From Chitinophaga sp. MM2321 (lineage in GTDB: Bacteria > Bacteroidota > Bacteroidia > Chitinophagales > Chitinophagaceae): a stretch of 64,000 nt of DNA. Positions within the stretch are counted from its first letter, which is position 1; each line of letters opens with the position of its first letter. The notes under the pieces are model-generated. The model was not told the DNA's origin, did no database searches, and was given only the letters and a program-made list of their open reading frames with translations. The stretch covers positions 558,001-622,000 of the forward strand of contig NZ_OZ035533.1 of NCBI RefSeq assembly GCF_964033635.1, read 5' to 3'. A program made the position numbers and the translations under genes. Below are positions 1-64,000 of this stretch, one piece after another.

Positions 1-1
1 G

Positions 2-2428
2 ATCTATGATGCTAACAAACAAGTACCTTATTCCTCCCAACCTGATAACTGGAAAACATTTTTTCAGAACGGAAAATATGTCAACAACAACGTATCACTC
101 AGTGGTGGCAGCGAACAGGTAACTTATCGTTTCTCTTATTCCAACCTGCGCAACGATGGTACCTTACCAAATAACCAGGTAAACCGTAATAGCTTCGACT
201 TCCGGACTACCGGTAAGATCAACAAGGTTTTTTCCGTGGAAGCGGGCGCCAGTTACGCCCTTACAGACGCATTGAACCCATACGGGCAAGGCCGCTACTA
301 CTGGACTTCCGGACAAAACCTCGGCTTCCTGACCTATTATTCAGTGCCCCGGAATACTAACCTGGCCGACTGGAAAGACAGCTACCGTAATGCCGATGGC
401 TCCATGAAAGAATACAGCTATGCACAATATAATAATGTGGTAAGAGAGGCGTTCAACCGCTTTGATAATGTGAATAACAAACGTTCTGAAAAATCCCTGC
501 TGGCCACCGTATTGCTGAAAGCACAGGTAAATGACTGGCTGGACCTGAGTGCCAAAGCCAATCTGAATAACTACCGGATCTTTTATGAAAATAAAGAAAA
601 AGGTAAAGGCGCTTATGGGGCAGGTGGATCATACGGCCTGGGCGGACAATACAGCTCCGGTTATAACTTCCTGTTTATGGCGCATGCTGCCCGTAAACTG
701 ACCAAAGACCTGGACCTGGATGTGCGGGTAGTAAATGAATATTATGGTAATGGCAGACAGGAAGAATACAGCGCCGCTACAAAGGGCGGACTGATTGTTC
801 CCAATGTATTTACATTATCCAATTCACTGGAAGATATCAGGGATAACCGGAAGTACAACTTCAAAACACCCAACGATAAAGTAATGGCAGTGGGTGGTAT
901 CGTAAACCTGAGCTATAAAGATTACCTGAACCTGGAACTCACCGGTCGCCAGGATTGGCTGTCATCCCTCACTTATCCTGATGGTGTACCCGGTGCAAAT
1001 AATTTCGCCGTTTTCTATCCTTCTGTGAATGTATCCTGGGCATTTTCCGATATGTGGAGAACAACCATGCCTGAATGGCTTTCTTTTGGTAAGCTGAGGG
1101 CTTCCCTGGCCTGGGTAGGTACCGGTACAGGCGCTTATGCTACCAGCTTTGGCAGCTATACACAGGGTACCGTACTGGATCAGAATGGCAACTCTGTTGT
1201 GACTGCTACCATGCAGAACGCAGATGTATTACCCAACATGAACCTGAAACCGGAATTACAACGTTCCCTGGAGTTAGGTACTAACATCTCTATTCTGGAT
1301 GACCTGGTAAACTTTGATGTGGCCTGGTATAAAACAAATACTTTCAACCAGATCCTGACCATCCCCGGTGTGCTGGAAACAGGTTATAAGAGAAGAAGGA
1401 TCAATGCCGGTAATATTCAGAACCAGGGACTGGAAGTACTGGTAAATGTAACGCCTATACGTAAAAAAGATCTGCGCCTGGATCTATCGGTAAACTTCTC
1501 CCGGAACAGGGGTAAAATTATTTCCTTCTACCCTGGCATTACCAATTATGAGTTGATGGGTAACTATGATGGCGCCAGCGTATTTGCCTACGAAGGTGGT
1601 GCATTTGGCGTACTCACAGCCAACAGCTACCGGGAACATGATCCCAAAACAGGTTTGCCTATTATCCAGGTAGCCAGCCGCAATACTTCTATGGATCCCG
1701 AAACAAAACATGATTTCCAGGAATATTCATGGGTGGAAAAAACCTTTGATGCCAGTCATCCGAGGGAAGACATAGGGCGTGTGGAACCGGATTTCCTGGG
1801 AGGTTTTAATACCAACCTGCGCTGGAAACAATTTACCCTGTATGCACAGATTGATGGCCGCTTTGGTGGCCTGGCTTATTCAGAAGCCTATAACTATGGT
1901 ATGCAACGCGGTAACCTGCTGAATACATTGCAATACCGTGATCAGGAACATGGCGGCGTAGAACGTATTGATTCCTATACCGGACAAAAAGTATACGATG
2001 GCGCTGTACCTGATGCCATATTTGCAGCAGGCGAAAAAAGCCCTAAAACACAGGAAGATATTGGCGGTATGACTTTCAAAGAGGCTTATGATAAAGGGCT
2101 GGTAGAATCATGGAAAGCGGGTTCCTATTATCTTAACTCCTATGGTTGGGGTACTTACCTGGACAATGGTTCAGTAACAAAAGTTTCCTGGCTGATGCTG
2201 CGTGAAATATCGCTGGGTTATCAGATTCCGAAAAATGTGATCAGCAGGGCGCACCTGAAAAATGCCAGTCTGCGTTTTACTGCCCGGAACATTGCTTACC
2301 TGTATAATGGCCTGACAGGCGGACAGAATCCGGAATCATTGCAGAGTAATAATCCGTTTAACCCGGTTATTACAGGCGCCGTGCCATTCTCCCGCAATTA
2401 TGCCATAACATTAAACATCAGTCTCTAA
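2..2428 (+). CDS. SusC/RagA-type TonB-dependent outer-membrane transporter (5' end outside window)
   Basis: The frame is open from base 2, so the start, signal peptide, carboxypeptidase-like domain and plug lie upstream of the window; about 808 codons of the barrel remain. The visible part is typical SusC barrel: alternating aromatic/polar strands, an SGGSEQVTYRFS stretch early on, an NxKPE-type segment (NLKPELQRSLELG) and a final strand ending AITLNISL. SusC proteins import oligosaccharides or peptides through the outer membrane using TonB energy and a SusD lid. The SusD partner starts 22 nt downstream, so the two are co-transcribed. No enzyme follows in this direction, so the substrate cannot be read from context. 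A GTG at 236 is in frame but is internal. The family call is secure, the ligand is unknown. Confidence 0.95.
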   Translation: MYDANKQVPYSSQPDNWKTFFQNGKYVNNNVSLSGGSEQVTYRFSYSNLRNDGTLPNNQVNRNSFDFRTTGKINKVFSVEAGASYALTDALNPYGQGRYYWTSGQNLGFLTYYSVPRNTNLADWKDSYRNADGSMKEYSYAQYNNVVREAFNRFDNVNNKRSEKSLLATVLLKAQVNDWLDLSAKANLNNYRIFYENKEKGKGAYGAGGSYGLGGQYSSGYNFLFMAHAARKLTKDLDLDVRVVNEYYGNGRQEEYSAATKGGLIVPNVFTLSNSLEDIRDNRKYNFKTPNDKVMAVGGIVNLSYKDYLNLELTGRQDWLSSLTYPDGVPGANNFAVFYPSVNVSWAFSDMWRTTMPEWLSFGKLRASLAWVGTGTGAYATSFGSYTQGTVLDQNGNSVVTATMQNADVLPNMNLKPELQRSLELGTNISILDDLVNFDVAWYKTNTFNQILTIPGVLETGYKRRRINAGNIQNQGLEVLVNVTPIRKKDLRLDLSVNFSRNRGKIISFYPGITNYELMGNYDGASVFAYEGGAFGVLTANSYREHDPKTGLPIIQVASRNTSMDPETKHDFQEYSWVEKTFDASHPREDIGRVEPDFLGGFNTNLRWKQFTLYAQIDGRFGGLAYSEAYNYGMQRGNLLNTLQYRDQEHGGVERIDSYTGQKVYDGAVPDAIFAAGEKSPKTQEDIGGMTFKEAYDKGLVESWKAGSYYLNSYGWGTYLDNGSVTKVSWLMLREISLGYQIPKNVISRAHLKNASLRFTARNIAYLYNGLTGGQNPESLQSNNPFNPVITGAVPFSRNYAITLNISL

Positions 2429-2449
2429 CCAGTTTAAGCCATACGAAAA

Positions 2450-4270
2450 ATGAAGAAGATAAATAAAATAGCGTTAGGGTTGTTGATGGTAGCGGCTTGT
2501 GCGCAATCCTGCAAAAAGGATATGCAGGAGATCAATACAAACCCTGAGCAATTAAATGATACACGTCCTGAATTTTTGTTTACCAGCGCCACATTGAACT
2601 ATACGCTGCCAGGGAGAAGTCAGCTGACGAACAAGTACAGTACTACTTTACGTTACATGCAGTATATCGTGGGAGATAATACAGATAAAAATACAATGGA
2701 AGCTCCCTATTGCGATCCTACAAAAACAACCTTTCCTGATCCGGGTAGCGGAGGGGCCACTTATAACGATTTCTATAACTCCACCGGCAGGGATTATCAA
2801 CGGATCATCGACAAAATAGACGGCCTGGGAAGCGAGTCATTAAAGACCGCTTATAGCGACCTGCGTGCTATCTGTAATATCATGCTTGCATATGATGCCT
2901 GGAAAATAGCGGACGTTTATGGCGCCATGCCTTATTCCCAGGCATTTAAAGTACAGCAATACCCGGTTCCCGGTTACGATTTCAACTGGGATATGTACCA
3001 GGAATTTGACAAGCAGCTGAAAGCTGCAGTAAATGTGTTGAAAGCCAAAACTACGGGTCAGATCAATATCTCCAAACAGGATTTCTTTTATGCGGGTAAT
3101 ACAGATAAGTGGATGAGATTTGCGAATACCCTGCGTATAAAAATTGCACAGCGTTACGAAAAAAGGAATGCTGCCAATTTGCAGGCTGTATTGAATGATG
3201 TTGCCAGCAACTACGGCGGACAGGTGATTTCCAGTAATGAGGAGTCCTTTGGTTACAGCAATGTGAAAGACTGGAACAATAATGTGGATGACATTGATGC
3301 CATACAGAATGTATATGTGGCCGCACTGCCGTTTGTAGAGTTCCTGAAGTCTACCAATGATCCGCGCCTGCCGCTGATGGTACGTCAGAACGACTGGGGT
3401 ACTAACTACAAACCATATGTAGACGTGAAAACCAAAGGCACGCCTGCGAGTCTTGTCGCCCTGAATGACCCTGCAGTGAATACCTCCCGCTACTGGGGTA
3501 AACATGTATTTTCCGCTTCTGCCGGCAGTGCATATGGTTGGCAGGGCCAATCAAAGGCGCATCAGTTTACCATTACAGAAGGAACCGGTACTGCTACCAA
3601 AACGCTCAGCTTTATTTCACTGATCCAGTCAAGATTATTTGTGAAGAATGGTGGATTTAAATCAGACAACACTTCTTTGCATGATGATGAAACGGTGGTG
3701 GATGGCAGCACTATTAAGATGAGAACATCTTTACTGAACTATGCAGAAACCTGTTTTATGTTGGCAGAGATAACGGCGAAAGGTGGTAACAGTCTTGGTA
3801 AATCTGCTGCACAGTGGTATAATGACGGTGTTACGGCTTCTTTTGAAGATTATAAACAAAAAGGTATTTCACAGAATACACCTGGTGCTGCTGCCACTGA
3901 TCTGGGTGATTTCCTGACACGTTATCCTTATAAAGACCTGACCAGCATCTATTCACAGGCTTGGGTGAATTTCCTGACAGAACCTGAAGAAGCATGGGCA
4001 ATGTGGAAACGCACCGGCTATCCGCAGTTCGAGAGTTATAATCCGGCTGGTGGAAACAAGATCGGTGATGGTTCCGGTATCGCTTACCTGGAAGCATTGT
4101 ATACGGGTTCACAGAACCTGTTGATCCCGCGCAGGGCTGTGTTGCAGGTAACATCTACAGAAATTAATGCCAACCTGGATCAGGCGGTACAAACCATGCA
4201 AACAAAAGATCCTGATTTTGGAACAAACAGACTGGATACAAAAGGCCGTATCTGGTGGGATATGAAATAG
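2450..4270 (+). CDS. SusD/RagB-like outer-membrane lipoprotein (SusD_2-type)
   Basis: A 606-aa partner of the upstream SusC. The N-terminus is a lipoprotein signal (charged MKKINK, hydrophobic stretch, then a Cys in AQSCKK at about residue 21). The mature start with an EINTNPEQ-type motif, the helical TPR-like segments, and the C-terminal pattern ending in GRIWWDMK fit the SusD/RagB family branch usually annotated as SusD-like 2. These proteins sit on the SusC barrel at the cell surface and act as a hinged lid that captures the nutrient. The gene follows SusC by 22 nt and is followed by a strong bidirectional terminator, so the pair ends its operon here. Nothing in the sequence indicates the ligand; relatives are often found without adjacent glycosidases and may serve peptides or small glycans. 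Confidence 0.92.
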   Translation: MKKINKIALGLLMVAACAQSCKKDMQEINTNPEQLNDTRPEFLFTSATLNYTLPGRSQLTNKYSTTLRYMQYIVGDNTDKNTMEAPYCDPTKTTFPDPGSGGATYNDFYNSTGRDYQRIIDKIDGLGSESLKTAYSDLRAICNIMLAYDAWKIADVYGAMPYSQAFKVQQYPVPGYDFNWDMYQEFDKQLKAAVNVLKAKTTGQINISKQDFFYAGNTDKWMRFANTLRIKIAQRYEKRNAANLQAVLNDVASNYGGQVISSNEESFGYSNVKDWNNNVDDIDAIQNVYVAALPFVEFLKSTNDPRLPLMVRQNDWGTNYKPYVDVKTKGTPASLVALNDPAVNTSRYWGKHVFSASAGSAYGWQGQSKAHQFTITEGTGTATKTLSFISLIQSRLFVKNGGFKSDNTSLHDDETVVDGSTIKMRTSLLNYAETCFMLAEITAKGGNSLGKSAAQWYNDGVTASFEDYKQKGISQNTPGAAATDLGDFLTRYPYKDLTSIYSQAWVNFLTEPEEAWAMWKRTGYPQFESYNPAGGNKIGDGSGIAYLEALYTGSQNLLIPRRAVLQVTSTEINANLDQAVQTMQTKDPDFGTNRLDTKGRIWWDMK

Positions 4271-4300
4271 CAGTCGCGAGTAGTCATACATGTTGAATTG

Positions 4301-4340
4301 AAAAAGGGGCAAACCGCATCGTTTGCCCCTTTTCTTTTTT
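4301..4340. terminator. Bidirectional intrinsic terminator between convergent genes
   Basis: An inverted repeat pairs AAAAGGGGCAAAC with GTTTGCCCCTTTT around a CGCATC loop and is followed by TCTTTTTT on the plus strand, with an A-run before it that serves as the U-run on the minus strand. It lies between the SusD gene and the convergent GH16 gene and can end both transcripts. Confidence 0.9.
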
Positions 4341-4344
4341 AATG

Positions 4345-5379
4345 CTACCTGTATACTCTTACATAATCCACTTCCATGGTGGCATTTGTAAATGCAGGAT
4401 CTATAGCTCCTCCAAATGCGCCGCCCATGGCAAAGTTCAGGATGATGAAAAAGTCGTGATTAAAAGGTAGGCTACTTGTATTGGTAAACGAGTAGTACAA
4501 TTGATCATCTACATAAAACCTGATCAACGATGGTGACCAGTCCATTGCATATTTATGAAAAGCCGTTGTTTCATTAGACACCTGTACTGTGCCACCAACG
4601 GCATTTCCACCGGAATGACCGGGATAGTGCAAGGTGCCGTAGATCTTGTTGGGTTCACTTCCTTTATGTTCCATAATATCTATTTCTCCGCAGGCAGGCC
4701 AGTCCACAGTGCTGACATTACTGCCCAGCATCCAGATAGCAGGCCAGGTACCAAGACCTTCCGGTAGTTTTGCACTGACTTCTATTTTACCATACTTAAA
4801 GGCAAATTTGTCTTTGGTGAGTATCCTTGCAGAAGTGTAGGCGCTGCCACTAAAGTTTTCTTTGATCGCTTTGATCTTTAATACCCCGTTAGCGATGACT
4901 ACATTCTCCGTCCGGTTGGTATAATACTGCGATTCAGCATTGCCCCAGCCATTGCTACCGTTGCCAATATCATACCCCCATTTGGCGGGATCAGGCGCGC
5001 CGTCTGTATTGAATTCATCCGACCAGTAAAGAGAGGTAGCGATACTTACTTCCACCTGGATAGATTCTTTAGTAGTAAGATTATCTGCACTTTTGGCCGT
5101 AACGGTTACGGTGTAAGTATTCTTACCAGGAACCGTATACTGATAATTAACGATGCCGTTTGCTACCGTTTGATAGGTACCATTTCCAAAATCGTAATCA
5201 TACGTAACGGCATTTTCAGCCACCGCAGTAAAGGCTACTACGCCGCTGCTATCCGTATTTACCACCGCTTTCACTACCAGGTGGGTGGGGGCAACCGGCA
5301 CGACCGGTTTACTATCGTTTTTTCCGCAACCGGCAATACTAATAAGTAGTGCCATCATGATTCCTGTCATATATTTCAT
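4345..5379 (-). CDS. Glycoside hydrolase family 16 endo-beta-glucanase lipoprotein (laminarinase-like) with PKD domain
   Basis: A 344-aa protein with a lipoprotein signal ending in ISIAGC (Cys 18), a PKD-like beta-sandwich at roughly residues 35-113 and a GH16 domain from about 118 to the end. The GH16 signature EIDIME is present at residues 232-237, placing the nucleophile at E232 and the acid/base at E237. The HKGSEPNKIYGTLHYPG loop and a C-terminal MEVDYVRVYR strand resemble bacterial endo-1,3-beta-glucanases (laminarinases), so beta-1,3- or mixed-linkage glucan is the likely substrate. It is the last gene of a minus-strand operon that starts with SusC/SusD and includes two PKD lipoproteins. 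Lipid anchoring suggests a cell-surface enzyme that produces oligosaccharides for the SusCD pair. An in-frame ATG three codons later is an equally possible start. Confidence 0.93.
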   Translation of the reverse strand: MKYMTGIMMALLISIAGCGKNDSKPVVPVAPTHLVVKAVVNTDSSGVVAFTAVAENAVTYDYDFGNGTYQTVANGIVNYQYTVPGKNTYTVTVTAKSADNLTTKESIQVEVSIATSLYWSDEFNTDGAPDPAKWGYDIGNGSNGWGNAESQYYTNRTENVVIANGVLKIKAIKENFSGSAYTSARILTKDKFAFKYGKIEVSAKLPEGLGTWPAIWMLGSNVSTVDWPACGEIDIMEHKGSEPNKIYGTLHYPGHSGGNAVGGTVQVSNETTAFHKYAMDWSPSLIRFYVDDQLYYSFTNTSSLPFNHDFFIILNFAMGGAFGGAIDPAFTNATMEVDYVRVYR

Positions 5380-5383
5380 ATAC

Positions 5384-6268
5384 TTATTGGATTGCTATTA
5401 ATTTTACATACCATGCTCCCGGAGCCTGCACACAACGTAAGGTCATATGGGTATCGGTTCTTTCCAATACCTGGTATTTATGCACGCCCAGGTACATACC
5501 TACATGGCCTTTATTGGAGAATGTAATGTATTCTTCCGTAGGACTGCCGTCATAACCAAATGTCTCTGTATAATCACTCGCCTTCGGACCGGTTAATGTA
5601 TAATCATCGGTACCGGTGAGGGTAGGGTCAAAATCTGTGAGATATTCTTTTTTCCCAAACAAGTCATTGTTTGTTTTATGTGTGAATACATTACCGCTGG
5701 CTGTAAAGGTATATTCATCATCATAAATACCTAAACCTGCTTTTTCATTGGGGCCGGCAGCCCACCAGGCAGGCGTGAATACGGCTACATCCGATACGCC
5801 TAAATTACCAGCGGCATCTTTATCTACTCTCCATTTTTTGCTGCTGTTGTTGGTGAGCATCGTTACCAGTTCAGGATTGGGTTCAAATGCCCGGTACACT
5901 TCTACGTCAGCAGCATTGCTGCTGGAATTTCCTGCTTTGCCGGAAGCAATGACCGTAATGGTAAATGCTTTGTTGCCCGTGTGTTTATAGATATATTGAA
6001 ACTCGCTGGAAGTAGCTATTACCGCGGGCAGCCCATCCCCAAAATCTACTTTGTAATTGAAAGCGTGATCTGATGCAACGGCCAGCAGTACTGCTCCGGA
6101 GCCGTCGCCCATTGGATGCGTGGCATCCTGACCTACAACCGTTACCGTTAGTACCGGCTTTGACGGCGTTGTCAGCTCCCCGAATTTATAATCATCTTTC
6201 TGACAGCTGCTTAATAAAAGCAGTGTGGCAACAAAAAGCCGGGTAAAGAATTTTATTTGTGTTGTCAT
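5384..6268 (-). CDS. PKD-domain surface lipoprotein, probable glycan-binding protein
   Basis: A 294-aa protein with a clear lipoprotein signal (hydrophobic ATLLLLSSC, Cys 22) followed by a PKD-type domain at about residues 38-120 (FNYKVDFGDG core, FTITVIASG end strand). The rest contains aromatic-rich beta segments such as VFTPAWWAAGPNEKAG and a GAWYVKLIAIQ C-terminus. No catalytic motif is visible. It sits 4 nt upstream of the GH16 gene and follows another PKD lipoprotein in the same operon. Lipoproteins in this position (after SusD, before the enzyme) are usually surface glycan-binding proteins that hold the polysaccharide at the cell; that role is inferred from position and the domain, not from recognised binding residues. 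Confidence 0.75.
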   Translation of the reverse strand: MTTQIKFFTRLFVATLLLLSSCQKDDYKFGELTTPSKPVLTVTVVGQDATHPMGDGSGAVLLAVASDHAFNYKVDFGDGLPAVIATSSEFQYIYKHTGNKAFTITVIASGKAGNSSSNAADVEVYRAFEPNPELVTMLTNNSSKKWRVDKDAAGNLGVSDVAVFTPAWWAAGPNEKAGLGIYDDEYTFTASGNVFTHKTNNDLFGKKEYLTDFDPTLTGTDDYTLTGPKASDYTETFGYDGSPTEEYITFSNKGHVGMYLGVHKYQVLERTDTHMTLRCVQAPGAWYVKLIAIQ

Positions 6269-6284
6269 ATAGTAGCTTTCTGAA

Positions 6285-7376
6285 TTAGTTAGTTAATACG
6301 ATGTCATCAAATAACAGGGTGTAATTGTTAGTGCCATCGCCCTGTGTGCCATTGTCCAGGAAGAACAGCACATTTTGCAGTTGTTTGCTGTTGTCTGTTA
6401 TCTTACCTGAAAAATCAAACGTGAGCTCTTCCCAGGTATTAGCTACCGTGGTAACGGCTTCCAGGTTTTCCTGGAAAGTGTTGTCGCCGCTTCTTTCCAG
6501 TTGCAGCAATACCCTCATGCCTACCCTGTACGCATATACTTTCACCTTGAATTTTTTGTTGACTGTAAAATCTAATGGTGCACTGAGTACAATATAATTA
6601 CCGGCCCATGTTTCCGGCGCATTCTTTACTATTTTACCAACAGTAGCACTGGTGTTAATACCGGTACGTGCGGGGTTGGGGATAACGCTGGTAGCACTTC
6701 CGCCAAAATCACCCCAGGCATAATTCACGGTGGGTAGTTCAAACGTCATGGGTAAGGCCAGCGGATCATAAATGGTAATAGCCTGGGTAGCGGTGGTAGT
6801 GGCTGCGCCACCGCTCAGTGCTTCTACTTTCACGGTGTAAGCGCCGGCTGTTGCATATGTATGCATAGCGGAAGCACCTGCTGCAATAGTAACCGGAACT
6901 TCATCCGCGTCTTCTCCAAAATATACTTTGAATCCGCCGGTAGCATATTGCGCGGTGGCAGATACCGTGATCACATGCTGCTCGGTGGTAGCGTTGATTG
7001 TTACTGCTTCCGGCGCCCTGAATAAAAGGCTTAACTGTTTGGTGGTATCCGTTTGTAAACCGCTGATACCTGTAGCTACTACCTTTACCGGATATACGCC
7101 TTCTTTATAGATATGTGTGGCGCTTTGTCCGGGCATAATGTGTGCGGGTTCGGTGGTAGCATCTCCGAAATAAATATCGTAGGCACTGGCGCCGGCACTA
7201 TGGGGTGTAATAGTTACCAATCCTGAGTTATCGTTGGTGATTTTAAAGTTCACCGCTTCATCGGTGGGTGCCGTGGCTGTTTTCAAAAAGGAGATGTCAT
7301 CATCTGCTTTTCGTGTGCAACCCGCGATAACTACAAGCATCAGTAGTAAGGGTGCTATATGAGAAAGTCTTTTCAT
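6285..7376 (-). CDS. Two-PKD lipoprotein with C-terminal carbohydrate-binding-like domain
   Basis: A 363-aa lipoprotein (signal ending VVIAGC, Cys 20). Two PKD-like repeats follow, around residues 45-120 (YDIYFGDATT) and 125-200 (FKVYFGEDAD), each closing with a Tyr-rich strand of the YPVKV/YTVKV type. The last 150 residues form a beta-sandwich-like module beginning near AWGDFGG and ending LLFDDIVLTN, a layout common to CBM4/9-like carbohydrate-binding modules, with no catalytic acids evident. It lies between SusD and the second PKD lipoprotein in the glucan operon and is a good candidate for the SusE/F-position surface glycan-binding protein. Gaps to its neighbours are 27 nt and 16 nt, consistent with one transcript. 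Confidence 0.78.
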   Translation of the reverse strand: MKRLSHIAPLLLMLVVIAGCTRKADDDISFLKTATAPTDEAVNFKITNDNSGLVTITPHSAGASAYDIYFGDATTEPAHIMPGQSATHIYKEGVYPVKVVATGISGLQTDTTKQLSLLFRAPEAVTINATTEQHVITVSATAQYATGGFKVYFGEDADEVPVTIAAGASAMHTYATAGAYTVKVEALSGGAATTTATQAITIYDPLALPMTFELPTVNYAWGDFGGSATSVIPNPARTGINTSATVGKIVKNAPETWAGNYIVLSAPLDFTVNKKFKVKVYAYRVGMRVLLQLERSGDNTFQENLEAVTTVANTWEELTFDFSGKITDNSKQLQNVLFFLDNGTQGDGTNNYTLLFDDIVLTN

Positions 7377-7403
7377 GCTATTTTTTTTTCGGTTGACTGG
7401 CTG

Positions 7404-8912
7404 TTAATAACCTGGATTCTGCGGTAATTGTGAAACCTCAATTTCCCTTTGCGGAAGTGGGAACAACTCGTTTTTTCCGGCTTTGAAACCTGTAATCACG
7501 GTGGCTGCCCTGCCTGTTCTTACAAGGTCAAAAAAGCGATCTCCTTCCATGGCCAGTTCCAGCCGGCGCTCATCCCATATAGCCTGTTTTAAGGCAGCAC
7601 CGGTGAGCGTTACATCATGCAACTGGTCATTGAAAGCACGGCGGCGTACTTTATTTAAATACGTTTGTGCTTTACCGTCATTCGGTGCAGTGGACCTGTT
7701 ATAGGCTTCAGCGGCCATCAACAGTACATCTGCAAAGCGGATGGTTCTGAAGTTATTCAGGTAGTTCAGTTCTGTCTGACCTGAAGTTTCACCTTTGCGG
7801 GGCAGATATTTCTGATTATAAAGACCAGTATTTTTATAAGGTGCAACCTGGTAAGAGATATTGAATCCGGGATTGGCTGCTTTGTATGCTTCAATATCCA
7901 GTACGGTAACAGCTTTCCGCTGATCGCCGGTAGCATATGCTTTTGCCAGGTCCTGTGTAGGCAGGTTGGTACTCCATCCGGGTGCATAAGGACTGCTGCC
8001 ATTTAAACCACGGATACCGCATTGTTGTACAGCGTAGTTGCCTTGTCCGCGGGTAGCACCGCCCCAGTTGTAGTAAGGTGACAGGTTGGAATATTGGATT
8101 TCAAAAACAGATTCGGACCCGTTTTCGCCGCCCTGTAAAAAGATGTCACCGAAGTTTTGCACCAGTGAGAATGGGCCGGTTGCTACATTTTCCAACATGG
8201 CTGCTGCGGCATCAAATTTATTTTCATACAGTAATACCTTCCCTAGCAGGGCCTGTGCGGCGTATTTTGTAATACGGCCTGCCTGTGGATTGGTGGGTGG
8301 TAATACTGCGATGGCGTTGTTTAAATCTGTTTCTATCTGATTATATACATCTGCTTTGGGAGATCTTTGCAGCGATCTGGAATCAGCAATGGAAAGTCGT
8401 TTCTCTACAAAAAGCGGTACATCTCCAAAAAATCTTACCAGGGTAAAATAATAATAAGCTCTCAGGAAATATACTTCTCCGTAGAGCGCATCTTTACCAG
8501 GAAAATCTACAGTAGCACCACCGGGGTTTGTTGCTTTATACTGATCTAAATAATTGGCCCTGTTGATACCTTCGTAAGCAGAGGTCCATATTTCTGTGAG
8601 ATAATCATTGTTGGGGGTGAGGGTGTAATCATCAATCTGTTGAAGCCCCAATACATCAGACGCATTTTCGCCACCAGCCACCGCGTTATCTGAGGCGATG
8701 TCGCCGATGGGTACTGCCTGATTCAGCCACTGGATGGGGGAGTAGACGCTCACCGCCATGCTTTTGTAATCGGCATCTGATTTTAAATAGTCCAGATCCG
8801 TTACTTTATAATCATCATGAGGATCGTAATCTACCCACTTCTTACAGGAGGTGATCATTACAAGGAAAAGAAGGAAGCCTGATAGCTGTATGATATTTTT
8901 CATTTTCGTCAT
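7404..8912 (-). CDS. SusD/RagB-family glycan-binding lipoprotein
   Basis: A canonical SusD of about 500 aa: a lipoprotein signal (MKNIIQLSGF then MITSCKKW), helical TPR-like pairs including ALYGEVYFLRAYYYF, and the typical C-terminal block WDERRLELAMEGDRFFDLVR followed by FPLPQREIEVS and ending NPGY. The frame is open further upstream to 8990, but that would overlap the SusC stop at 8926 and would bury the signal peptide, so I place the start at ATG 8912 (MTKMKN) with ATG 8903 (MKNIIQ) as the alternative. It partners the upstream SusC in binding oligosaccharides; the GH16 gene downstream suggests beta-glucan fragments. Confidence 0.94.
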   Translation of the reverse strand: MTKMKNIIQLSGFLLFLVMITSCKKWVDYDPHDDYKVTDLDYLKSDADYKSMAVSVYSPIQWLNQAVPIGDIASDNAVAGGENASDVLGLQQIDDYTLTPNNDYLTEIWTSAYEGINRANYLDQYKATNPGGATVDFPGKDALYGEVYFLRAYYYFTLVRFFGDVPLFVEKRLSIADSRSLQRSPKADVYNQIETDLNNAIAVLPPTNPQAGRITKYAAQALLGKVLLYENKFDAAAAMLENVATGPFSLVQNFGDIFLQGGENGSESVFEIQYSNLSPYYNWGGATRGQGNYAVQQCGIRGLNGSSPYAPGWSTNLPTQDLAKAYATGDQRKAVTVLDIEAYKAANPGFNISYQVAPYKNTGLYNQKYLPRKGETSGQTELNYLNNFRTIRFADVLLMAAEAYNRSTAPNDGKAQTYLNKVRRRAFNDQLHDVTLTGAALKQAIWDERRLELAMEGDRFFDLVRTGRAATVITGFKAGKNELFPLPQREIEVSQLPQNPGY

Positions 8913-8925
8913 TTTTAGGTAAGCA

Positions 8926-11900
8926 CTACAATTTGAAATCAATACCGCATGACCATGTTCTGGCCTGTGGATATGCGCCGCGGTCAACACCTGTATCCAT
9001 GATGCCGCCTGCTATTTCAGGATCGTAACCGGAATATCTGGTAAACGTATAGGCGTTCTTGGCCTGTACGTATATGCGTACCTGTTTGAATCCTGCCCGT
9101 TGGAAAATAGTAGTGGGAATTGTATAGCCTAACTGTATATTTTTGATTTTGATAAAGGAACCATCTTCCACATACCTGTCGGATACCCTGATATTACTGT
9201 TACCATCGGTAAAAGAATATCTCGGATGCCTGGCGTCGTTGGTGCTGTTTGGTCCGGTCCATCTGTCCAGTATATCCCTGAACTTATTGGTATAGTTCAT
9301 GTTCCTTTCATACGCCCGGTATACATCGTTGCCTACAGAGGCATAGGTGAATATATTGAGATCGAAATTTTTGTAGCCTAATGATAAATTCCAGCCCATG
9401 GTAAATTTCGGGAAAGGATTACCGATTTTTGTTTTATCCTGATCGTTGATAACACCATCACCATTTATATCTACAAATTTTATATCGCCGGGTTGCGCGC
9501 CGCTTTGCAGGGGTGCTTTGGCAATATCTGCGGTGGACTGGAATAAGCCATCGGTTTTAAATCCGTAGAAGTAACCGGGTATGCCGCCTTTCTCAAACCT
9601 GGTAACGGTTTGCGCCTGACCATTGAAATAACTGCCACCGGCAATAGTAGCGGTATTGTCTGTATTGGTACCTGTAACCAGGTTTTTGGAAGAAGTAAAA
9701 GTAACAGCGGTATTGAACGTAAAGTCGCTGCCAATTTTATCTGCATAACTTAATGTCATGTCTGCACCACTGCTTTTTGTGGAACCGATATTAGTACTCG
9801 GCACCTGTGCCGCGCCGAGGTACAGGGATACAGAAGGAACAAACAGGATCCCGTTTACCTTCTTCTCGTAATAATCTGCTGTCAGGGAGAGTTTATTGTT
9901 GAAGAAGGAGATGTCAAATCCTATATTGGATTGCTGCTGCCTTTCCCAGGCTAGTCCCGGATTGGCGTAAGAGCCCACTGTAGAACCAGGTATAAAGGTA
10001 TTACCAAACGTATAGCCGTTATTGTTAGCATCCCCGTAATTGGGACCGCCGGTAACAATACTAACGAATTGCGGATCTACGTTTTCATTTCCTACTGTAC
10101 CATAGCTACCTCTGATCTTCAGGTAACTAATGAGATCGGACCGGAAGAAAGCTTCATTGGAAGCTATCCAGCCTGCGGAGCCGGAGAGGAAGGTGGCAAA
10201 TTTATTATCAGGTCCGAATGCATAGGAACCATCGCGCCGGGCGGTAAAGGATGCCAGGTATTTCTCCCTGTAATCGTAGTTTATTCTGCCAAAGTAAGAG
10301 AGGTTTCTCCGCGCAGAATGATAACTTCCCATCCCCCTGGCATTGAGATTAGCCGCTACATCGCCGCGTGGATCACGTACCTGTGTAGCCACACCATTAA
10401 TAACGGTATCGCGGAAATACGTTACCGCCGCGCTGTTGGTACCGGTAGCTGCTGTCAGATCGGCAAAGGTCCAGGAGTTGTAAGGCACATCCTGTGCGGT
10501 GCCATTAATACCGTTACTGGTAGATTTTGACATAGAAAAACCGGCCACCGTTTCAAAATTATGATCCTGGTGTATGTTGAAGTTGTAGTTGGCAAATGTT
10601 TCAGCGGCAAAACTGAATGCACTGTTCTTATATTGATTCACGCTGTTATGTGCGCTGGAAGAAATACCGCCCAGTCCATTTTTAATCACGACCGTAGAAC
10701 CATCTGCATTCATGGTGTTTTCCACATTCAGGGGGCCGTAGAACACCAGCGGGGTAAAGCTTCTACCCGTCTGATCCCAATTGGTATAACCAAACCGGCC
10801 GGTTAGTTTCAGGTCTTTTATCACTTCATATTGCAACTCTGCTTTACCATACAGTTTATTACCATTGGAAGTATTATAGGTATTATCCAGTTTGGTCAGC
10901 GGGTTAAATATTTCTGATAAGAGAAGATTACTGAAACCATATTTTCCGGTCGTATTAGGAACCATATTTAATACGGATACCGTAGGATCAAAGTTCAGCG
11001 CACTTCCTATGATAGAGTTAAAGGAGTTTTCCTGTATTCCTTTACTCCTGAGATTAGCATAGCTGGTGTTGAGGATGAATTTCAATTTGGGAGACAGATC
11101 AACAGAGAGATTGGCCGTACCGTTAATCCTGTTGAAGTTGGATTTACTGCCACCGCCTACGATCCCATCCTGTCCCATGTAGCCAGCTGAAAGGAAATAG
11201 GTTACTTTATCGCTGCCGCCTCTGGAGCTGATGTTATAATTCTGTACGGGCGCCTGGTGAAATATTTCTTTCTGCCAGTCGGTGCCAACACCCATTTTTG
11301 AGAGATCGGGGAAGATGATATTACCACCGGCAGCAACGCTTCCTTCATTGATCATGCCGGCGTATTCTGAAGCATTCAATACACCAATCGTTTTCAGCAC
11401 TTCCTGGATGCCATAGTTAGCATTGACGGATATTTCATTTTTCATGCCTTTTCTGCCGCTCTTGGTCGTTACTACAATAACACCATTACCGCCCTTTACA
11501 CCAAAGATGGCAGTGGTAGCAGCATCTTTCAACACATTCATGGATTCAATATCGGCGGCATTAAGAGCATTCAGGTCATCCAGTGATTGCTGCACCCCAT
11601 CTATCACCACCAGCGGGTCTGTTCCTTTAAAGGAAGGAATACCCCTGATCAATACCGTTGGTTTAGCACCGGGAGAGCCGCTTTGAATAATGCTGACGCC
11701 GGAAGCTCTTCCCTGAAGGGCTTCTTCCGGTCTTGCCGGGTGTAGGTTGGTAATATCTGCTCCTTTCACCATGGAGATAGCGCCGGATACTTTAGTGATC
11801 TTTTGGGTACCATATCCAACCACCACTATTTCGCCCAACTCTTTGGAGGAGGGTTGCAAAGCAACGGTAAGCGGACCATCTGTAATCAGTACATCCTGTT

Positions 11901-12141
11901 GTGTATAACCAATGGCGGTGATCACCAGCATTTTTTCTCCGGGACCAATGGCGATACGGAACTCACCATTTACATTGGCTGCCACGGCAGTTCTGGTAAC
12001 CCTGGCAAAAACGGAAGCGCCGGGAATAGGGTCTCCCTTTTCATCAGTCACCCTGCCGGTAACCGATTTGTTTTGCGCCCAAGACACAGTAGTGAATAAT
12101 AACAGTAGCAGCACAAGTATGCTGGAAACGACTTTTTTCAT
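8926..12141 (-). CDS. SusC/RagA-family TonB-dependent transporter
   Basis: A full-length 1071-aa SusC. A signal peptide ends near SWAQ (residue 22), then a carboxypeptidase-regulatory-like domain (VTGRVTDEKGDPIPGASV), a TonB-box-like region before EIVVVGYGTQK, the plug domain with LVVIDGVQQ and MNVLKDAATTAIFG, and a long barrel ending in CGIDFKL. It imports glycan fragments across the outer membrane in complex with the SusD encoded 13 nt downstream. It is the first gene of a five-gene operon (SusC, SusD, two PKD lipoproteins, GH16). The divergent propeller/HTH gene across a 254-nt region is the likely regulator. Confidence 0.96.
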   Translation of the reverse strand: MKKVVSSILVLLLLLFTTVSWAQNKSVTGRVTDEKGDPIPGASVFARVTRTAVAANVNGEFRIAIGPGEKMLVITAIGYTQQDVLITDGPLTVALQPSSKELGEIVVVGYGTQKITKVSGAISMVKGADITNLHPARPEEALQGRASGVSIIQSGSPGAKPTVLIRGIPSFKGTDPLVVIDGVQQSLDDLNALNAADIESMNVLKDAATTAIFGVKGGNGVIVVTTKSGRKGMKNEISVNANYGIQEVLKTIGVLNASEYAGMINEGSVAAGGNIIFPDLSKMGVGTDWQKEIFHQAPVQNYNISSRGGSDKVTYFLSAGYMGQDGIVGGGSKSNFNRINGTANLSVDLSPKLKFILNTSYANLRSKGIQENSFNSIIGSALNFDPTVSVLNMVPNTTGKYGFSNLLLSEIFNPLTKLDNTYNTSNGNKLYGKAELQYEVIKDLKLTGRFGYTNWDQTGRSFTPLVFYGPLNVENTMNADGSTVVIKNGLGGISSSAHNSVNQYKNSAFSFAAETFANYNFNIHQDHNFETVAGFSMSKSTSNGINGTAQDVPYNSWTFADLTAATGTNSAAVTYFRDTVINGVATQVRDPRGDVAANLNARGMGSYHSARRNLSYFGRINYDYREKYLASFTARRDGSYAFGPDNKFATFLSGSAGWIASNEAFFRSDLISYLKIRGSYGTVGNENVDPQFVSIVTGGPNYGDANNNGYTFGNTFIPGSTVGSYANPGLAWERQQQSNIGFDISFFNNKLSLTADYYEKKVNGILFVPSVSLYLGAAQVPSTNIGSTKSSGADMTLSYADKIGSDFTFNTAVTFTSSKNLVTGTNTDNTATIAGGSYFNGQAQTVTRFEKGGIPGYFYGFKTDGLFQSTADIAKAPLQSGAQPGDIKFVDINGDGVINDQDKTKIGNPFPKFTMGWNLSLGYKNFDLNIFTYASVGNDVYRAYERNMNYTNKFRDILDRWTGPNSTNDARHPRYSFTDGNSNIRVSDRYVEDGSFIKIKNIQLGYTIPTTIFQRAGFKQVRIYVQAKNAYTFTRYSGYDPEIAGGIMDTGVDRGAYPQARTWSCGIDFKL

Positions 12142-12297
12142 ACGTGATTTTTAATTTTGAGAATATTTCATTCGGGAACGTCCTGGCCTTATTTTTCTGG
12201 CCGGTAATGGTTGATGTGTCAGTAATATTTAATAAATTATGCTGAAATTGGTTGCGGTCTAAAATTACGGTATCTATTACACGAGGCAAGAAAGAAG

Positions 12298-12371
12298 ACT
12301 ACATCTCTACTGCATCATAATTATCTAATCAATTGATTACTAATAAATATTAACTACATCATTACTACATC
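12298..12371. promoter_or_regulatory. Helically phased direct repeats flanking a perfect palindrome (probable regulator site)
   Basis: ACTACATC occurs exactly at 12298-12305, 12353-12360 and 12364-12371, with a one-mismatch copy ACTGCATC at 12309-12316. Within each pair the copies start 11 bp apart, and the two pairs are 55 bp apart (five times 11), so all four could lie on one face of the helix. Between the pairs, 12326-12339 is a perfect 14-bp palindrome TAATCAATTGATTA. The array sits 25 nt before the start of the propeller/HTH regulator and upstream of the divergent SusC gene. It is a plausible binding site for that regulator; the assignment is inference. Confidence 0.6.
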
Positions 12372-12395
12372 ACCACCAAAAACAGCTGTTATCCC

Positions 12396-15293
12396 ATGAG
12401 AATCTGTTGGCTAGTTATCTTGTTTTTCTCCTGCGCTTTGGAGGTGTCGGGACAGAATACAATCGGACTGCCTCAAATAATAAATTACAGCAAAAGTGAC
12501 TTCCTGGCAGGTACCCAAACCTGGGATATAAAGCAGGATAGCCGGGGTATTATGTACTTTGCCAACAATGAAGGTATGCTTACCTATGATGGCAGCCATT
12601 GGAAAGTATACCCGCTGCCTAATAAAACAATTGTGCGGGCGCTCGCCACAGATGAGGATGACAGGATCTATGCAGGTGGGCAGGACGAAATCGGTTTTTT
12701 TGCGCCGGGTATCAATGGTAACCTCACTTACACTTCCTTAAAGAACCTGATTCCCAGGTCACAGAATAAGTTGGCGGATATCTGGCGGATCGAAATCTTT
12801 AAAGAATCGGTATTCTTCCAGGCGTCAGACCGTATCCTGGAGTATAAGAATAACAGTATCAAAGTGTACCCGGACGATTGGATGTACATGAAAAAAGTGG
12901 GTGATAAACTTTTTGCCCAGGACAAGAACAATGGCCTGCTGCAATTTAAAAATCATGAATGGGTTCCCGTCAATATTACCGCAAAACCCATTGAGGCACT
13001 GATCTCGGGGATCATCGGGCTGGATGGAGATAGTCTGTTGATCAACACCCAGTACGATGGCATGTACCTTTTGCATAATGACACCCTCAAAAAAATGCAA
13101 CTGGATAAGAATAATGCTTTGAGCAATAGTGGTGTGATTGTATCTGCCCGGATGAACGAGGGTGAATTTGTGATCGGTACCACTACAGAAGGATGCCTGG
13201 TAATGGATTTCCACGGACGTATTGTGCAGCAGATCTCCCGGACGGAAGGATTGTTGAATAATAATGTACTGAGCGTTTTTTTAGATAAGGATAAGAATTT
13301 GTGGGCGGGGCTGAATAATGGTATCAGCTTTATCGCCTACAATGCTGCAATTAAATATATCAGCCCGAATAAAACGAATGAGTTGTCGGGTTACTCCACC
13401 AGGATTAATAACAACCAGTTATATATTGCCACCTCTGAAGGCGCTTACTACGTACCGCTTTCCGGTACAACAGGCGATCTCAGTTTTTCAAAGGGCAATT
13501 TTACGCGTATCAGGAACAGTAAAGGAGAAGTGTGGCGGTTTGATGAAGTGAACCGGCGGATCTTAATGGGACAGCATGTAGGCAGCGCAGTGATAGAGAA
13601 TAATACAGGTGTGCCGTTGTCGTATGGTACGGGGGCGTGGTTGTTTAAGCCCATTTCATCGGTCTTTCCTGCTAAAAATATTTTAGTGGGTACTTACAAT
13701 GGTTTGAAGATGCTGGAATTTAACCAGGATAAATTTATTGATAAAGGAGAGATCGAGGGGATACAAGAGTCTATCCGTTTCCTGGAAATTGATAACAATA
13801 ATAATATCTGGGCATCGCATCCATATCGCGGCGTATATCGGTTACAGTTATCTCCCGATAATAAAAGATTGACCTCGCAATTATTTACAGACAGCGCGGG
13901 GCTACCTTCCGCGTTGAGTAATTATGTGTTTAAAATAAAGAACAGGGTGGTTTTTTGTACCGGAAAAGGTGTGTATGAATTTGATGCCGCCATCAGCCGC
14001 TTTGTGCCATCCGCCTTTCTGACGCCGGTCTTCGGCGATATGGAAATCCGCTACCTGAATGAAGATGCAGACGGTAACATCTGGTTTTGCAGCGGCAAAA
14101 AAGTAGGCGTGGTCAATTTCAATACGCCTGCGGGTGATAAACCATTTTCCATTACCTATATTCCTGAATTAAACGGCAAGATCCTGTTGGGTTTTGAAAA
14201 TATTTATCCTTTTAACAAAGAGAATATTTTTATCGGGTCGGAGAAAGGGGTTATACATCTTAACTTCGAAAAGTATACCGGCAATAAACCAGTGGTGAAG
14301 GTGTTGCTGGGACAGGTAAAGGCATTTGGGAAATCGGACAGTATTATTTTCGGCGGCTACTTTCATCAGAAATCCGGCGCAGTGTACCGGCAGGATGATA
14401 CGGAAATTGCGGGACTGCCCAAGCAGTACAATTCTTTCCATTTTGAATACAGTTCCCCTTCTTATGGGTTGCAGAATAATATTGAATACAGCTATCAGCT
14501 GGAAGGCTTCGAGAACAGGTGGTCTGCCTGGTCGTCTAAATCTGAAAAGGATTATACCAATTTACCGGATGGGTCCTATACTTTCAAAGTGAAAGCGCAT
14601 GATAACCTGGGGCATGAGTCGGACACCATTACGTATAGCTTTGTTGTAAAACCGGCATGGTATAAAACCATATGGGCATATATTGCTTACGGCCTGCTGT
14701 TCTTGGCGGTGCTGTATTTGCTGCACCGTTGGCAGGAAAGAAATCTGCGGCGGCAGCAGTTAAAGTTTGATGATGAACAAAACCGACTGAAATATATTCA
14801 TCAGCTGGAGCTGGAAAAAAATGAGAAGGAAATTATTAAGCTGCAAAACGAAAAGCTGGCGACGGAAATCCATTTCAAAAATAATGCCCTCGCTGATGCA
14901 TCCATGCACCTGGTGGAAAGAGGTGACGCCCTGGTGAAAGTGAAGGATATTTTAGCGAATGTGTATAAAAAGAATGGTAATAATCCGGAGATAAAAAATG
15001 CCTTGCTACTCTTGAATGATGTAGAAAAGAATAATGCCAACTGGGAACAATTTGCTTCGCATTTTGATGAGATAAATAATAATTTCCTGAAGAAATTAAA
15101 GGGTAAATTTCCTGCGCTCTCCAATAGCGATTTAAAAGTGTGCGCTTACCTGCAATTGAAATTATCCACTAAGGAAATAGCGCAGTTGATGGCTATATCC
15201 CCGCGTGGGGTGGAAATCCGGCGTTACCGGCTCCGGAAGAAGCTGGAGCTCCCTACAGAACAATCTATTACTGATTTTTTGAATGAGGTGTAA
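12396..15293 (+). CDS. Membrane-anchored two-component-type propeller regulator with Y_Y_Y domain and LuxR-like HTH
   Basis: A 965-aa protein with a signal peptide (to about residue 20), a large periplasmic region of repeated propeller blades (NIWFCSG, NLWAGLNNGISF and DNNNNIWASHPYRGVYRL-type blocks), a triple-tyrosine (Y_Y_Y) beta-sandwich at about 690-750, one membrane span near 758-778, a charged coiled coil, and a C-terminal helix-turn-helix (SNSDLKVCAYLQLKLSTKEIAQLMAIS, about 900-960; quoted loosely). No histidine-kinase or receiver motifs exist, so it resembles the one-component transmembrane regulators of Bacteroidota rather than a hybrid sensor. Its position divergent from the glucan SusC operon and the phased repeats before it suggest that it senses a glucan fragment outside the inner membrane and controls that operon and possibly itself. 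Confidence 0.85.
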   Translation: MRICWLVILFFSCALEVSGQNTIGLPQIINYSKSDFLAGTQTWDIKQDSRGIMYFANNEGMLTYDGSHWKVYPLPNKTIVRALATDEDDRIYAGGQDEIGFFAPGINGNLTYTSLKNLIPRSQNKLADIWRIEIFKESVFFQASDRILEYKNNSIKVYPDDWMYMKKVGDKLFAQDKNNGLLQFKNHEWVPVNITAKPIEALISGIIGLDGDSLLINTQYDGMYLLHNDTLKKMQLDKNNALSNSGVIVSARMNEGEFVIGTTTEGCLVMDFHGRIVQQISRTEGLLNNNVLSVFLDKDKNLWAGLNNGISFIAYNAAIKYISPNKTNELSGYSTRINNNQLYIATSEGAYYVPLSGTTGDLSFSKGNFTRIRNSKGEVWRFDEVNRRILMGQHVGSAVIENNTGVPLSYGTGAWLFKPISSVFPAKNILVGTYNGLKMLEFNQDKFIDKGEIEGIQESIRFLEIDNNNNIWASHPYRGVYRLQLSPDNKRLTSQLFTDSAGLPSALSNYVFKIKNRVVFCTGKGVYEFDAAISRFVPSAFLTPVFGDMEIRYLNEDADGNIWFCSGKKVGVVNFNTPAGDKPFSITYIPELNGKILLGFENIYPFNKENIFIGSEKGVIHLNFEKYTGNKPVVKVLLGQVKAFGKSDSIIFGGYFHQKSGAVYRQDDTEIAGLPKQYNSFHFEYSSPSYGLQNNIEYSYQLEGFENRWSAWSSKSEKDYTNLPDGSYTFKVKAHDNLGHESDTITYSFVVKPAWYKTIWAYIAYGLLFLAVLYLLHRWQERNLRRQQLKFDDEQNRLKYIHQLELEKNEKEIIKLQNEKLATEIHFKNNALADASMHLVERGDALVKVKDILANVYKKNGNNPEIKNALLLLNDVEKNNANWEQFASHFDEINNNFLKKLKGKFPALSNSDLKVCAYLQLKLSTKEIAQLMAISPRGVEIRRYRLRKKLELPTEQSITDFLNEV

Positions 15294-15359
15294 GCGCCAG
15301 ATACCATAATAAAAAAGCTTAAATTACTATCATTATAATCTTCAAAAAATTCAACTCCA

Positions 15360-16721
15360 ATGGCCCAATCACAGAAAGTAGATGCACTCGTTATTGGCTT
15401 CGGTAAGGGAGGCAAAACATTAGCTGCCTATATGGGCAGGCAGGGAATGAAGGTGGCCCTGGTGGAGCAATCGGAAAAAATGTACGGCGGTACCTGTATT
15501 AATATAGCCTGTATTCCTACCAAATCGCTGGTGGTGAGTGCAGAGCGGAAAGTACCGTATACAAATGCTATTGCTACAAAGGATGAGCTGACCGCCTTTT
15601 TGCGTAAGAAGAATTTTTCCATGGTGAATGATACGCCTAACGCGCACGTATATACGGGGAAAGCATCGTTTGTATCGGCGCAGGAAGTAAAGGTGGTACT
15701 GCATGATACCAAAGAAGAAATATTGTTTACGCCAGCGAAGATATTTATTAATACAGGTACTACGCCAAATGTGCCATCCATAAAGGGATTGGAGAGATCG
15801 AGAATTGTTTATACCAGCACTTCTTTACAGGATCGGAAGGAGTTGCCGGAGAAGCTGGTTATAATTGGTGCAGGTTTTATCGGGTTGGAGTATGCGTCTA
15901 TGTATGCACAATTCGGATCGGCTGTTACGGTATTGAACAATGGTCCTGTTTTTCTGCCGGGTGAAGATGATGATATCCGGGAGGCAGTGATAACTGTATT
16001 GGAGAATAAGGGGATCAGGATTTTATCCGGCATGATGACCGAAGAAATTATTACTACGGGAGATGTGGGCATATCAACAGTGATCTGCCGGAATGCAGCG
16101 GGAAATACCGTGAAGCTGGATGCCAACGCCATACTGCTGGCTACGGGCAGGGTACCTGCAACAGACGGATTGAATCTTGCTGCTGCGGGTATTGAAACAG
16201 ATGCACGCGGATTTATTAAAACAGATGCTTTTCTCCGTACCAATGTGTCGCATATATGGGCGGTGGGTGATATCAACGGAGGGCCGCAGTTCACTTACAT
16301 TTCACTGGATGATTTTCGCATTATAAAGGATCAGCTATCTGGTAGTAGTCAACGTTCGGTGGCTGACAGAAAATATGTGTCATCTACCACATTTATTACG
16401 CCGCCATTGTCGCATGTAGGATTGCGTGAAAAGGAAGCCCGTGAAAAAGGGCTGGCGGTTAAAGTAGCGCGACTTCCCGCTGCGGCTATTCCGAGGGCAA
16501 GGATATTGCAGGAAACAGAAGGACTGCTGAAAGCCGTGGTAGCAGCGGATACCGGCAGGATACTGGGGTGTACACTTTTCTGCGCAGCTTCCGTTGAAAT
16601 GATCAATCTTGTGCAGTTGGCTATGCAGGCGGATGTACCATATACTACCTTACGTGATGCGATTTATACGCACCCTTCCATGACAGAAGCATTCAATGAT
16701 TTATTTGGTGCTATTAAGTAG
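15360..16721 (+). CDS. rclA: RclA-like FAD-dependent pyridine nucleotide-disulfide oxidoreductase
   Basis: A 453-aa flavoprotein. The N-terminal GFGKGGKTLA dinucleotide-binding loop, the redox disulfide in GGTCINIACIPTK (C46/C51), a second GAGFIGLEYASM NAD(P)H-binding loop, the IWAVGDINGGPQFTYIS flavin motif and the C-terminal IYTHPSMTEAFNDLF dimer segment are all in place. The run of similarities along the whole length is closest, from memory, to E. coli RclA (YkgC), a flavin enzyme of the reactive-chlorine response with Cu(II) reductase activity; general mercuric reductase or lipoamide dehydrogenase is a weaker fit because the EQSEKMYGGTC and LPAAAIPRAR signatures are RclA-like. It is cytoplasmic, with no signal. 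It lies 66 nt after the propeller regulator, on the same strand, and convergent with the FadR-type gene. Its link to glycan use is unclear. Confidence 0.82.
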   Translation: MAQSQKVDALVIGFGKGGKTLAAYMGRQGMKVALVEQSEKMYGGTCINIACIPTKSLVVSAERKVPYTNAIATKDELTAFLRKKNFSMVNDTPNAHVYTGKASFVSAQEVKVVLHDTKEEILFTPAKIFINTGTTPNVPSIKGLERSRIVYTSTSLQDRKELPEKLVIIGAGFIGLEYASMYAQFGSAVTVLNNGPVFLPGEDDDIREAVITVLENKGIRILSGMMTEEIITTGDVGISTVICRNAAGNTVKLDANAILLATGRVPATDGLNLAAAGIETDARGFIKTDAFLRTNVSHIWAVGDINGGPQFTYISLDDFRIIKDQLSGSSQRSVADRKYVSSTTFITPPLSHVGLREKEAREKGLAVKVARLPAAAIPRARILQETEGLLKAVVAADTGRILGCTLFCAASVEMINLVQLAMQADVPYTTLRDAIYTHPSMTEAFNDLFGAIK

Positions 16722-16735
16722 TGATGACAAACAGC

Positions 16736-17443
16736 TCACTCAAATATCCGGGCAAAATGGTTTTCCAGGTGATTGCGCATAGCATTGCGCAGCATCTCTG
16801 CGGAACCGTTTTCAATAATATCCACAATGCCTTTGTGTGATACGAACTTCCTCGACTTCGGCATTTTCTTCAACAGGCCGCTGTGGTGCACGTAATCAAA
16901 GACGGGGAGTAGCATCTGCTGAAATCTTTTCAGCATTCCGTTGCCGCTTATTTCATATAGTTTGCCATGAAACCTGATCTCCTGTTCTATCTGGAAGAGG
17001 TGTTGATCAGCTATTGTTGGTTCATTGGCAACGATTGATTTCAGTTCGGCGATATCTTTTTTGGTGACCCGCTCCATGATAAAGTCGGCCATTCCTATTT
17101 CCAGCGCCAGTCTGAGTTCAAATATATCCCGCAGGGTGGTTTTGTCCATGATCTCGGGATACATGCTCTTTTCCAGCAGGGACGTGAGGTTTGGGTTGGT
17201 CAGTACCGCACCGCGTTTCTTTTTTGTTTCTATCAGCCCCACCGTTTTAAGCCTGCTGAGAGCTTCTCTTACCACCGTTCTGCTCACACCCAGAATATCT
17301 GATAATTCCACTTCTTTTGGAATGGGGTCGCCTACTTTAAAGTCTTTGCTGATCAGTAGTTCAATGAGTTTGCGTTCTACTTTATCTACCAGTGAACTTG
17401 TATCAATCGTTTGCAAACTTTGTTTTATTTCCAGGGCACTCAT
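16736..17443 (-). CDS. FadR/GntR-family transcriptional regulator (NanR-like, FCD domain)
   Basis: A 235-aa cytoplasmic regulator. Residues about 20-85 form the GntR winged helix (PKEVELSDILGVSRTVVREALSRL, then LIETKKKRGAVLTNP). The rest is an all-helical FCD ligand domain with the expected metal/ligand-binding Asp and His positions (FELRLALEIG, FHGKLYEISGN, HKGIVDII, NHLENHF). It is divergent from the sialic-acid SusC gene across 186 nt, which contain a GntR-style palindrome overlapping the expected transcription start. By analogy with NanR of other bacteria it is probably a repressor of the sialic-acid locus released by Neu5Ac or a breakdown product; the ligand is inferred. ATG 17443 is the only start that keeps the HTH intact. 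Confidence 0.88.
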   Translation of the reverse strand: MSALEIKQSLQTIDTSSLVDKVERKLIELLISKDFKVGDPIPKEVELSDILGVSRTVVREALSRLKTVGLIETKKKRGAVLTNPNLTSLLEKSMYPEIMDKTTLRDIFELRLALEIGMADFIMERVTKKDIAELKSIVANEPTIADQHLFQIEQEIRFHGKLYEISGNGMLKRFQQMLLPVFDYVHHSGLLKKMPKSRKFVSHKGIVDIIENGSAEMLRNAMRNHLENHFARIFE

Positions 17444-17549
17444 GTTATGTCGTACTTAATTAATTCTTTAAAAAATGGATTTAGCTGGCATGCCATCCGC
17501 TGCGGTCAAATGTAAACAGGATTTTACAAAAGAAAAAGATAAAAATATT

Positions 17550-17580
17550 TTTGGAAATATCTAATTCTTCCTTACATTTA
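17550..17580 (+). promoter_or_regulatory. Bacteroidota-type promoter of the sialic-acid SusC operon
   Basis: TTTG at 17550-17553 and TACATTTA at 17573-17580 are separated by 19 nt, matching the Bacteroidota -33 TTTG / -7 TAnnTTTG pattern except for the last base. The predicted transcription start falls near 17586-17590, about 40 nt before the SusC ATG. Confidence 0.6.
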
Positions 17581-17586
17581 CTATGC

Positions 17587-17603
17587 ATTATGTAATACAT
17601 AAT
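17587..17603. promoter_or_regulatory. Probable operator for the FadR-type regulator
   Basis: ATTATGTA-A-TACATAAT is a perfect 8-bp inverted repeat around one central base. Its core ATGTAATACAT resembles FCD-type GntR operators (TNGTNNNACNA-like, with an A in place of the first T). It lies directly after the -7 box and over the expected transcription start of the SusC gene, between that gene and the divergent FadR-type regulator, a position suited to repression. Confidence 0.65.
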
Positions 17604-17629
17604 ACGTTAGAAAAGCATAAACATCCGTT

Positions 17630-20600
17630 ATGAAGCAATTATTTATCAACCAGAAAATAGGCCTTCTACTTCTTATAGGCTTATGTCATGTAGCCACTGT
17701 GATGGCACAGACAAGAAAGATCTCCGGCCGTGTTGTCGCCCAGGAAGATCAGGCACCTCTACCAGGAGCCAGCATCGGTGTAAAAGGTACCAACAGGGGT
17801 ACACAGGTATTGCCTGATGGTAGCTATTCCCTACAGGTGAATCCCGGTGAGACATTGGTGGTCCGCTATACCGGCTACCTCTCGCAGGAAATACCTGTAA
17901 CGGATAAACCGGAAATCAATATCAAACTGGAAGCAGACGTACAGAAAATGGGCGAAGTAGTAGTGGTAGGATATGGAACACAAAACAGGAGAAATATTAC
18001 CAGTGCCATCGCCAAACTCGACAACCAGGTATTAGCCAACGCTCCCCGGGCTAACGTAGGGAGCGCACTACAGGGAACAGTATCCGGTTTACAGGTGGTA
18101 AACAGTACCGGCCAGCCAGGAGCCGCCCCGGTGATCCTGTTGAGAGGCGGCGCTTCTATCAATAGCCCCGGCGCACCGCTGGTGGTAGTAGATGGGATCA
18201 TCAGACCCTTTAATGATATTGCAACAGGAGACATTGCTTCCATTGAACTTTTGAAAGATGCGGCTTCTACTGCTATATATGGTGCAAGGGCCAACAACGG
18301 CGTTATCCTCATTACTACCAAACAGGGAAAAGCAGGTAAGGGTGAAATAAATTACAGGTTTGTCAGCGGATATAATAAAAGCCGGGCCGATTATGCATAC
18401 ATGGGCGCAAGAGATTACATTTATTATAACCGCCTGGGCAACTTAAATTCCGGTATCAGCCGTACCACCGCCAACAACACAAGGGGCTTTGGCTTAAACA
18501 TCGCTTCTGATCAGGCCTCTTTTGATATCCGCCCTTACGGACCGGCTATGACTAACCTGTTAACAATGGGATGGGATACCGTTAGTGATCCTTACGGCCC
18601 TGATCCTGCCTCCAACCCCAGTGGTATCATCGTTTTCAAAGATCATGGGGGAGAGGTAAACGATATCATCTTCAGAAACACACATACACAGAACCATTAT
18701 ATCAGCGCCATGGGTGGCAATGAAAAGGGTAAGTATTTCAGCAGCTTCGATTATTATAAAGAAGATGGCGTAGTGGTAGGTTCTGGCTACAAAAGATTTA
18801 CAGGCGATATAAACGGATCTTATAAAGTGAAACCGAATATAGAAGTAAGTGGTGGTACAAACCTGTCCACTTCCTCTCAATTAGGTGTGAATGGTTCAGA
18901 AGTAAATAACCTTTACCGGAATAATACGATCTGGCCTACGTTTAATCCATGGATAGATTCCGCCAAAACCCTGCCCAATCCGGGTAATGGTATCAATGAT
19001 GGTAACCCACTGTATTGGCTGGACAAGCAGGTAAGAAGCAACGAGGTTAACAGGATCACGGCCAAAGCTGCGGTAAGATGGGACCTGTTGCCAGGTTTGT
19101 ATATCAATGCATCTGGTAGTATCTACTTACAGGAAGTGATCAACCAGTCCTTTACCAAAGCCACGCAAACATACACGCAAATAAATACAGGTCCGCTCAC
19201 GAGTGCGAATGCCAATGTTTCCCGGCCTGCATCTTCTTCATTAGTAAGGGATTTTCAACAGACTTACAATGGAATAATAAACTATACCAAGAGCATTAAA
19301 CAGCGTCACAATATTGGTGTGATGCTGGGTGCAGAATCTTATACACTGAAGAACTATTTATCCATCGTATCCGGTACGAATGCGCCGACAGATGATATTC
19401 CTACCGTGAATGCCTCTACCACCTTTGTGGCCGGTAATGGCAACCGGAGCCAACGTACGCAGAACAGTATCATTTCTTATTTTGGCCGGTTGACTTATGA
19501 CTATAACCAAAAGTATTTATTGTCAGCAGTTTTAAGAAGTGATGGCGTTTCCAACCTGTCAAAAGATAAAAGACGCGGATATTTCCCGGGTATGTCCGCT
19601 GGCTGGAATGTTCACAACGAGGAATTTTTCCAGGACAGCCGTATTGCTAATGTCATATCCACATTAAAACCGCGTATTAGTTATGGCGTGAATGGTAATA
19701 TTGCCGGCATAGGGCCCTACGATGTTCAGGGTGTGTATGCTTCCCAGGGTAACTACAACGGAAACGGCGGCTTCCTGAATACTTCCCTGGCTACCAGTGA
19801 GCTGCAATGGGAAAAAAGTAAGACCATCGATGCCGGTCTTGATATCGGACTGCTGAAAGACAGGGTTAGTATATTATTTGATTATTACGACAGAAGAACA
19901 AGCAACCTGTTAACGGACCTTACATTGCCCAGCTATATTGGCTTTGCAGCGGTGAAAACTAACCTGGGGACTTTACAGAACAAAGGATATGAAGTTACTT
20001 TAAACACGAATATCATCAACAATCCAAACGGATTAAAACTGGATGTGGCAGTCAATGGATCTTTTGTTAAAAATAAGATCCTCAAACTTCCTTATAACGG
20101 AAATGAACACAACAGGCAAAACGGGATACAGGTGTATGATCCTAAATCAGGACAGGTTATTTGGGTAGGTGGCTTACAGGAAGGACAACCTTTAGGTGCA
20201 ATTTATGGCTACAAACAGGTATCCATTTTTAAAGATGATCAGGAAGTAGCGAAGGTAGCCGGTTCAAGATATGACGACATTGCTAAAATTGTAGGACCTA
20301 ACCTTCCCCTGAATGCCAATAACCTGGGAAGAATCACTGCCGGCGATGTTAACTGGCTGGATGTTGATCGTAATGATACCATCAATACAAAGGACCAGGT
20401 GTACCTGGGTAATATCAACCCTAAATGGACAGGCGGATTTTCAACCACCTTATCATACAAAGGTTTTACGCTGTATACAAGATTTGAATTCGCACTGGGT
20501 TATACCGTTTACAATGACCTCGTAGCAAGAACACTGGGAAACTACCAGGGAACATTTAATTACCTGGAAATGCAAAAAGATGCCTGGTCTCCGGAAAATA

Positions 20601-20977
20601 CCAATGCTGACATTCCTAAAGTTTATTCTGCTGACCAAAGGGCCGCTCCCCAGGGCAAGAAGAACTACACCAGGGGCAATGCCGCAGGCGCTGTCCTGAA
20701 TGGTAATAACTCCCGGTTTTATGAGAAAGGTGATTATCTCGCCTGCCGGGAACTTACTTTATCATATGATTTTTCAAAATCACTGTTAGAAAAAACAAAA
20801 ATACTCTCACAGGCAAGAGTGTTTGGTAACGCTAACAACCTGTTTTATGTTACGAAGTTCACCGGTCCTACACCGGAACCTCCTGTAGCACCCGGTACAA
20901 CTACTATTAATGGTATTTACCAGGGTACTTATCCAACACCGCAAACATTTGTCGTAGGCGTACAGGTTTCTTTTTAA
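17630..20977 (+). CDS. SusC-family TonB-dependent transporter of the sialic-acid locus (NanO-like role)
   Basis: A complete 1115-aa SusC: signal peptide ending near VMAQ (residue 26), a carboxypeptidase-like domain (ISGRVVAQEDQAPLPGASI), a plug beginning at GEVVVVGYGTQNRRN and containing LVVVDGIIRP and ELLKDAASTAIYGARANNG, then the barrel to a final VVGVQVSF. It opens the sialic-acid operon, followed 19 nt later by SusD. In Tannerella and Bacteroides an equivalent pair (NanO/NanU) imports free sialic acid; the same job here is inferred from the lyase, mutarotase, importer and sialidases downstream. The promoter and palindrome immediately upstream suggest control by the divergent FadR-type protein. 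Confidence 0.94.
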   Translation: MKQLFINQKIGLLLLIGLCHVATVMAQTRKISGRVVAQEDQAPLPGASIGVKGTNRGTQVLPDGSYSLQVNPGETLVVRYTGYLSQEIPVTDKPEINIKLEADVQKMGEVVVVGYGTQNRRNITSAIAKLDNQVLANAPRANVGSALQGTVSGLQVVNSTGQPGAAPVILLRGGASINSPGAPLVVVDGIIRPFNDIATGDIASIELLKDAASTAIYGARANNGVILITTKQGKAGKGEINYRFVSGYNKSRADYAYMGARDYIYYNRLGNLNSGISRTTANNTRGFGLNIASDQASFDIRPYGPAMTNLLTMGWDTVSDPYGPDPASNPSGIIVFKDHGGEVNDIIFRNTHTQNHYISAMGGNEKGKYFSSFDYYKEDGVVVGSGYKRFTGDINGSYKVKPNIEVSGGTNLSTSSQLGVNGSEVNNLYRNNTIWPTFNPWIDSAKTLPNPGNGINDGNPLYWLDKQVRSNEVNRITAKAAVRWDLLPGLYINASGSIYLQEVINQSFTKATQTYTQINTGPLTSANANVSRPASSSLVRDFQQTYNGIINYTKSIKQRHNIGVMLGAESYTLKNYLSIVSGTNAPTDDIPTVNASTTFVAGNGNRSQRTQNSIISYFGRLTYDYNQKYLLSAVLRSDGVSNLSKDKRRGYFPGMSAGWNVHNEEFFQDSRIANVISTLKPRISYGVNGNIAGIGPYDVQGVYASQGNYNGNGGFLNTSLATSELQWEKSKTIDAGLDIGLLKDRVSILFDYYDRRTSNLLTDLTLPSYIGFAAVKTNLGTLQNKGYEVTLNTNIINNPNGLKLDVAVNGSFVKNKILKLPYNGNEHNRQNGIQVYDPKSGQVIWVGGLQEGQPLGAIYGYKQVSIFKDDQEVAKVAGSRYDDIAKIVGPNLPLNANNLGRITAGDVNWLDVDRNDTINTKDQVYLGNINPKWTGGFSTTLSYKGFTLYTRFEFALGYTVYNDLVARTLGNYQGTFNYLEMQKDAWSPENTNADIPKVYSADQRAAPQGKKNYTRGNAAGAVLNGNNSRFYEKGDYLACRELTLSYDFSKSLLEKTKILSQARVFGNANNLFYVTKFTGPTPEPPVAPGTTTINGIYQGTYPTPQTFVVGVQVSF

Positions 20978-20996
20978 CACATCAAATGTAACAATC

Positions 20997-22556
20997 ATGA
21001 AAAGGAATATATTAATCATCACGGGGAGCTGGATACTACTTTTAGTAAGCGGATGCGCAAAAAATTTAGATCTGGTGCCGGTTAGTTCGATCAGTAATGC
21101 CAGTTACTGGAAAACCTCTGATCAGGTAGACGCGTTTGTTACCGGTGTACATGCCAGGTTCAGAACCGATAATGGAGTTTTTCAGTTTCTCGGAGAAATG
21201 AGATCCGATGTTTTTGGCACTGAACCGGGTATTGGTGCTACATTTACGGGGGAGTCCAGCCAGGGACTTGAAGTAATGTGGTCGCAAACATTAGATCCGT
21301 CTTTTCCGGGTGTCAGCAATTTTGGCAACCTCTATTTTAATATTGATCAGTTGAATCTGTTGATCAACAAGCTTAGTGCTACTGATGATTTGGTGTCTGC
21401 CAGTTTTAAAAACTATTACCTGGGGGAAGCTTATGGTATGCGGGCGTTCTATTATTTTCAACTGCTCCGGTCATGGGGTAAAGTAGTCATTCAAACAGAT
21501 CCGGTTATCTCTATTACCGATGTTTCCGGTTTGGCAAAAGCCCCTTCCAGTGAAGCGGATGTAATAACGTTGATTAAAAGTGATATTGATAATTCTGTAA
21601 ACAGCTTTGGTACAGATTACAGTTTCAAGAATAATAAATCATTCTGGTCAAAGGCGGCTACCTTAATGCTGAAAGGAGAAGTATACCTGTGGACCAGTGC
21701 AAGAGGTGGTGGTAGTGCGGATGCGACGGTTGCAAAAACAGCACTGACAGATATTGAAACTAACGTACCCGCGTTAACGTTATTGCCAAATTTTACAGAC
21801 GTTTTTTCTGTCAAAGGAAACGGTGAAATTATTTTTGCATCCCGTTATCAGCTCAACGAAGCCACAATAGCATTTATACCTTCTTCATTTGTTCCGCAAA
21901 CAAGTCTTATCTCTAATTTTTATGATTCTGCCCAAAACAGGAAAATGAATGATGGGATAAAAGATAACTGGGGTGGCTTATTACGGGCACCGGTACTAAT
22001 ATCAACTTTCCGCCAGTTTGATGATAAAGATTCCAGGAAGCTGGCTACCATTCAGCCAGGATATAGTATTGATATATCAAAAAGACCCACTGCAGATACA
22101 ATGGTGATAAAAGGAGCCTTTGTAAAGAAATTTTCCGGAGAGAATAATGCAGGTAGCCGTCAATATACCAATGACTATCCCATTTACCGGTATGCTGACC
22201 TCTTGTTATTGCTGGCAGAAGCAAAAGTGATACTTGGGGAAGATCCTGCGGGTGAAATAAACCAGGTACGGCAAAGAGCCTTTGGTGCTAATTATGACGT
22301 GGCTATCCAGGGCTATCCTAACCAGGCTATAGATGCAAACAGCAAAGAAGCCATTTTAAAAGAACGTTTACTGGAATTTATATTTGAAGGGAAGAGATGG
22401 TATGATCTCAGAAGAATGGGGGACACCTTTGTTTACAACCATATACCTGTATCCCAGTTTGCCAACAGTGATCCGGCGGGCCGGCTGCTTTGGCCGGTTG
22501 ACCAGACATCGTTAACAAATAACAGATTGTTGGAACAAAACCCCGGCTATAGATAG
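20997..22556 (+). CDS. SusD/RagB-family lipoprotein of the sialic-acid locus (NanU-like role)
   Basis: A 519-aa SusD. The lipoprotein signal ends LLVSGCAKN (Cys at about 20). Family hallmarks are the GEAYGMRAFYYFQLLRSWG helix, YRYADLLLLLAEAK, and the C-terminal LKERLLEFIFEGKRWYDLRRMG block ending with LLEQNPGYR. It should cap the preceding SusC barrel and bind the ligand, by context sialic acid or a sialylated glycan. The gap to SusC is 19 nt. It is followed by a strong hairpin with a T-run before the lyase gene, so SusCD are probably transcribed at a higher level than the metabolic genes. Confidence 0.93.
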   Translation: MKRNILIITGSWILLLVSGCAKNLDLVPVSSISNASYWKTSDQVDAFVTGVHARFRTDNGVFQFLGEMRSDVFGTEPGIGATFTGESSQGLEVMWSQTLDPSFPGVSNFGNLYFNIDQLNLLINKLSATDDLVSASFKNYYLGEAYGMRAFYYFQLLRSWGKVVIQTDPVISITDVSGLAKAPSSEADVITLIKSDIDNSVNSFGTDYSFKNNKSFWSKAATLMLKGEVYLWTSARGGGSADATVAKTALTDIETNVPALTLLPNFTDVFSVKGNGEIIFASRYQLNEATIAFIPSSFVPQTSLISNFYDSAQNRKMNDGIKDNWGGLLRAPVLISTFRQFDDKDSRKLATIQPGYSIDISKRPTADTMVIKGAFVKKFSGENNAGSRQYTNDYPIYRYADLLLLLAEAKVILGEDPAGEINQVRQRAFGANYDVAIQGYPNQAIDANSKEAILKERLLEFIFEGKRWYDLRRMGDTFVYNHIPVSQFANSDPAGRLLWPVDQTSLTNNRLLEQNPGYR

Positions 22557-22624
22557 GTTTCAGTTAGCCGGTGATAAATAAATTCAACATTCAGTTTATT
22601 TAGTAGGCGGGAACAATGAAGAAT

Positions 22625-22653
22625 ACCGGGGCTCATTTGTAGCCCCGGTTTTT
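22625..22653 (+). terminator. Intrinsic terminator/attenuator between SusD and the lyase gene
   Basis: ACCGGGGCT and AGCCCCGGT form a perfect 9-bp stem around a 7-nt loop and lead into a run of five T (the first closing the stem). It follows the SusD stop by about 70 nt inside what otherwise looks like one operon, so it probably acts as a partial terminator. Confidence 0.8.
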
Positions 22654-22699
22654 AAGACTTTTTTATTATAATGAACATTTATTTATTCAATCCATCGAT

Positions 22700-23620
22700 A
22701 TGCAATTTGAACAATTAAAAGGATTAATAGCGGCTCCCTTCACACCCATGCAAAAGGATGGCTCATTAAATCTGTCTTTGATCCCTGGATATTATCAACT
22801 ACTCAAAAATAATGGTGTTTCGGGCGCCTTTATATGTGGGTCTACAGGAGAAGGTGTTTCCATGACAACCCAGGAGAAAATGGCCGTAGCGGAAGCCTGG
22901 GCGAAGTGCACGAGTGATGATCCTTCATTTAAAGTAATGACTTTAGTGGGAGGTACCAGCATCACCGATGGTATAGAGCTGGCAAAACATGCAAAGCAAT
23001 GCGGATTATACGGGGTTTCTTTTACAGCGCCCTTTTATTTTATGCCGGCAAACGTTGCAATGCTGGCAGAAGCCTGTGCTGCAATAGCCGCATCCGTTCC
23101 TGATATGCCATTCTATTACTATCATATTCCTGTTTTGACAGGCGTTAATTTCCAGATGATAGATCTGTTGAAAGAAGTAGATGGACGTATATCCAATTTC
23201 TGCGGTATTAAATATACACATGAAGACTTTATGGATTTCCTTTCCTGCATGAATTTTAACAGTGGCAGATATGACATGCTCTGGGGAAGAGATGAAAACA
23301 TGCTACCCGCCCTGGCTGTGGGGGCTAAAGGCGCGGTAGGGAGTACATTTAATTACGCTGCACCACTATACCTCAGCCTGATGAAAGCATTTGAGGAAGG
23401 CGATATGAAGAAAGCCAGCGATCTTCAACAACAATCCATTGATATGATAAGGCTGTTGGGTAAATACGGTGGCATTGCTACCGGTAAAGCCTATATGAAA
23501 TTGATAGGAATGGATTGCGGAGAATTTCGTTTACCCGTTAAAAATATGTCTGCCGGACAGTTTGAATTATTTCAGCAGGATACGGAGCAACTTAACTTTA
23601 GTAGCTTCTCCTCCCACTAG
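22700..23620 (+). CDS. nanA: N-acetylneuraminate lyase (DHDPS/NAL family)
   Basis: A 306-aa TIM-barrel aldolase that splits N-acetylneuraminate into N-acetylmannosamine and pyruvate in the cytoplasm. The GSTGEG pyruvate-binding motif, a catalytic Tyr in FYYYHIP (Y141) and the Schiff-base Lys in FCGIKYTHED (K171) are visible. Wording such as FYYYHIPVLTG and GAKGAVGSTFNY is nearer the animal-type NPL than E. coli NanA, as far as I can recall the sequences. Neighbouring mutarotase, MFS carrier, sialidases and epimerase support the lyase over dihydrodipicolinate synthase. Start at ATG 22700; a terminator-like hairpin precedes it and the mutarotase gene follows after 25 nt. Confidence 0.93.
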   Translation: MQFEQLKGLIAAPFTPMQKDGSLNLSLIPGYYQLLKNNGVSGAFICGSTGEGVSMTTQEKMAVAEAWAKCTSDDPSFKVMTLVGGTSITDGIELAKHAKQCGLYGVSFTAPFYFMPANVAMLAEACAAIAASVPDMPFYYYHIPVLTGVNFQMIDLLKEVDGRISNFCGIKYTHEDFMDFLSCMNFNSGRYDMLWGRDENMLPALAVGAKGAVGSTFNYAAPLYLSLMKAFEEGDMKKASDLQQQSIDMIRLLGKYGGIATGKAYMKLIGMDCGEFRLPVKNMSAGQFELFQQDTEQLNFSSFSSH

Positions 23621-23645
23621 GCGGCTACGGTTAATCTTTTTAAAA

Positions 23646-24806
23646 ATGAATCGCTTAACAATTCAGTTAATATTATTACTCATGGGTTCTTCCCTGCTAT
23701 CTCCGGCGCAGCAAACAGGCGATAAGTCAATCAAATGGACCATAGCCGGTGAATTGCCGCCTGGCAACGGATGCTCCCGGTCATTGGGCGTTGCAGGCCC
23801 TGTTGCTGGTTTATATGGTGGCATACTGCTCGTTGCCGGCGGGGCAAACTTTCCGGAAAGTATGCCCTGGGAAGGTGGAAAGAAAAAATATTACGATGAA
23901 GGATTTGTTTATGCAGGAAGTGGGCAGCATCCATTATTGCAGAAGGAAACCTTCAAACTTCCTGCACCGGTTGCCTATGCGGCAAGTTGTAGTACCCCGC
24001 AGGGAGTATTATATGCCGGTGGCGAAAATGAAAACGGAATAAGTAACAAAGTATATTTATTGCAATGGGATATTGCAACTGAAAAGGCAGTCGTTAAAAG
24101 CTTGCCGGATCTGCCGGAAGCTATTACAAACGGTGCTGCATCCGCTGATGGTAACAACGTATATTTTGCAGGTGGTGAAACAGTAAATGGCGTTTCAGAC
24201 AATTTTTACTCACTGGACCTCCGCCATACAACTGCGGGTTGGACAAAATTACCCACTCTTCCGAAACCGGTATCACATATGGTGCTCATTGTTCAACCCG
24301 GTGGTGATCATCCCGGCGTTTACCTGATGGGTGGCCGGAAAAAGAATGCGGATGGCATTAGTGAGCTATATACTTCCGTATATATGTTTGATCTGCTAAC
24401 GCAATCATGGAAAGAAAAAAGATCCATGCCTTATAGTTTATGTGCCGGTACGGGTATCGGAACAGCGCAGGGATCTATATTCCTGTTTGGCGGAGATAAA
24501 GGAACAACGTTTCATCAGTCGGAAACCCTGAACGCTGCCACCGGACGTGAAAAAGATCCGGTGAAAAAACAGGCACTGATAGAACAAAGAATCCGGTTGC
24601 AATCAACCCATCCGGGGTTCAGCAACGAAATACTGGTTTATAATACAGCAACAGATGTCTGGTCTGTGGCAGGCTCCATTCCTTTTGAAACACCGGTTAC
24701 CACGGTGGCCGTTGCCTGGGGAAATGATGTGATAATACCCAGTGGTGAAATCAGGGCGGGCGTACGTACACCCCAGCTATTATTAGGGAAACTACCGGGT
24801 AAATAA
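23646..24806 (+). CDS. nanM: Kelch-type N-acetylneuraminate mutarotase (cyclically permuted, NanM family)
   Basis: A six-bladed kelch propeller of 386 aa after a signal peptide (MNRLTIQLILLLMG to SPAQQ), so exported, probably periplasmic. NanM interconverts alpha- and beta-N-acetylneuraminate; sialidases release the alpha form, and the enzyme hastens conversion to the form taken up. Repeated glycine-rich blade motifs are seen: LYGGILLVAGGANFP, VLYAGGENENG, NVYFAGGETVNG, VYLMGGRKKN and IFLFGGDKG. The opening SLGVAGPVAGLYGG and the order of blades match the cyclically permuted mutarotase branch. The frame is open back to 23562 inside the lyase gene, but ATG 23646 begins exactly at the signal peptide. 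It lies between the lyase and the MFS importer. Confidence 0.88.
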   Translation: MNRLTIQLILLLMGSSLLSPAQQTGDKSIKWTIAGELPPGNGCSRSLGVAGPVAGLYGGILLVAGGANFPESMPWEGGKKKYYDEGFVYAGSGQHPLLQKETFKLPAPVAYAASCSTPQGVLYAGGENENGISNKVYLLQWDIATEKAVVKSLPDLPEAITNGAASADGNNVYFAGGETVNGVSDNFYSLDLRHTTAGWTKLPTLPKPVSHMVLIVQPGGDHPGVYLMGGRKKNADGISELYTSVYMFDLLTQSWKEKRSMPYSLCAGTGIGTAQGSIFLFGGDKGTTFHQSETLNAATGREKDPVKKQALIEQRIRLQSTHPGFSNEILVYNTATDVWSVAGSIPFETPVTTVAVAWGNDVIIPSGEIRAGVRTPQLLLGKLPGK

Positions 24807-24853
24807 TACCGGGTCAATGAACGATTGTATAGCAATATTTATATAACGGGAAA

Positions 24854-26098
24854 ATGAAAAACGCAAAGAATTATAAGTGGTTGTTAGTTGCATTATTGTG
24901 GGTAGTAGCCTTGCTGAACTATATGGACAGGCAAATGCTTTCCACGATGAAGCCCGCTATGCAAATGGATATTGCTGAACTGCAATCCGCTGCCAACTTC
25001 GGTTACCTGATGGCCATTTTCCTTTGGATCTATGGTTTCGTAAGTCCGTTTTCCGGCCTTATCGCGGATAAGGTCAACAGGAAATGGCTGATCGTCGGAA
25101 GTCTGTTTGTATGGTCAGTGGTGACTTTTTTAATGGGGTACGCCACCACTTTTAATCAACTGTACTGGTTGAGGGCTGTCATGGGAATAAGTGAAGCACT
25201 GTATATTCCGGCGGGGTTATCGCTGATCGCTGATTTCCATAGTCCCAAAACAAGATCATTAGCCATCGGTATTCACATGACCGGTCTTTACATGGGACAG
25301 GCATTAGGCGGGTTTGGTGCTACAATGGCCGCTTCCTTTTCGTGGCAACAGGCATTTCATACTTTTGGCATCGTTGGTATTATTTACGCGGGCATATTGA
25401 TCTTGTTTTTAAAAGAAAAAAGAGGTGCGTATGAGGAGATAGATAGTCTTGGTTTTGGAATACCACAAAGCAAGCCACCAATCCTGAAAGGATTAGGGCT
25501 ACTGTTTACCAATATTTCATTCTGGGTGATCCTCTTTTGCTTTACTGCACCGAGCGTACCGGGTTGGGCAATTAAAAACTGGTTGCCTACACTGTTTGCA
25601 CAAAATCTGAATATTGATATGACATTGGCAGGACCGTTGTCTACTATCACTACTGCTTTTTCTTCTTTTGTAGGTGTCATCTTCGGCGGTATTTTATCTG
25701 ATCGTTGGGCACAAAAAAATCACAAGGGTAGAATTTATACCAGTGCAATTGGTCTTGCATTAACTATCCCGGCTTTATTGTTCCTGGGATTCGGACATAC
25801 ACTTTTCCATGTAATTGGCGCGGCATTTTGTTTTGGTTTTGGATACGGGATGTTCGATGCGAATAATATGCCTATTCTTTGCCAGTTTGTGTCGTCAAAA
25901 TACAGGGCAACCGCGTATGGCATGATGAATATGGTCAGTGTTTTCGCTGGCGCATTTATTACTGATCTGTTGGGCAGATCAACAGACGAAGGTAACCTGG
26001 GCAAAAGCTTTGCCATGCTGGGCGGGGTTGTGCTGGTGGCTATTATTATCCAGCTTGGTTTGTTGCGCCCAAAAGTCAATGACTTTGTTGACCAGTGA
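24854..26098 (+). CDS. MFS transporter, probable inner-membrane sialic-acid importer (NanT-like role)
   Basis: A 414-aa, 12-span major facilitator. The first span carries LNYMDRQML, typical of the anion:cation symporter (ACS) branch; a DKVNRKWL loop follows TM2, the pattern repeats in the second half with SDRWAQKNHKG, and TM4-5 reads IPAGLSLIADFHSPKTRS. In this operon the natural cargo is free sialic acid from the periplasm, as for NanT of Bacteroides fragilis, although ACS members also carry hexuronates and other acids. It follows the mutarotase by 47 nt. There is no signal peptide beyond TM1 and no fused domain. Confidence 0.85.
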   Translation: MKNAKNYKWLLVALLWVVALLNYMDRQMLSTMKPAMQMDIAELQSAANFGYLMAIFLWIYGFVSPFSGLIADKVNRKWLIVGSLFVWSVVTFLMGYATTFNQLYWLRAVMGISEALYIPAGLSLIADFHSPKTRSLAIGIHMTGLYMGQALGGFGATMAASFSWQQAFHTFGIVGIIYAGILILFLKEKRGAYEEIDSLGFGIPQSKPPILKGLGLLFTNISFWVILFCFTAPSVPGWAIKNWLPTLFAQNLNIDMTLAGPLSTITTAFSSFVGVIFGGILSDRWAQKNHKGRIYTSAIGLALTIPALLFLGFGHTLFHVIGAAFCFGFGYGMFDANNMPILCQFVSSKYRATAYGMMNMVSVFAGAFITDLLGRSTDEGNLGKSFAMLGGVVLVAIIIQLGLLRPKVNDFVDQ

Positions 26099-26138
26099 AA
26101 ATAGTAGGATCGCATCACCCATTAATTGTTGATACAAC

Positions 26139-26969
26139 ATGCAGGAAAATAAAATATTGAGATATCCGCCAAAGGAGTTTGCCGATAGTATTTCCGGTAT
26201 GTATGCGCCCTTTGAAAAATATGTAGCAAATGTTGTTCCCCTGATGCTGGAACATGCGTGGACGATGAAAATGGAGAAGGGAACAACCACATTGGAAGCA
26301 CTCATGAATTGTGCCTGGATTGGCCGGTTGATAACACTGGACACACGTGTAATTGATGTAGTAAAACAAACGGAGATACCTGGTTGGATTCCACTACAAC
26401 ACCAATTGATCAAAAGACTGGATCAGTGTTCCGGAGAAGAACAACTTCCGGGAATGACCCATGACTGTATGCATTTGCTATATCCTGTTTTGAAGGAACG
26501 TTTTCAGGATAATTATCATTTCCCGTCAAAAGAATTTCATTGCTGGTGGTACACCATTCATGATGATAATACGCACCTGGCGCTTCACCTGGTAAATGCC
26601 TATCAACCCGGATCACCATTTGATCAGCTGCATCATTTTTTGACAACGATGTTGAAGGCCGTGGAACAAGCCGTGAAAACTTATCCTGCTATCAGGGTAG
26701 TGAGTTGTGGGTCCTGGTTAAATGGCCTGGCTAAGTTCCAGTATATCTGGCCGGATAGTTTTCGGGAGCATGTGAGGATACTCAATGCCACGGGGGGATT
26801 CGGTCCCGGCGCCTGGGGGCAGTATATGACGATGGATGGCGGCTTTAATGAAGCAAAAGCGGCGCAACTCAGGCAAACCGGTATACATCCGTATCCGCTG
26901 ACAGAAGCACGCAGCACAGTGGAAGAAGTACGGGCACATCTTCACAAAATAATTGCTTTAACTCCTTAA
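26139..26969 (+). CDS. Unrecognised 276-aa protein in the sialic-acid operon
   Basis: I do not recognise this family. It is a soluble protein with no signal peptide or membrane span, rich in Trp, His and Asp: notable stretches are FHCWWYTIHDDNTHLALHLVN (mid-protein; quoted in part), SWLNGLAKFQYIWPDSFREH, FGPGAWGQYMTMDGGFNE and LRQTGIHPYPLTEARSTVEE near the end. The clustered His, Asp, Glu and Trp residues look like a small-molecule active or binding site, but no standard motif is present. It lies 40 nt after the MFS gene and 9 nt before the gamma-glutamyltransferase-family gene, so it is surely co-transcribed. A role in sialic acid or amino-sugar processing is suggested by position alone. Confidence 0.8.
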   Translation: MQENKILRYPPKEFADSISGMYAPFEKYVANVVPLMLEHAWTMKMEKGTTTLEALMNCAWIGRLITLDTRVIDVVKQTEIPGWIPLQHQLIKRLDQCSGEEQLPGMTHDCMHLLYPVLKERFQDNYHFPSKEFHCWWYTIHDDNTHLALHLVNAYQPGSPFDQLHHFLTTMLKAVEQAVKTYPAIRVVSCGSWLNGLAKFQYIWPDSFREHVRILNATGGFGPGAWGQYMTMDGGFNEAKAAQLRQTGIHPYPLTEARSTVEEVRAHLHKIIALTP

Positions 26970-26978
26970 TGAAGACTC

Positions 26979-28709
26979 ATGGATAGAAAAGACTTTTTAA
27001 AGTGGGGATCGGCAGGCGTGTTTACAACAGCTTTGGGCTTAAACAGCAGAGCGGCAGGTTTTATATCAGACAAGCCAGTTCCTGGTATGGAGCTGGCTTC
27101 CCATTGGGGAACAAAAGAGATAAGCGGTCAGAAAGCGATGGTATGTGCCAGTCAGCCATTGGCGGTTGCTGCGGGTTATGATGTGTTGAAAGCCGGGGGA
27201 AATGCGATAGATGCTGCTATTGCAGTGAATGCAATGCTTTGTTTAACGGAACCCATGATGTGCGGCCTGGGTGGTGACCTGTTTGCCATCGTATGGTCTG
27301 AGAAAGAAAAAAAATTATATGGTCTTAATGGCAGCGGCAGATCACCGTACAACTGGTCTGTTAGTGAAGCCCGTAAACTGGGCCTGGAAAGGATCCCTTC
27401 TTTTGGCCCCTTAAGCTGGTCGGTGCCGGGATGTGTGAGTGGATGGAATGAACTGTTAAAAAAATTCGGCAGCAAAAATTTATCAGATTTATTGCAACCC
27501 GCTATTGATTATGCCAAAGAAGGATTTCCTGTTACTCCGGCCATTTCGGGCGATTGGAAACCTGAAAACGGGGTTACTGATTATGCCACATTGAACGGTA
27601 CTTTTCTTTTTGAAAACAAAGGAATGAAAGCCGGGGAGATATTCCGTAATCCGGCCCTTGCCCGTACACTGGAGATCATCGCGGCGCAGGGTGCCAATGC
27701 TTTTTATGAAGGAGAAATTGCAGACAGCATGGTTGCATTTTCAAAAAAGCATGGGGGCCGGTTTGAAAAAAGAGATTTTACGGCCCACCGGTCAGACTGG
27801 ATCACACCTGTTCATACAAATTACAGGGGTTATGATGTGTGGCAACTTCCACCCAATGGCCAGGGCATGACGGTTTTACAAATGCTGAATATCCTGGAGA
27901 AGTTTGACATAGCCGGATGTAAGGCAAATTCAGCTGAAAGTTTTCATTTGTTTTTAGAGGCGAAAAAACTTTGTTTCCAGGATCGGGCGATTTATTATGC
28001 AGACACGGATTTTTCTACGGCTGCTATTAAGGAATTACTCAGCAAGGATTATGCAGCACAACGGGCCGCGCTGATTAATCCCCGGAAGGCCCAACAAACA
28101 TATCAACCGGGCCGTATCAAAAATTCTTCCAACACCGTTTATTTAACCGTGGCGGATAAGGAGGGGAATATGGTTTCATTGATACAAAGTTTGTACTCAC
28201 CATGGGGATCTCATTATGTAGTGGATGGACTTGGGTTTGCTCTACAGAACAGGGGTACTTTGCTTTCGCTGAATGAAGCTGCCTGGAATAAACTGGAACC
28301 CCACAAACGGCCATTCCACACCATTATTCCGGCGTTTGTTACAAAAGATAGCAACCCTGTTTTTTCATTTGGTGTTACCGGTGGAGATTTCCAGCCCCAG
28401 GGACAAGTACAGATTCTTATGAACATGATAGACCACAAGATGTCTGTTCAGCAAGCGGGTGATCAACTTCGTTTGTGGCACCGGGAAAGTTTTGAATTTA
28501 CCAATGAGAAAGCAAAAGATGCCGGTAAAATAGTAGCTGAACCTGGCTTTTCCGATAAAGTAAAACAGCAATTGCAACGTATGGGTCACCAGTTCAGTGA
28601 TCAGACCCGTTATTTTGGCGGTTATCAGGGAATATGGAAATCAGCAGACCCCAGGGTTTACACCGGGGCATCAGACCCACGTAAAGATGGATGTGCATTT
28701 GGTTATTAG
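26979..28709 (+). CDS. Gamma-glutamyltransferase-family (Ntn-hydrolase) protein
   Basis: A 576-aa member of the GGT family (gamma-glutamyltransferase and relatives), which self-cleaves before a catalytic threonine. That residue is kept: T386 in NSSNTVYLTVADKEGN aligns with the nucleophile before the VDKDGN motif of E. coli GGT. The large-subunit opening (AVAAGYDVLKAGGNAIDAAIAVN) and ending (GASDPRKDGCAFGY) are standard. The C-terminal TGGDFQPQGQVQ motif is nearer the YwrD/cephalosporin-acylase-like branch than classical GGT. The N-terminus (MDRKDFLKWGSAGVF) resembles a Tat signal with an RK in place of RR, so export is possible. It sits inside the sialic-acid operon, which is unexpected; the substrate may be an amide rather than glutathione. 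Confidence 0.88.
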   Translation: MDRKDFLKWGSAGVFTTALGLNSRAAGFISDKPVPGMELASHWGTKEISGQKAMVCASQPLAVAAGYDVLKAGGNAIDAAIAVNAMLCLTEPMMCGLGGDLFAIVWSEKEKKLYGLNGSGRSPYNWSVSEARKLGLERIPSFGPLSWSVPGCVSGWNELLKKFGSKNLSDLLQPAIDYAKEGFPVTPAISGDWKPENGVTDYATLNGTFLFENKGMKAGEIFRNPALARTLEIIAAQGANAFYEGEIADSMVAFSKKHGGRFEKRDFTAHRSDWITPVHTNYRGYDVWQLPPNGQGMTVLQMLNILEKFDIAGCKANSAESFHLFLEAKKLCFQDRAIYYADTDFSTAAIKELLSKDYAAQRAALINPRKAQQTYQPGRIKNSSNTVYLTVADKEGNMVSLIQSLYSPWGSHYVVDGLGFALQNRGTLLSLNEAAWNKLEPHKRPFHTIIPAFVTKDSNPVFSFGVTGGDFQPQGQVQILMNMIDHKMSVQQAGDQLRLWHRESFEFTNEKAKDAGKIVAEPGFSDKVKQQLQRMGHQFSDQTRYFGGYQGIWKSADPRVYTGASDPRKDGCAFGY

Positions 28710-28729
28710 TAAATAAGCAAACGGATTTT

Positions 28730-29908
28730 ATGAAGAAGCATATTTTGTATTTATTGATCTTGATTTTTTGTCAGACGGCCATTTCCTGTGTTGCGCAAAC
28801 ACCTGCAAAATTTATTTTTAGAAATGGAGACGATGGGTATGCCTGTTATCGCATCCCTGCATTGATTTGCATTCCTAACGGTGATTTATTGGCATTTGCA
28901 GAAGCGAGAAAAAAAGAGTGTGATGATTTCGGGGATATTGACCTGGTGATGAAAAGAAGTTCCGATAAGGGGAAAACCTGGTCCGCTCCTGTAGTAGTGG
29001 TTGACAATGGATTATTAAAAGCCGGTAACCCGGCGCCTGTTGTGGATCTGCTGGACCCCAGGTTTCCCGGAGGAAGAATTTTTCTTTTATACAATACAGC
29101 AACAACTTCCGAAGCAGATGTGAAAAAAGGATCCGGTGTACGGGAGGTAAATTATATCACCAGTACAGACAATGGGAAAACATGGAGTGGACCGGTGAAT
29201 ATTACCACCTCCGTTCATAAGCCATTGGCGCCGGCTTCCAACAGTGCCTATAATTTCCCGGAGGATTGGCGGACCAATGCATTGACCCCTGGTCATGCGT
29301 TACAGCTAACCCGTGGTAAAAACAAGGGAAGGTTGTTTGTAGCGGCCAATCATACTGCAAATACAAAATCAGGAGATAGCCATGTACTCATCAACAAGGC
29401 GCATTGTTTTTACAGTAATGATCATGGTGATACCTGGCAATTAGGCGATATCGTTCATGTGGTAGGCGGTAATGAAAGTACGGCAGCGGAATTGTCTGAT
29501 GGTAGTGTGCTACAGAATATCCGTTACCAGAATAAGGAAGAGAAATACAGGATACTGGCATTCAGCCGAAACGGTGGAGAACACTGGGATACGGCCTATG
29601 TTGCAAAACAGCTGCCCGATCCTGTTTGTGAAGGCAGTATGATTAGCCTGACCTATAAAAAGAAACACCTGCTGCTTTTCAGTAACCCTGCCAGCCAAAC
29701 AAAAAGAGAGCGGATGACCATAACGATCAGTGCGGATAATGGAAGATCATGGAAGGCTGCATACCTGGTAGATGCAGGGCCGGCAGCTTATTCGGATATC
29801 GTTAATATCCAATCAAAGGAAATTGGATTAGTATATGAAAAAGGGAATGATGGCGGGATCGTTTTCATTTCATTTCCCATAAAGAAAATAATAAAAGACT
29901 ACCTATAA
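28730..29908 (+). CDS. Exo-alpha-sialidase (GH33), first copy
   Basis: A secreted sialidase of 392 aa. The signal peptide ends near ISCVAQ. YRIPAL gives the first arginine of the triad (R41); five Asp-box repeats follow (SSDKGKTW, STDNGKTW, SNDHGDTW, SRNGGEHW and SADNGRSW), with the catalytic Glu probably in GGNESTAAE and the nucleophilic Tyr in AAYSDIV near the C-terminus. It releases terminal sialic acid from glycoconjugates in the periplasm or outside. The frame extends upstream to 28691 within the preceding gene, but ATG 28730 starts the signal peptide. It is paralogous to the second sialidase 1.2 kb downstream. Confidence 0.94.
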   Translation: MKKHILYLLILIFCQTAISCVAQTPAKFIFRNGDDGYACYRIPALICIPNGDLLAFAEARKKECDDFGDIDLVMKRSSDKGKTWSAPVVVVDNGLLKAGNPAPVVDLLDPRFPGGRIFLLYNTATTSEADVKKGSGVREVNYITSTDNGKTWSGPVNITTSVHKPLAPASNSAYNFPEDWRTNALTPGHALQLTRGKNKGRLFVAANHTANTKSGDSHVLINKAHCFYSNDHGDTWQLGDIVHVVGGNESTAAELSDGSVLQNIRYQNKEEKYRILAFSRNGGEHWDTAYVAKQLPDPVCEGSMISLTYKKKHLLLFSNPASQTKRERMTITISADNGRSWKAAYLVDAGPAAYSDIVNIQSKEIGLVYEKGNDGGIVFISFPIKKIIKDYL

Positions 29909-29922
29909 AATCTAATGATCGT

Positions 29923-31116
29923 ATGACATATACGGAAGAAAAATTAGCAGCGTTACGTACCTTCTATAAAGATCAGCTGCTTGGAGATACACTTCCCTTT
30001 TGGTTTCCAGGGGCTATTGATGAAGAGTATGGCGGTTATCTGCTGATGAAAGACCACGACGGTACTTTACTGGACGACGATAAAGCTGTATGGATACAGG
30101 GCCGTGCCGCCTGGTTGTTAGCCACTTTGTATAATACAGTAGAACCGCGGCAGGAGTGGCTGGACGGGGCAAAGAGCGGTATTGATTTCCTGCTTAATCA
30201 TTGCTTCGATACCGATGGTCGCATGTTTTTCCACGTTACGCGTGATGGAAAACCCATTCGTAAAAGAAGGTACTTTTTTTCAGAAACTTTTGCCGTTATT
30301 GCGTTGGCGGCATATGCCAAAGCAAGCGGCAGCAAAGAGATGGCTGATAAGGCGCGGGAACTGTTCGGAAAGTGCATTGAATACGCTACCATTCCGGGTA
30401 TGCTCACGCCTAAATTTACAGATGTGCGCCCTGCAAAAGGTATCGGCGTACCCATGATTATGATCAATACCGCACAGCAATTGCGTGAAACCATCGGCGA
30501 CCCACGTTGCGATGAATGGATCAGCAAATGGATCGTGGAGATTGAAAGAGATTTTGTGAAAGATGATATCCGTTGTGTGATGGAACAGGTAGCGCCGGAT
30601 GGCAGTATCATCGATCATTTTGATGGACGTACGCTCAATCCTGGTCATGCTATTGAAGGGGCCTGGTTTGTCTTGCATGAAGCCCGCTACCGCAACAGTG
30701 ATCCGAAGCTGATGGCATTGGGTTGCCGTATGCTCGATTACATGTGGGAACGGGGATGGGATAAGGAATACGGAGGAATTTTATATTTCAGGGATGTAGA
30801 TGGAAAACCTGTACAGGAATACTGGCAGGATATGAAATTCTGGTGGCCGCATAATGAAGTGATCATTGCTACCTTGCTCGCGTATATCATGACCGGTGAT
30901 GAAAAATATGCCACCTGGCACCAACAGGTGCATGATTATGCCTACACGCATTTTCATGATAAAATACATGGAGAATGGTTTGGTTACCTGCACCGGGATG
31001 GCCGCGCATCTGTGTCGATAAAAGGAAACATGTTTAAGGGGCCGTTTCACCTGCCCCGGCAGGAATGGTACTGCTGGCGGTTGCTGGCACAATCAACAAC
31101 AAAAAAAACTGAATAA
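29923..31116 (+). CDS. N-acylglucosamine 2-epimerase family protein (ManNAc to GlcNAc)
   Basis: A 397-aa (alpha/alpha)6-barrel protein of the AGE family, cytoplasmic with no signal. Hallmarks are the AVWIQGRAAWLLATLYN start region, GVPMIMINTAQQLRE, the catalytic-type His in NPGHAIEGAWFV (H242), and WWPHNEVIIATLLAY. In Bacteroides the sialic-acid pathway uses such an enzyme to turn N-acetylmannosamine into N-acetylglucosamine before phosphorylation by a ROK kinase, bypassing the NanK/NanE-P route of enterobacteria. That fits here because no ManNAc kinase is present. It is squeezed between the two sialidases, 14 nt after the first and overlapping the second by one base. Confidence 0.9.
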   Translation: MTYTEEKLAALRTFYKDQLLGDTLPFWFPGAIDEEYGGYLLMKDHDGTLLDDDKAVWIQGRAAWLLATLYNTVEPRQEWLDGAKSGIDFLLNHCFDTDGRMFFHVTRDGKPIRKRRYFFSETFAVIALAAYAKASGSKEMADKARELFGKCIEYATIPGMLTPKFTDVRPAKGIGVPMIMINTAQQLRETIGDPRCDEWISKWIVEIERDFVKDDIRCVMEQVAPDGSIIDHFDGRTLNPGHAIEGAWFVLHEARYRNSDPKLMALGCRMLDYMWERGWDKEYGGILYFRDVDGKPVQEYWQDMKFWWPHNEVIIATLLAYIMTGDEKYATWHQQVHDYAYTHFHDKIHGEWFGYLHRDGRASVSIKGNMFKGPFHLPRQEWYCWRLLAQSTTKKTE

Positions 31117-32279
31117 TGAATAAAAGAAAACTACTGACGGGCTTATTTATTTTACTGGGGTTTTCCTTATCCGCGCAATATAAAACGGTGCCGGTGTTTA
31201 CCTCCGGCACAGAAGGATACCAGAGTTTCCGCATTCCTGCTATGATCAGTTTACCGGACGGAGAACTACTGGCTTTTGCGGAAGGCCGTGTGCATAACAG
31301 CGGCGATTTCGGCGATATCAATATCGTCATGAAACGCAGTAAAGATCACGGCGCCACCTGGACGCCCTTAGCGGATGTAGTAGATAATGATGTTTTACAG
31401 GCGGGGAACCCTGCTCCTGTAGTGGATCTCACAGATCCGGCATTTCCCGGAGGAAGAATTTTCCTGTTTTACAATACCGGCAATAACCATGAAGGCGAGG
31501 TACGCAAAGGCAAAGGATTGCGCGAAGTATGGTATAAAACATCTGTGGATGGAGGACTTACCTGGTCGGAGGCAGTGAATATTACCACACAGGTACACCG
31601 CCCTAACCAGCCAGCGGTAAATGCTGCCTACAATTTTAAAGAAGACTGGCGCAGTTATGCCAACACACCGGGGCATGCATTACAGTTTAGTAAAGGTAAG
31701 TACCGTGGACGGCTATACGTAGCAGCCAATCATTCCCAGGGAAATCCTGTTCCACACTTCAAAGATTATTTTGTGCATGGTTATTATAGCGATGATCATG
31801 GTAAAACTTTTCATCTCTCTCAAACACTTCCTGTAGAAGGAGGTAATGAATGTATGGCGGTAGAATTATCTGATGGCCGCCTGATGCTGAATGCGCGTAA
31901 TCAGCAGGGAAATGAGAAAGTGCGCATCGTGGCTACCAGCAAGGATGGCGGCGCTACATGGGATCAGTACGGATACGACAGACAATTGCCTGATCCTGTT
32001 TGCCAGGGTAGTTTTGTGAATATCGGCTGGAAAAAAAGAAAAGCCGTGCTGGCATTTTGCAATGCGGCAGATACGGTACAACGTAATAACCTTACGCTGC
32101 GGATCAGTACTGATGAAGGTAAAACATGGAAGCAATCGTTTTTGATTGCAAAAAGCCCCAATAACAAAGACTATGCTGCTTATTCGGATATTGTACCTGT
32201 TGGCAGGAGACAGATAGGAATTTTGTTTGAGAAAGATGGTTATAAAGAGATTGCATTTGCATTGGTAAACTGGAAGTAA
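31116..32279 (+). CDS. Exo-alpha-sialidase (GH33), second copy
   Basis: A 387-aa secreted sialidase with a signal peptide ending LSAQ. FRIPAM (R39) supplies the first active-site arginine; Asp boxes are SKDHGATW, SVDGGLTW, SDDHGKTF, SKDGGATW and STDEGKTW, with GGNECMAVE (Glu) and DYAAYSDIV (Tyr) completing the site. It shares long blocks with the first copy (GNPAPVVDL, FPGGRIFL, TPGHALQ), so the two arose by duplication, now well diverged. The ATG overlaps the preceding stop (TAATG) and its own stop overlaps the next start in the same way, indicating translational coupling. Confidence 0.94.
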   Translation: MNKRKLLTGLFILLGFSLSAQYKTVPVFTSGTEGYQSFRIPAMISLPDGELLAFAEGRVHNSGDFGDINIVMKRSKDHGATWTPLADVVDNDVLQAGNPAPVVDLTDPAFPGGRIFLFYNTGNNHEGEVRKGKGLREVWYKTSVDGGLTWSEAVNITTQVHRPNQPAVNAAYNFKEDWRSYANTPGHALQFSKGKYRGRLYVAANHSQGNPVPHFKDYFVHGYYSDDHGKTFHLSQTLPVEGGNECMAVELSDGRLMLNARNQQGNEKVRIVATSKDGGATWDQYGYDRQLPDPVCQGSFVNIGWKKRKAVLAFCNAADTVQRNNLTLRISTDEGKTWKQSFLIAKSPNNKDYAAYSDIVPVGRRQIGILFEKDGYKEIAFALVNWK

Positions 32280-33796
32280 TGAGATACCTGTGTTTGTATA
32301 TCGTATGTTTCCTGGCTGCACAGCAGGCCGGCGCGCAGTTGCGGCTGGATGATTTTTTTGGATCGGACATGGTATTGCAACGGGAGAAACCCCTGCATTT
32401 CCGCGGACATGGCATACCGGGAAAAACAGTGGTCGTCCGTTTTGCGGGAAAAGAGGGGACCACTACCGTGCGGCCGGATAGCTTATGGGAACTGGACTTG
32501 CCAGCTATGCCGGCTAATGCAAAGGGACAGTCATTAACGGTTAGTATGGATACTGCCCGGCTGCAACTACATAATATTTTAATCGGGGATCTGTGGGTTT
32601 GCGCCGGTCAATCCAATATGGAATTTCCGCTGCGGGATGATAAATATGCGGCTACTACGCTGCAACAAGCTACTATACCGGGATTGCGGCTGCTTAACAA
32701 AGTAAAACAAACATCTACCTACAACGTTGCCTACCAGGTAACGGATACGGCTGTACTCCGTCCGGCGCACTACTACCGTGGTGAGTGGGCGGTAGCCGAT
32801 AGTGCTGCCGCACGCAATTTTTCGGCAGTGGGTTTTTATTTTGGAAAGGAGCTGGTGATCGCTACAGGGGTACCTATAGGATTGATCCATGTGGCGATAG
32901 GCGGCTCCCCGGCAGAAGCCTGGCTGCGCCCGGCGGCAGCTGCGGGCAATACGCAGGTACAACGCATGTTCACCGGCGACTGGTGGCAGAACCAGTCATT
33001 GGAGCCCTGGTGTATCCAGCGTGGTCACGAGAACCTGGATTCGTTGGTACAGCAGGGAGTGGCGGTACCGAAAGACAGTCTCGGTTACAACCACCCTTTT
33101 AAACCCGGCTTTCTTTATGAGGCGGCCATTGCGCCGCTGGTAAGTTTCCCGGTAAAAGGTATCATCTGGTACCAGGGCGAGAGTAATGCACTCAGCGACT
33201 GGCGTGTACAGCAGCATGAGGTTTTATTCCCTATACTGGTGGCCGATTGGCGCCATCAATGGCAACAGCCGGACCTGCCTTTTTATTATTGCCAGCTCTC
33301 TTCCATCGGTACCGAAAAGGGTTACCATTCAGAAAACTGGCCCGCCTTCCGGGACAGTCAACGCCGGTTAACAGACAGCATTCCTCATACAGGCATGGCC
33401 GTTACCAGTGATGTGGGCAACCGGGGAGATGTACACCCAAAAGATAAAAAAACAGTAGGAACACGTTTGGCACGTGTAGCATTGCATAATACGTATAGTA
33501 AAAGTGTAGCGGGTTCCGGGCCTATACCAGTGAAGGCGGTGTTGCGTAACGGCACCATCACCGTAACATTCCGGTCTGTTGGCAGGAAATTAATGACGCC
33601 TGCAGGCGCCACCTTGAAAGGTTTTTCACTCGATAATAACATCTCCCTAAAAGCAAAAATAAAAGGGCGGCAGGTTATTATAAAAACTAACGTAAACGCG
33701 CACACGCTTAAATATGGATGGGAACCTTATACGGATGCCAATCTTTATAATAGTGAAGGGCTACCTGCATCTACCTTTGCTATAGCAGTGGAATAA
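32279..33796 (+). CDS. Sialate O-acetylesterase (SGNH-type)
   Basis: A 505-aa secreted esterase (signal ending GAQ at about residue 20). The SGNH nucleophile block CAGQSNMEFPL places Ser at S112; IIWYQGESNA gives the conserved Gly/Asn region, and GDVHPKDKK carries the C-terminal Asp/His pair. The N-terminal beta domain (DDFFGSDMVLQREKP) and late beta-sandwich are typical of the family. It removes O-acetyl groups from sialic acids so that the sialidases and lyase can act. It is the last gene of the sialic-acid operon, overlapping the second sialidase by one base and converging with the HTCS gene across 2 nt, with no clear terminator between them. Confidence 0.92.
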   Translation: MRYLCLYIVCFLAAQQAGAQLRLDDFFGSDMVLQREKPLHFRGHGIPGKTVVVRFAGKEGTTTVRPDSLWELDLPAMPANAKGQSLTVSMDTARLQLHNILIGDLWVCAGQSNMEFPLRDDKYAATTLQQATIPGLRLLNKVKQTSTYNVAYQVTDTAVLRPAHYYRGEWAVADSAAARNFSAVGFYFGKELVIATGVPIGLIHVAIGGSPAEAWLRPAAAAGNTQVQRMFTGDWWQNQSLEPWCIQRGHENLDSLVQQGVAVPKDSLGYNHPFKPGFLYEAAIAPLVSFPVKGIIWYQGESNALSDWRVQQHEVLFPILVADWRHQWQQPDLPFYYCQLSSIGTEKGYHSENWPAFRDSQRRLTDSIPHTGMAVTSDVGNRGDVHPKDKKTVGTRLARVALHNTYSKSVAGSGPIPVKAVLRNGTITVTFRSVGRKLMTPAGATLKGFSLDNNISLKAKIKGRQVIIKTNVNAHTLKYGWEPYTDANLYNSEGLPASTFAIAVE

Positions 33797-33798
33797 TA

Positions 33799-36576
33799 TT
33801 AGCCGTCTGTTCTTTTATTTACCTGCTCCCTGAATGATTTTGGTGTTTGCTGGCTTCTTGCCTTAAAGACCGTAGAAAAATAAGCGGGTGATGAAAATCC
33901 GCATGCATAGGCTATTTCAGCGACCGGTAAACTGGAATTTAATAACAGGTATCTTGCTTTTTTTACCCTTGCATCCAGTATATAATCGTTTACATTGCAG
34001 TCCAGCAGTTGCTTTACTTTCCGGTACAGTTGCACCCTGGAAATAGAAAGATGCTGGCAGATATCTTCTACACTGAGTTGGTCATTTCCCAGGTTTTCCG
34101 CTACAACAGCGGTGAAGTCATTGACGAATTTACGATCAGGTTTATTGGACCGGGAGGTATGCATCCTGGTTTCAGGCTCTGCTATGTAGTGGGTTTTTAG
34201 CAGCGCCCGGTTGTTGAGGGTGCTGGCAATGCTTTCTCCCAGGTATGCGAGGTTGAAAGGTTTGCTGATATAGGCGTCTGCATTATGTTGCATACCTTTT
34301 ATTCTTTGTTCCTCGCTGTTGTTGGCGCTCAGCAGGATCACCGGAATATGCGATGTGCGGATATCTTTTTTTAGCGTCTCTAACACCTGTATACCGTTCA
34401 TGCCGGGCAGCATAATATCGCAGAGGATCAGATCCGGTATGTGTTGAAAGGCAAGCTGCAAACCTTCGGCACCGTTGCCGGCATGAAATACTTCGTATTG
34501 CCCGCCCAGATGCCCCGCCAGGAAACTATTCAGATCCGGATGATCTTCTATAATTAGCAGGGAATACTTATGTTCTTTTGCGGGAGATGATGTTGGTGTA
34601 ACAGGAATGATGTGCTTCGGTTCTTCCACATAACCTTGTATGGCGTGGTTGATGATATGCACGCTTTCCGCTTCCTGGCATATCTCTTCAGGCGTAAATG
34701 GATCACTGCTGCAAGGCAGGGTGATAGTAAAGGTGGTTCCTGTGTCCTTACTGCTTTGCACACGGATGGTGCCGTGGTGAAGCGCAATGATTTCCCGGGT
34801 GAGCGCCAGACCTATACCTGTACCTTTGTGTTCACTCCCCCTGTTCTGATAAAATAATTCAAAGGCATGTGCCAGCGTGGTTTTATCCATACCGGCGCCA
34901 TCATCCTCTATGCGGATAGTCGTCTCCTGGCTGTTCTCCGGCTTTTCCAGGTATATGTGCACCTTGCCATAGTCGGTAGTAAACCTGAATGCATTGGATA
35001 ACAGGTTGTATAACACCCGGTCAAACAGGTGCTGGTCAAACCAGGCTTTAATGCCCGGTTGCCGGCTGATGAGCCGGAAGTCGATATGTTTTTTAACAGC
35101 AACGCCTTTGAAGGCTTCCATAATATCGGTGATGAATGCAGGTAGTTCGTGCTCGGATACTTTCAGCGGCAGTTTACCACTTTCTATACGACGGAATTCC
35201 AGTAGCTGATTCACCAGCCGCATCAGGCGTACAACGTTCCTGTGCATCAGGTCCAGCTGTTGTTTTTGTATGGATGAAAATTGCCGGTCGTCCAGCAGGC
35301 TTTCCAGTGGCGCCTGTATGAGGGTTAAAGGTGTGCGGAATTCGTGGGAGAGGTTGGTGAAGAAGGCAAACTTTGCTTCTGTGGCTTCCTGTGCTTTGGC
35401 TGTCATTTCCACCAGCTGGTCGCGTTGTTGAAGTATCTCATCACGCTGTTGTTTCAACTGACGGTTGATGCGGCGGTTGGTACGCAATATAAAGAACAGC
35501 ACAATACCCAGTAAAAAGGCGACACCGAGAATAGTGGCTACAATGCGTAACAGGTGTTGCTGATCCTGGTACAGGCGGCGTTGCTCCTGTAGCACTGACT
35601 GTTGCCCTTCTATTTCCTGGTGTTGTTCCTGTATTTTATCGATTTGCAGGCGCATCAGCTTTACATTGCTGCTGTCAATCAGTACCGTTTGTAAGCGGGT
35701 GTACCGGGGCGCTTTTTTACCTGCCAGTATATCGGCTGCCATATTGATGGCTTCCTTGCCGCCGCCCGGATATAGAAGGGAGGCGCTCAGTATTCCGCGG
35801 GATACGAGGTCTATGCCGCCATCAGAAGTAGGACTGGCATCTACGCCAATGAATTTGAGGTGAGATATTCCTTTTTCTTCGCAATAACGGAACAGGCTAT
35901 ACGCCATTACATCATTCTGTGCAAATACCACATCGGCTTGCCGGATAGTGGCTTCCTGCCGGATGGCGGCTTCTCTTGTTTTGCCGGGTACCCAGTTCCC
36001 TTCCAGGCTGGCAGTTATTTGTAGCCCGGGATATTGTACCAGCTCATCCCGGAAACCCTGGTGTCTTTCTATGGTAGGAGAAGAACCCGGTAATCCGGTC
36101 ACTTCAATGATCCGGCCTTTACCTCCCAGTTGCCCGGCTATATATTTTGCTGCGAGTTTGCCTATGTTATAGTTATCGCCGCCTATATATGCCGTAAAGG
36201 AATCGGTGGCAGCTTTGCGGTCCAGAATAATCACCGGAATTCCCCGGCGGTATACTTCTGCGATAACAGGCGCGAGTGGTTGCGCCTCATTGGGTGATAC
36301 GAGTAGTATGTCTATTTTTTCCGCCAGCAATTGTTGTATCTGGCTGATCTGTCGTTTGCTGTCGTCTTCCGCATCCTTATATAATAACTGCATTTCCGGA
36401 TGATAGAAAAGCTGTCGCTTCATTTCCACCAGCATGTTCCTCCGCCAGTCATCATTACCGGTGCATTGTGAAAAACCAATACGGTATTTCGGCGCTTTTT
36501 CCTGCCGGCAACCTATACTGAATAATATAAGCAACAGGCAACAAACATACATATACCTGGTAAGTGTAGTGGACAA
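33799..36576 (-). CDS. Hybrid two-component sensor with periplasmic sugar-binding domain (fructose-type HTCS)
   Basis: A 925-aa single-protein signalling system. After a lipoprotein-like or membrane signal comes a LacI-type periplasmic binding domain (about 35-300; RIGFSQCTGNDDWRRN, ILLVSPNEAQPL, DSFTAYIGGDNYNIG), a membrane span near 345-365, a histidine kinase (FFTNLSHEFRTPL, H411; GTGIGLALTREI), a receiver (LILCDIMLPGMNG, D720) and an AraC-type HTH (about 830-925). The closest known layout is BT1754 of Bacteroides thetaiotaomicron, which binds fructose. Here it is divergent from a sugar porter, fructokinase and GH32 gene, so fructose sensing is likely. The start is uncertain: TTG 36576 supplies a basic N-terminus, whereas ATG 36552 begins directly in the hydrophobic segment. 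A stop lies just upstream of the TTG. Confidence 0.9.
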   Translation of the reverse strand: MSTTLTRYMYVCCLLLILFSIGCRQEKAPKYRIGFSQCTGNDDWRRNMLVEMKRQLFYHPEMQLLYKDAEDDSKRQISQIQQLLAEKIDILLVSPNEAQPLAPVIAEVYRRGIPVIILDRKAATDSFTAYIGGDNYNIGKLAAKYIAGQLGGKGRIIEVTGLPGSSPTIERHQGFRDELVQYPGLQITASLEGNWVPGKTREAAIRQEATIRQADVVFAQNDVMAYSLFRYCEEKGISHLKFIGVDASPTSDGGIDLVSRGILSASLLYPGGGKEAINMAADILAGKKAPRYTRLQTVLIDSSNVKLMRLQIDKIQEQHQEIEGQQSVLQEQRRLYQDQQHLLRIVATILGVAFLLGIVLFFILRTNRRINRQLKQQRDEILQQRDQLVEMTAKAQEATEAKFAFFTNLSHEFRTPLTLIQAPLESLLDDRQFSSIQKQQLDLMHRNVVRLMRLVNQLLEFRRIESGKLPLKVSEHELPAFITDIMEAFKGVAVKKHIDFRLISRQPGIKAWFDQHLFDRVLYNLLSNAFRFTTDYGKVHIYLEKPENSQETTIRIEDDGAGMDKTTLAHAFELFYQNRGSEHKGTGIGLALTREIIALHHGTIRVQSSKDTGTTFTITLPCSSDPFTPEEICQEAESVHIINHAIQGYVEEPKHIIPVTPTSSPAKEHKYSLLIIEDHPDLNSFLAGHLGGQYEVFHAGNGAEGLQLAFQHIPDLILCDIMLPGMNGIQVLETLKKDIRTSHIPVILLSANNSEEQRIKGMQHNADAYISKPFNLAYLGESIASTLNNRALLKTHYIAEPETRMHTSRSNKPDRKFVNDFTAVVAENLGNDQLSVEDICQHLSISRVQLYRKVKQLLDCNVNDYILDARVKKARYLLLNSSLPVAEIAYACGFSSPAYFSTVFKARSQQTPKSFREQVNKRTDG

Positions 36577-36886
36577 CTTGGCTGGTTTTAACGTGGTTGT
36601 AATGTTCTTTTTTCAAAAGATAATGATACGGAATTAGAAATGATCTGTCAATGATGTTATTTGTATTATATGTAAATATTTTATTTTTAATCAGATATAA
36701 TATTTTTCAGCAAGATACAATTTTGAAAGAAATAGCGCCTATACCGCAACGTATCCCTTTCGGGAAATGGTAGGTTTGAAGTGTAAACAATACTGCGTTA
36801 TGAAACCGGGTATCGTTCTATTTCCGCTTACAGGGAAATACGGATACATCGTTCCATACTGCCGTGAAAAAATCAATGATTAAAGT
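36577..36886. promoter_or_regulatory. Divergent control region of the fructose/fructan locus
   Basis: This 310-nt AT-rich stretch separates the sensor gene and the sugar porter. No gene is visible in it. TAGGTTTG at 36771-36778 is a perfect -7 box of the Bacteroidota type reading toward the porter, but no good TTTG box lies 19-21 nt upstream, which would fit a promoter that needs activation by the hybrid sensor. The leader after it holds an inverted repeat, annotated separately. Confidence 0.5.
36810..36847. repeat. Two-tier inverted repeat in the sugar-porter leader
   Basis: GTATC (36810-36814) pairs with GATAC (36843-36847), and TATTTCC (36819-36825) pairs with GGAAATA (36834-36840). A related block GTATCCCTTTCGGGAAAT lies about 60 nt upstream at 36751. 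It could be an RNA hairpin before the porter start or a protein site; the sequence does not decide. Confidence 0.4.
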
Positions 36887-38215
36887 ATGAACAACAACGT
36901 CGTTTTCTTTTGGGCTTTCGTGGTAGCATTAGGCGGTTTTCTCTTCGGTTTTGATACGGCTGTTATTTCGGGCGCAGAGCAGGCTATTCAGCAACACTGG
37001 CATTTAACGGAAGTGCAACATGGTTTTACCGTATCCATCGCATTAATAGGAACGGTATTCGGGGCGTTGGGCGGAAGCATTCCTTCAGACAGGTTAGGTC
37101 GCAAAACAACCCTGATACTGGTGGCGCTGGTATTCCTGCTGTCTGCCGTAGCTACAGCGATGGCTACCAACTGGTATCTCTTCCTGATCTGCCGTTTTAT
37201 TGGTGGTCTGGGTGTGGGTGCATCTTCTGTAGCTGCGCCTGTGTATATTTCCGAGGTATCTCCCGCGCAATACAGGGGACGCATGGTAGCATTTTTCCAG
37301 TTCAACGTGGTGTTTGGGATTTTGATTTCTTATCTCTCCAATTTTATGATAGGAACCGATGGTGAAAATTCATGGCGTCTGATGCTGGGCATACAGGCGG
37401 CGCCGGCGGCGTTGTTCCTGGTGTTGCTGCGCTGGGTACCGGAAAGTCCCCGCTGGTTGTTATTACACCGTAAGAAAGAAGCGCAGGCAATAGCCACGCT
37501 GCAAATCATCAACCCGGTCGGCTACCAGGATGATATTATCACTATCCGTCAATCGCAGCAACCGGCGCCGGGCGCCAACTCCGGGGAAAGGCTTTTTACC
37601 GCTAAATACCGCGTACCCATGATGCTGGCCGTATTATTTGCAGTATTCAACCAGGTATCCGGTATCAATGCGATTATATATTATGCGCCCCGTATTTTTG
37701 AGATGGCCGGACTGGGCGCCGGTTCTTCCCTGCTCTCTACGGTGGGGATTGGCGTGGTGAATTTCGTATTCACATTAACGGCTATACGCTTTATTGATAA
37801 GATTGGGCGCCGCCGTTTAATGTATATAGGCACCGCAGGATTGATTGTCACCCTGGGCCTGGTAGCCTTCTCTTTTTATACGCATGCCGGAGGTATCGCT
37901 GTTGTGTCGTATCTTTTATTATACATTGCCTTCTTTGCCTTTTCACAGGGAGCAGTAATATGGGTGTTCATTGCGGAAATCTTCCCCAACAAGGTGCGCG
38001 CCAAAGGACAAACACTGGGTAGCTTTACGCACTGGATCATGGCTGCCGTTATCGCATTTACATTTCCATACCTGGCCAGTCATATCGGCGGTGGGTATAT
38101 CTTCCTTTTCTTTTGCGTGATGATGGTATTGCAACTGCTATTCGTATGGCGCCTGATGCCGGAAACAAAAGGACGAACATTGGAAGAGATAGAAATGACT
38201 ATGATAGCACATTAA
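36887..38215 (+). CDS. Sugar porter family MFS transporter, probable fructose importer
   Basis: A 442-aa, 12-span transporter of the sugar porter family. Diagnostic motifs are FGFDTAVISGAEQ in TM1, SDRLGRKTT after TM2, PESPRWLLLH after TM6, INAIIYYAPRIFE in TM7, IDKIGRRRLM after TM8 and PETKGRTLEEIE at the end. It takes up a free hexose across the inner membrane. Because fructokinase and GH32 genes follow within 28 and 17 nt, fructose is the likely sugar, as for the BT1758-type importer in Bacteroides fructan loci. Expression is probably switched on by the divergent hybrid sensor. Confidence 0.92.
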   Translation: MNNNVVFFWAFVVALGGFLFGFDTAVISGAEQAIQQHWHLTEVQHGFTVSIALIGTVFGALGGSIPSDRLGRKTTLILVALVFLLSAVATAMATNWYLFLICRFIGGLGVGASSVAAPVYISEVSPAQYRGRMVAFFQFNVVFGILISYLSNFMIGTDGENSWRLMLGIQAAPAALFLVLLRWVPESPRWLLLHRKKEAQAIATLQIINPVGYQDDIITIRQSQQPAPGANSGERLFTAKYRVPMMLAVLFAVFNQVSGINAIIYYAPRIFEMAGLGAGSSLLSTVGIGVVNFVFTLTAIRFIDKIGRRRLMYIGTAGLIVTLGLVAFSFYTHAGGIAVVSYLLLYIAFFAFSQGAVIWVFIAEIFPNKVRAKGQTLGSFTHWIMAAVIAFTFPYLASHIGGGYIFLFFCVMMVLQLLFVWRLMPETKGRTLEEIEMTMIAH

Positions 38216-38243
38216 AAAGATCTATAAAAAACAGCTAACAGCT

Positions 38244-39146
38244 ATGACAAAACATAACATCGTAAGCATGGGAGAAATCCTCTGGGATATATTGCCGGAC
38301 CAGGAACTACCGGGTGGTGCGTCGCTGAATGTGGCCTATCACCTGCAAAAACTGTCGCAACATGTGGCAATGGTATCCAGGGTTGGAACAGACGATTACG
38401 GGCAACGCCTGTTGCAGCTCATGGAACAGCAGCAACTCTCCACCGCTTATATTCAGCAGGATAGTGAGCATGTTACGGGTAAAGTATTTGCCCACATGGA
38501 TGAAAACAATGATATGCAGTATGATATCGTATATCCGGTAGCATGGGATCATATTTCCTGGAATGATTCACTGGAAAAGTTATTGCAGGGCGATGAGCTG
38601 CAATATGTACTGTATGGTAGTTTACAGGCGCGTCATGAAGTAACCCGCAGCACCCTCAGTAAGGTAATACAAACAAATGTACGCAAGGTACTGGACATCA
38701 ACCTGCGCGCGCCTTACTACTCACAGGAACTCCTGGAATGGTTAATGAACAGCTGTGACCTGCTGAAGATGAACATTGCAGAACTGGTACTCATCAGTTC
38801 CTGGTACGGCAGTTATGACACCAATGAAGCGCGCATCCAGGCGTTGGCCGCCCGCTTCAATATTGATACCATCGTGGTAACGTTGGGTGGCGACGGATGC
38901 ATGGGTTATATAAAAGAAGCATTTTACTATCAGTCGGGACTAAAGGTAAAGGTGGCAGATACCATTGGCAGCGGTGATGCTTTCCTGGCGGGATTTCTCA
39001 CCTGTCAGCTTCGTGAATGCACACCGGAATACAGTCTTGCTTACGCGAATGCGCTGGGGGCGTTGGTAGCATCAAAATCCGGTGGCTGCCCCGCTTATGA
39101 TCCGCAGGAAATAGCAGTATTAATGAAGACGGCTATCTCATCCTGA
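38244..39146 (+). CDS. PfkB-family fructokinase
   Basis: A 300-aa cytoplasmic sugar kinase. The N-terminus SMGEILWDILPDQELPGGASLNVA (quoted in part) contains the GGA sugar-binding turn, and the C-terminal signature TIGSGDAFLAGF carries the catalytic base D245 and the anion hole. Length and motifs match bacterial fructokinases (fructose to fructose-6-phosphate). The position between the sugar porter and the GH32 gene supports fructose over ribose or other PfkB substrates. It is 28 nt after the porter and 17 nt before GH32, thus the middle gene of a three-gene operon. Confidence 0.9.
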   Translation: MTKHNIVSMGEILWDILPDQELPGGASLNVAYHLQKLSQHVAMVSRVGTDDYGQRLLQLMEQQQLSTAYIQQDSEHVTGKVFAHMDENNDMQYDIVYPVAWDHISWNDSLEKLLQGDELQYVLYGSLQARHEVTRSTLSKVIQTNVRKVLDINLRAPYYSQELLEWLMNSCDLLKMNIAELVLISSWYGSYDTNEARIQALAARFNIDTIVVTLGGDGCMGYIKEAFYYQSGLKVKVADTIGSGDAFLAGFLTCQLRECTPEYSLAYANALGALVASKSGGCPAYDPQEIAVLMKTAISS

Positions 39147-39163
39147 TAAATAAATATTTTAGT

Positions 39164-40699
39164 ATGAAGATGAAATTGTTTTTCATGTTACTGGCGGGAC
39201 TACTGCCGGTATTGCTGCATGCGCAGGACAACCCCGTTCCTACGCCGCAATGGCGGCCGGTATACCACTTTACGCCACAAAAGAACTGGATGAATGACCC
39301 GAATGGATTGATTTACCTCAATGGGGTTTATCACTTGTATTATCAACATAATCCTTTTGAAAATAAATGGGGACATATGAGCTGGGGGCATGCTACCAGC
39401 AAGGATCTGATAAACTGGAAGCACCTGCCTGTAGCCATCCCGGAAATAGAAGGGAAAGATACCACCACCTGGATATTTTCAGGTTCGGCGGTGTGGGATA
39501 AACACAATACCAGCGGTTTTGGTAAGAATGGCAAAGGTCCTGTAGTAGCTATTTATACGGGAGATCAGCCCAAGCAGAAAAAGGAATCGCAGTTCATTGC
39601 CTACAGCAATGATGGCGGACTTACCTATACTAACTATGCCAATAATCCGGTCATAGACCTCAGGAAAGGAGATTTCCGCGATCCCAGTGTTATCTGGCTG
39701 GAAGACCAGCAGAAATGGTTGATGAGTGTAGCTCATCCTGGTATACAAAAGATCGAATTTTATAGTTCTGCCAACTTGAAGGACTGGGAATTATTAAGTG
39801 AATTTGATCGCCAGGGAGATACCAGGAGGATGTGGGAATGCCCGTCCCTTACACCCTTTTTTGTAGACGGTGATCCTGCAAAGAAAAAATGGTTGTTGAT
39901 GATTTCCTCCAGCAGCCCTGGTGATGGCGTAGGCATGCAATACTTTACCGGAGATTTTGATGGCCGCACATTTACAAATGATAACCACGCGGCCACTAAA
40001 TTATTTGTGGACTATGGCAGAACATTCTTTGCCGCTATTCCCTTCAATCATTTGCCAGGCGATGCGAAAACCATGCTGGGCTGGCTCGTTCCTTTTGAAA
40101 CGCCTACTCACCCATGGCGTGGACAAATGTCCATTGCACGTGATCTGGCACTGAAAACTACACCGGAAGGTATCCGCTTATACCAACAGCCGGCAGCAGT
40201 ATTGAATGCTTACCTGAAAAAACTGTCCGCCGCAAAAACGATGTTGAAACGGAACATCACGATCAACAACAATGAACTGGCATTGAGCAGTGCTAAAAGT
40301 TTTAATACCAATACCAACTGGATAGACGCCACTTTTACAACCGGTACAGCGCAGGACTTCGGCTTCAAAATCGCGCAACAAAAAGACGGTAACAAGGTAG
40401 TGGCTGAAACGGTGGTAGGATATAATATGGCGCGCCAGGAACTCTATATCACGCAGGTAAAAGATGGTAAGGTGGTAGCAACGCTGGAAAAGATGGCGGT
40501 TAAACCGGTGAATAATAAAATAAGATTGCAGGTATTATTTGATAAATCTTCCCTGGAAATATTTGTGAACGACGGAGAGAAAGTACTCACTACCCTGTTA
40601 TTTCCTGAAAAGAATGCTACCGGCTTCGCCGCTTTTGCAGCAGAAGGGGATGTGCAGCTGGATACGCTGAAAGTATGGAACCTGGATAAGATATTGTAG
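39164..40699 (+). CDS. Glycoside hydrolase family 32 fructanase (levanase/inulinase/invertase)
   Basis: A 511-aa secreted enzyme. The signal peptide ends LLHAQ (about residue 20). The catalytic residues are in place: nucleophile D45 in WMNDPNGL, stabiliser D173 in FRDPSV, and acid/base E225 in WECPSL. The five-bladed domain is followed by the C-terminal beta-sandwich (about 360-511; LEIFVNDGEKVLTTLLFP). GH32 enzymes cleave fructose from levan, inulin or sucrose. With a plain signal peptide and no SusCD nearby it probably acts in the periplasm on short fructans or sucrose. It is the last gene of the fructose operon and is followed by a strong terminator. Confidence 0.94.
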   Translation: MKMKLFFMLLAGLLPVLLHAQDNPVPTPQWRPVYHFTPQKNWMNDPNGLIYLNGVYHLYYQHNPFENKWGHMSWGHATSKDLINWKHLPVAIPEIEGKDTTTWIFSGSAVWDKHNTSGFGKNGKGPVVAIYTGDQPKQKKESQFIAYSNDGGLTYTNYANNPVIDLRKGDFRDPSVIWLEDQQKWLMSVAHPGIQKIEFYSSANLKDWELLSEFDRQGDTRRMWECPSLTPFFVDGDPAKKKWLLMISSSSPGDGVGMQYFTGDFDGRTFTNDNHAATKLFVDYGRTFFAAIPFNHLPGDAKTMLGWLVPFETPTHPWRGQMSIARDLALKTTPEGIRLYQQPAAVLNAYLKKLSAAKTMLKRNITINNNELALSSAKSFNTNTNWIDATFTTGTAQDFGFKIAQQKDGNKVVAETVVGYNMARQELYITQVKDGKVVATLEKMAVKPVNNKIRLQVLFDKSSLEIFVNDGEKVLTTLLFPEKNATGFAAFAAEGDVQLDTLKVWNLDKIL

Positions 40700-40717
40700 C
40701 AGATGATATGAAATAAT

Positions 40718-40761
40718 TTAAACCAATAAAAGGCCGCATTTGCGGTCTTTTATTGGTTTAA
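40718..40761. terminator. Bidirectional terminator after GH32
   Basis: Twenty-one-base arms (40718-40738 and 40741-40761) pair almost perfectly, with one G:T, around a TT loop. The GC core GGCCGCA/TGCGGTC is followed by TCTTTTATTGG and preceded by the complementary A-rich side, so it can end transcription from both convergent genes. Confidence 0.88.
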
Positions 40762-40774
40762 AAAGAGGACAGCC

Positions 40775-41905
40775 CTAATGTCCTTTTACCACATAACCAA
40801 ACAGGCCATGAGTTTCTTCACTGGGGCCCGCGGTGAAGAATAATTGATTCGGGTCTGCCATGGGTACATTATTTTCGAGTGCCCATAAGCCATAAATGGC
40901 CAGGGGAGTGCCGCCATTCATCAGTTGTCCGAGGAATTTTCCATCCTGGTCAAATACGCTGATGTGGCCATCTCCAAAGTTGCCGATAAGAATGGTGTTA
41001 TCCACCTTCCAGAAGCCCGGTGTGGCTGGTACAATTCCCCAGGGCGAGTTAAGTGCTCCCTGTGATGTAAACCGCTTTACCAGTGAGCCATCGGGTTTGA
41101 AAATATCTACATATCCATTTCCTGCGCCAGCCTCATCATCATGTTTATCCGGTTTTTGTTTGGCATAAGTAACATACAGGTTGCCGCTGATATTCCGGAT
41201 GTTAAAAGGTGCAAAGCCTGCAGGCATAGCCGGGTCCATAAATGGTTTGCCGGTCACGTAATGAAATGCTTTATCAAACACGTCTATTTTCCCTTCAAAA
41301 AAATTGGTGGCATACAAAAAGTTGTCTGCGCCATCCGTAGCCAGGGCAAGTCCTTTGTAAATGGCGCTGGCGGTAGATCTGTCTGCCATAATGGTAGCGG
41401 CATTACCGGCTCCCCAGGCAGCGATGGTGCCGTCTTCTGTGGCAAAAATAAACCTGCTGGGCTGGTCGCCAATGGTGAAGTCTGTTGTACTGTTAAATAC
41501 AATGCCGGTGGGGGCGCCGATGCCGGAGCCACCAGGGGCCGGGATGCTGACGGCTGGCCGTAATGTGACCCCGTTTTTATCATATATGGTACTAAGACCG
41601 GTATGATTGGCCGTTAGCCAGAAGGGACCGGAAGGGGCAACGGCAATACCCCATGCATTTACGAGGCTGGAATCAATGATGGTGGCGCCAAGACCGGCCA
41701 CGTCTGCCACAAGATTGGTTTGCAGGTAATTCGTTGGCGGCGGATTGTTGTCTGTTTTATGACAACCTGTATTTAGTATAAGCAGGATTAATAATATAAA
41801 AGCACCGCTGAGAATAGCAATGCCGCTACGTCCTTTGGTTTGTTTGCTGTAGCCCGGGCCGGGGTGTATGCTGATCACCGGTTGTTGCTCAAATAGTGGT
41901 GTCAT
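40775..41905 (-). CDS. TIGR03118-family beta-propeller lipoprotein
   Basis: A 376-aa protein. The first 31 residues are hydrophilic, then comes a hydrophobic segment ending LILNTGCHKTD, so it is probably a lipoprotein with an unusually long N-terminal extension; no better internal start is seen. The mature part opens YLQTNLVADVAGLGATIID and continues with NHL/propeller-like repeats (LVNAWGIAVAPSGPFWL, GDGHISVFDQDGKFLGQL, IYGLWALENN) typical of proteins annotated TIGR03118. The biochemical role is unknown. It stands alone on the minus strand, sharing the terminator at 40718 with the GH32 gene. Confidence 0.82.
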   Translation of the reverse strand: MTPLFEQQPVISIHPGPGYSKQTKGRSGIAILSGAFILLILLILNTGCHKTDNNPPPTNYLQTNLVADVAGLGATIIDSSLVNAWGIAVAPSGPFWLTANHTGLSTIYDKNGVTLRPAVSIPAPGGSGIGAPTGIVFNSTTDFTIGDQPSRFIFATEDGTIAAWGAGNAATIMADRSTASAIYKGLALATDGADNFLYATNFFEGKIDVFDKAFHYVTGKPFMDPAMPAGFAPFNIRNISGNLYVTYAKQKPDKHDDEAGAGNGYVDIFKPDGSLVKRFTSQGALNSPWGIVPATPGFWKVDNTILIGNFGDGHISVFDQDGKFLGQLMNGGTPLAIYGLWALENNVPMADPNQLFFTAGPSEETHGLFGYVVKGH

Positions 41906-42131
41906 TTTTTTTAAATTTTAACTGTGTGTAAATAAATGCTTACCAGGAAAGCCGTGTATTGCCATCATCAGTGCCGTTACAAATTATTTTTTGGGAGGCA
42001 GGCAGGGGAGTAAACAGGGCGGAGAGGTGTACCCATAACAGCTTACGGGGATACAGGCAAAAGAGTTGCCAGGAAAAATCCTTAATGACAGATTGACGCA
42101 GGAATGGAGGTACTGGCAGCCTATAATATGG

Positions 42132-42139
42132 TACCTTTG
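42132..42139 (+). promoter_or_regulatory. -7 promoter box for the DUF3817 gene
   Basis: TACCTTTG is a perfect TAnnTTTG box. A transcription start about 7 nt downstream would leave only some 5 nt before ATG 42151 but about 17 nt before ATG 42163, which supports the latter start. No convincing -33 TTTG was found at the usual distance. Confidence 0.45.
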
Positions 42140-42162
42140 CCGTTATCAAAATGCGGATTTAT

Positions 42163-42468
42163 ATGAAACTGAATGTATTAACGAATGCGATAGACAGGTT
42201 GCGGGTTACCGCCTTTCTGGAAGGGATGTCTTTATTGATCCTGCTGGGTATTGCCATGCCCTTAAAATACATGGCTGATATGCCACAACCGGTCAGGGTG
42301 ATAGGTATGGCCCATGGTATCCTGTTTTTATTATATGTGGTGCTGGTGATCAATGTAAAATTTGCACATAAATGGGCTATCGGAAAAACATTGGTGGCGC
42401 TGTGTGCATCCGTCATCCCTTTTGGAACATTTTATGTGGACGCAAAATGGCTGCGGGAAAATAAATGA
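42163..42468 (+). CDS. Small DUF3817-type integral membrane protein
   Basis: About 101 aa with three predicted membrane spans: FLEGMSLLILLGIAMPLKY, IGMAHGILFLLYVVLVINV, and a final LVALCASVIPFGTFYVDAKWL. This order, with the internal MAHG motif and the FGTFYVDAKWL end, matches the DUF3817 family (YdzA-like), whose function is not established. In-frame ATGs exist at 42151 and 42163; the latter is preferred because of its distance from the -7 box. It appears to be a single-gene unit between the propeller lipoprotein and the cytochrome cluster. Confidence 0.8.
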   Translation: MKLNVLTNAIDRLRVTAFLEGMSLLILLGIAMPLKYMADMPQPVRVIGMAHGILFLLYVVLVINVKFAHKWAIGKTLVALCASVIPFGTFYVDAKWLRENK

Positions 42469-42618
42469 TAATCTGACACCAACAGTTACTATATTAGACA
42501 TAAATTAAACGGGCGGGATAGCCATGATCCCGCATCCGTGAATAAGGTATAATATATTCCACGCATGGCTGGTTCATGTGACATTTGAGCAATCAAAAAT
42601 AAACCGTGAGTTGTAGCG

Positions 42619-44943
42619 ATGAAAAAATCACTGATCCTTATATCATTGGTAGCTATTGTTGGTGCTGCATTATTACTGATCAGGTTTACCGGCCGCTCCG
42701 TTAGTGCGGGGGCCGATGATCCGGACATGATTAGTTATAACTTTCAGATAAGACCTGTTTTTTCTGATAAATGTTTTGCCTGTCATGGACCCGATGCCAA
42801 TAAACGGCAAGCGGGATTGAGGCTTGATATCGCAGCCGAAGCCTATAAAGCATTGAAAGAAAAACCGGATGCGCATGCCTTGGTACCCGGAAAGCCACAT
42901 TTGTCGGAACTTTTTCTGCGCGTAAGCTCTACTGATACAGCCTATCAGATGCCACCACCATCGAGTCATTTGCCGGGCTTAACAGCCGCAGAAATAGCCA
43001 TGGTGAAAAAATGGATTGAACAGGGCGCGAAATATGAAAAACACTGGGCCCTGGTAGTACCTGCCAAAGCGCCCATTCCAACAGTAGCAAACAGCAAGTG
43101 GCCAAAGAATGAAATAGATTTTTTTGTGCTGCAAAAGATGGAGCAGAAAAATCTTTCGCCCAATGAAGAAGCGGATAAAGAAAGACTACTGAAACGCGTT
43201 GCTTTAGACCTCACCGGATTGTTGCCTTCGGCAGCAGAAACAGACCGTTTTGTAAAAGATAATGCACCGGACGCCTATGAAAAGATGGTGGATGAATTCC
43301 TGAAAAAGCCCAGCTATGGCGAGCGTATGGCCATGCCCTGGCTGGACGTAGCCCGTTATGCTGATTCACACGGCTACCAGGATGACAACTACCGCTCTCA
43401 ATGGCCCTGGCGCGACTGGGTGATCCATGCATTTAATGAAAACATGCCCTACGACCAATTCGCCACCTGGCAACTGGCGGGCGATCTTTTACCGGATGCC
43501 ACGAAAGAACAGATACTGGCAACAGGTTTTAACCGCAACCACAAGATCACGGAAGAAGGTGGAGTGATTGATGAAGAATACCGTGTAAGCTATGTGCTGG
43601 ACAGGGCCAATACTTTTGGCAAAGCATTCCTGGCCTACACCGTAGAATGTGCACAATGCCATGATCATAAATACGATCCATTTACACAGAAGAATTATTT
43701 TGAACTCTATGCTTTCTTTAATAATGTTAAAGAAGTAGGACTGGAATCAACTGTAGGGGGGGCGGAAACGTATGCCAAGAACCCCCGTATGGAAATAACC
43801 CAGGAAGATAAAGCAGGCATTTTGCGGTTTCTCCACCAAACAGACACCAACAAACTGGAAGTGTCTGTGATGAAAGAGAGGGATACCACCCGTAAATCAT
43901 TTATACTTAGCAGGGGTAATTATGATGCACCTACTACGGAAGTGTATCCCGCCACACCGGCGTCTATCCTCCCGTTTCCTGACAACTACCCCAAAAATCG
44001 CCTCGGATTGGCGAAGTGGTTAGTTGATCCGAAAAATCCCTTAACAGCCAGAACTTTTGTAAACAGGGTATGGCAGGAATATTTTGGACGGGGTATTGTG
44101 AAGTCATCCGCCGATTTTGGTATGCAGGGCGATCTCCCTTCACATCCGAAATTGCTGGATTGGCTGGCGGTAGATTTTATGGAACATGGCTGGGATATTA
44201 AAAGACTGGTGAAGCAAATAGTGATGTCGGCTACTTACCGCCAATCGGCAACCATTAGTCCGGAGAAACTGAAAGCTGATCCCGACAACATTTACCTCTC
44301 TCATGCACCGCGCATCCGGATGAGTGCAGAGATGATCCGGGATATGGTGCTGGCCAGTAGCGGCTTGTTAAACCGGACTATCGGCGGACCCAGTGTAAAA
44401 CCCTACCAGCCACCCGGATTGTGGGAAATGGCTACTTCCGGCAGGGGAATTTTAGCCAGCTACAAACAGGATCACGACAGCTTGTTATACAGAAGGGGTA
44501 TGTACACTTTTATTAAACGTACCGTACCACCACCCAGCATGATGATATTTGATGCCAGCAACCGCGATCAGTGCGAAGTGATCAGGCTGCGGACCAATAC
44601 GCCTTTACAGGCATTGATCATGATGAATGATCCCACCGTACTGGAAGCATCACGGATATTGGCGGATGAAATACTGAAAGATAAAAAAGCGCCCGGAGCA
44701 GCTATTAGCAATGGCTTTGCGAAGATCATCTGCCGCCATCCGGAGCAAAAGGAAACTGACATCCTGGTCAGTTACTGGAAAGAACAACAGGCTTATTTCA
44801 AAGCAAATCCAAAAGAAGCGGCTAAACTGATTAAAATAGGAGAATATAAGCCGGACGATCCAGCCGCCGCTATTGATTTGGCGGCCATGATGCAGGTAAT
44901 GCAAATCATTTATAACATGGAAGAAGCCATCACAAAAACATAG
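42619..44943 (+). CDS. Planctomycete-type cytochrome c protein (PSCyt1, DUF1549, DUF1553)
   Basis: A 774-aa protein anchored by an N-terminal hydrophobic segment. A PSCyt1 cytochrome domain follows with heme-binding C52-FA-C55-H56; then DUF1549 (about 160-375; WLDVARYADSHGYQDDN, and a second CxxCH, C344-AQ-C347-H348, before DHKYDPFTQ) and DUF1553 (about 455-740; ARTFVNRVWQEYFGRGIV, PSHPKLLDWLAVDFMEHGW). These fused proteins are abundant in planctomycetes and verrucomicrobia and occur in Bacteroidota beside DUF1501 genes; the reaction is unknown, although heme sites imply electron transfer, perhaps oxidation of a sugar-derived substrate. The gene leads a cluster with DUF1501 (2-nt gap) and a membrane cytochrome. 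Confidence 0.9.
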   Translation: MKKSLILISLVAIVGAALLLIRFTGRSVSAGADDPDMISYNFQIRPVFSDKCFACHGPDANKRQAGLRLDIAAEAYKALKEKPDAHALVPGKPHLSELFLRVSSTDTAYQMPPPSSHLPGLTAAEIAMVKKWIEQGAKYEKHWALVVPAKAPIPTVANSKWPKNEIDFFVLQKMEQKNLSPNEEADKERLLKRVALDLTGLLPSAAETDRFVKDNAPDAYEKMVDEFLKKPSYGERMAMPWLDVARYADSHGYQDDNYRSQWPWRDWVIHAFNENMPYDQFATWQLAGDLLPDATKEQILATGFNRNHKITEEGGVIDEEYRVSYVLDRANTFGKAFLAYTVECAQCHDHKYDPFTQKNYFELYAFFNNVKEVGLESTVGGAETYAKNPRMEITQEDKAGILRFLHQTDTNKLEVSVMKERDTTRKSFILSRGNYDAPTTEVYPATPASILPFPDNYPKNRLGLAKWLVDPKNPLTARTFVNRVWQEYFGRGIVKSSADFGMQGDLPSHPKLLDWLAVDFMEHGWDIKRLVKQIVMSATYRQSATISPEKLKADPDNIYLSHAPRIRMSAEMIRDMVLASSGLLNRTIGGPSVKPYQPPGLWEMATSGRGILASYKQDHDSLLYRRGMYTFIKRTVPPPSMMIFDASNRDQCEVIRLRTNTPLQALIMMNDPTVLEASRILADEILKDKKAPGAAISNGFAKIICRHPEQKETDILVSYWKEQQAYFKANPKEAAKLIKIGEYKPDDPAAAIDLAAMMQVMQIIYNMEEAITKT

Positions 44944-44945
44944 TT

Positions 44946-46400
44946 ATGGAAAAGGTATTATTCGAGGGTAGTCTGAACATCAACCGGCGCCGGTTTTTAT
45001 CAAACCTGAGCATTGGTTTAGGCAGCGCCGCACTCGGTTCTTTATTGATCCCTGGTTTATTTGATGGCTCCTCACCCGAAGATGCTTCTTTTATGCCAGG
45101 TATCCCGCATTTTGCGCCCAAGGCCAAACGTGTGATCTACCTGTTTCAAAACGGTGCACCTTCCCAGCTGGAATCATTTGATTATAAGCCTAAGCTGAAT
45201 GCTATGATGGGGCAGGAATTGCCTGAATCTATCCGGTCCGGGCAACGGCTGACCGGTATGACTTCCGGTCAGAAATCCTTCCCGCTGGTTGGTTCCTATT
45301 ATAAATTCAATCAACACGGACAATCCGGTGCATGGGTAAGTGAATTATTTCCATATATGGCCAAGATTGTGGATGATCTCTGCATCGTGAAATCTATGAA
45401 TACCGATGCGATCAATCATGATCCCGCCTTAACTTTTTTTCAAACAGGTTCACAGCAGGGAAACCGTGCCAGCATGGGTTCCTGGGTGAGTTACGGGTTA
45501 GGCACAGAGAATAAAAACCTGCCTGCTTTCTGTGTATTGCTGTCAAGAGGTAAAGGAAACGGACAAGGCGTTTATTCCAAATTATGGTCGAACGGATTTT
45601 TAGATTCCATTCACCAGGGTGTTCAGTTCAGCAGTGGTGAAAATCCCATTCTTTATTTGCAGGACCCTGAAGGTATGGACCGGGCAACGAGAAGAAAAAT
45701 GCTGGACCAGGTAGCTGCGCTGAATGAGATCAATTACAAAGATTTTGGCGATCCTGAAATCGCTGCCAAGATACAACAGTATGAAATGGCATACCGCATG
45801 CAAACGGCCGTTCCCGACATCATGGATGTATCCAAGGAACCGGATGATATTGTAAAATTATATGGGGCTGATTGTTTGCAGCCAGGTACATATGCAGCCA
45901 ACTGTTTGCTGGCACGCAAGCTCTCCGAAAATGGTGTCCGTTTCATTCAGCTTTATCACCAGGGATGGGATCAGCATGGCAACCTTCCCAATGAAATGAA
46001 GGGACAGGCCAAAGATGTAGACCAGGCTTCTGCGGCGCTGATCACAGATCTGAAACAAAGAGGTTTACTGGATGAAACACTCGTCATATGGGGCGGTGAA
46101 TTTGGCCGCACCAACTATTGCCAGGGGCGTATTATAGTAGATAATTATGGCAGGGATCATCATCCCCGTTGTTTCTCTATATGGATGGCTGGTGGTGGTA
46201 TTAAACCCGGAACGGTGTATGGTGAAACAGATGAATTTGGTTACAACATTACCCGTGATCCGGTACATGTACATGATTTTCATGCCACCGTTTTACACCT
46301 GCTGGGGCTTGATCACGAGCGCCTTACTTTCCGTCATCAGGGCCGCCGCTACCGCTTAACAGATGTAGGAGGAAATGTGATCAGAGGAATTATGTCGTGA
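44946..46400 (+). CDS. Tat-exported DUF1501 protein
   Basis: A 484-aa protein with a clear twin-arginine signal (NINRRRFLSNLSIGLGSAALG). The body is DUF1501, with an alkaline-phosphatase/sulfatase-like fold: FLFQNGAPSQLE-like opening (here LFQNGAPSQLESFD), NHDPALTFFQTGS, LYHQGWDQHGNLP, VIWGGEFGRTNY, GRDHHPRCFSIWMAGGG and HDFHATVLHLLGLDHERLT. Several conserved His/Asp residues could bind metal, but no reaction is established. It is almost always encoded next to a PSCyt1/DUF1549/DUF1553 protein, as here (2 nt apart), and the pair probably works together in the periplasm. Its stop overlaps the next start by four bases (GTGA). Confidence 0.92.
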   Translation: MEKVLFEGSLNINRRRFLSNLSIGLGSAALGSLLIPGLFDGSSPEDASFMPGIPHFAPKAKRVIYLFQNGAPSQLESFDYKPKLNAMMGQELPESIRSGQRLTGMTSGQKSFPLVGSYYKFNQHGQSGAWVSELFPYMAKIVDDLCIVKSMNTDAINHDPALTFFQTGSQQGNRASMGSWVSYGLGTENKNLPAFCVLLSRGKGNGQGVYSKLWSNGFLDSIHQGVQFSSGENPILYLQDPEGMDRATRRKMLDQVAALNEINYKDFGDPEIAAKIQQYEMAYRMQTAVPDIMDVSKEPDDIVKLYGADCLQPGTYAANCLLARKLSENGVRFIQLYHQGWDQHGNLPNEMKGQAKDVDQASAALITDLKQRGLLDETLVIWGGEFGRTNYCQGRIIVDNYGRDHHPRCFSIWMAGGGIKPGTVYGETDEFGYNITRDPVHVHDFHATVLHLLGLDHERLTFRHQGRRYRLTDVGGNVIRGIMS

Positions 46401-48586
46401 TAAAAAATTTTATCCCTGAAATTGTAAATGAAACAGCGATAGGCATGCGAATATTAAAAAGGTCCGGCCATATTATTCTATATGCGGGAATGAGTTTCCT
46501 GTTATTTCTGATGATCTTCCAGCAATTCTTACATATCCCTGCCTGGTTGCAGGTGGCTGGAAGGATGCATCCCATGTTCCTGCATTTCCCCATTGTTTTA
46601 TTATTGTTTTCTTTTCTCACGCTATGGATGCCTGCTAAAAAGGAAGAAGACGGATGGCCGGAGATCGTACGGTTTTTAGCTGCTTTGTCTGCCGTTGTAG
46701 CTGCCATTATGGGGATGCTGTTGTCATTGGAAGACGACAGGAGCGGACAGGTGTTGCAGTGGCACAAATGGAGTGGCGCTGCTATTACGTTGATGGGCTT
46801 TTTATTCTATCGTTATCATGCTTTCTTCTCTAATAAAAATAAATACGGGAAGATATTTGCAATGGTGGCTGTTTGTGGCATTATGCTCACTGGCCATTTC
46901 GGTGCTGAATTAACCCATGGCGAGAATTATTTGTTCGGACCTGTTACAAAGGAGATAAAAAGAAAAATTGCACCTGATGAAGCACTTGTTTTCCGCGATG
47001 TTATTCAACCCATCCTGGAAAGGAAATGTGTGACCTGTCATAGTCATGCAAGCAGGAAAGGTGGTTTGATGATGAGTGATACTGCCGGTTTGTTGGCAGG
47101 TGGTAAAACGGGACCTTTATTTGTTGCAGGAAATGCAGACCTGAGTTTACTGTTGCAGCGGATCCACCTGCCGGAATCTGATAAGAAGCACATGCCTCCC
47201 CGGTCCAGACCACAGTTGACCTACGATGAAGTAGTACTTTTGCGTACCTGGGTTAACACCGGTGTGCTATTAAATAAAAAATTATCCACTTTACCTGCTC
47301 AGGATACTTTCCGCGTATTGGCGACGAGGTTTTTAGGTCCTGTTGATCTTAAAGATGAGCAGCCGCAATATGATTTTGCTGCCGCAGATGAAAAGAAAAT
47401 AAACGCACTGAACAGCAATTACCGGGTTATTAAACCGCAGGGAACCGGCTCTCCTGCATTGGCGGTATCTTTCTTTGGAAAATATGCCTATACCAAAAAA
47501 GCATTGGAAGAATTATTGCCCCTCAAACAACAGATCACGGAACTGAGTCTCGCCCGCATGCCTGCAAAAGATGATGACCTGGGTATCGTAAAACAAATGC
47601 CACATCTCAGGAAGTTAAATTTGAACTACACAGAAATCAGTTCCAAAGGACTGGAAGAATTGACCGGCCTGAAAAATTTAACGGAGATCACGTTGGCGGG
47701 TACAGGTATTGAGGTGAAGGACCTGGAAAAAATAATGGGGTTACCAAAACTGACTTCCGTTTTTATCTGGGATACAAAAGTAGACACCACACAACTGGCA
47801 GCTATCCGCAAGAAATACAAGAAAGTAAAGATTGAAACGGGTTTTGCGGACGACGGAAGTGTAATAACCGCATTAAGCCCGCCGGTAATAAGCCTGCCCA
47901 CCCGTGTTTTTGATAATACGGTGGAAATAACCGTAAAACACCCTTTTCATGGCGCTATCATTCGCTATAGCTTAGATGGTACTTCCCCGGATAGTGCGAA
48001 TGGTGAAATATATAAAACACCCATTTTGTTAAATAGCAGTGTTACATTTACAGCACGGGCATTTAAAAAAGGATGGCTGGGTAGCAGTGATGCCACCGCT
48101 ATATATCTTAAAAGAGGCGTAAAGCCCGATTCTATTGAGCTGATCACACTACCGGACCCCAAATACAAAGCAAATGCAATGCTGCTGGTGGACGAGGATC
48201 TGGGCGGTATGGATTTTGGTAATGGTCAATGGATGGGGTACCAGAAAAATGATGCAGCCTGTTACCTTTATTTTAATCATGCCACCAACGTACAACAGGT
48301 TTTACTGAACACACTGAAACGATTGGATCAGCATATTTTTCCGCCGGCAAAAATTGAAGTGTGGGGTGGAATAGAGAAAAATAAGCTGAAATTATTGGGA
48401 AAGATAACGCCGGGGATACCTGCCGCAAAAGAAAAGAATACCCTGAACCAGGAAAAGATTTCCTTCCCGATTGCAAGCGTAAAGGTGTTGAAAATAATTG
48501 CTACCCCGCTAAAAGCCTTGCCACAATGGCATGCAGACAAAGGTAAACCCGGTTGGACATTTTTAAGTGAGATCGTAGTAGAATGA
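46397..48586 (+). CDS. Membrane c-type cytochrome with leucine-rich repeats and FN3-like domain
   Basis: A 729-aa protein. The first 170 residues contain about four membrane spans (a DUF2231-like bundle: LYAGMSFLLFLMIF, HFPIVLLLFSFLTLWMP, FLAALSAVVAAIMGMLLSL, IFAMVAVCGIMLTGHFGAEL). A PSCyt1-like cytochrome follows with C211-VT-C214-H215 and KHMPPRSRPQLTYDE; then leucine-rich repeats (about 370-460; LRKLNLNYTEISSKGLEEL), a chitobiase/FN3-associated module (about 500-570; IRYSLDGTSPDSANGEIY) and a C-terminal beta domain. The start is GTG 46397, overlapping the DUF1501 stop, or ATG 46445. Functionally it is probably the membrane electron-transfer partner of the preceding two genes. Confidence 0.85.
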   Translation: MIKNFIPEIVNETAIGMRILKRSGHIILYAGMSFLLFLMIFQQFLHIPAWLQVAGRMHPMFLHFPIVLLLFSFLTLWMPAKKEEDGWPEIVRFLAALSAVVAAIMGMLLSLEDDRSGQVLQWHKWSGAAITLMGFLFYRYHAFFSNKNKYGKIFAMVAVCGIMLTGHFGAELTHGENYLFGPVTKEIKRKIAPDEALVFRDVIQPILERKCVTCHSHASRKGGLMMSDTAGLLAGGKTGPLFVAGNADLSLLLQRIHLPESDKKHMPPRSRPQLTYDEVVLLRTWVNTGVLLNKKLSTLPAQDTFRVLATRFLGPVDLKDEQPQYDFAAADEKKINALNSNYRVIKPQGTGSPALAVSFFGKYAYTKKALEELLPLKQQITELSLARMPAKDDDLGIVKQMPHLRKLNLNYTEISSKGLEELTGLKNLTEITLAGTGIEVKDLEKIMGLPKLTSVFIWDTKVDTTQLAAIRKKYKKVKIETGFADDGSVITALSPPVISLPTRVFDNTVEITVKHPFHGAIIRYSLDGTSPDSANGEIYKTPILLNSSVTFTARAFKKGWLGSSDATAIYLKRGVKPDSIELITLPDPKYKANAMLLVDEDLGGMDFGNGQWMGYQKNDAACYLYFNHATNVQQVLLNTLKRLDQHIFPPAKIEVWGGIEKNKLKLLGKITPGIPAAKEKNTLNQEKISFPIASVKVLKIIATPLKALPQWHADKGKPGWTFLSEIVVE

Positions 48587-48657
48587 AAGTATGACGGAAC
48601 ATCGTGCTTTAATCATTTACAGGAATGCTATTTTTTTAAAGTATTAAATTTTCTGTT

Positions 48658-50082
48658 GTGAAACATTTCTTGCTCGCCGCTGTTGTTATTTGTCTTGCCG
48701 GATCGGGGATGCATTGTTCATCTTCCGCATCAGAACCTTCATCTGCCGAAACAGCTCCTGTTATCGGCAGGCCCCTGTTTAAAGATTTCATGGGCATTAA
48801 CGGGCATTTTACTTTCCGGCCACGGTTATACGCACAAACCTGCCGGCTTGCCCGCAGCTACCATAATATTGACTGGGACGTGAAGGCGCCCGGTGATCCG
48901 CTCACCATTCCGATAGCAGCCAACCAGGTAAACTGGAAACGGGATGTTTATGGTTCCTGGAAAAAAGAAGGTTTTGAAACGGATATCTGTATCCAGTTTA
49001 GTTCTTTCGGCGCCGGCCGCCCCAACTACAAACAATTCTGGGCGGGCCACGAGCAATGGTGCTATGATTATGGTAAAGCCATGGCGGCTTATTACGGACC
49101 ATCGGGTGAGGAACGGTTATGTACCTCTTTTGAGATTGGCAATGAACCGGGCAACAGGTTTGATCTTGCGCTGTTTAAAACCCTTTTTAAAAAAATGGCC
49201 CAGGGTATCCGCGCTGGTGACCCACGTGCAAAGATCCTCACACCTGCTGTGAATGCCCGCAAGGCCGACGGCTACTCTCAGGACCTGAATGATATCTACA
49301 ACGATAAGGATATCCTGCCGCTGTATGATGTGATTAATGTACATACTTACGCCACACTGGATAAATCATTGACTTCTGAAAATACCTGGAACCGGAGCTT
49401 CCCTGAAGATGCCTCGCTCAACTATCTGAAAGTAATTGATGAGGCTATTGAGTGGCGCAACCGGAATGCAAAGGATAAAGAGGTATGGGTAACAGAATTT
49501 GGCTATGATGCCTGTACGCCCGAAGCCATGAAGCACCGGAAGGACTGGATGCTGAAACTCAACTGGCAGGGCGCCAGCGATTCTATGCAGGCGCAATACC
49601 TGGTGCGCTCTTTCCTCGTTTTTGCTGCGCGTGATGTACAACGCGCTTATCTCTACTATTATAATGATGAAGATGAAGCCGCCTTTCATGCAGCTTCCGG
49701 GTTAACGCGCAATTTCAAACCCAAAATGTCTTTCTGGGCGGTGAAACAACTGTACCAGACATTGGGGGATTACCGCTTTAAGCGCATCGTAAAAAGGGAT
49801 AAAGGAGAACTGTATGTGTATGAATTTGAGCATGGCAGCGATCCAAAAAAGCTGGTGTGGGTGGCCTGGTCGCCAACAGGTGCAAAAACACAGGAACAGG
49901 AGGGTTACCAGCCCCATCAAATATCCGCCACACTGGATAGCTTACCGGGCATTCCGGTAAGTGTTAACGCAATGGCTACCGCTGCCGGCGATATACCCCA
50001 ACAACAGTGGAAGAAAGCAGGTGTTTCGGGTATTACCCTCACTATTGGAGAAAGTCCTGTATATATCGTTATCAACAAATAG
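48658..50082 (+). CDS. Clan GH-A glycoside hydrolase-like lipoprotein
   Basis: A 474-aa protein starting with GTG and a lipoprotein-type signal (AGSGMHCSSS, Cys at about 20). A TIM-barrel glycosidase of clan A is indicated by the acid/base motif FEIGNEPG (E163) and the nucleophile motif VWVTEFGYD (E280), with a C-terminal beta-sandwich from about residue 385. GH39-, GH5- or GH30-like enzymes share this layout; the family cannot be fixed by eye, so the substrate remains open. It lies 71 nt after the cytochrome/LRR gene in the same direction and could belong to the same unit, which would tie that electron-transfer cassette to glycan breakdown. Confidence 0.8.
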   Translation: MKHFLLAAVVICLAGSGMHCSSSASEPSSAETAPVIGRPLFKDFMGINGHFTFRPRLYAQTCRLARSYHNIDWDVKAPGDPLTIPIAANQVNWKRDVYGSWKKEGFETDICIQFSSFGAGRPNYKQFWAGHEQWCYDYGKAMAAYYGPSGEERLCTSFEIGNEPGNRFDLALFKTLFKKMAQGIRAGDPRAKILTPAVNARKADGYSQDLNDIYNDKDILPLYDVINVHTYATLDKSLTSENTWNRSFPEDASLNYLKVIDEAIEWRNRNAKDKEVWVTEFGYDACTPEAMKHRKDWMLKLNWQGASDSMQAQYLVRSFLVFAARDVQRAYLYYYNDEDEAAFHAASGLTRNFKPKMSFWAVKQLYQTLGDYRFKRIVKRDKGELYVYEFEHGSDPKKLVWVAWSPTGAKTQEQEGYQPHQISATLDSLPGIPVSVNAMATAAGDIPQQQWKKAGVSGITLTIGESPVYIVINK

Positions 50083-50281
50083 ATCCTTCTTAATAATCAA
50101 ATCATTAAAATATATAAATGCAAAATATTTGTGATGATTGTTAATATATTAATGGCTGGAATGGATTAAATTTCTTCCGGATTATAAATGGATTGCGTAT
50201 ATTTAATTGTTAGTAAATATCCCAAAAATCAGACTTTTTTTTACGTTATAGTTTCCCCAGATATATCAACCAAATAATGAA

Positions 50282-51661
50282 ATGTTCAATAATAGCATTC
50301 TTGATGTCGTAATTGGGCTCGTGCTCATTTACTTGGTGTATAGTTTGCTGGCAACTGCCATACAGGAGTCTGTATCTACCATGCTCCAAACGAGGGCCAG
50401 TACGTTGTACAAAGGTATCCGCAGTATGCTCACCAATACCCCGAAAGACAGGGGCACTGTAATGAATTTTATTAACTACCTGTTTTATAAGTTATGGATA
50501 GAGATAGGTGGATGGTTTAAATCTTTAGTCAGTGAAAATGAGAAATCTTCTTTCTATGATAAGTTTTATGATCATCCTACCATAAAAAATTACGGCGAAA
50601 ACCTGTTCTTTAAAAAGCCTTCTTATCTGACCGCAGAAAATTTTTCCACCATACTTATTGAAACCATTAAAAACCTGGAGAAAGGGAATGAGGGAAGTCT
50701 CGCTACTTTTCCCCTGATCAAATCAATAGTTGATAATAACAACAACAACGTTATTGATCATGAAACCCGTGCTATACTCATTTACCATCTCAACGAGGCG
50801 GCAGGGGACCTGGATGTTTTTAAACACCGTATGGAGAAATGGTACAATGATACCATGGACAGGGTAAGCGGCTGGTACAAACGGACGATGCAGTTTCAAC
50901 TGCTGATAATAGGGCTGGCGCTGGCGATCACACTAAATATTGATTCTGCGGAAATAGCCACCTATTTATCAGATAATAAACCGGCGCGGGAGCAAATGGT
51001 GAAACTGGGACAGGCAACCGCCGGCAATCAAAAATATTCCGCCGGCGATTCATTGATAACAAAAGAAGTATTTGATTCTGTAAAAGTATCTATCTCCAAA
51101 ATAAACACCATCATCGGATTAGGCTGGGGTGATTTCGGCAGTAGCGATTCCATTTTCAGGAAGCACCGTCTCAAAGACAGTCTCCACTGGGGAAAGCCAA
51201 CCAAACAATATATCGCTTATACCTCCGCTGTCTTCCAGGATTCTGCCAATGCTTATTTTAGCAGGTTGTTGAAAGATACGGTCATCGTAAAGAGTGTGGC
51301 TGTTGCTGATACGGCTGCTAACAAACCCCTGGCCGCAACACCTGTGGTTAGAACAGCCTACAGAGATAGCCTGTTAACCAATAAAGAAAGCATCATCGCC
51401 CAAAGGAAATTTGCATTACTATACGACAACGATGATTTTGATTCATCCCTGAAAAGATCTTATGTATGGTATCGTATATGGAGTTGGCGCAAAGTATTTG
51501 GCTTTATGCTCACGGCCTGGGCTATAGGTCTGGGCGCCCCTTTCTGGTTTGATCTCCTGAACAAATTTGTGAAGCTGCGTACCGCAGTAAAACCGGCTAA
51601 CGGCAGTGGAAGCAGTACCCCAAAAAATACATCCGGAAGCAACGATGAAATTGATGGATAA
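50282..51661 (+). CDS. Three-span membrane protein, first gene of the protease operon
   Basis: A 459-aa protein of no assigned function. An N-terminal span (about 5-27; LDVVIGLVLIYLVYSLLATA), a second near 203-222 (FQLLIIGLALAITLNI) and a third near 404-424 (VFGFMLTAWAIGLGAPFWF) bracket two soluble regions. The segment YNDTMDRVSGWYKR just before the second span is a strongly patterned motif that I have seen in uncharacterised bacterial membrane proteins but cannot name. The C-terminal tail is Gly/Ser-rich and probably disordered. Its stop overlaps the subtilisin-like gene start (TAATG), so it is translationally coupled to the rest of the operon and is a candidate membrane platform for the cytoplasmic enzymes. 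Confidence 0.85.
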   Translation: MFNNSILDVVIGLVLIYLVYSLLATAIQESVSTMLQTRASTLYKGIRSMLTNTPKDRGTVMNFINYLFYKLWIEIGGWFKSLVSENEKSSFYDKFYDHPTIKNYGENLFFKKPSYLTAENFSTILIETIKNLEKGNEGSLATFPLIKSIVDNNNNNVIDHETRAILIYHLNEAAGDLDVFKHRMEKWYNDTMDRVSGWYKRTMQFQLLIIGLALAITLNIDSAEIATYLSDNKPAREQMVKLGQATAGNQKYSAGDSLITKEVFDSVKVSISKINTIIGLGWGDFGSSDSIFRKHRLKDSLHWGKPTKQYIAYTSAVFQDSANAYFSRLLKDTVIVKSVAVADTAANKPLAATPVVRTAYRDSLLTNKESIIAQRKFALLYDNDDFDSSLKRSYVWYRIWSWRKVFGFMLTAWAIGLGAPFWFDLLNKFVKLRTAVKPANGSGSSTPKNTSGSNDEIDG

Positions 51662-52740
51662 TGATAGCTGTAAAAATAGTTCGCCCTATATACATCCGTA
51701 AAGGGCCGGGAAGAAGCTTCGATTATTTAGCACCCATCTATCCGAGTGGGAAGGATATCATCATGGATGGTATTGAAAAGGGGGAGAGCTGGAAAGGTAT
51801 TGATGACTGGTATTTCAAAATAAATGATAAGGGTGAAAAGCAGCGGTACTGGGCAGGTGGCGTTAGTGGGAGTGCTGCTGACTTAATTGCAAAGGTTCAG
51901 CTACCAAATGCACAGCAATACATCAATGACCATTATAGCAATGGAAAATTAACCGGCACACTCGATTATAATTATCTTTTAAACCTGGATGAAAATATAA
52001 AATCAACCCAGGGTAAAGGTGTAAAAGTAGTCATCCTGGATTCGCCGGTCAGTAAAAATATAGCATTCAGGAATCCGGTACGCAGACCCATGAATGTGGA
52101 CCATCCTGCTGATGATCATGGAAGTTTTATTGCCGGCATTATAGCGGGTTATTCAAATATTATTGGTATTGCCAGTAATGTAGAGATCATAGAATTACCT
52201 ATTAAAGATCAAAATGGCGCCGGACCGGATTTTCTGGTTTTGCAGGCATTTGAATATTTGAAAAGCACGGAAGAATTAATGATTGTTAATATAAGTTATG
52301 ATTTAGGTATTAAATACGCTGATTTATTTAATGGACTCAGGAATAAAATTATTGTTGCTGCTGCCGGTTCAAATAAAGCATTACAGGATCAAACCATCAT
52401 TTTCCCGGCCAGTCTTCCCGATGTTATTTCCGTAGGGTGTATCTCCAAAGAATATGCAGCCCTGATCAGTAATACCAGCCTGAATAACAGGCTGGACTTC
52501 ATTCTTCCTGACTTTAACTATGCCTCATTTTCACTTGAAAATAATGGATTCGGAAACGATAACGGAGATAGTTACTCCTGCGCAATTGTTTCATCCGCAA
52601 TAGCATTGCTGTTATCTGCGGGCAAGATTACCAGGGATATGAATTTGAACGAAGTCAGACAACAGGTTGCTGGTATATCCATGTCCTGGTTTGATAAGGA
52701 TAAATTTGACATACTCAATATAATAACTCCCAAATCATGA
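51661..52740 (+). CDS. Cytoplasmic subtilisin-like (S8) serine protease with N-terminal SH3-like domain
   Basis: A 359-aa protein without a signal peptide, so probably cytoplasmic. Residues 1-70 look like a bacterial SH3 domain (VKIVRPIYIRKGPGRSFDYL, quoted in part; WYFKINDKG). The S8 fold follows with the triad D127 (VVILDSP), H153 (DDHGSFIAGIIAG) and S304 (GDSYSCA, in place of the usual GTSMA), plus an AAAGSN oxyanion region. The altered motifs are divergent but all three catalytic residues remain. No propeptide is evident, unlike secreted subtilases. It overlaps both neighbours (TAATG before, ATGA after). An internal S8 protease next to a caspase-like gene suggests a regulated intracellular protein-cleavage function. 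Confidence 0.88.
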   Translation: MIAVKIVRPIYIRKGPGRSFDYLAPIYPSGKDIIMDGIEKGESWKGIDDWYFKINDKGEKQRYWAGGVSGSAADLIAKVQLPNAQQYINDHYSNGKLTGTLDYNYLLNLDENIKSTQGKGVKVVILDSPVSKNIAFRNPVRRPMNVDHPADDHGSFIAGIIAGYSNIIGIASNVEIIELPIKDQNGAGPDFLVLQAFEYLKSTEELMIVNISYDLGIKYADLFNGLRNKIIVAAAGSNKALQDQTIIFPASLPDVISVGCISKEYAALISNTSLNNRLDFILPDFNYASFSLENNGFGNDNGDSYSCAIVSSAIALLLSAGKITRDMNLNEVRQQVAGISMSWFDKDKFDILNIITPKS

Positions 52741-54911
52741 AGCATTTACTGCTGTTATTCATAGGTCAGTTTATTTATACCATTGCCTGTGGTCAGATAA
52801 GCTATTACGACGCCATAAAGCTGAAACGGGAGGATAGCATAGGAACACACACCTATGATTTTGATTCTTCGGGAAGAATTTTATTGACACAGAATAATGC
52901 CGTATTCAAAATCCTGAAATATTATGTACCGGATAGCGATACTTCCGACAAGCATTTATTAATGAACGGGTTTGAAGATAACCCTTTCATGCACTGGGCG
53001 GGGACAAAACCTCACGGAAATGTTGTTTCCTCCGGTGCGCCTTCCTTTCTTTCCTCTATTGGTGGCATAGATGTTACCAACATTGCCAATGGAATAGCCA
53101 TGCTGATGATAGACAGGGCAAAGAAGGAATTAACGGTTACTTTCTTTAACCGGTTTAAAAAGTTTGTGGAAGACAGGCAGGAATTCCGCGTACTGTTTCC
53201 GAAAACCACCGGTAACCTGAGCAACCTGCTGGCGTATAAATATCCTGAAATGCTGCCGGCTTTAAGAACCGGTTTCTTTGAAGATTTAAAGAACATCACT
53301 TTTCATCTGGACGATGTATTGGAATTGCCACGTTACAATGAACTGCTGAAAAACTTTCCGGAAATGCGTATGGCCATCAGATCAGTAAGGCTGATACATG
53401 GTATTGAATCCGGTGATATGCATCCCGCCGATGTTTTAACGCAATACGCCGCCTTTGATGAATGGACCGACTCGCTCACAAATTATAAATTTCAAAACTT
53501 CGGAAGCACGATAAAACTGGCAGCTATTTTTTCCAACAGTTTAAGAGATTCTTCCAGCTTATCAAAAGATCCGGATAGAAAAAAAGACAGCGCCAAAGCC
53601 TGGATCAGCTTTAAAAACATGCAGGAGCTTGTAAAGGATAAAGTGGCGTTCAGAATATATTTAGGGCTTATCTATCAATTGGCAAAGAAAGAAAATATAC
53701 ATTGGCAGGATGATAAAATAACCCATTCCTTTACCAGTATTATGGATCAGCAGAAAGATAATGTTTTCCTGTTTGAAAATAAGGTGACCGAATTTATTAC
53801 ACTGGCAGAAAAAGCGGATAAAATAATAGATACATTAAAACAGAAAAATAAAAATAAAATCGAACTGACCAAAGACGATTATTACAGTTATATAAATGCT
53901 TCGCTGGATATTATTGAATACGGATTCTCTATTTCAGATGTATTTGTTACCAGTGATAAACGTGTTATCAGTGACTATGCCAACATCGCTTATAAATCAA
54001 ATGATCTGTACCGGCACATCTACAAAGAAGAATATACGCAGGCGGTTTCCAATGCAATGGACATCCTGGGCGGCGTTGTGGAGTTAATCAACAGTAACAA
54101 GGAAAACCTGGCGGATAGTATTAAAAGAAGATACAGTATTACAACACTCGATACCGCTAAAATAAATGCAGTATTCCGTAGCGGGCGGTCATTATCAAAA
54201 GTTGACACGGTGCTGCTCAACAAGAGCATTGCCTTAATCACTTCTTCCGGCCAACTCCGCAGGCTGAATGACTTCATTGTTAAAACAACCCGGTACGGTT
54301 TATTTATGGCCAATATTGTAGACGCAAAGAAACCGGAAGAGGTACAGGCCGTGCTGGAAAATGTAATCTTACCTGTTGGTAGTTCTTCTATCAAAAAGAA
54401 TACGCAATTTAATATTTCTGTGCAGTCTTATTTAGGTGCGTATATGCGTGTAGGTAGTGAATCTTCTACTTTAAATACCTCCTGGACCAATAAGTTCGGC
54501 ATCTCTGCACCAGTGGGTATTGCTGTCAGTCATGGGTTCTCTAAATACGGATCTGTAAGTTTATTCCTGCCTTTATTTGATATCGGTGCTATCGTGGATT
54601 ACCAGCTGAAAAAAGATTCTACCGTTGGCGTCAATGGCCAGGACAGCAGTATTATTAAGAAGGATTACCAGATAAAACTGGGGCAAATAATTTCTCCTGG
54701 TGTATACCTGGTATATGGATTTTTGGGCAACATACCCTTGTCAATCGGCATTGGTGGTCAGTATGGTCCGGGGTTAGGGAAGATTGACACAAAGGGTACT
54801 GTTATCAATAATCCCAGCTGGCGCTGGAATATGTTTTTAAGCGTGGATATCCCATTCTTCAACCTGTTTAATTCCAATAAAAAATATCAGCTTCAAAAAA
54901 AATTAGATTAA
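52737..54911 (+). CDS. Exported protein with barrel-like C-terminus, unknown family
   Basis: A 724-aa protein with a signal peptide (MKHLLLLFIGQFIYTIACGQ). The first 560 residues are mainly helical and of no known family. The last 160 residues consist of alternating hydrophobic/polar strands of membrane-barrel type (NISVQSYLGAYMRVGS, FGISAPVGIAVSHG, YGSVSLFLPLFDIGAIVDY, IKLGQIISPGVYLVYGF, LSIGIGGQYGPGLG, WRWNMFLSVDIPFF), so an outer-membrane location is likely. It overlaps the protease stop by four bases and precedes the hydrolase by 50 nt. Finding an outer-membrane candidate in an operon of cytoplasmic hydrolases is odd and may indicate envelope attachment, secretion or a pore-like partner. 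Confidence 0.8.
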   Translation: MKHLLLLFIGQFIYTIACGQISYYDAIKLKREDSIGTHTYDFDSSGRILLTQNNAVFKILKYYVPDSDTSDKHLLMNGFEDNPFMHWAGTKPHGNVVSSGAPSFLSSIGGIDVTNIANGIAMLMIDRAKKELTVTFFNRFKKFVEDRQEFRVLFPKTTGNLSNLLAYKYPEMLPALRTGFFEDLKNITFHLDDVLELPRYNELLKNFPEMRMAIRSVRLIHGIESGDMHPADVLTQYAAFDEWTDSLTNYKFQNFGSTIKLAAIFSNSLRDSSSLSKDPDRKKDSAKAWISFKNMQELVKDKVAFRIYLGLIYQLAKKENIHWQDDKITHSFTSIMDQQKDNVFLFENKVTEFITLAEKADKIIDTLKQKNKNKIELTKDDYYSYINASLDIIEYGFSISDVFVTSDKRVISDYANIAYKSNDLYRHIYKEEYTQAVSNAMDILGGVVELINSNKENLADSIKRRYSITTLDTAKINAVFRSGRSLSKVDTVLLNKSIALITSSGQLRRLNDFIVKTTRYGLFMANIVDAKKPEEVQAVLENVILPVGSSSIKKNTQFNISVQSYLGAYMRVGSESSTLNTSWTNKFGISAPVGIAVSHGFSKYGSVSLFLPLFDIGAIVDYQLKKDSTVGVNGQDSSIIKKDYQIKLGQIISPGVYLVYGFLGNIPLSIGIGGQYGPGLGKIDTKGTVINNPSWRWNMFLSVDIPFFNLFNSNKKYQLQKKLD

Positions 54912-54961
54912 CGCATCATTCTTTATAACTGCATATTTAATCAGGCAATAAATCTTTGTAT

Positions 54962-56473
54962 ATGCCCCCGATCATTCAACTCGATAAACTGTATTACATC
55001 AATGTTGGAGAGCATGGTACTTTCCAGCCTTCAGGAGAAGCTGCCTACGATTCCACTTATGAGCATATCGATGACATCTTTAAATACCTGGAAGCGCAGG
55101 ATCAGAAAAAGCTCGTCCTTTATTTTCATGGGGGCCTGGTCGGAGAAGATAGTGGTATGGATACCGCACAGCGGATCACAAAATATGTGAAGGACAATAC
55201 CACTTCGCACCCGGTTTGTTTTGTATGGGAAACCGGGCTGCTGGAAACGGTACGCCAGAATTTTGATGTAATTGGCGACTCTCCTTTTTTCAAAAAGTTG
55301 TTGATTAAAGTAGTAAAAATTGCCGGTAAAATGCTGGGTATTGAGGTGGCTGATTTCATAGGTGCTTCCAAAGGTGTTGGAAATCTGACGGAAGAAGAAA
55401 TAAATGCGGAACTATCCAAAGAGGAACCTTTCAAAGATTACAAGGTTGATCCGGGAAAGAAGTCTGTCAACCTGGTGGCTGTTGAAAATATGCAGGATGA
55501 AGAGGTCATTAAACTGGCCATCGCATCTGAAGTAGAAGCGGAAGTAGAAGAAGAGGTTTACAGTGATGTGGCGTTTCAGAACCTGGCCTTGCAACCCAAG
55601 CCACCGGAAGAAGAAAGGCTCATGAAAGGAGAGCATCCTGCCATTGAAGATGCGACCGGTAAGAAAGGGATTATATTGCCTGCCAGGCTGATAATATCTG
55701 CCACAAAAATTACGATTGCCGTTATAAGAAGACATGTCACAAAAAGAAATCATGGTTTTTATCCTACAATCATTGAAGAAATATTAAGGGAGTTTTATGT
55801 AGCCGATATCGGTACCTGGGCCTGGGGAAGAATGCGTGATAAGGCCAGGGATATGTGGAATGAAGATGATTTTTCAGGAGATCCTTTGGATTGGCATGCC
55901 GGCACCTACCTGTTGAAAAAAATCGTTGAATATAAAAAGGATCATCCCGATCTTATCATTGATCTTGTAGGACATTCAGCTGGTTCTATTGCCATCTGCG
56001 AATTAATAAAAGCTGTTAATGAAAGAAACATTGACCTTGCATTCAGGAATATCCTTTTCATGGCGCCGGCTTGCAGGTGTGAGTTGTTTGCTGAAACAAT
56101 ATTAAAAGGCCCTGCGAGATTTAAAAATTTCAGGTGCTTCACCATGTCTGATGTGTATGAAATAAAAGATCATCTCGTTCCGGTACTCTATCCGCGTTCA
56201 TTATTATATTTAATCTCCGGTATTCTCGAAGAGCGGCAGAACGATGCTTTTATCCTGGGATTACAAAGACATATTACAGGTGGTAAACCTTATGATAAGG
56301 AACCAGTGCTGCAGTCAATCATGAACTTTATAAAAGGAGATGGAAGAATCTCTTATTCCGTTACCGGCGATGACTCCACCGACGGATTCCGTTCTACCGC
56401 GTTGCATCACGGCGATTTTGATAATGATAAGGAAGCAACCCTCGATAGTTTAATGTATCTCATAAAACAATAG
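54962..56473 (+). CDS. Alpha/beta-hydrolase (GHSAG serine hydrolase) with acidic insert
   Basis: A cytoplasmic 503-aa protein. The oxyanion-type loop LYFHGGL is at residues 53-59 and the nucleophile elbow is DLVGHSAGSIAI with S339, an unusually long way downstream because of an inserted segment (about 130-270) that is acidic and low in complexity in part (EVEAEVEEEVYSDV). A candidate acid and histidine follow toward the C-terminus (TALHHGDFDND). Lipase-, esterase- or peptidase-type activity is possible; the substrate is unknown. The frame opens at TTG 54956, but ATG 54962, two codons later, is the more likely start. It is 4 nt upstream of the caspase-like gene. Confidence 0.85.
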   Translation: MPPIIQLDKLYYINVGEHGTFQPSGEAAYDSTYEHIDDIFKYLEAQDQKKLVLYFHGGLVGEDSGMDTAQRITKYVKDNTTSHPVCFVWETGLLETVRQNFDVIGDSPFFKKLLIKVVKIAGKMLGIEVADFIGASKGVGNLTEEEINAELSKEEPFKDYKVDPGKKSVNLVAVENMQDEEVIKLAIASEVEAEVEEEVYSDVAFQNLALQPKPPEEERLMKGEHPAIEDATGKKGIILPARLIISATKITIAVIRRHVTKRNHGFYPTIIEEILREFYVADIGTWAWGRMRDKARDMWNEDDFSGDPLDWHAGTYLLKKIVEYKKDHPDLIIDLVGHSAGSIAICELIKAVNERNIDLAFRNILFMAPACRCELFAETILKGPARFKNFRCFTMSDVYEIKDHLVPVLYPRSLLYLISGILEERQNDAFILGLQRHITGGKPYDKEPVLQSIMNFIKGDGRISYSVTGDDSTDGFRSTALHHGDFDNDKEATLDSLMYLIKQ

Positions 56474-56477
56474 CTAT

Positions 56478-57506
56478 ATGGCAAAAAATGACAAGGATTT
56501 TGCTGTGGTAGTTGGTGTAAGTCATTACGAAGGATTGAAACCTTTGAAAGGCCCTGATACGGATGCAGCGGCTTTCAGAGACTGGCTTTTGTCTGAAGAA
56601 GGCGGAAATATCCCCGAAGAAAATTGCAAGTTTTTAGTATCGAAGGAAACGCCTTTGATACCGTTGCAGGATGATATTGACAGACGTTTTGGAGAGATAT
56701 TAAAAGCACTGCGGGATGCTACCGGTACGGGTAGAAGACTTTATTTTTATTTTTCAGGACATGGCTTGGGCATCACCTGGGATGAAACGGCACTGGCACT
56801 TCCACCCTGGTCGGATATCATGAGAAACTACGCGCTTTCTTCTACCAGTTATCTGAATACCCTGATAGAATGTGGCTTTTTTGAAGAAGTGTTTTTTTTC
56901 CTGGATTGTTGCAGAAACAGGATTCCCGGAACAACCGGCGCCAAACCATTATTTGGAAACGTAAAGCCGGCGCAGGGTACCGCCTATTGTGATAGCCTCG
57001 TTTGTTATTCTACTGAATTTGACAATGCAGCTTATGAAGCAGAGATGGTCACCAGCAAAGACGGTGTGCTGGATAATAACCTCGTCAGGGGCCTGTTTAC
57101 CGTTGCGCTTATAAGTGGCCTGAAAGGCGCTGCCGCCAGGAATGGACAGGTAACCATCATGAGCCTGATGGAGTATCTGCAGAGCTATCTGCCCGAACTG
57201 GCAAAACAACAACAAAAGAAACAGGTTCCCCGCTTCATTAATAATTCCAGGGTACCTGATAAACCGATTACAGGAAAATTGACGTTAACAGATATTGATG
57301 TTACCATTAGCTTTTCCCGGCCTGCACAAATGGTTGTATTGGAAGACCCTAATTTAAATATACTCTGGACCGGAAGTACGGATGCTGGTCCGCAGGCTTT
57401 CAAACTTAAAAGAGGGAACTACTGCATGCGGTATGAGCATAATGACGCTGATATGAAAACGATCAGGATTGATGGAACACAAAATCCTTTTAATTATGAG
57501 TTCTGA
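56478..57506 (+). CDS. Caspase-like (peptidase C14) cysteine protease
   Basis: A 342-aa protein with a p20-type caspase fold at the N-terminus: opening strand DFAVVVGVSHY, then PDTDAAAFRDWLL, the catalytic His in YFYFSGHGLG (H95) and the catalytic Cys in FFFLDCCRN (C145; C144 adjacent). A further segment LVCYSTEFDNAAYE resembles the substrate-pocket strand. From about residue 255 the C-terminus is a beta-sandwich-like module (ITGKLTLTDIDVTISF, MVVLEDPNLNILWTG). No signal peptide. Bacterial caspase-like proteins are often effectors in cell-death or defence operons. It is tightly flanked by the hydrolase (4 nt) and overlaps the last operon gene by 11 nt. Confidence 0.92.
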   Translation: MAKNDKDFAVVVGVSHYEGLKPLKGPDTDAAAFRDWLLSEEGGNIPEENCKFLVSKETPLIPLQDDIDRRFGEILKALRDATGTGRRLYFYFSGHGLGITWDETALALPPWSDIMRNYALSSTSYLNTLIECGFFEEVFFFLDCCRNRIPGTTGAKPLFGNVKPAQGTAYCDSLVCYSTEFDNAAYEAEMVTSKDGVLDNNLVRGLFTVALISGLKGAAARNGQVTIMSLMEYLQSYLPELAKQQQKKQVPRFINNSRVPDKPITGKLTLTDIDVTISFSRPAQMVVLEDPNLNILWTGSTDAGPQAFKLKRGNYCMRYEHNDADMKTIRIDGTQNPFNYEF

Positions 57507-59013
57507 CAATATTTCCAATTATGTCTTCTCTTTTGAAGCGGATGGCCCTCTATCACAATTCGTTAAATTGAAATTATTTAATGGATTTGATGACCTGGTA
57601 GCTGAGGCATATGGGAAGATAACAGTAAATATCCCGAAGGGACTTTACAAACTCAATATTGAGTTTAATGAACAGATTATACAACGCACCTATCGTGTTG
57701 ATAAAGATATAACGGATAGCTGGCTGGCTGCCGGTACCTATTCATCTATACCTGACCAGCAGCTGCTGTCTTCGCATGAATACTATTCTTATACAGCTGA
57801 GATGTGGAGTAAAAAATCTACAGTTGGTATTACGGAGGAGGTACGGAATTCTTCGCTGTTTGTTTTTTTACGCTATCCGAATAAAGAAGTAAAAGATAAA
57901 CAGGTTGAAGCGGCTACTTCGATGGGGGAATATTTTTCATTGCTGGATAGCACGAGAAAAGAAATATACACGTTTGATGATCACTTCATCGAGGAAGACC
58001 ATGAAGTTGGCTGGCTGGCATTTAATGCGCCGTTGAGCAAAGGAGTTTATTTCCTGGTGTACAATGGTCCCCTGAAAAGAGAAATGCCGCTGTATGTTTT
58101 TGAGCAATGGCAAACCCAGGTGTTTATCACTTTCAACCTGACACCGGTCTTTAAGAGTACAAGGATACTGCTTTCACGCCCATGGAATGGATACCAGGTG
58201 CTGGAGCGGGATAACCTCGAACTGGATGCCATGGTTCAGAAAATGCATAATGGTATTTACTATGTTCCGCAGAATTTAATTGACAGGGTAGCAGATGTAA
58301 AATGGGAGAATCCCATGTTAGGCATCATTGTCTGCTATGCTTACCTGCTGAGTGACCGTAAAGATAATGATGTACTTTTTGATATCATTGTTGATAATAT
58401 CCAGCATAGAATTTTGAATGATACCAACGCCCCTGATATACTGGCGCTTAATTTATTGGCTGCTATTCATAAGAAACAGGTCATTCCTGATAGTCCGCTG
58501 GCCTATCCCTGCATGCTCCTGGCGGGTATGAAGGCTTATATGGAGCAATCTTTTAAACAGCCGCACTTAATAGCGCCGGGTAGCATTGTAGAACAATCGC
58601 TATCTAAAATGATGTTTGATTGTGTGTGGACAACATACGAGCCGCTTGCTGTTACAAAGGGAATAGGTGATCCTGTTCCACCTCCGATGCCTGCTATGGA
58701 AGAGCAAATAATAAAAGCTGCGGCGCCTCCTCCTCCTGTGAAAAGTCCGGATATGGCTACCAACTGGATCACCGCCAGTCTCTTTAATAAACTGATAACA
58801 GAAGAACCTATCGTGGGCGGAATTAATAGTATTGCCGAGCAATACCGTATTACGCCGAATATTGTTAAAGAGAATCTTGCGCAGATCAGTGCTTCTCCGG
58901 GCGCCTTAATGGATATGATAACAAAACTGGCTGGTAATGATACCATACAGATCAATAAAACAACAAAGATGGTTACGGAGAATATTAATAAGCTGATGAA
59001 GGGAGGGGAATAA
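57496..59013 (+). CDS. Unknown terminal protein of the caspase operon, beta-rich front and helical tail
   Basis: A 505-aa protein of no recognised family. The first 230 residues are beta-rich (NYVFSFEADG, VNIPKGLYKLNIEF, WLAFNAPLSKGVYFLVYNG), with a short PEGA-like flavour reminiscent of the C-terminal module of the caspase-like neighbour. Residues 230-400 are mostly helical. A proline-rich linker (PVPPPMPAMEE, AAPPPPVKSP) then leads to a C-terminal domain of helices containing GGINSIAEQYRITPNIVKENLAQI, which has a helix-turn-helix or death-fold-like length. No catalytic motif is seen. I choose ATG 57496, which overlaps the caspase stop by 11 nt, over an upstream ATG at 57469. It may be the sensor, adaptor or substrate of the proteases. 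Confidence 0.82.
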   Translation: MSSDNISNYVFSFEADGPLSQFVKLKLFNGFDDLVAEAYGKITVNIPKGLYKLNIEFNEQIIQRTYRVDKDITDSWLAAGTYSSIPDQQLLSSHEYYSYTAEMWSKKSTVGITEEVRNSSLFVFLRYPNKEVKDKQVEAATSMGEYFSLLDSTRKEIYTFDDHFIEEDHEVGWLAFNAPLSKGVYFLVYNGPLKREMPLYVFEQWQTQVFITFNLTPVFKSTRILLSRPWNGYQVLERDNLELDAMVQKMHNGIYYVPQNLIDRVADVKWENPMLGIIVCYAYLLSDRKDNDVLFDIIVDNIQHRILNDTNAPDILALNLLAAIHKKQVIPDSPLAYPCMLLAGMKAYMEQSFKQPHLIAPGSIVEQSLSKMMFDCVWTTYEPLAVTKGIGDPVPPPMPAMEEQIIKAAAPPPPVKSPDMATNWITASLFNKLITEEPIVGGINSIAEQYRITPNIVKENLAQISASPGALMDMITKLAGNDTIQINKTTKMVTENINKLMKGGE

Positions 59014-59188
59014 AAGCAAGCGGTAAAAATGACAAATAATGAACGGATTTGTGACAAAAAGAAAACTTATATTAGTAATCAGGCTTGTTTTATAAGTATA
59101 AACATGATTTTTTTTCTAAAACGTATTATTTTCTGTTGTGCAGAATTCTGAGTGTGTATTGATTTTGCAAGTTTGTAAATCCGGCGAA

Positions 59189-62100
59189 GTGAAGTTTTAT
59201 TTTTGCATATTGTTATTGTTGGCTGGGCAGGGATTATATGCCCAATCTTATTATTTCAGGCATTATGAAGTGGAGAACGGTCTTTCACATAATACAGTTT
59301 CGTGTAGTGTGCAGGACAAGGAAGGTTTTATGTGGTTTGGTACCAGGGATGGTCTCAACAGATTTGATGGACATCAATTTAAAACATGGGCTATTGAAAG
59401 CGAAAACCCCAATAGACTGTCCATAAGTTATATTACTGCGTTGGCGCTTGATAGTAGCGGCGTTTTGTGGGTTGGCACACAGAAGGGAATCTATCGGTTT
59501 GATAAGCAAAAAGAACGCCTGGTTCCTGTTATTGATACACTCAAAAGTTTCATGTTGATGGTCGACAGGTATAATCAGCTCTGGATTATATCCAATAACA
59601 TAGCATATATTTATGAGATAGGGAGTAATAAGATAAGGAGACTTAGTAATGAAGCATATTTTGATCCGATCTGCTTTTGCCAATCAGCAGATGGTACTGT
59701 ATGGATCGGAACACGTAGCGGTTATTTATGCCGGTTCAATAATAACACCGGTAAGATTGAAAAATACAACCTGTTTAGTCATTCATCTCCTACAGAATTT
59801 AAATCCGTCCTGAAAATTGCTGCTGATCAAAATGGTTTCATCTATATTGGTACACTCGCGCAGGGTATCAAAAAATTCAGTACCGCGACTTTAACCTATA
59901 CCGATATACTCGACCATCATTCCGATGGAAGCACCATTTTTGTACTCGATATTTTGCAGGTAAACGAACAGGAAATCTGGTTTGGAACGGAGGGGGGGAT
60001 TTTGGTGCTTAATAATCAAACCGGGGAATTTCATAGTATCCGGAGAAGATACCTGGACCCTTATTCGATTTCTGATAATGCTATATATACGATCTGCAAA
60101 GACAGGGAAGGAGGCATCTGGGTGGGAACATACTTTGGTGGCATTAATTATTTACCCAACAGATACCCTACGTTCGAGAAATTTTTCCCCGATAATTCAG
60201 CGCATTCCATTGGTGGTAATGCTGTGCGTGAAATTTGCCAGGATAGCACGGGAAATTTATGGATAGCAACAGAAGACGCAGGCATCACCAGGCTCAATCC
60301 CAAGACCAGGGAGGTTAAACATTTTATGCCTGGAAGCAGTCCAGGCAGTATTGCTCATTCAAACATTCATGGCTTATTGGTCGTAAAAAACGACTTATGG
60401 ATAGGAACACACCTTTATGGACTGGACATCATGGATATACGCACCGGAAAGGTAAAAAGGCATTATAATGCCGGTACCGGTAAAGGAGACCTGAAGAGCG
60501 GTTTTATCCTGACTTTCCTGCAAACAAGAAGCGGTGATATTTATATTGGTAACCAGGTTGCCTTATATAAGTACAATCCTTCGGAAGACAATTTTATGAA
60601 AGTGGCCACTGATTGGCCAGAGGTTGCCATAACCAGTCTGATGGAAGATAAAATGGGCATTATATGGGTGGGTACCAATAACGGGCTGTATTTTTTTAAT
60701 CCCTTATCTAATACGGGAACGCGTTATGAGAATAAGCTGGATAGTGGTATTATGAGTATGTTAGTTTCAGCCATTTATCAGGATAGCTACGATTATATAT
60801 GGGTGGCCACTGAGGGAAACGGGATTTGGCGATTTGATCATGACGGAAAAAACTTCAGAAGATATACAACTGCAGATGGCCTGCCGGGTAATACCTGTTT
60901 TAAAGTACTGGAAGACAATTATAGAACTTTGTGGATTACCACAACAAAAGGGCTGGTAAACATGTCCGTTAAGGATGGGGTGATCGCTATTTATAAGAAA
61001 GCAGACGGATTGTTGAGTGACCAGTTTAACTATAATTCAGGATACAAAGACCGGGAAGGCAATCTATATTTTGGCAGCATAAGGGGAATGATAGCATTTA
61101 AACCTTCGCTATCTCCACAAAGCCGGTTTGTTCCGCGAATATATATTACCGGGTTTCAGGTGAAAAATAATGAGGTGGAAATCAGCCCGAATGGTATCCT
61201 GCATAAATCTATACTCTTTACAGATGAAATTGTATTGCCGTATAATAAGTCCACTTTTAGCATCGACTTTGCAGCCGCAAGTTTTGCATCACCGGAAAGA
61301 ATCCTGTATAGTTACAGGATGGATGGTATTGATAATGACTGGAACAGGCTTAAATCCAACCAGAAAGTTTATTTCACTGATCTGAAACCAGGGAAGTACA
61401 CGTTCAGGGTCAAAGCTGCTGGTCCTGATTTTCAAAGGGTAGCGGAAAAGGAACTCGGTATCAGGATACTTCCTCCCATATGGAGCACTATATGGGCCTA
61501 CCTGTTATACTTTCTGATTTTTGCGGGGCTGACATATTACCTGTTGCGTAGTTACCGTCATATACAACATGCAAAAAAGGAAAAGGAGATCATCGATGCG
61601 AAAATGGAATTCTTCACTAATATTGCCCATGAAATAAAAACACCTCTTACCCTGATCAAAGGCCCCGTTGATAACCTGCGGGAAATTGCGCATGATACGC
61701 CGGAAATAGAAGAAGATCTGGCTATGATGGAGCGGAATACCGACCGGCTTATTAATCTCGTTAGCCAGATTCTTGACTTCAGACAAACAGAAGTAAAGGG
61801 ATTCAGACTCAGCTTTGAGAGAGTGAATATAAACCTGCTGCTGGAAGAAGCATTTGATACATTCAATTTTGTTGCAAAGAAAAGGAAACTTTTATATGAA
61901 GTGAAATTGCCACACATAGCAGTTGTTTCTCTGGCTGATGGGGAAGCGTTGTATAAAATTTTCACTAACCTGATTAGCAATGCCGTGAAATATGCTTCCA
62001 CGACTGTAAATATAAGGTTAATAGAACCTGTAACAGATACCGATAACATAACGTTGGAAGTATCAAATGATGGTGCGCTTATTGCCATGGAGATGAAAGA

Positions 62101-62305
62101 AAAGATATTTGAACCTTTTTTCCGTATCAAAGAAACGGCGGGGAAGAAAGGAACAGGTATAGGGCTTACTTTGGCGAGGTCGTTGGCCGAGCTGCACGGA
62201 GGTTCGCTTTACTTGCAACGAAACGAAGAGAATATGAATACATTTATTCTCACGATCCCTTATAAATCCCCAAGGACTAAGCCTGATTTATATGTATCTG
62301 AGTAA
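59189..62305 (+). CDS. Propeller-type sensor histidine kinase (two-component regulator)
   Basis: A 1038-aa membrane histidine kinase. A signal peptide (to LYAQ) is followed by two sets of propeller blades (VENGLSHNTVSCSVQDKEGFMWFGT, quoted in part; then repeated G-x-IWVGT/LWIAT units), a Y_Y_Y domain near 690-760, a span near 768-788 and a kinase core: H-box FFTNIAHEIKTPL (H814) and ATP-binding GKKGTGIGLTLARSLAELHG. It lacks the receiver and AraC domains that usually complete such proteins in Bacteroidota; those are in the next gene, 18 nt downstream. I place the start at GTG 59189, at the signal peptide; GTG 59138 is in frame but adds a non-signal extension. The ligand is unknown. Confidence 0.9.
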   Translation: MKFYFCILLLLAGQGLYAQSYYFRHYEVENGLSHNTVSCSVQDKEGFMWFGTRDGLNRFDGHQFKTWAIESENPNRLSISYITALALDSSGVLWVGTQKGIYRFDKQKERLVPVIDTLKSFMLMVDRYNQLWIISNNIAYIYEIGSNKIRRLSNEAYFDPICFCQSADGTVWIGTRSGYLCRFNNNTGKIEKYNLFSHSSPTEFKSVLKIAADQNGFIYIGTLAQGIKKFSTATLTYTDILDHHSDGSTIFVLDILQVNEQEIWFGTEGGILVLNNQTGEFHSIRRRYLDPYSISDNAIYTICKDREGGIWVGTYFGGINYLPNRYPTFEKFFPDNSAHSIGGNAVREICQDSTGNLWIATEDAGITRLNPKTREVKHFMPGSSPGSIAHSNIHGLLVVKNDLWIGTHLYGLDIMDIRTGKVKRHYNAGTGKGDLKSGFILTFLQTRSGDIYIGNQVALYKYNPSEDNFMKVATDWPEVAITSLMEDKMGIIWVGTNNGLYFFNPLSNTGTRYENKLDSGIMSMLVSAIYQDSYDYIWVATEGNGIWRFDHDGKNFRRYTTADGLPGNTCFKVLEDNYRTLWITTTKGLVNMSVKDGVIAIYKKADGLLSDQFNYNSGYKDREGNLYFGSIRGMIAFKPSLSPQSRFVPRIYITGFQVKNNEVEISPNGILHKSILFTDEIVLPYNKSTFSIDFAAASFASPERILYSYRMDGIDNDWNRLKSNQKVYFTDLKPGKYTFRVKAAGPDFQRVAEKELGIRILPPIWSTIWAYLLYFLIFAGLTYYLLRSYRHIQHAKKEKEIIDAKMEFFTNIAHEIKTPLTLIKGPVDNLREIAHDTPEIEEDLAMMERNTDRLINLVSQILDFRQTEVKGFRLSFERVNINLLLEEAFDTFNFVAKKRKLLYEVKLPHIAVVSLADGEALYKIFTNLISNAVKYASTTVNIRLIEPVTDTDNITLEVSNDGALIAMEMKEKIFEPFFRIKETAGKKGTGIGLTLARSLAELHGGSLYLQRNEENMNTFILTIPYKSPRTKPDLYVSE

Positions 62306-62323
62306 ACTTCTAAACAAGAAATA

Positions 62324-63109
62324 ATGCATCCACTGATTCTGCTTGTCGATGATGAGGAAGAAATACTGGATTTCCTCGAACGTATGTTTAAAAGCCGGTA
62401 TAGTGTGCTTCGGGCAGTAAGTGCATCAGAAGCGTTGGAAATATTGGAACATGAAGTAGTACAGTTGATCATCAGTGATGTAATGATGCCGGGAATGGAC
62501 GGTTTTGAATTATGCAGGATCGTTAAGTTGAATGATAAAACTTCCCATATCCCGCTTATATTACTTACCGCAAAGAGTACGATGCAATCCAAAATAAGTG
62601 GGTTAGAACTGAAAGCAGATGCATATATAGAAAAACCATTTTCAAAAGAGCATCTCCTCGCGCAAACAGCCAGTTTACTGGCAAACAGAGATAATGTTCA
62701 GAATTATCTTGCAGGATCACCATTACTGCATCTTAAGAGCAAAGATTATTCAAAGGCCAGTCAAAAATTTCTCGAACAGCTCTGTGATGTTATTAACAGG
62801 TATATCGAAGATGAAAACCTGGGAGTTGAAATACTTGCCGAAAAGCTTAATATGAGCCGGATGACCTTATATCGGAGAATAAGGGAAGTATCCAAACTTA
62901 CCCCTGCACAATTAATTAACCAGGTACGCCTTGAAAAGGCTGCTGAGTTGCTGGTAACAAAAGAGTATAAAGTTTATGAAGTGGCTATGAAGGTGGGTTT
63001 CCAGTCACAAAGCAACTTTGCAAGGAACTTCCTGCGGCAATTCAAGGTTTCGCCAACACAGTTTTTACAATCCCGGCGAAACGATAAAGAGGAAGAGAAT
63101 GATTGTTAA
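62324..63109 (+). CDS. Response regulator with AraC-type DNA-binding domain
   Basis: A 261-aa cytoplasmic regulator. The receiver domain covers residues 1-125 with the acidic pocket DDEEE and phospho-acceptor D52 in IISDVMMPGMDGF, T/K positions in LLTAK and YIEKPF. An AraC-type domain (about 155-255) contains two helix-turn-helices (VEILAEKLNMSRMTLYRRIREVS and VYEVAMKVGFQSQSNFARNFLRQF; quoted in part). It is encoded 18 nt after the propeller kinase and should be its partner, together making a split version of the hybrid two-component systems common in this group. Its targets are not evident; the operon upstream is one possibility. Confidence 0.93.
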   Translation: MHPLILLVDDEEEILDFLERMFKSRYSVLRAVSASEALEILEHEVVQLIISDVMMPGMDGFELCRIVKLNDKTSHIPLILLTAKSTMQSKISGLELKADAYIEKPFSKEHLLAQTASLLANRDNVQNYLAGSPLLHLKSKDYSKASQKFLEQLCDVINRYIEDENLGVEILAEKLNMSRMTLYRRIREVSKLTPAQLINQVRLEKAAELLVTKEYKVYEVAMKVGFQSQSNFARNFLRQFKVSPTQFLQSRRNDKEEENDC

Positions 63110-63649
63110 CATGGCGGATATCCGGATGAATGCCCGATACTGATCAGCTGTGCGCATCAAAAAGTATCAGCGTGACTTCAAAGAAAAGCACAACGGGTTC
63201 CGGGTTCTGATCTTTACAAGGTAGCCAGACTACAAAAATGATACGTTTTGACTTTTTTTTGATACTTATGGCATAAGTCAAATTATAAATTTGAAGTTCC
63301 TTTGTGTTATAAATCAATTTATTGTTTGTTAGCCCAAAACAAATGCACTTTCATTATAGTAACCAGATGTAATAGAGATTGATGGATGATTTCTTGGAAA
63401 AAAGATATTAACGGCTTTCAGATACCCGGTATTTTAAAAAAAATATATGACTATTTTAATTAGTTGTGAATCCTGACTTTTTATAAGAGAGTTAAAAATA
63501 GATATAAGTTCATCGCCTGGTGAACCTTACCAGATAGTTACCCCACAGCGGGAAAGTAATACAAAATTACAAGTAATCTCATTTTACATGGCAGTCAGTC
63601 AGATTGCCAATGGAATACTTATCATCATTATTATCAAAATCAATCGAAA
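63110..63649 (+). other. 540-nt region without a gene, upstream of a PEP-synthase-like gene
   Basis: No plausible protein or RNA gene was seen. TAAATTTG at 63286-63293 is a perfect -7 box; a TTTG lies 24 nt upstream of it, slightly farther than usual. Closer to the next gene, small inverted repeats (CTGGT/ACCAG around 63520-63536, and TTAC-CCC/GGG-GTAA at about 63539-63558) could form leader hairpins. If the -7 box at 63286 is used, the following gene has a leader of about 350 nt. Confidence 0.4.
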
Positions 63650-64000
63650 ATGAGTAGCAATAAGTTTATTGTTCCACTAAGTATGTTGGGCGCCGGTGAT
63701 GTTGAAGAGGGAATCAGGTGTGGGCTTTTAGGTGGATTGATACAAGATTTAAGTCAGCAGGGAATTAATATTTCCGATGGTTTTGTGATTACGGCTCAGG
63801 CATATAAGCATTTTTTGTCTTCGAATCAGCTCGAATCGCAAATAAGGAAGTATTTACGTGCTATTGAGTACGATAATAAGAAGTCATTGAATAGCGCATC
63901 GGCTAAAATCAGGCAATTAATCCTGGGCGCGAAATTTCCCGCAGAGCTGCACAGGCAGATTATCAGTTCCTATAATGCTTTATCTAAGCAATACCATATT
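63650..64000 (+). CDS. PEP synthase-like (PPDK N-terminal) protein, 3' end outside window
   Basis: Open from ATG 63650 through the window end (117 codons). The start MSSNKFIVPLSMLGAGDVEE, then LIQDLSQQGINISDGFVITAQAYKHFL, and IRQLILGAKFPAEL closely follow the N-terminal nucleotide-binding domain of phosphoenolpyruvate synthase and relatives (PpsA reads GVSVPNGFATTADAF and IRQWIIDTPFQPEL at these points). The normal GGKNASLGEM motif just after is replaced by GIRCGLLGGL, with Arg or Cys where the phosphate-contacting Lys sits, so ATP use may be altered; a PEP-utilising phosphotransferase of another type is possible. Only the start is present, so the domain order cannot be judged. Confidence 0.75.
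   Translation, partial: MSSNKFIVPLSMLGAGDVEEGIRCGLLGGLIQDLSQQGINISDGFVITAQAYKHFLSSNQLESQIRKYLRAIEYDNKKSLNSASAKIRQLILGAKFPAELHRQIISSYNALSKQYHI

Follow-up and report, generated by a model that had tools for sequence, protein, structure and literature searches.

Canu (KaeCanABC) is a caspase-nuclease antiphage system composed of three genes, with a MALT1-like caspase and a modulator gene, CanB, according to the passages of the report drawn on here (PMC12799240). The proenzyme of Canu carries two gating insertions, and the same passages state that mutating either predicted cut site abolished defence (PMC12799240). For the VMAP ternary conflict systems, the cited sections state that the caspase domain is always accompanied by an adjacent gene for an alpha/beta-hydrolase and that the pair probably acts jointly (PMC7159879). 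From Chitinophaga pinensis, a multi-domain caspase homologue with amidase and GDSL-lipase domains is mentioned in the cited part of another article (PMC3501461).

The locus analysed here lies in a window of 64,000 nucleotides from Chitinophaga sp. MM2321 (NZ_OZ035533.1, positions 558,001 to 622,000); coordinates below are those of the window. It includes three genes designated O4 (alpha/beta-hydrolase), O5 (C14 caspase-like protease) and O6 (predicted regulator or sensor). The best reading, by analogy, is that this O4-O5-O6 cassette would work like Canu with another effector. As far as the cited passages go, the two are alike in their three genes, MALT1-like caspase, modulator gene (predicted for O6) and two-site proenzyme (predicted for O4), with O6 set beside CanB by description only, whereas the effector of Canu is a metallo-beta-lactamase (MBL)-fold nuclease and that of the cassette is an alpha/beta serine hydrolase. 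Membership in Canu itself was rejected, as O4 is an alpha/beta-hydrolase and the Pfam matches of the six proteins of the locus include no MBL family.

The VMAP systems share the pairing of an alpha/beta-hydrolase with a caspase, but an O6-like partner, cut sites and a proenzyme are not mentioned for them in the cited sections (PMC7159879). Assignment of the locus to the VMAP systems was rejected: no VMAP match was found in the six proteins, among the 16 VMAP-C places in cassette genomes the 14 inspected include none with O4, O5 or O6, and four of ten cassette genomes are without a VMAP-C match. The C. pinensis protein comes from the same bacterial family and likewise combines a caspase homologue with a hydrolase of lipase type in one system; according to the cited part, its GDSL lipase is fused into a single protein, while the O4-type hydrolase has its own gene (PMC3501461).

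The EACC1-associated caspase NF047832 is the only NCBIfam caspase model matched by O5, and assignment to the EACC1 two-gene system was rejected, with 48.2 bits on O5 against the cut-off of 140. The sequence relatives of O5 with solved structures are metacaspases and the MALT1 paracaspase. A sub-alignment around the O5 active site retrieved no solved relative. Metacaspases and MALT1 prefer basic P1 residues. O5 differs from them in being bacterial and paired with a hydrolase and O6. No description of the O4-O5-O6 cassette was noticed in the open-licence literature, a scope that excludes most subscription papers and all bioRxiv preprints.

Organization of the locus

Six genes are encoded on the forward strand: O1 (50282..51661), a membrane protein of 459 aa; O2 (51661..52740), an S8 subtilase of 359 aa; O3 (52737..54911), a protein of unknown family of 724 aa; O4 (54956..56473); O5 (56478..57506), 342 aa; and O6 (57496..59013). 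The junctions are, in gene order, TAATG, ATGA, a gap of 44 nt before the TTG of O4 (50 nt if its ATG is taken), a 4-nt gap and an 11-nt overlap, which agrees with the original prediction of six genes with overlaps or gaps up to 50 nt. O4 has 505 aa from the TTG at 54956 or 503 aa from the ATG; its residues are numbered from the TTG here. The ORF of O6 includes an additional TTG at 57469. This six-gene operon is two adjoining modules, O1-O2-O3 and O4-O5-O6, the latter being the important one.

Distribution and genomic context of the cassette

O4, O5 and O6 were found in the same order in 51 of 56 loci spanning six phyla, a count that includes L048, a locus with broken frames. The predicted C14 and alpha/beta-hydrolase pair is a genuine conserved neighbourhood, and the expectation of a protease-hydrolase system without a family name was borne out. 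Pairwise distances of the three proteins are correlated with each other (Pearson 0.92-0.93, Spearman 0.69-0.82; 50 loci). L048 was kept as a fragment in the catalytic-residue rows and in the comparison of hydrolases with and without a caspase neighbour at site 2, and was left out of the distance correlations, the [KR][GA] counts, the co-switching and tree counts, the column-pair comparison and the L045 serine check. L047 was also left out of the tree counts of the 51-row set. Both the [KR][GA] site counts and the L045 serine check used 51 rows, the window and 50 loci.

O4 matches were found in nine of 395 class genomes, the own genome counted, and six of them are nearly full length. Genome presence counts, here and below, are lower bounds because the first-pass genome search was lossy; the own-genome C14 search missed the caspase of the window. 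Such a patchy distribution is unlike that of housekeeping genes. Fourteen plasmid records match O4, five of them across at least 80% of the query. In viruses, an IMG/VR pattern search for O4 matched nine stretches, none of them a relative, and none was found among 50,697 phage records. Searching the flanks in congeners for an empty site brought up many paralogues.

The neighbours of 26 of the 51 cassette loci (contigs >100 kb) were compared with those of a single 13-kb place chosen arbitrarily in the same genome, taking the two nearest ORFs of at least 120 aa per side from a naive ORF caller, which is poor in high-GC Streptomyces. With PADLOC at 1e-10, 58 families were matched among 104 neighbours and 33 among 102 controls, on naive ORF calls; 25 families of either set were listed, nearly all having a single member. 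GajB models account for 22 of the 25 neighbour-set families listed (of 58), with one member each, presumably all from one UvrD protein of L023. The defence context of the cassette is anecdotal.

Single contexts were surveyed with neighbour proteins chosen by size and position, which do not constitute a sample. OLD-TOPRIM and UvrD proteins (Gabija-like) are upstream of the cassette in L023, the cassette lies between HsdR and HsdM in L022, and NACHT-FGE proteins are on either side of it in L060. An nSTAND1 protein is a neighbour in L032, C14-S8 fusions are neighbours in L019 and L020, and a caspase-iHD-CE protein is encoded on the opposite strand in L028. Ordinary neighbours are a P-type ATPase (L015), an amidohydrolase and M19 (L008), DNA polymerase III alpha (L027), an S46 peptidase (L038) and a glycosyltransferase (L052), and the Streptomyces neighbours look ordinary as well (transport, regulators).

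Features of O4, O5 and O6

O4 belongs to the alpha/beta-hydrolase fold, based on its fold and its Ser/acid/His residues, and is probably a lipase or esterase. The serine of the GHSAG motif, correctly recognized in the original prediction as S339 from the ATG, is Ser341 from the TTG (55976..55978), and S is present in 55 of 56 aligned loci. His485 (56408..56410), likely catalytic, is conserved in 56 of 57 rows. In L045 the nucleophile serine is missing, and so is the caspase. Assignment to DUF900 (PF05990) was rejected at 11.8 bits, below the Pfam cut-off of 20.5, and Foldseek with O4 returned no match at E<=0.001. O4-family domains are also fused to other proteases, namely CHAT (L131) and papain C1 (L132, L133, L135). 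The papain-fused forms are without most of the insertion of O4, while the CHAT fusion retains it, which counts against the excision reading described below. In L186 (539 aa), 118 residues stand in place of the insertion, and this protein was not counted as a short O4 form.

O5 matches PF00656 with 53.2 bits against the cut-off of 21.4, and its membership in Peptidase C14 with H95/C145 was confirmed. Catalytic His95 (56760..56762) and Asp143-Cys144-Cys145 (56904..56912), which includes the catalytic Cys145, are conserved in 51 of 51 loci. The C-terminal stretch of O5, where the caspase of Canu has an Ig-like fold, looks beta-rich by sequence and is missing in L032.

Pfam, PADLOC and NCBIfam contain no family that O6 matches, as was anticipated, and it has 28 homologues besides itself. 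The N-terminal part of O6, whose fold was examined mainly over residues 4-80, has a CnaB/transthyretin-like beta-sandwich, with putative further beta and helical parts. O6 is a predicted regulator or sensor, and the role as sensor is a putative one.

Predicted cleavage sites in O4 and their link to O5

Two [KR][GA] sites in O4 are predicted to be cleaved. Site 1, Lys139-Gly140 (55370..55375), has the motif in 46 of 51 and 115 of 120 rows, and site 2, Lys237-Gly238 (55664..55669), in 49 of 51 and 117 of 120; both are intact in 45/51 and 113/120 sequences. No other [KR][GA] column pair of O4 comes near these two in the 51 rows, the next being found in 18. Between them is the acidic stretch of residues 140-237 (55373..55666), predicted to be cut out or opened, whose median net charge is -13 (51 rows) or -14 (120 rows). 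Residues 226-233 in the 503-aa numbering show pLDDT <50. The model places site 1 in a short strand and not in the disordered loop, which is against cleavage.

Lys and Arg switch together at the two sites, as expected if one protease reads both. The 51 rows include 16 KK, 32 RR, two RK and one other (p 3e-11), and the 120 rows include 59 KK, 50 RR, eight mixed and three other (p 2e-23), while among all other pairs of well-conserved basic columns the strongest reaches p 0.003. On the tree of the 51-row set, the sites changed nine and eight times, six of these on shared branches (chance 2e-6), and in the 120-protein set 16 and 16 times with 11 shared (chance 6e-12). O4 column 233 also shares six change branches with site 1, yet it changes 30 times. 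Six cassettes outside the set, which alone prove little, have the same residue at both sites in L134, L137, L181 and L183 and different residues in L130 and L136, the site letters of L130 and L134 being read by eye where the aligner slipped.

The site-2 motif is present in none of five hydrolases without a caspase neighbour, versus 48 of 51 with one. Of 36 adjacent conserved column pairs, 237/238 alone is broken in all five. In O5, residue 93 (56754..56756), adjoining the catalytic GHG, has a Ser/Ala state that tracks Lys/Arg at the O4 sites: Ala is observed in 0 of 16 KK and 25 of 32 RR cassettes, and no other O5 column separates KK from RR as strongly by Fisher's test (1.1e-7). Columns 289 (0.88) and 176 (0.84) are above residue 93 (0.82) in label agreement, but with fewer shared changes. 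These sequence patterns make O4 resemble a proenzyme on which the caspase O5 acts, and coevolution supports a protease-to-hydrolase step within the cassette, with cleavage as its presumed form.

It is unlikely that O4, O5 and O6 instead make up a single complex that does not kill the cell and serves, for example, in envelope lipid turnover or protein processing, with the [KR]G sites as structural turns that mark the insert ends and covary by contact. The two ends of an inserted domain often lie near each other in space, and the coupling of the two O4 sites could be structural if they touch; the modelled strand at site 1 and a neighbour control without clear defence enrichment also fit this explanation. 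It leaves unexplained, however, the loss of the site-2 motif in all five hydrolases without a caspase neighbour and the link to the residue beside the catalytic His of the caspase, and the patchy spread argues against a housekeeping complex.

Caspases can be executioners, and O6 can share a single ORF with the caspase, as in L029. The caspase could be a killer acting on many proteins, with O4 or O6 as its activator and O4 cleavage as feedback, but this is improbable given that the conserved paired Lys/Arg pattern sits in O4 and that, among the columns basic in at least 35 rows (three in O5, two in O6), none tracks it.

O1-O2-O3 module

O1-O2-O3 is a separate membrane-subtilase module, located upstream of O4-O5-O6 here. 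A plain hydropathy scan indicated two hydrophobic stretches of O1 near residues 9-27 and 202-225 and a signal-like start of O3. O2 is an S8 protease as predicted, with 62.7 bits for PF00082 against the cut-off of 21.8 and D127/H153/S304 in place. O1 matches were found in 35 of 60 genus genomes and O3 matches in 15 of 60, the own genome counted in both.

The original prediction of all six genes as one cascade tied to both membranes is disfavoured and very doubtful. In its favour, the spacing in the window is tight, C14-S8 fusion proteins adjoin the cassette in L020 and L019 and a homologue occurs in L021, and the gene after O3 encodes, 15 nt further on, a protein with an alpha/beta-hydrolase domain in L119, and a caspase in L124. 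The cascade nevertheless fails the refuting condition set out with that prediction, since the six genes are not kept together: O1-O2-O3 occur without O4-O6 in the congeners L119, L120 and L121, O4-O5-O6 occur without O1-O3 nearby in the congener L130, and tblastn at 1e-3 over the 56 cassette-scan loci found no O2, no O3 and only a weak O1 match in L008.

Proposed mechanism and significance

It is fairly probable that O4-O5-O6 is a caspase-activated hydrolase cassette in which O4 is latent and is cut at two sites by O5. O4 would be made as a latent alpha/beta serine hydrolase, and O6, with or on O5, would sense a trigger, upon which the caspase O5 would be switched on. O5 would then cleave O4 behind the basic residue (Lys or Arg) of each site, K139-G140 and K237-G238, and the 98-residue acidic stretch would be removed or opened. 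The freed O4 may attack lipids or another essential ester, and the cell would be stopped. The presumed purpose is cell death or immunity, a role in defence being less certain than cleavage. About as likely as not is the fuller proposal of a widespread, undescribed bacterial system for cell death or immunity, whose caspase would release a lipase-like proenzyme through removal of an acidic segment at two sites, its Lys/Arg specificity coevolving with both substrate sites.

If true, a caspase-activated lipase would stand alongside the known caspase-activated nuclease and gasdermin. The cassette offers a concrete candidate whose effector is a hydrolase and whose predicted cut sites are exact. Its natural sequence variation seems to report protease specificity, and with its three genes the coevolution of a bacterial caspase and its substrate can be tested directly.

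Gene Content of the Six-ORF Locus

Six ORFs on the forward strand at 50282-59013 encode a membrane protein (O1), an S8 subtilase (O2), an exported protein with a signal-like start (O3), an alpha/beta-hydrolase (O4; 505 aa from the TTG at 54956), a C14 caspase-like protease (O5), and a predicted regulator or sensor (O6). The ORFs of the original prediction, their spacing, and the named catalytic residues were all confirmed in the window DNA and proteins. Pfam cut-offs were exceeded by O2 (S8 peptidase) and O5 (C14 peptidase); O1, O3, O4, and O6 were below every Pfam cut-off, and no protein of the set reached a cut-off in NCBIfam. The PADLOC search of O1-O6 returned matches to the general caspase model (2e-17) and the general subtilase model (2e-10), and O1 was weakly matched to Cas6b.

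Two Separable Modules

The proposal that the six genes form a single system was not borne out, since O1-O2-O3 and O4-O5-O6 each occur without the other. Scanning of named genomes with the O4 alignment yielded 56 loci, and profiles of each protein revealed O4, O5, and O6 in that order at 51 of them, from Bacteroidota, Pseudomonadota, Actinomycetota (Streptomyces), Chloroflexota, Acidobacteriota, and Armatimonadota. At L029, a single ORF encodes O5 and O6. Five of the 56 loci (L025, L042, L045, L051, and L063) lack both O5 and O6. Across the 56 loci, O2 and O3 had no match with tblastn (1e-3), and O1 had a weak match only in L008. Locus L130 contains O4-O5-O6, with O1-O3 absent within the 19 kb read. 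Contiguous O1, O2, and O3 without O4-O6 were found at L119 and L120, as were O1, an S8 gene, and O3 at L121. Within the genus, O1 and O3 match in 35 and 15 of 60 genomes, respectively, own genome included. Thus, the window operon is a junction of two separable modules. The gene after O3 at L119 (8614-13408) encodes a 562-aa protein containing an alpha/beta-hydrolase domain, and at L124 (7603-15340) a C14 caspase and a WD40 protein come after O3; these contexts make it possible that O1-O3 recruits other effectors. On plasmid pOM4 of Mesorhizobium onobrychidis (L134, 8552-12901), O4 and O5 precede a protein of 1449 aa that has O6 as its N-terminal part and carries a phospholipase D-like annotation; a trypsin-like gene follows, and an IS21 element lies upstream.

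Distribution of O4

O4 was matched in 4/60 genomes of the genus, 3/149 of the order, and 9/395 of the class (six of the nine nearly full length), own genome included; these counts are lower bounds because the first search stage is lossy. In the tree of 56 O4 proteins, a branch with support 94/91 separates off the Bacteroidota, but the Pseudomonadota are split, with 4 changes. The caspase-less hydrolases are scattered over several places: L051 adjoins L047, L063 adjoins L052 on a long branch of unsure position, and L025 groups with caspase-bearing Bacteroidota. In Chitinophaga pinensis YS-16 (L048, 1431-4743), the three cassette genes match only piecewise and in different frames, through either sequencing error or decay. 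The window genome has three further C14 matches (G000:C1:5844461-5848388 and 3387936-3388622), two of them within 1061-aa frames ~3.2 kb apart.

Two Conserved Basic Sites in O4

Downstream of its HGG motif (58-60) and ahead of the nucleophile, O4 carries an insertion of ~165 residues. Most of it is missing in L132, L133, L135, L184, and L185, longer proteins containing O4-type domains, and therefore the fold does not need the insertion; three of these five are fused to a papain-like C1 peptidase. The insertion is kept in the CHAT fusion L131 (7919-10537), a single 872-aa protein combining an O4-family hydrolase and a CHAT protease domain.

Two cleavage sites are predicted inside the insertion, Lys139-Gly140 (site 1) and Lys237-Gly238 (site 2). 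The motif [KR][GA] is present at site 1 in 46, at site 2 in 49, and at both in 45 of 51 rows, and in 115, 117, and 113 of 120 homologues, respectively; the next-best column pair reaches 18/51 and 86/120. The stretch between the sites is acidic (median net charge -13 or -14), and the residues directly preceding site 2 have pLDDT < 50 in the structure model.

Of 98 conserved columns, 82-94 are retained in each of the five hydrolases lacking O5/O6, and four of the five keep Ser341, Asp405, Glu425, and His485. Site 1 carries [KR][GA] in one of the five, and site 2 in none, versus 48/51 others (Fisher 1.5e-5), a joint motif picked after the data were seen and a small set (n = 5). Individually, column 237 is lost in 3/5 and so is column 238, as are five others including 139; as a pair, 237/238 is the only one of 36 adjacent pairs broken in all five.

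Coupled Lys/Arg Switching

Sites 1 and 2 use Lys or Arg together (KK 16, RR 32, RK 2, other 1; n = 51; Fisher 3e-11), and likewise among the 120 homologues (KK 59, RR 50, mixed 8, other 3; 2e-23). At 60% non-redundancy (62 rows), 59 rows have Lys or Arg at both sites, and in 52 of these the two agree (2e-9). The remaining pairs of well-conserved basic columns have a best p of 0.003. On the tree, sites 1 and 2 change on 9 and 8 branches, 6 of them shared, and in the 120-protein set on 16 and 16, with 11 shared.

Among O5 columns, the strongest Fisher association with the KK or RR state belongs to residue 93, which lies two positions ahead of the catalytic His: Ala93 is found in 0/16 KK rows versus 25/32 RR rows. 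This residue also tops the O5 columns in change branches shared with site 1 (4), while columns 289 and 176 exceed it in plain agreement. In six later cassettes, the two sites agree in four and are mixed in two, and Ala93 is seen only alongside RR (L181 and L183).

Putative Function of the Cassette

Defence-type genes surround several cassette loci. At L060, proteins with NACHT and FGE-sulfatase domains lie on either side of the cassette (7135-9954 and 14556-17477). A role in immunity or regulated death is likely but unproven, because the neighbour proteins were hand-picked for inspection and the matched control was uninformative.

Caspases of VMAP systems are reported to be accompanied by an alpha/beta-hydrolase neighbour (PMC7159879), and therefore the idea of the pairing is already in print. 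No description of the stand-alone cassette, O6, or the paired sites was noticed among the papers returned by searches of an open-licence library. In the simplest account, O6 would control O5, which in turn would cut O4 at both sites. This would parallel Canu, in which the CanA-CanB complex activates CanC (PMC12799240). Judging from its fold and by analogy, the freed O4 hydrolase would be a lipase that stops the cell.
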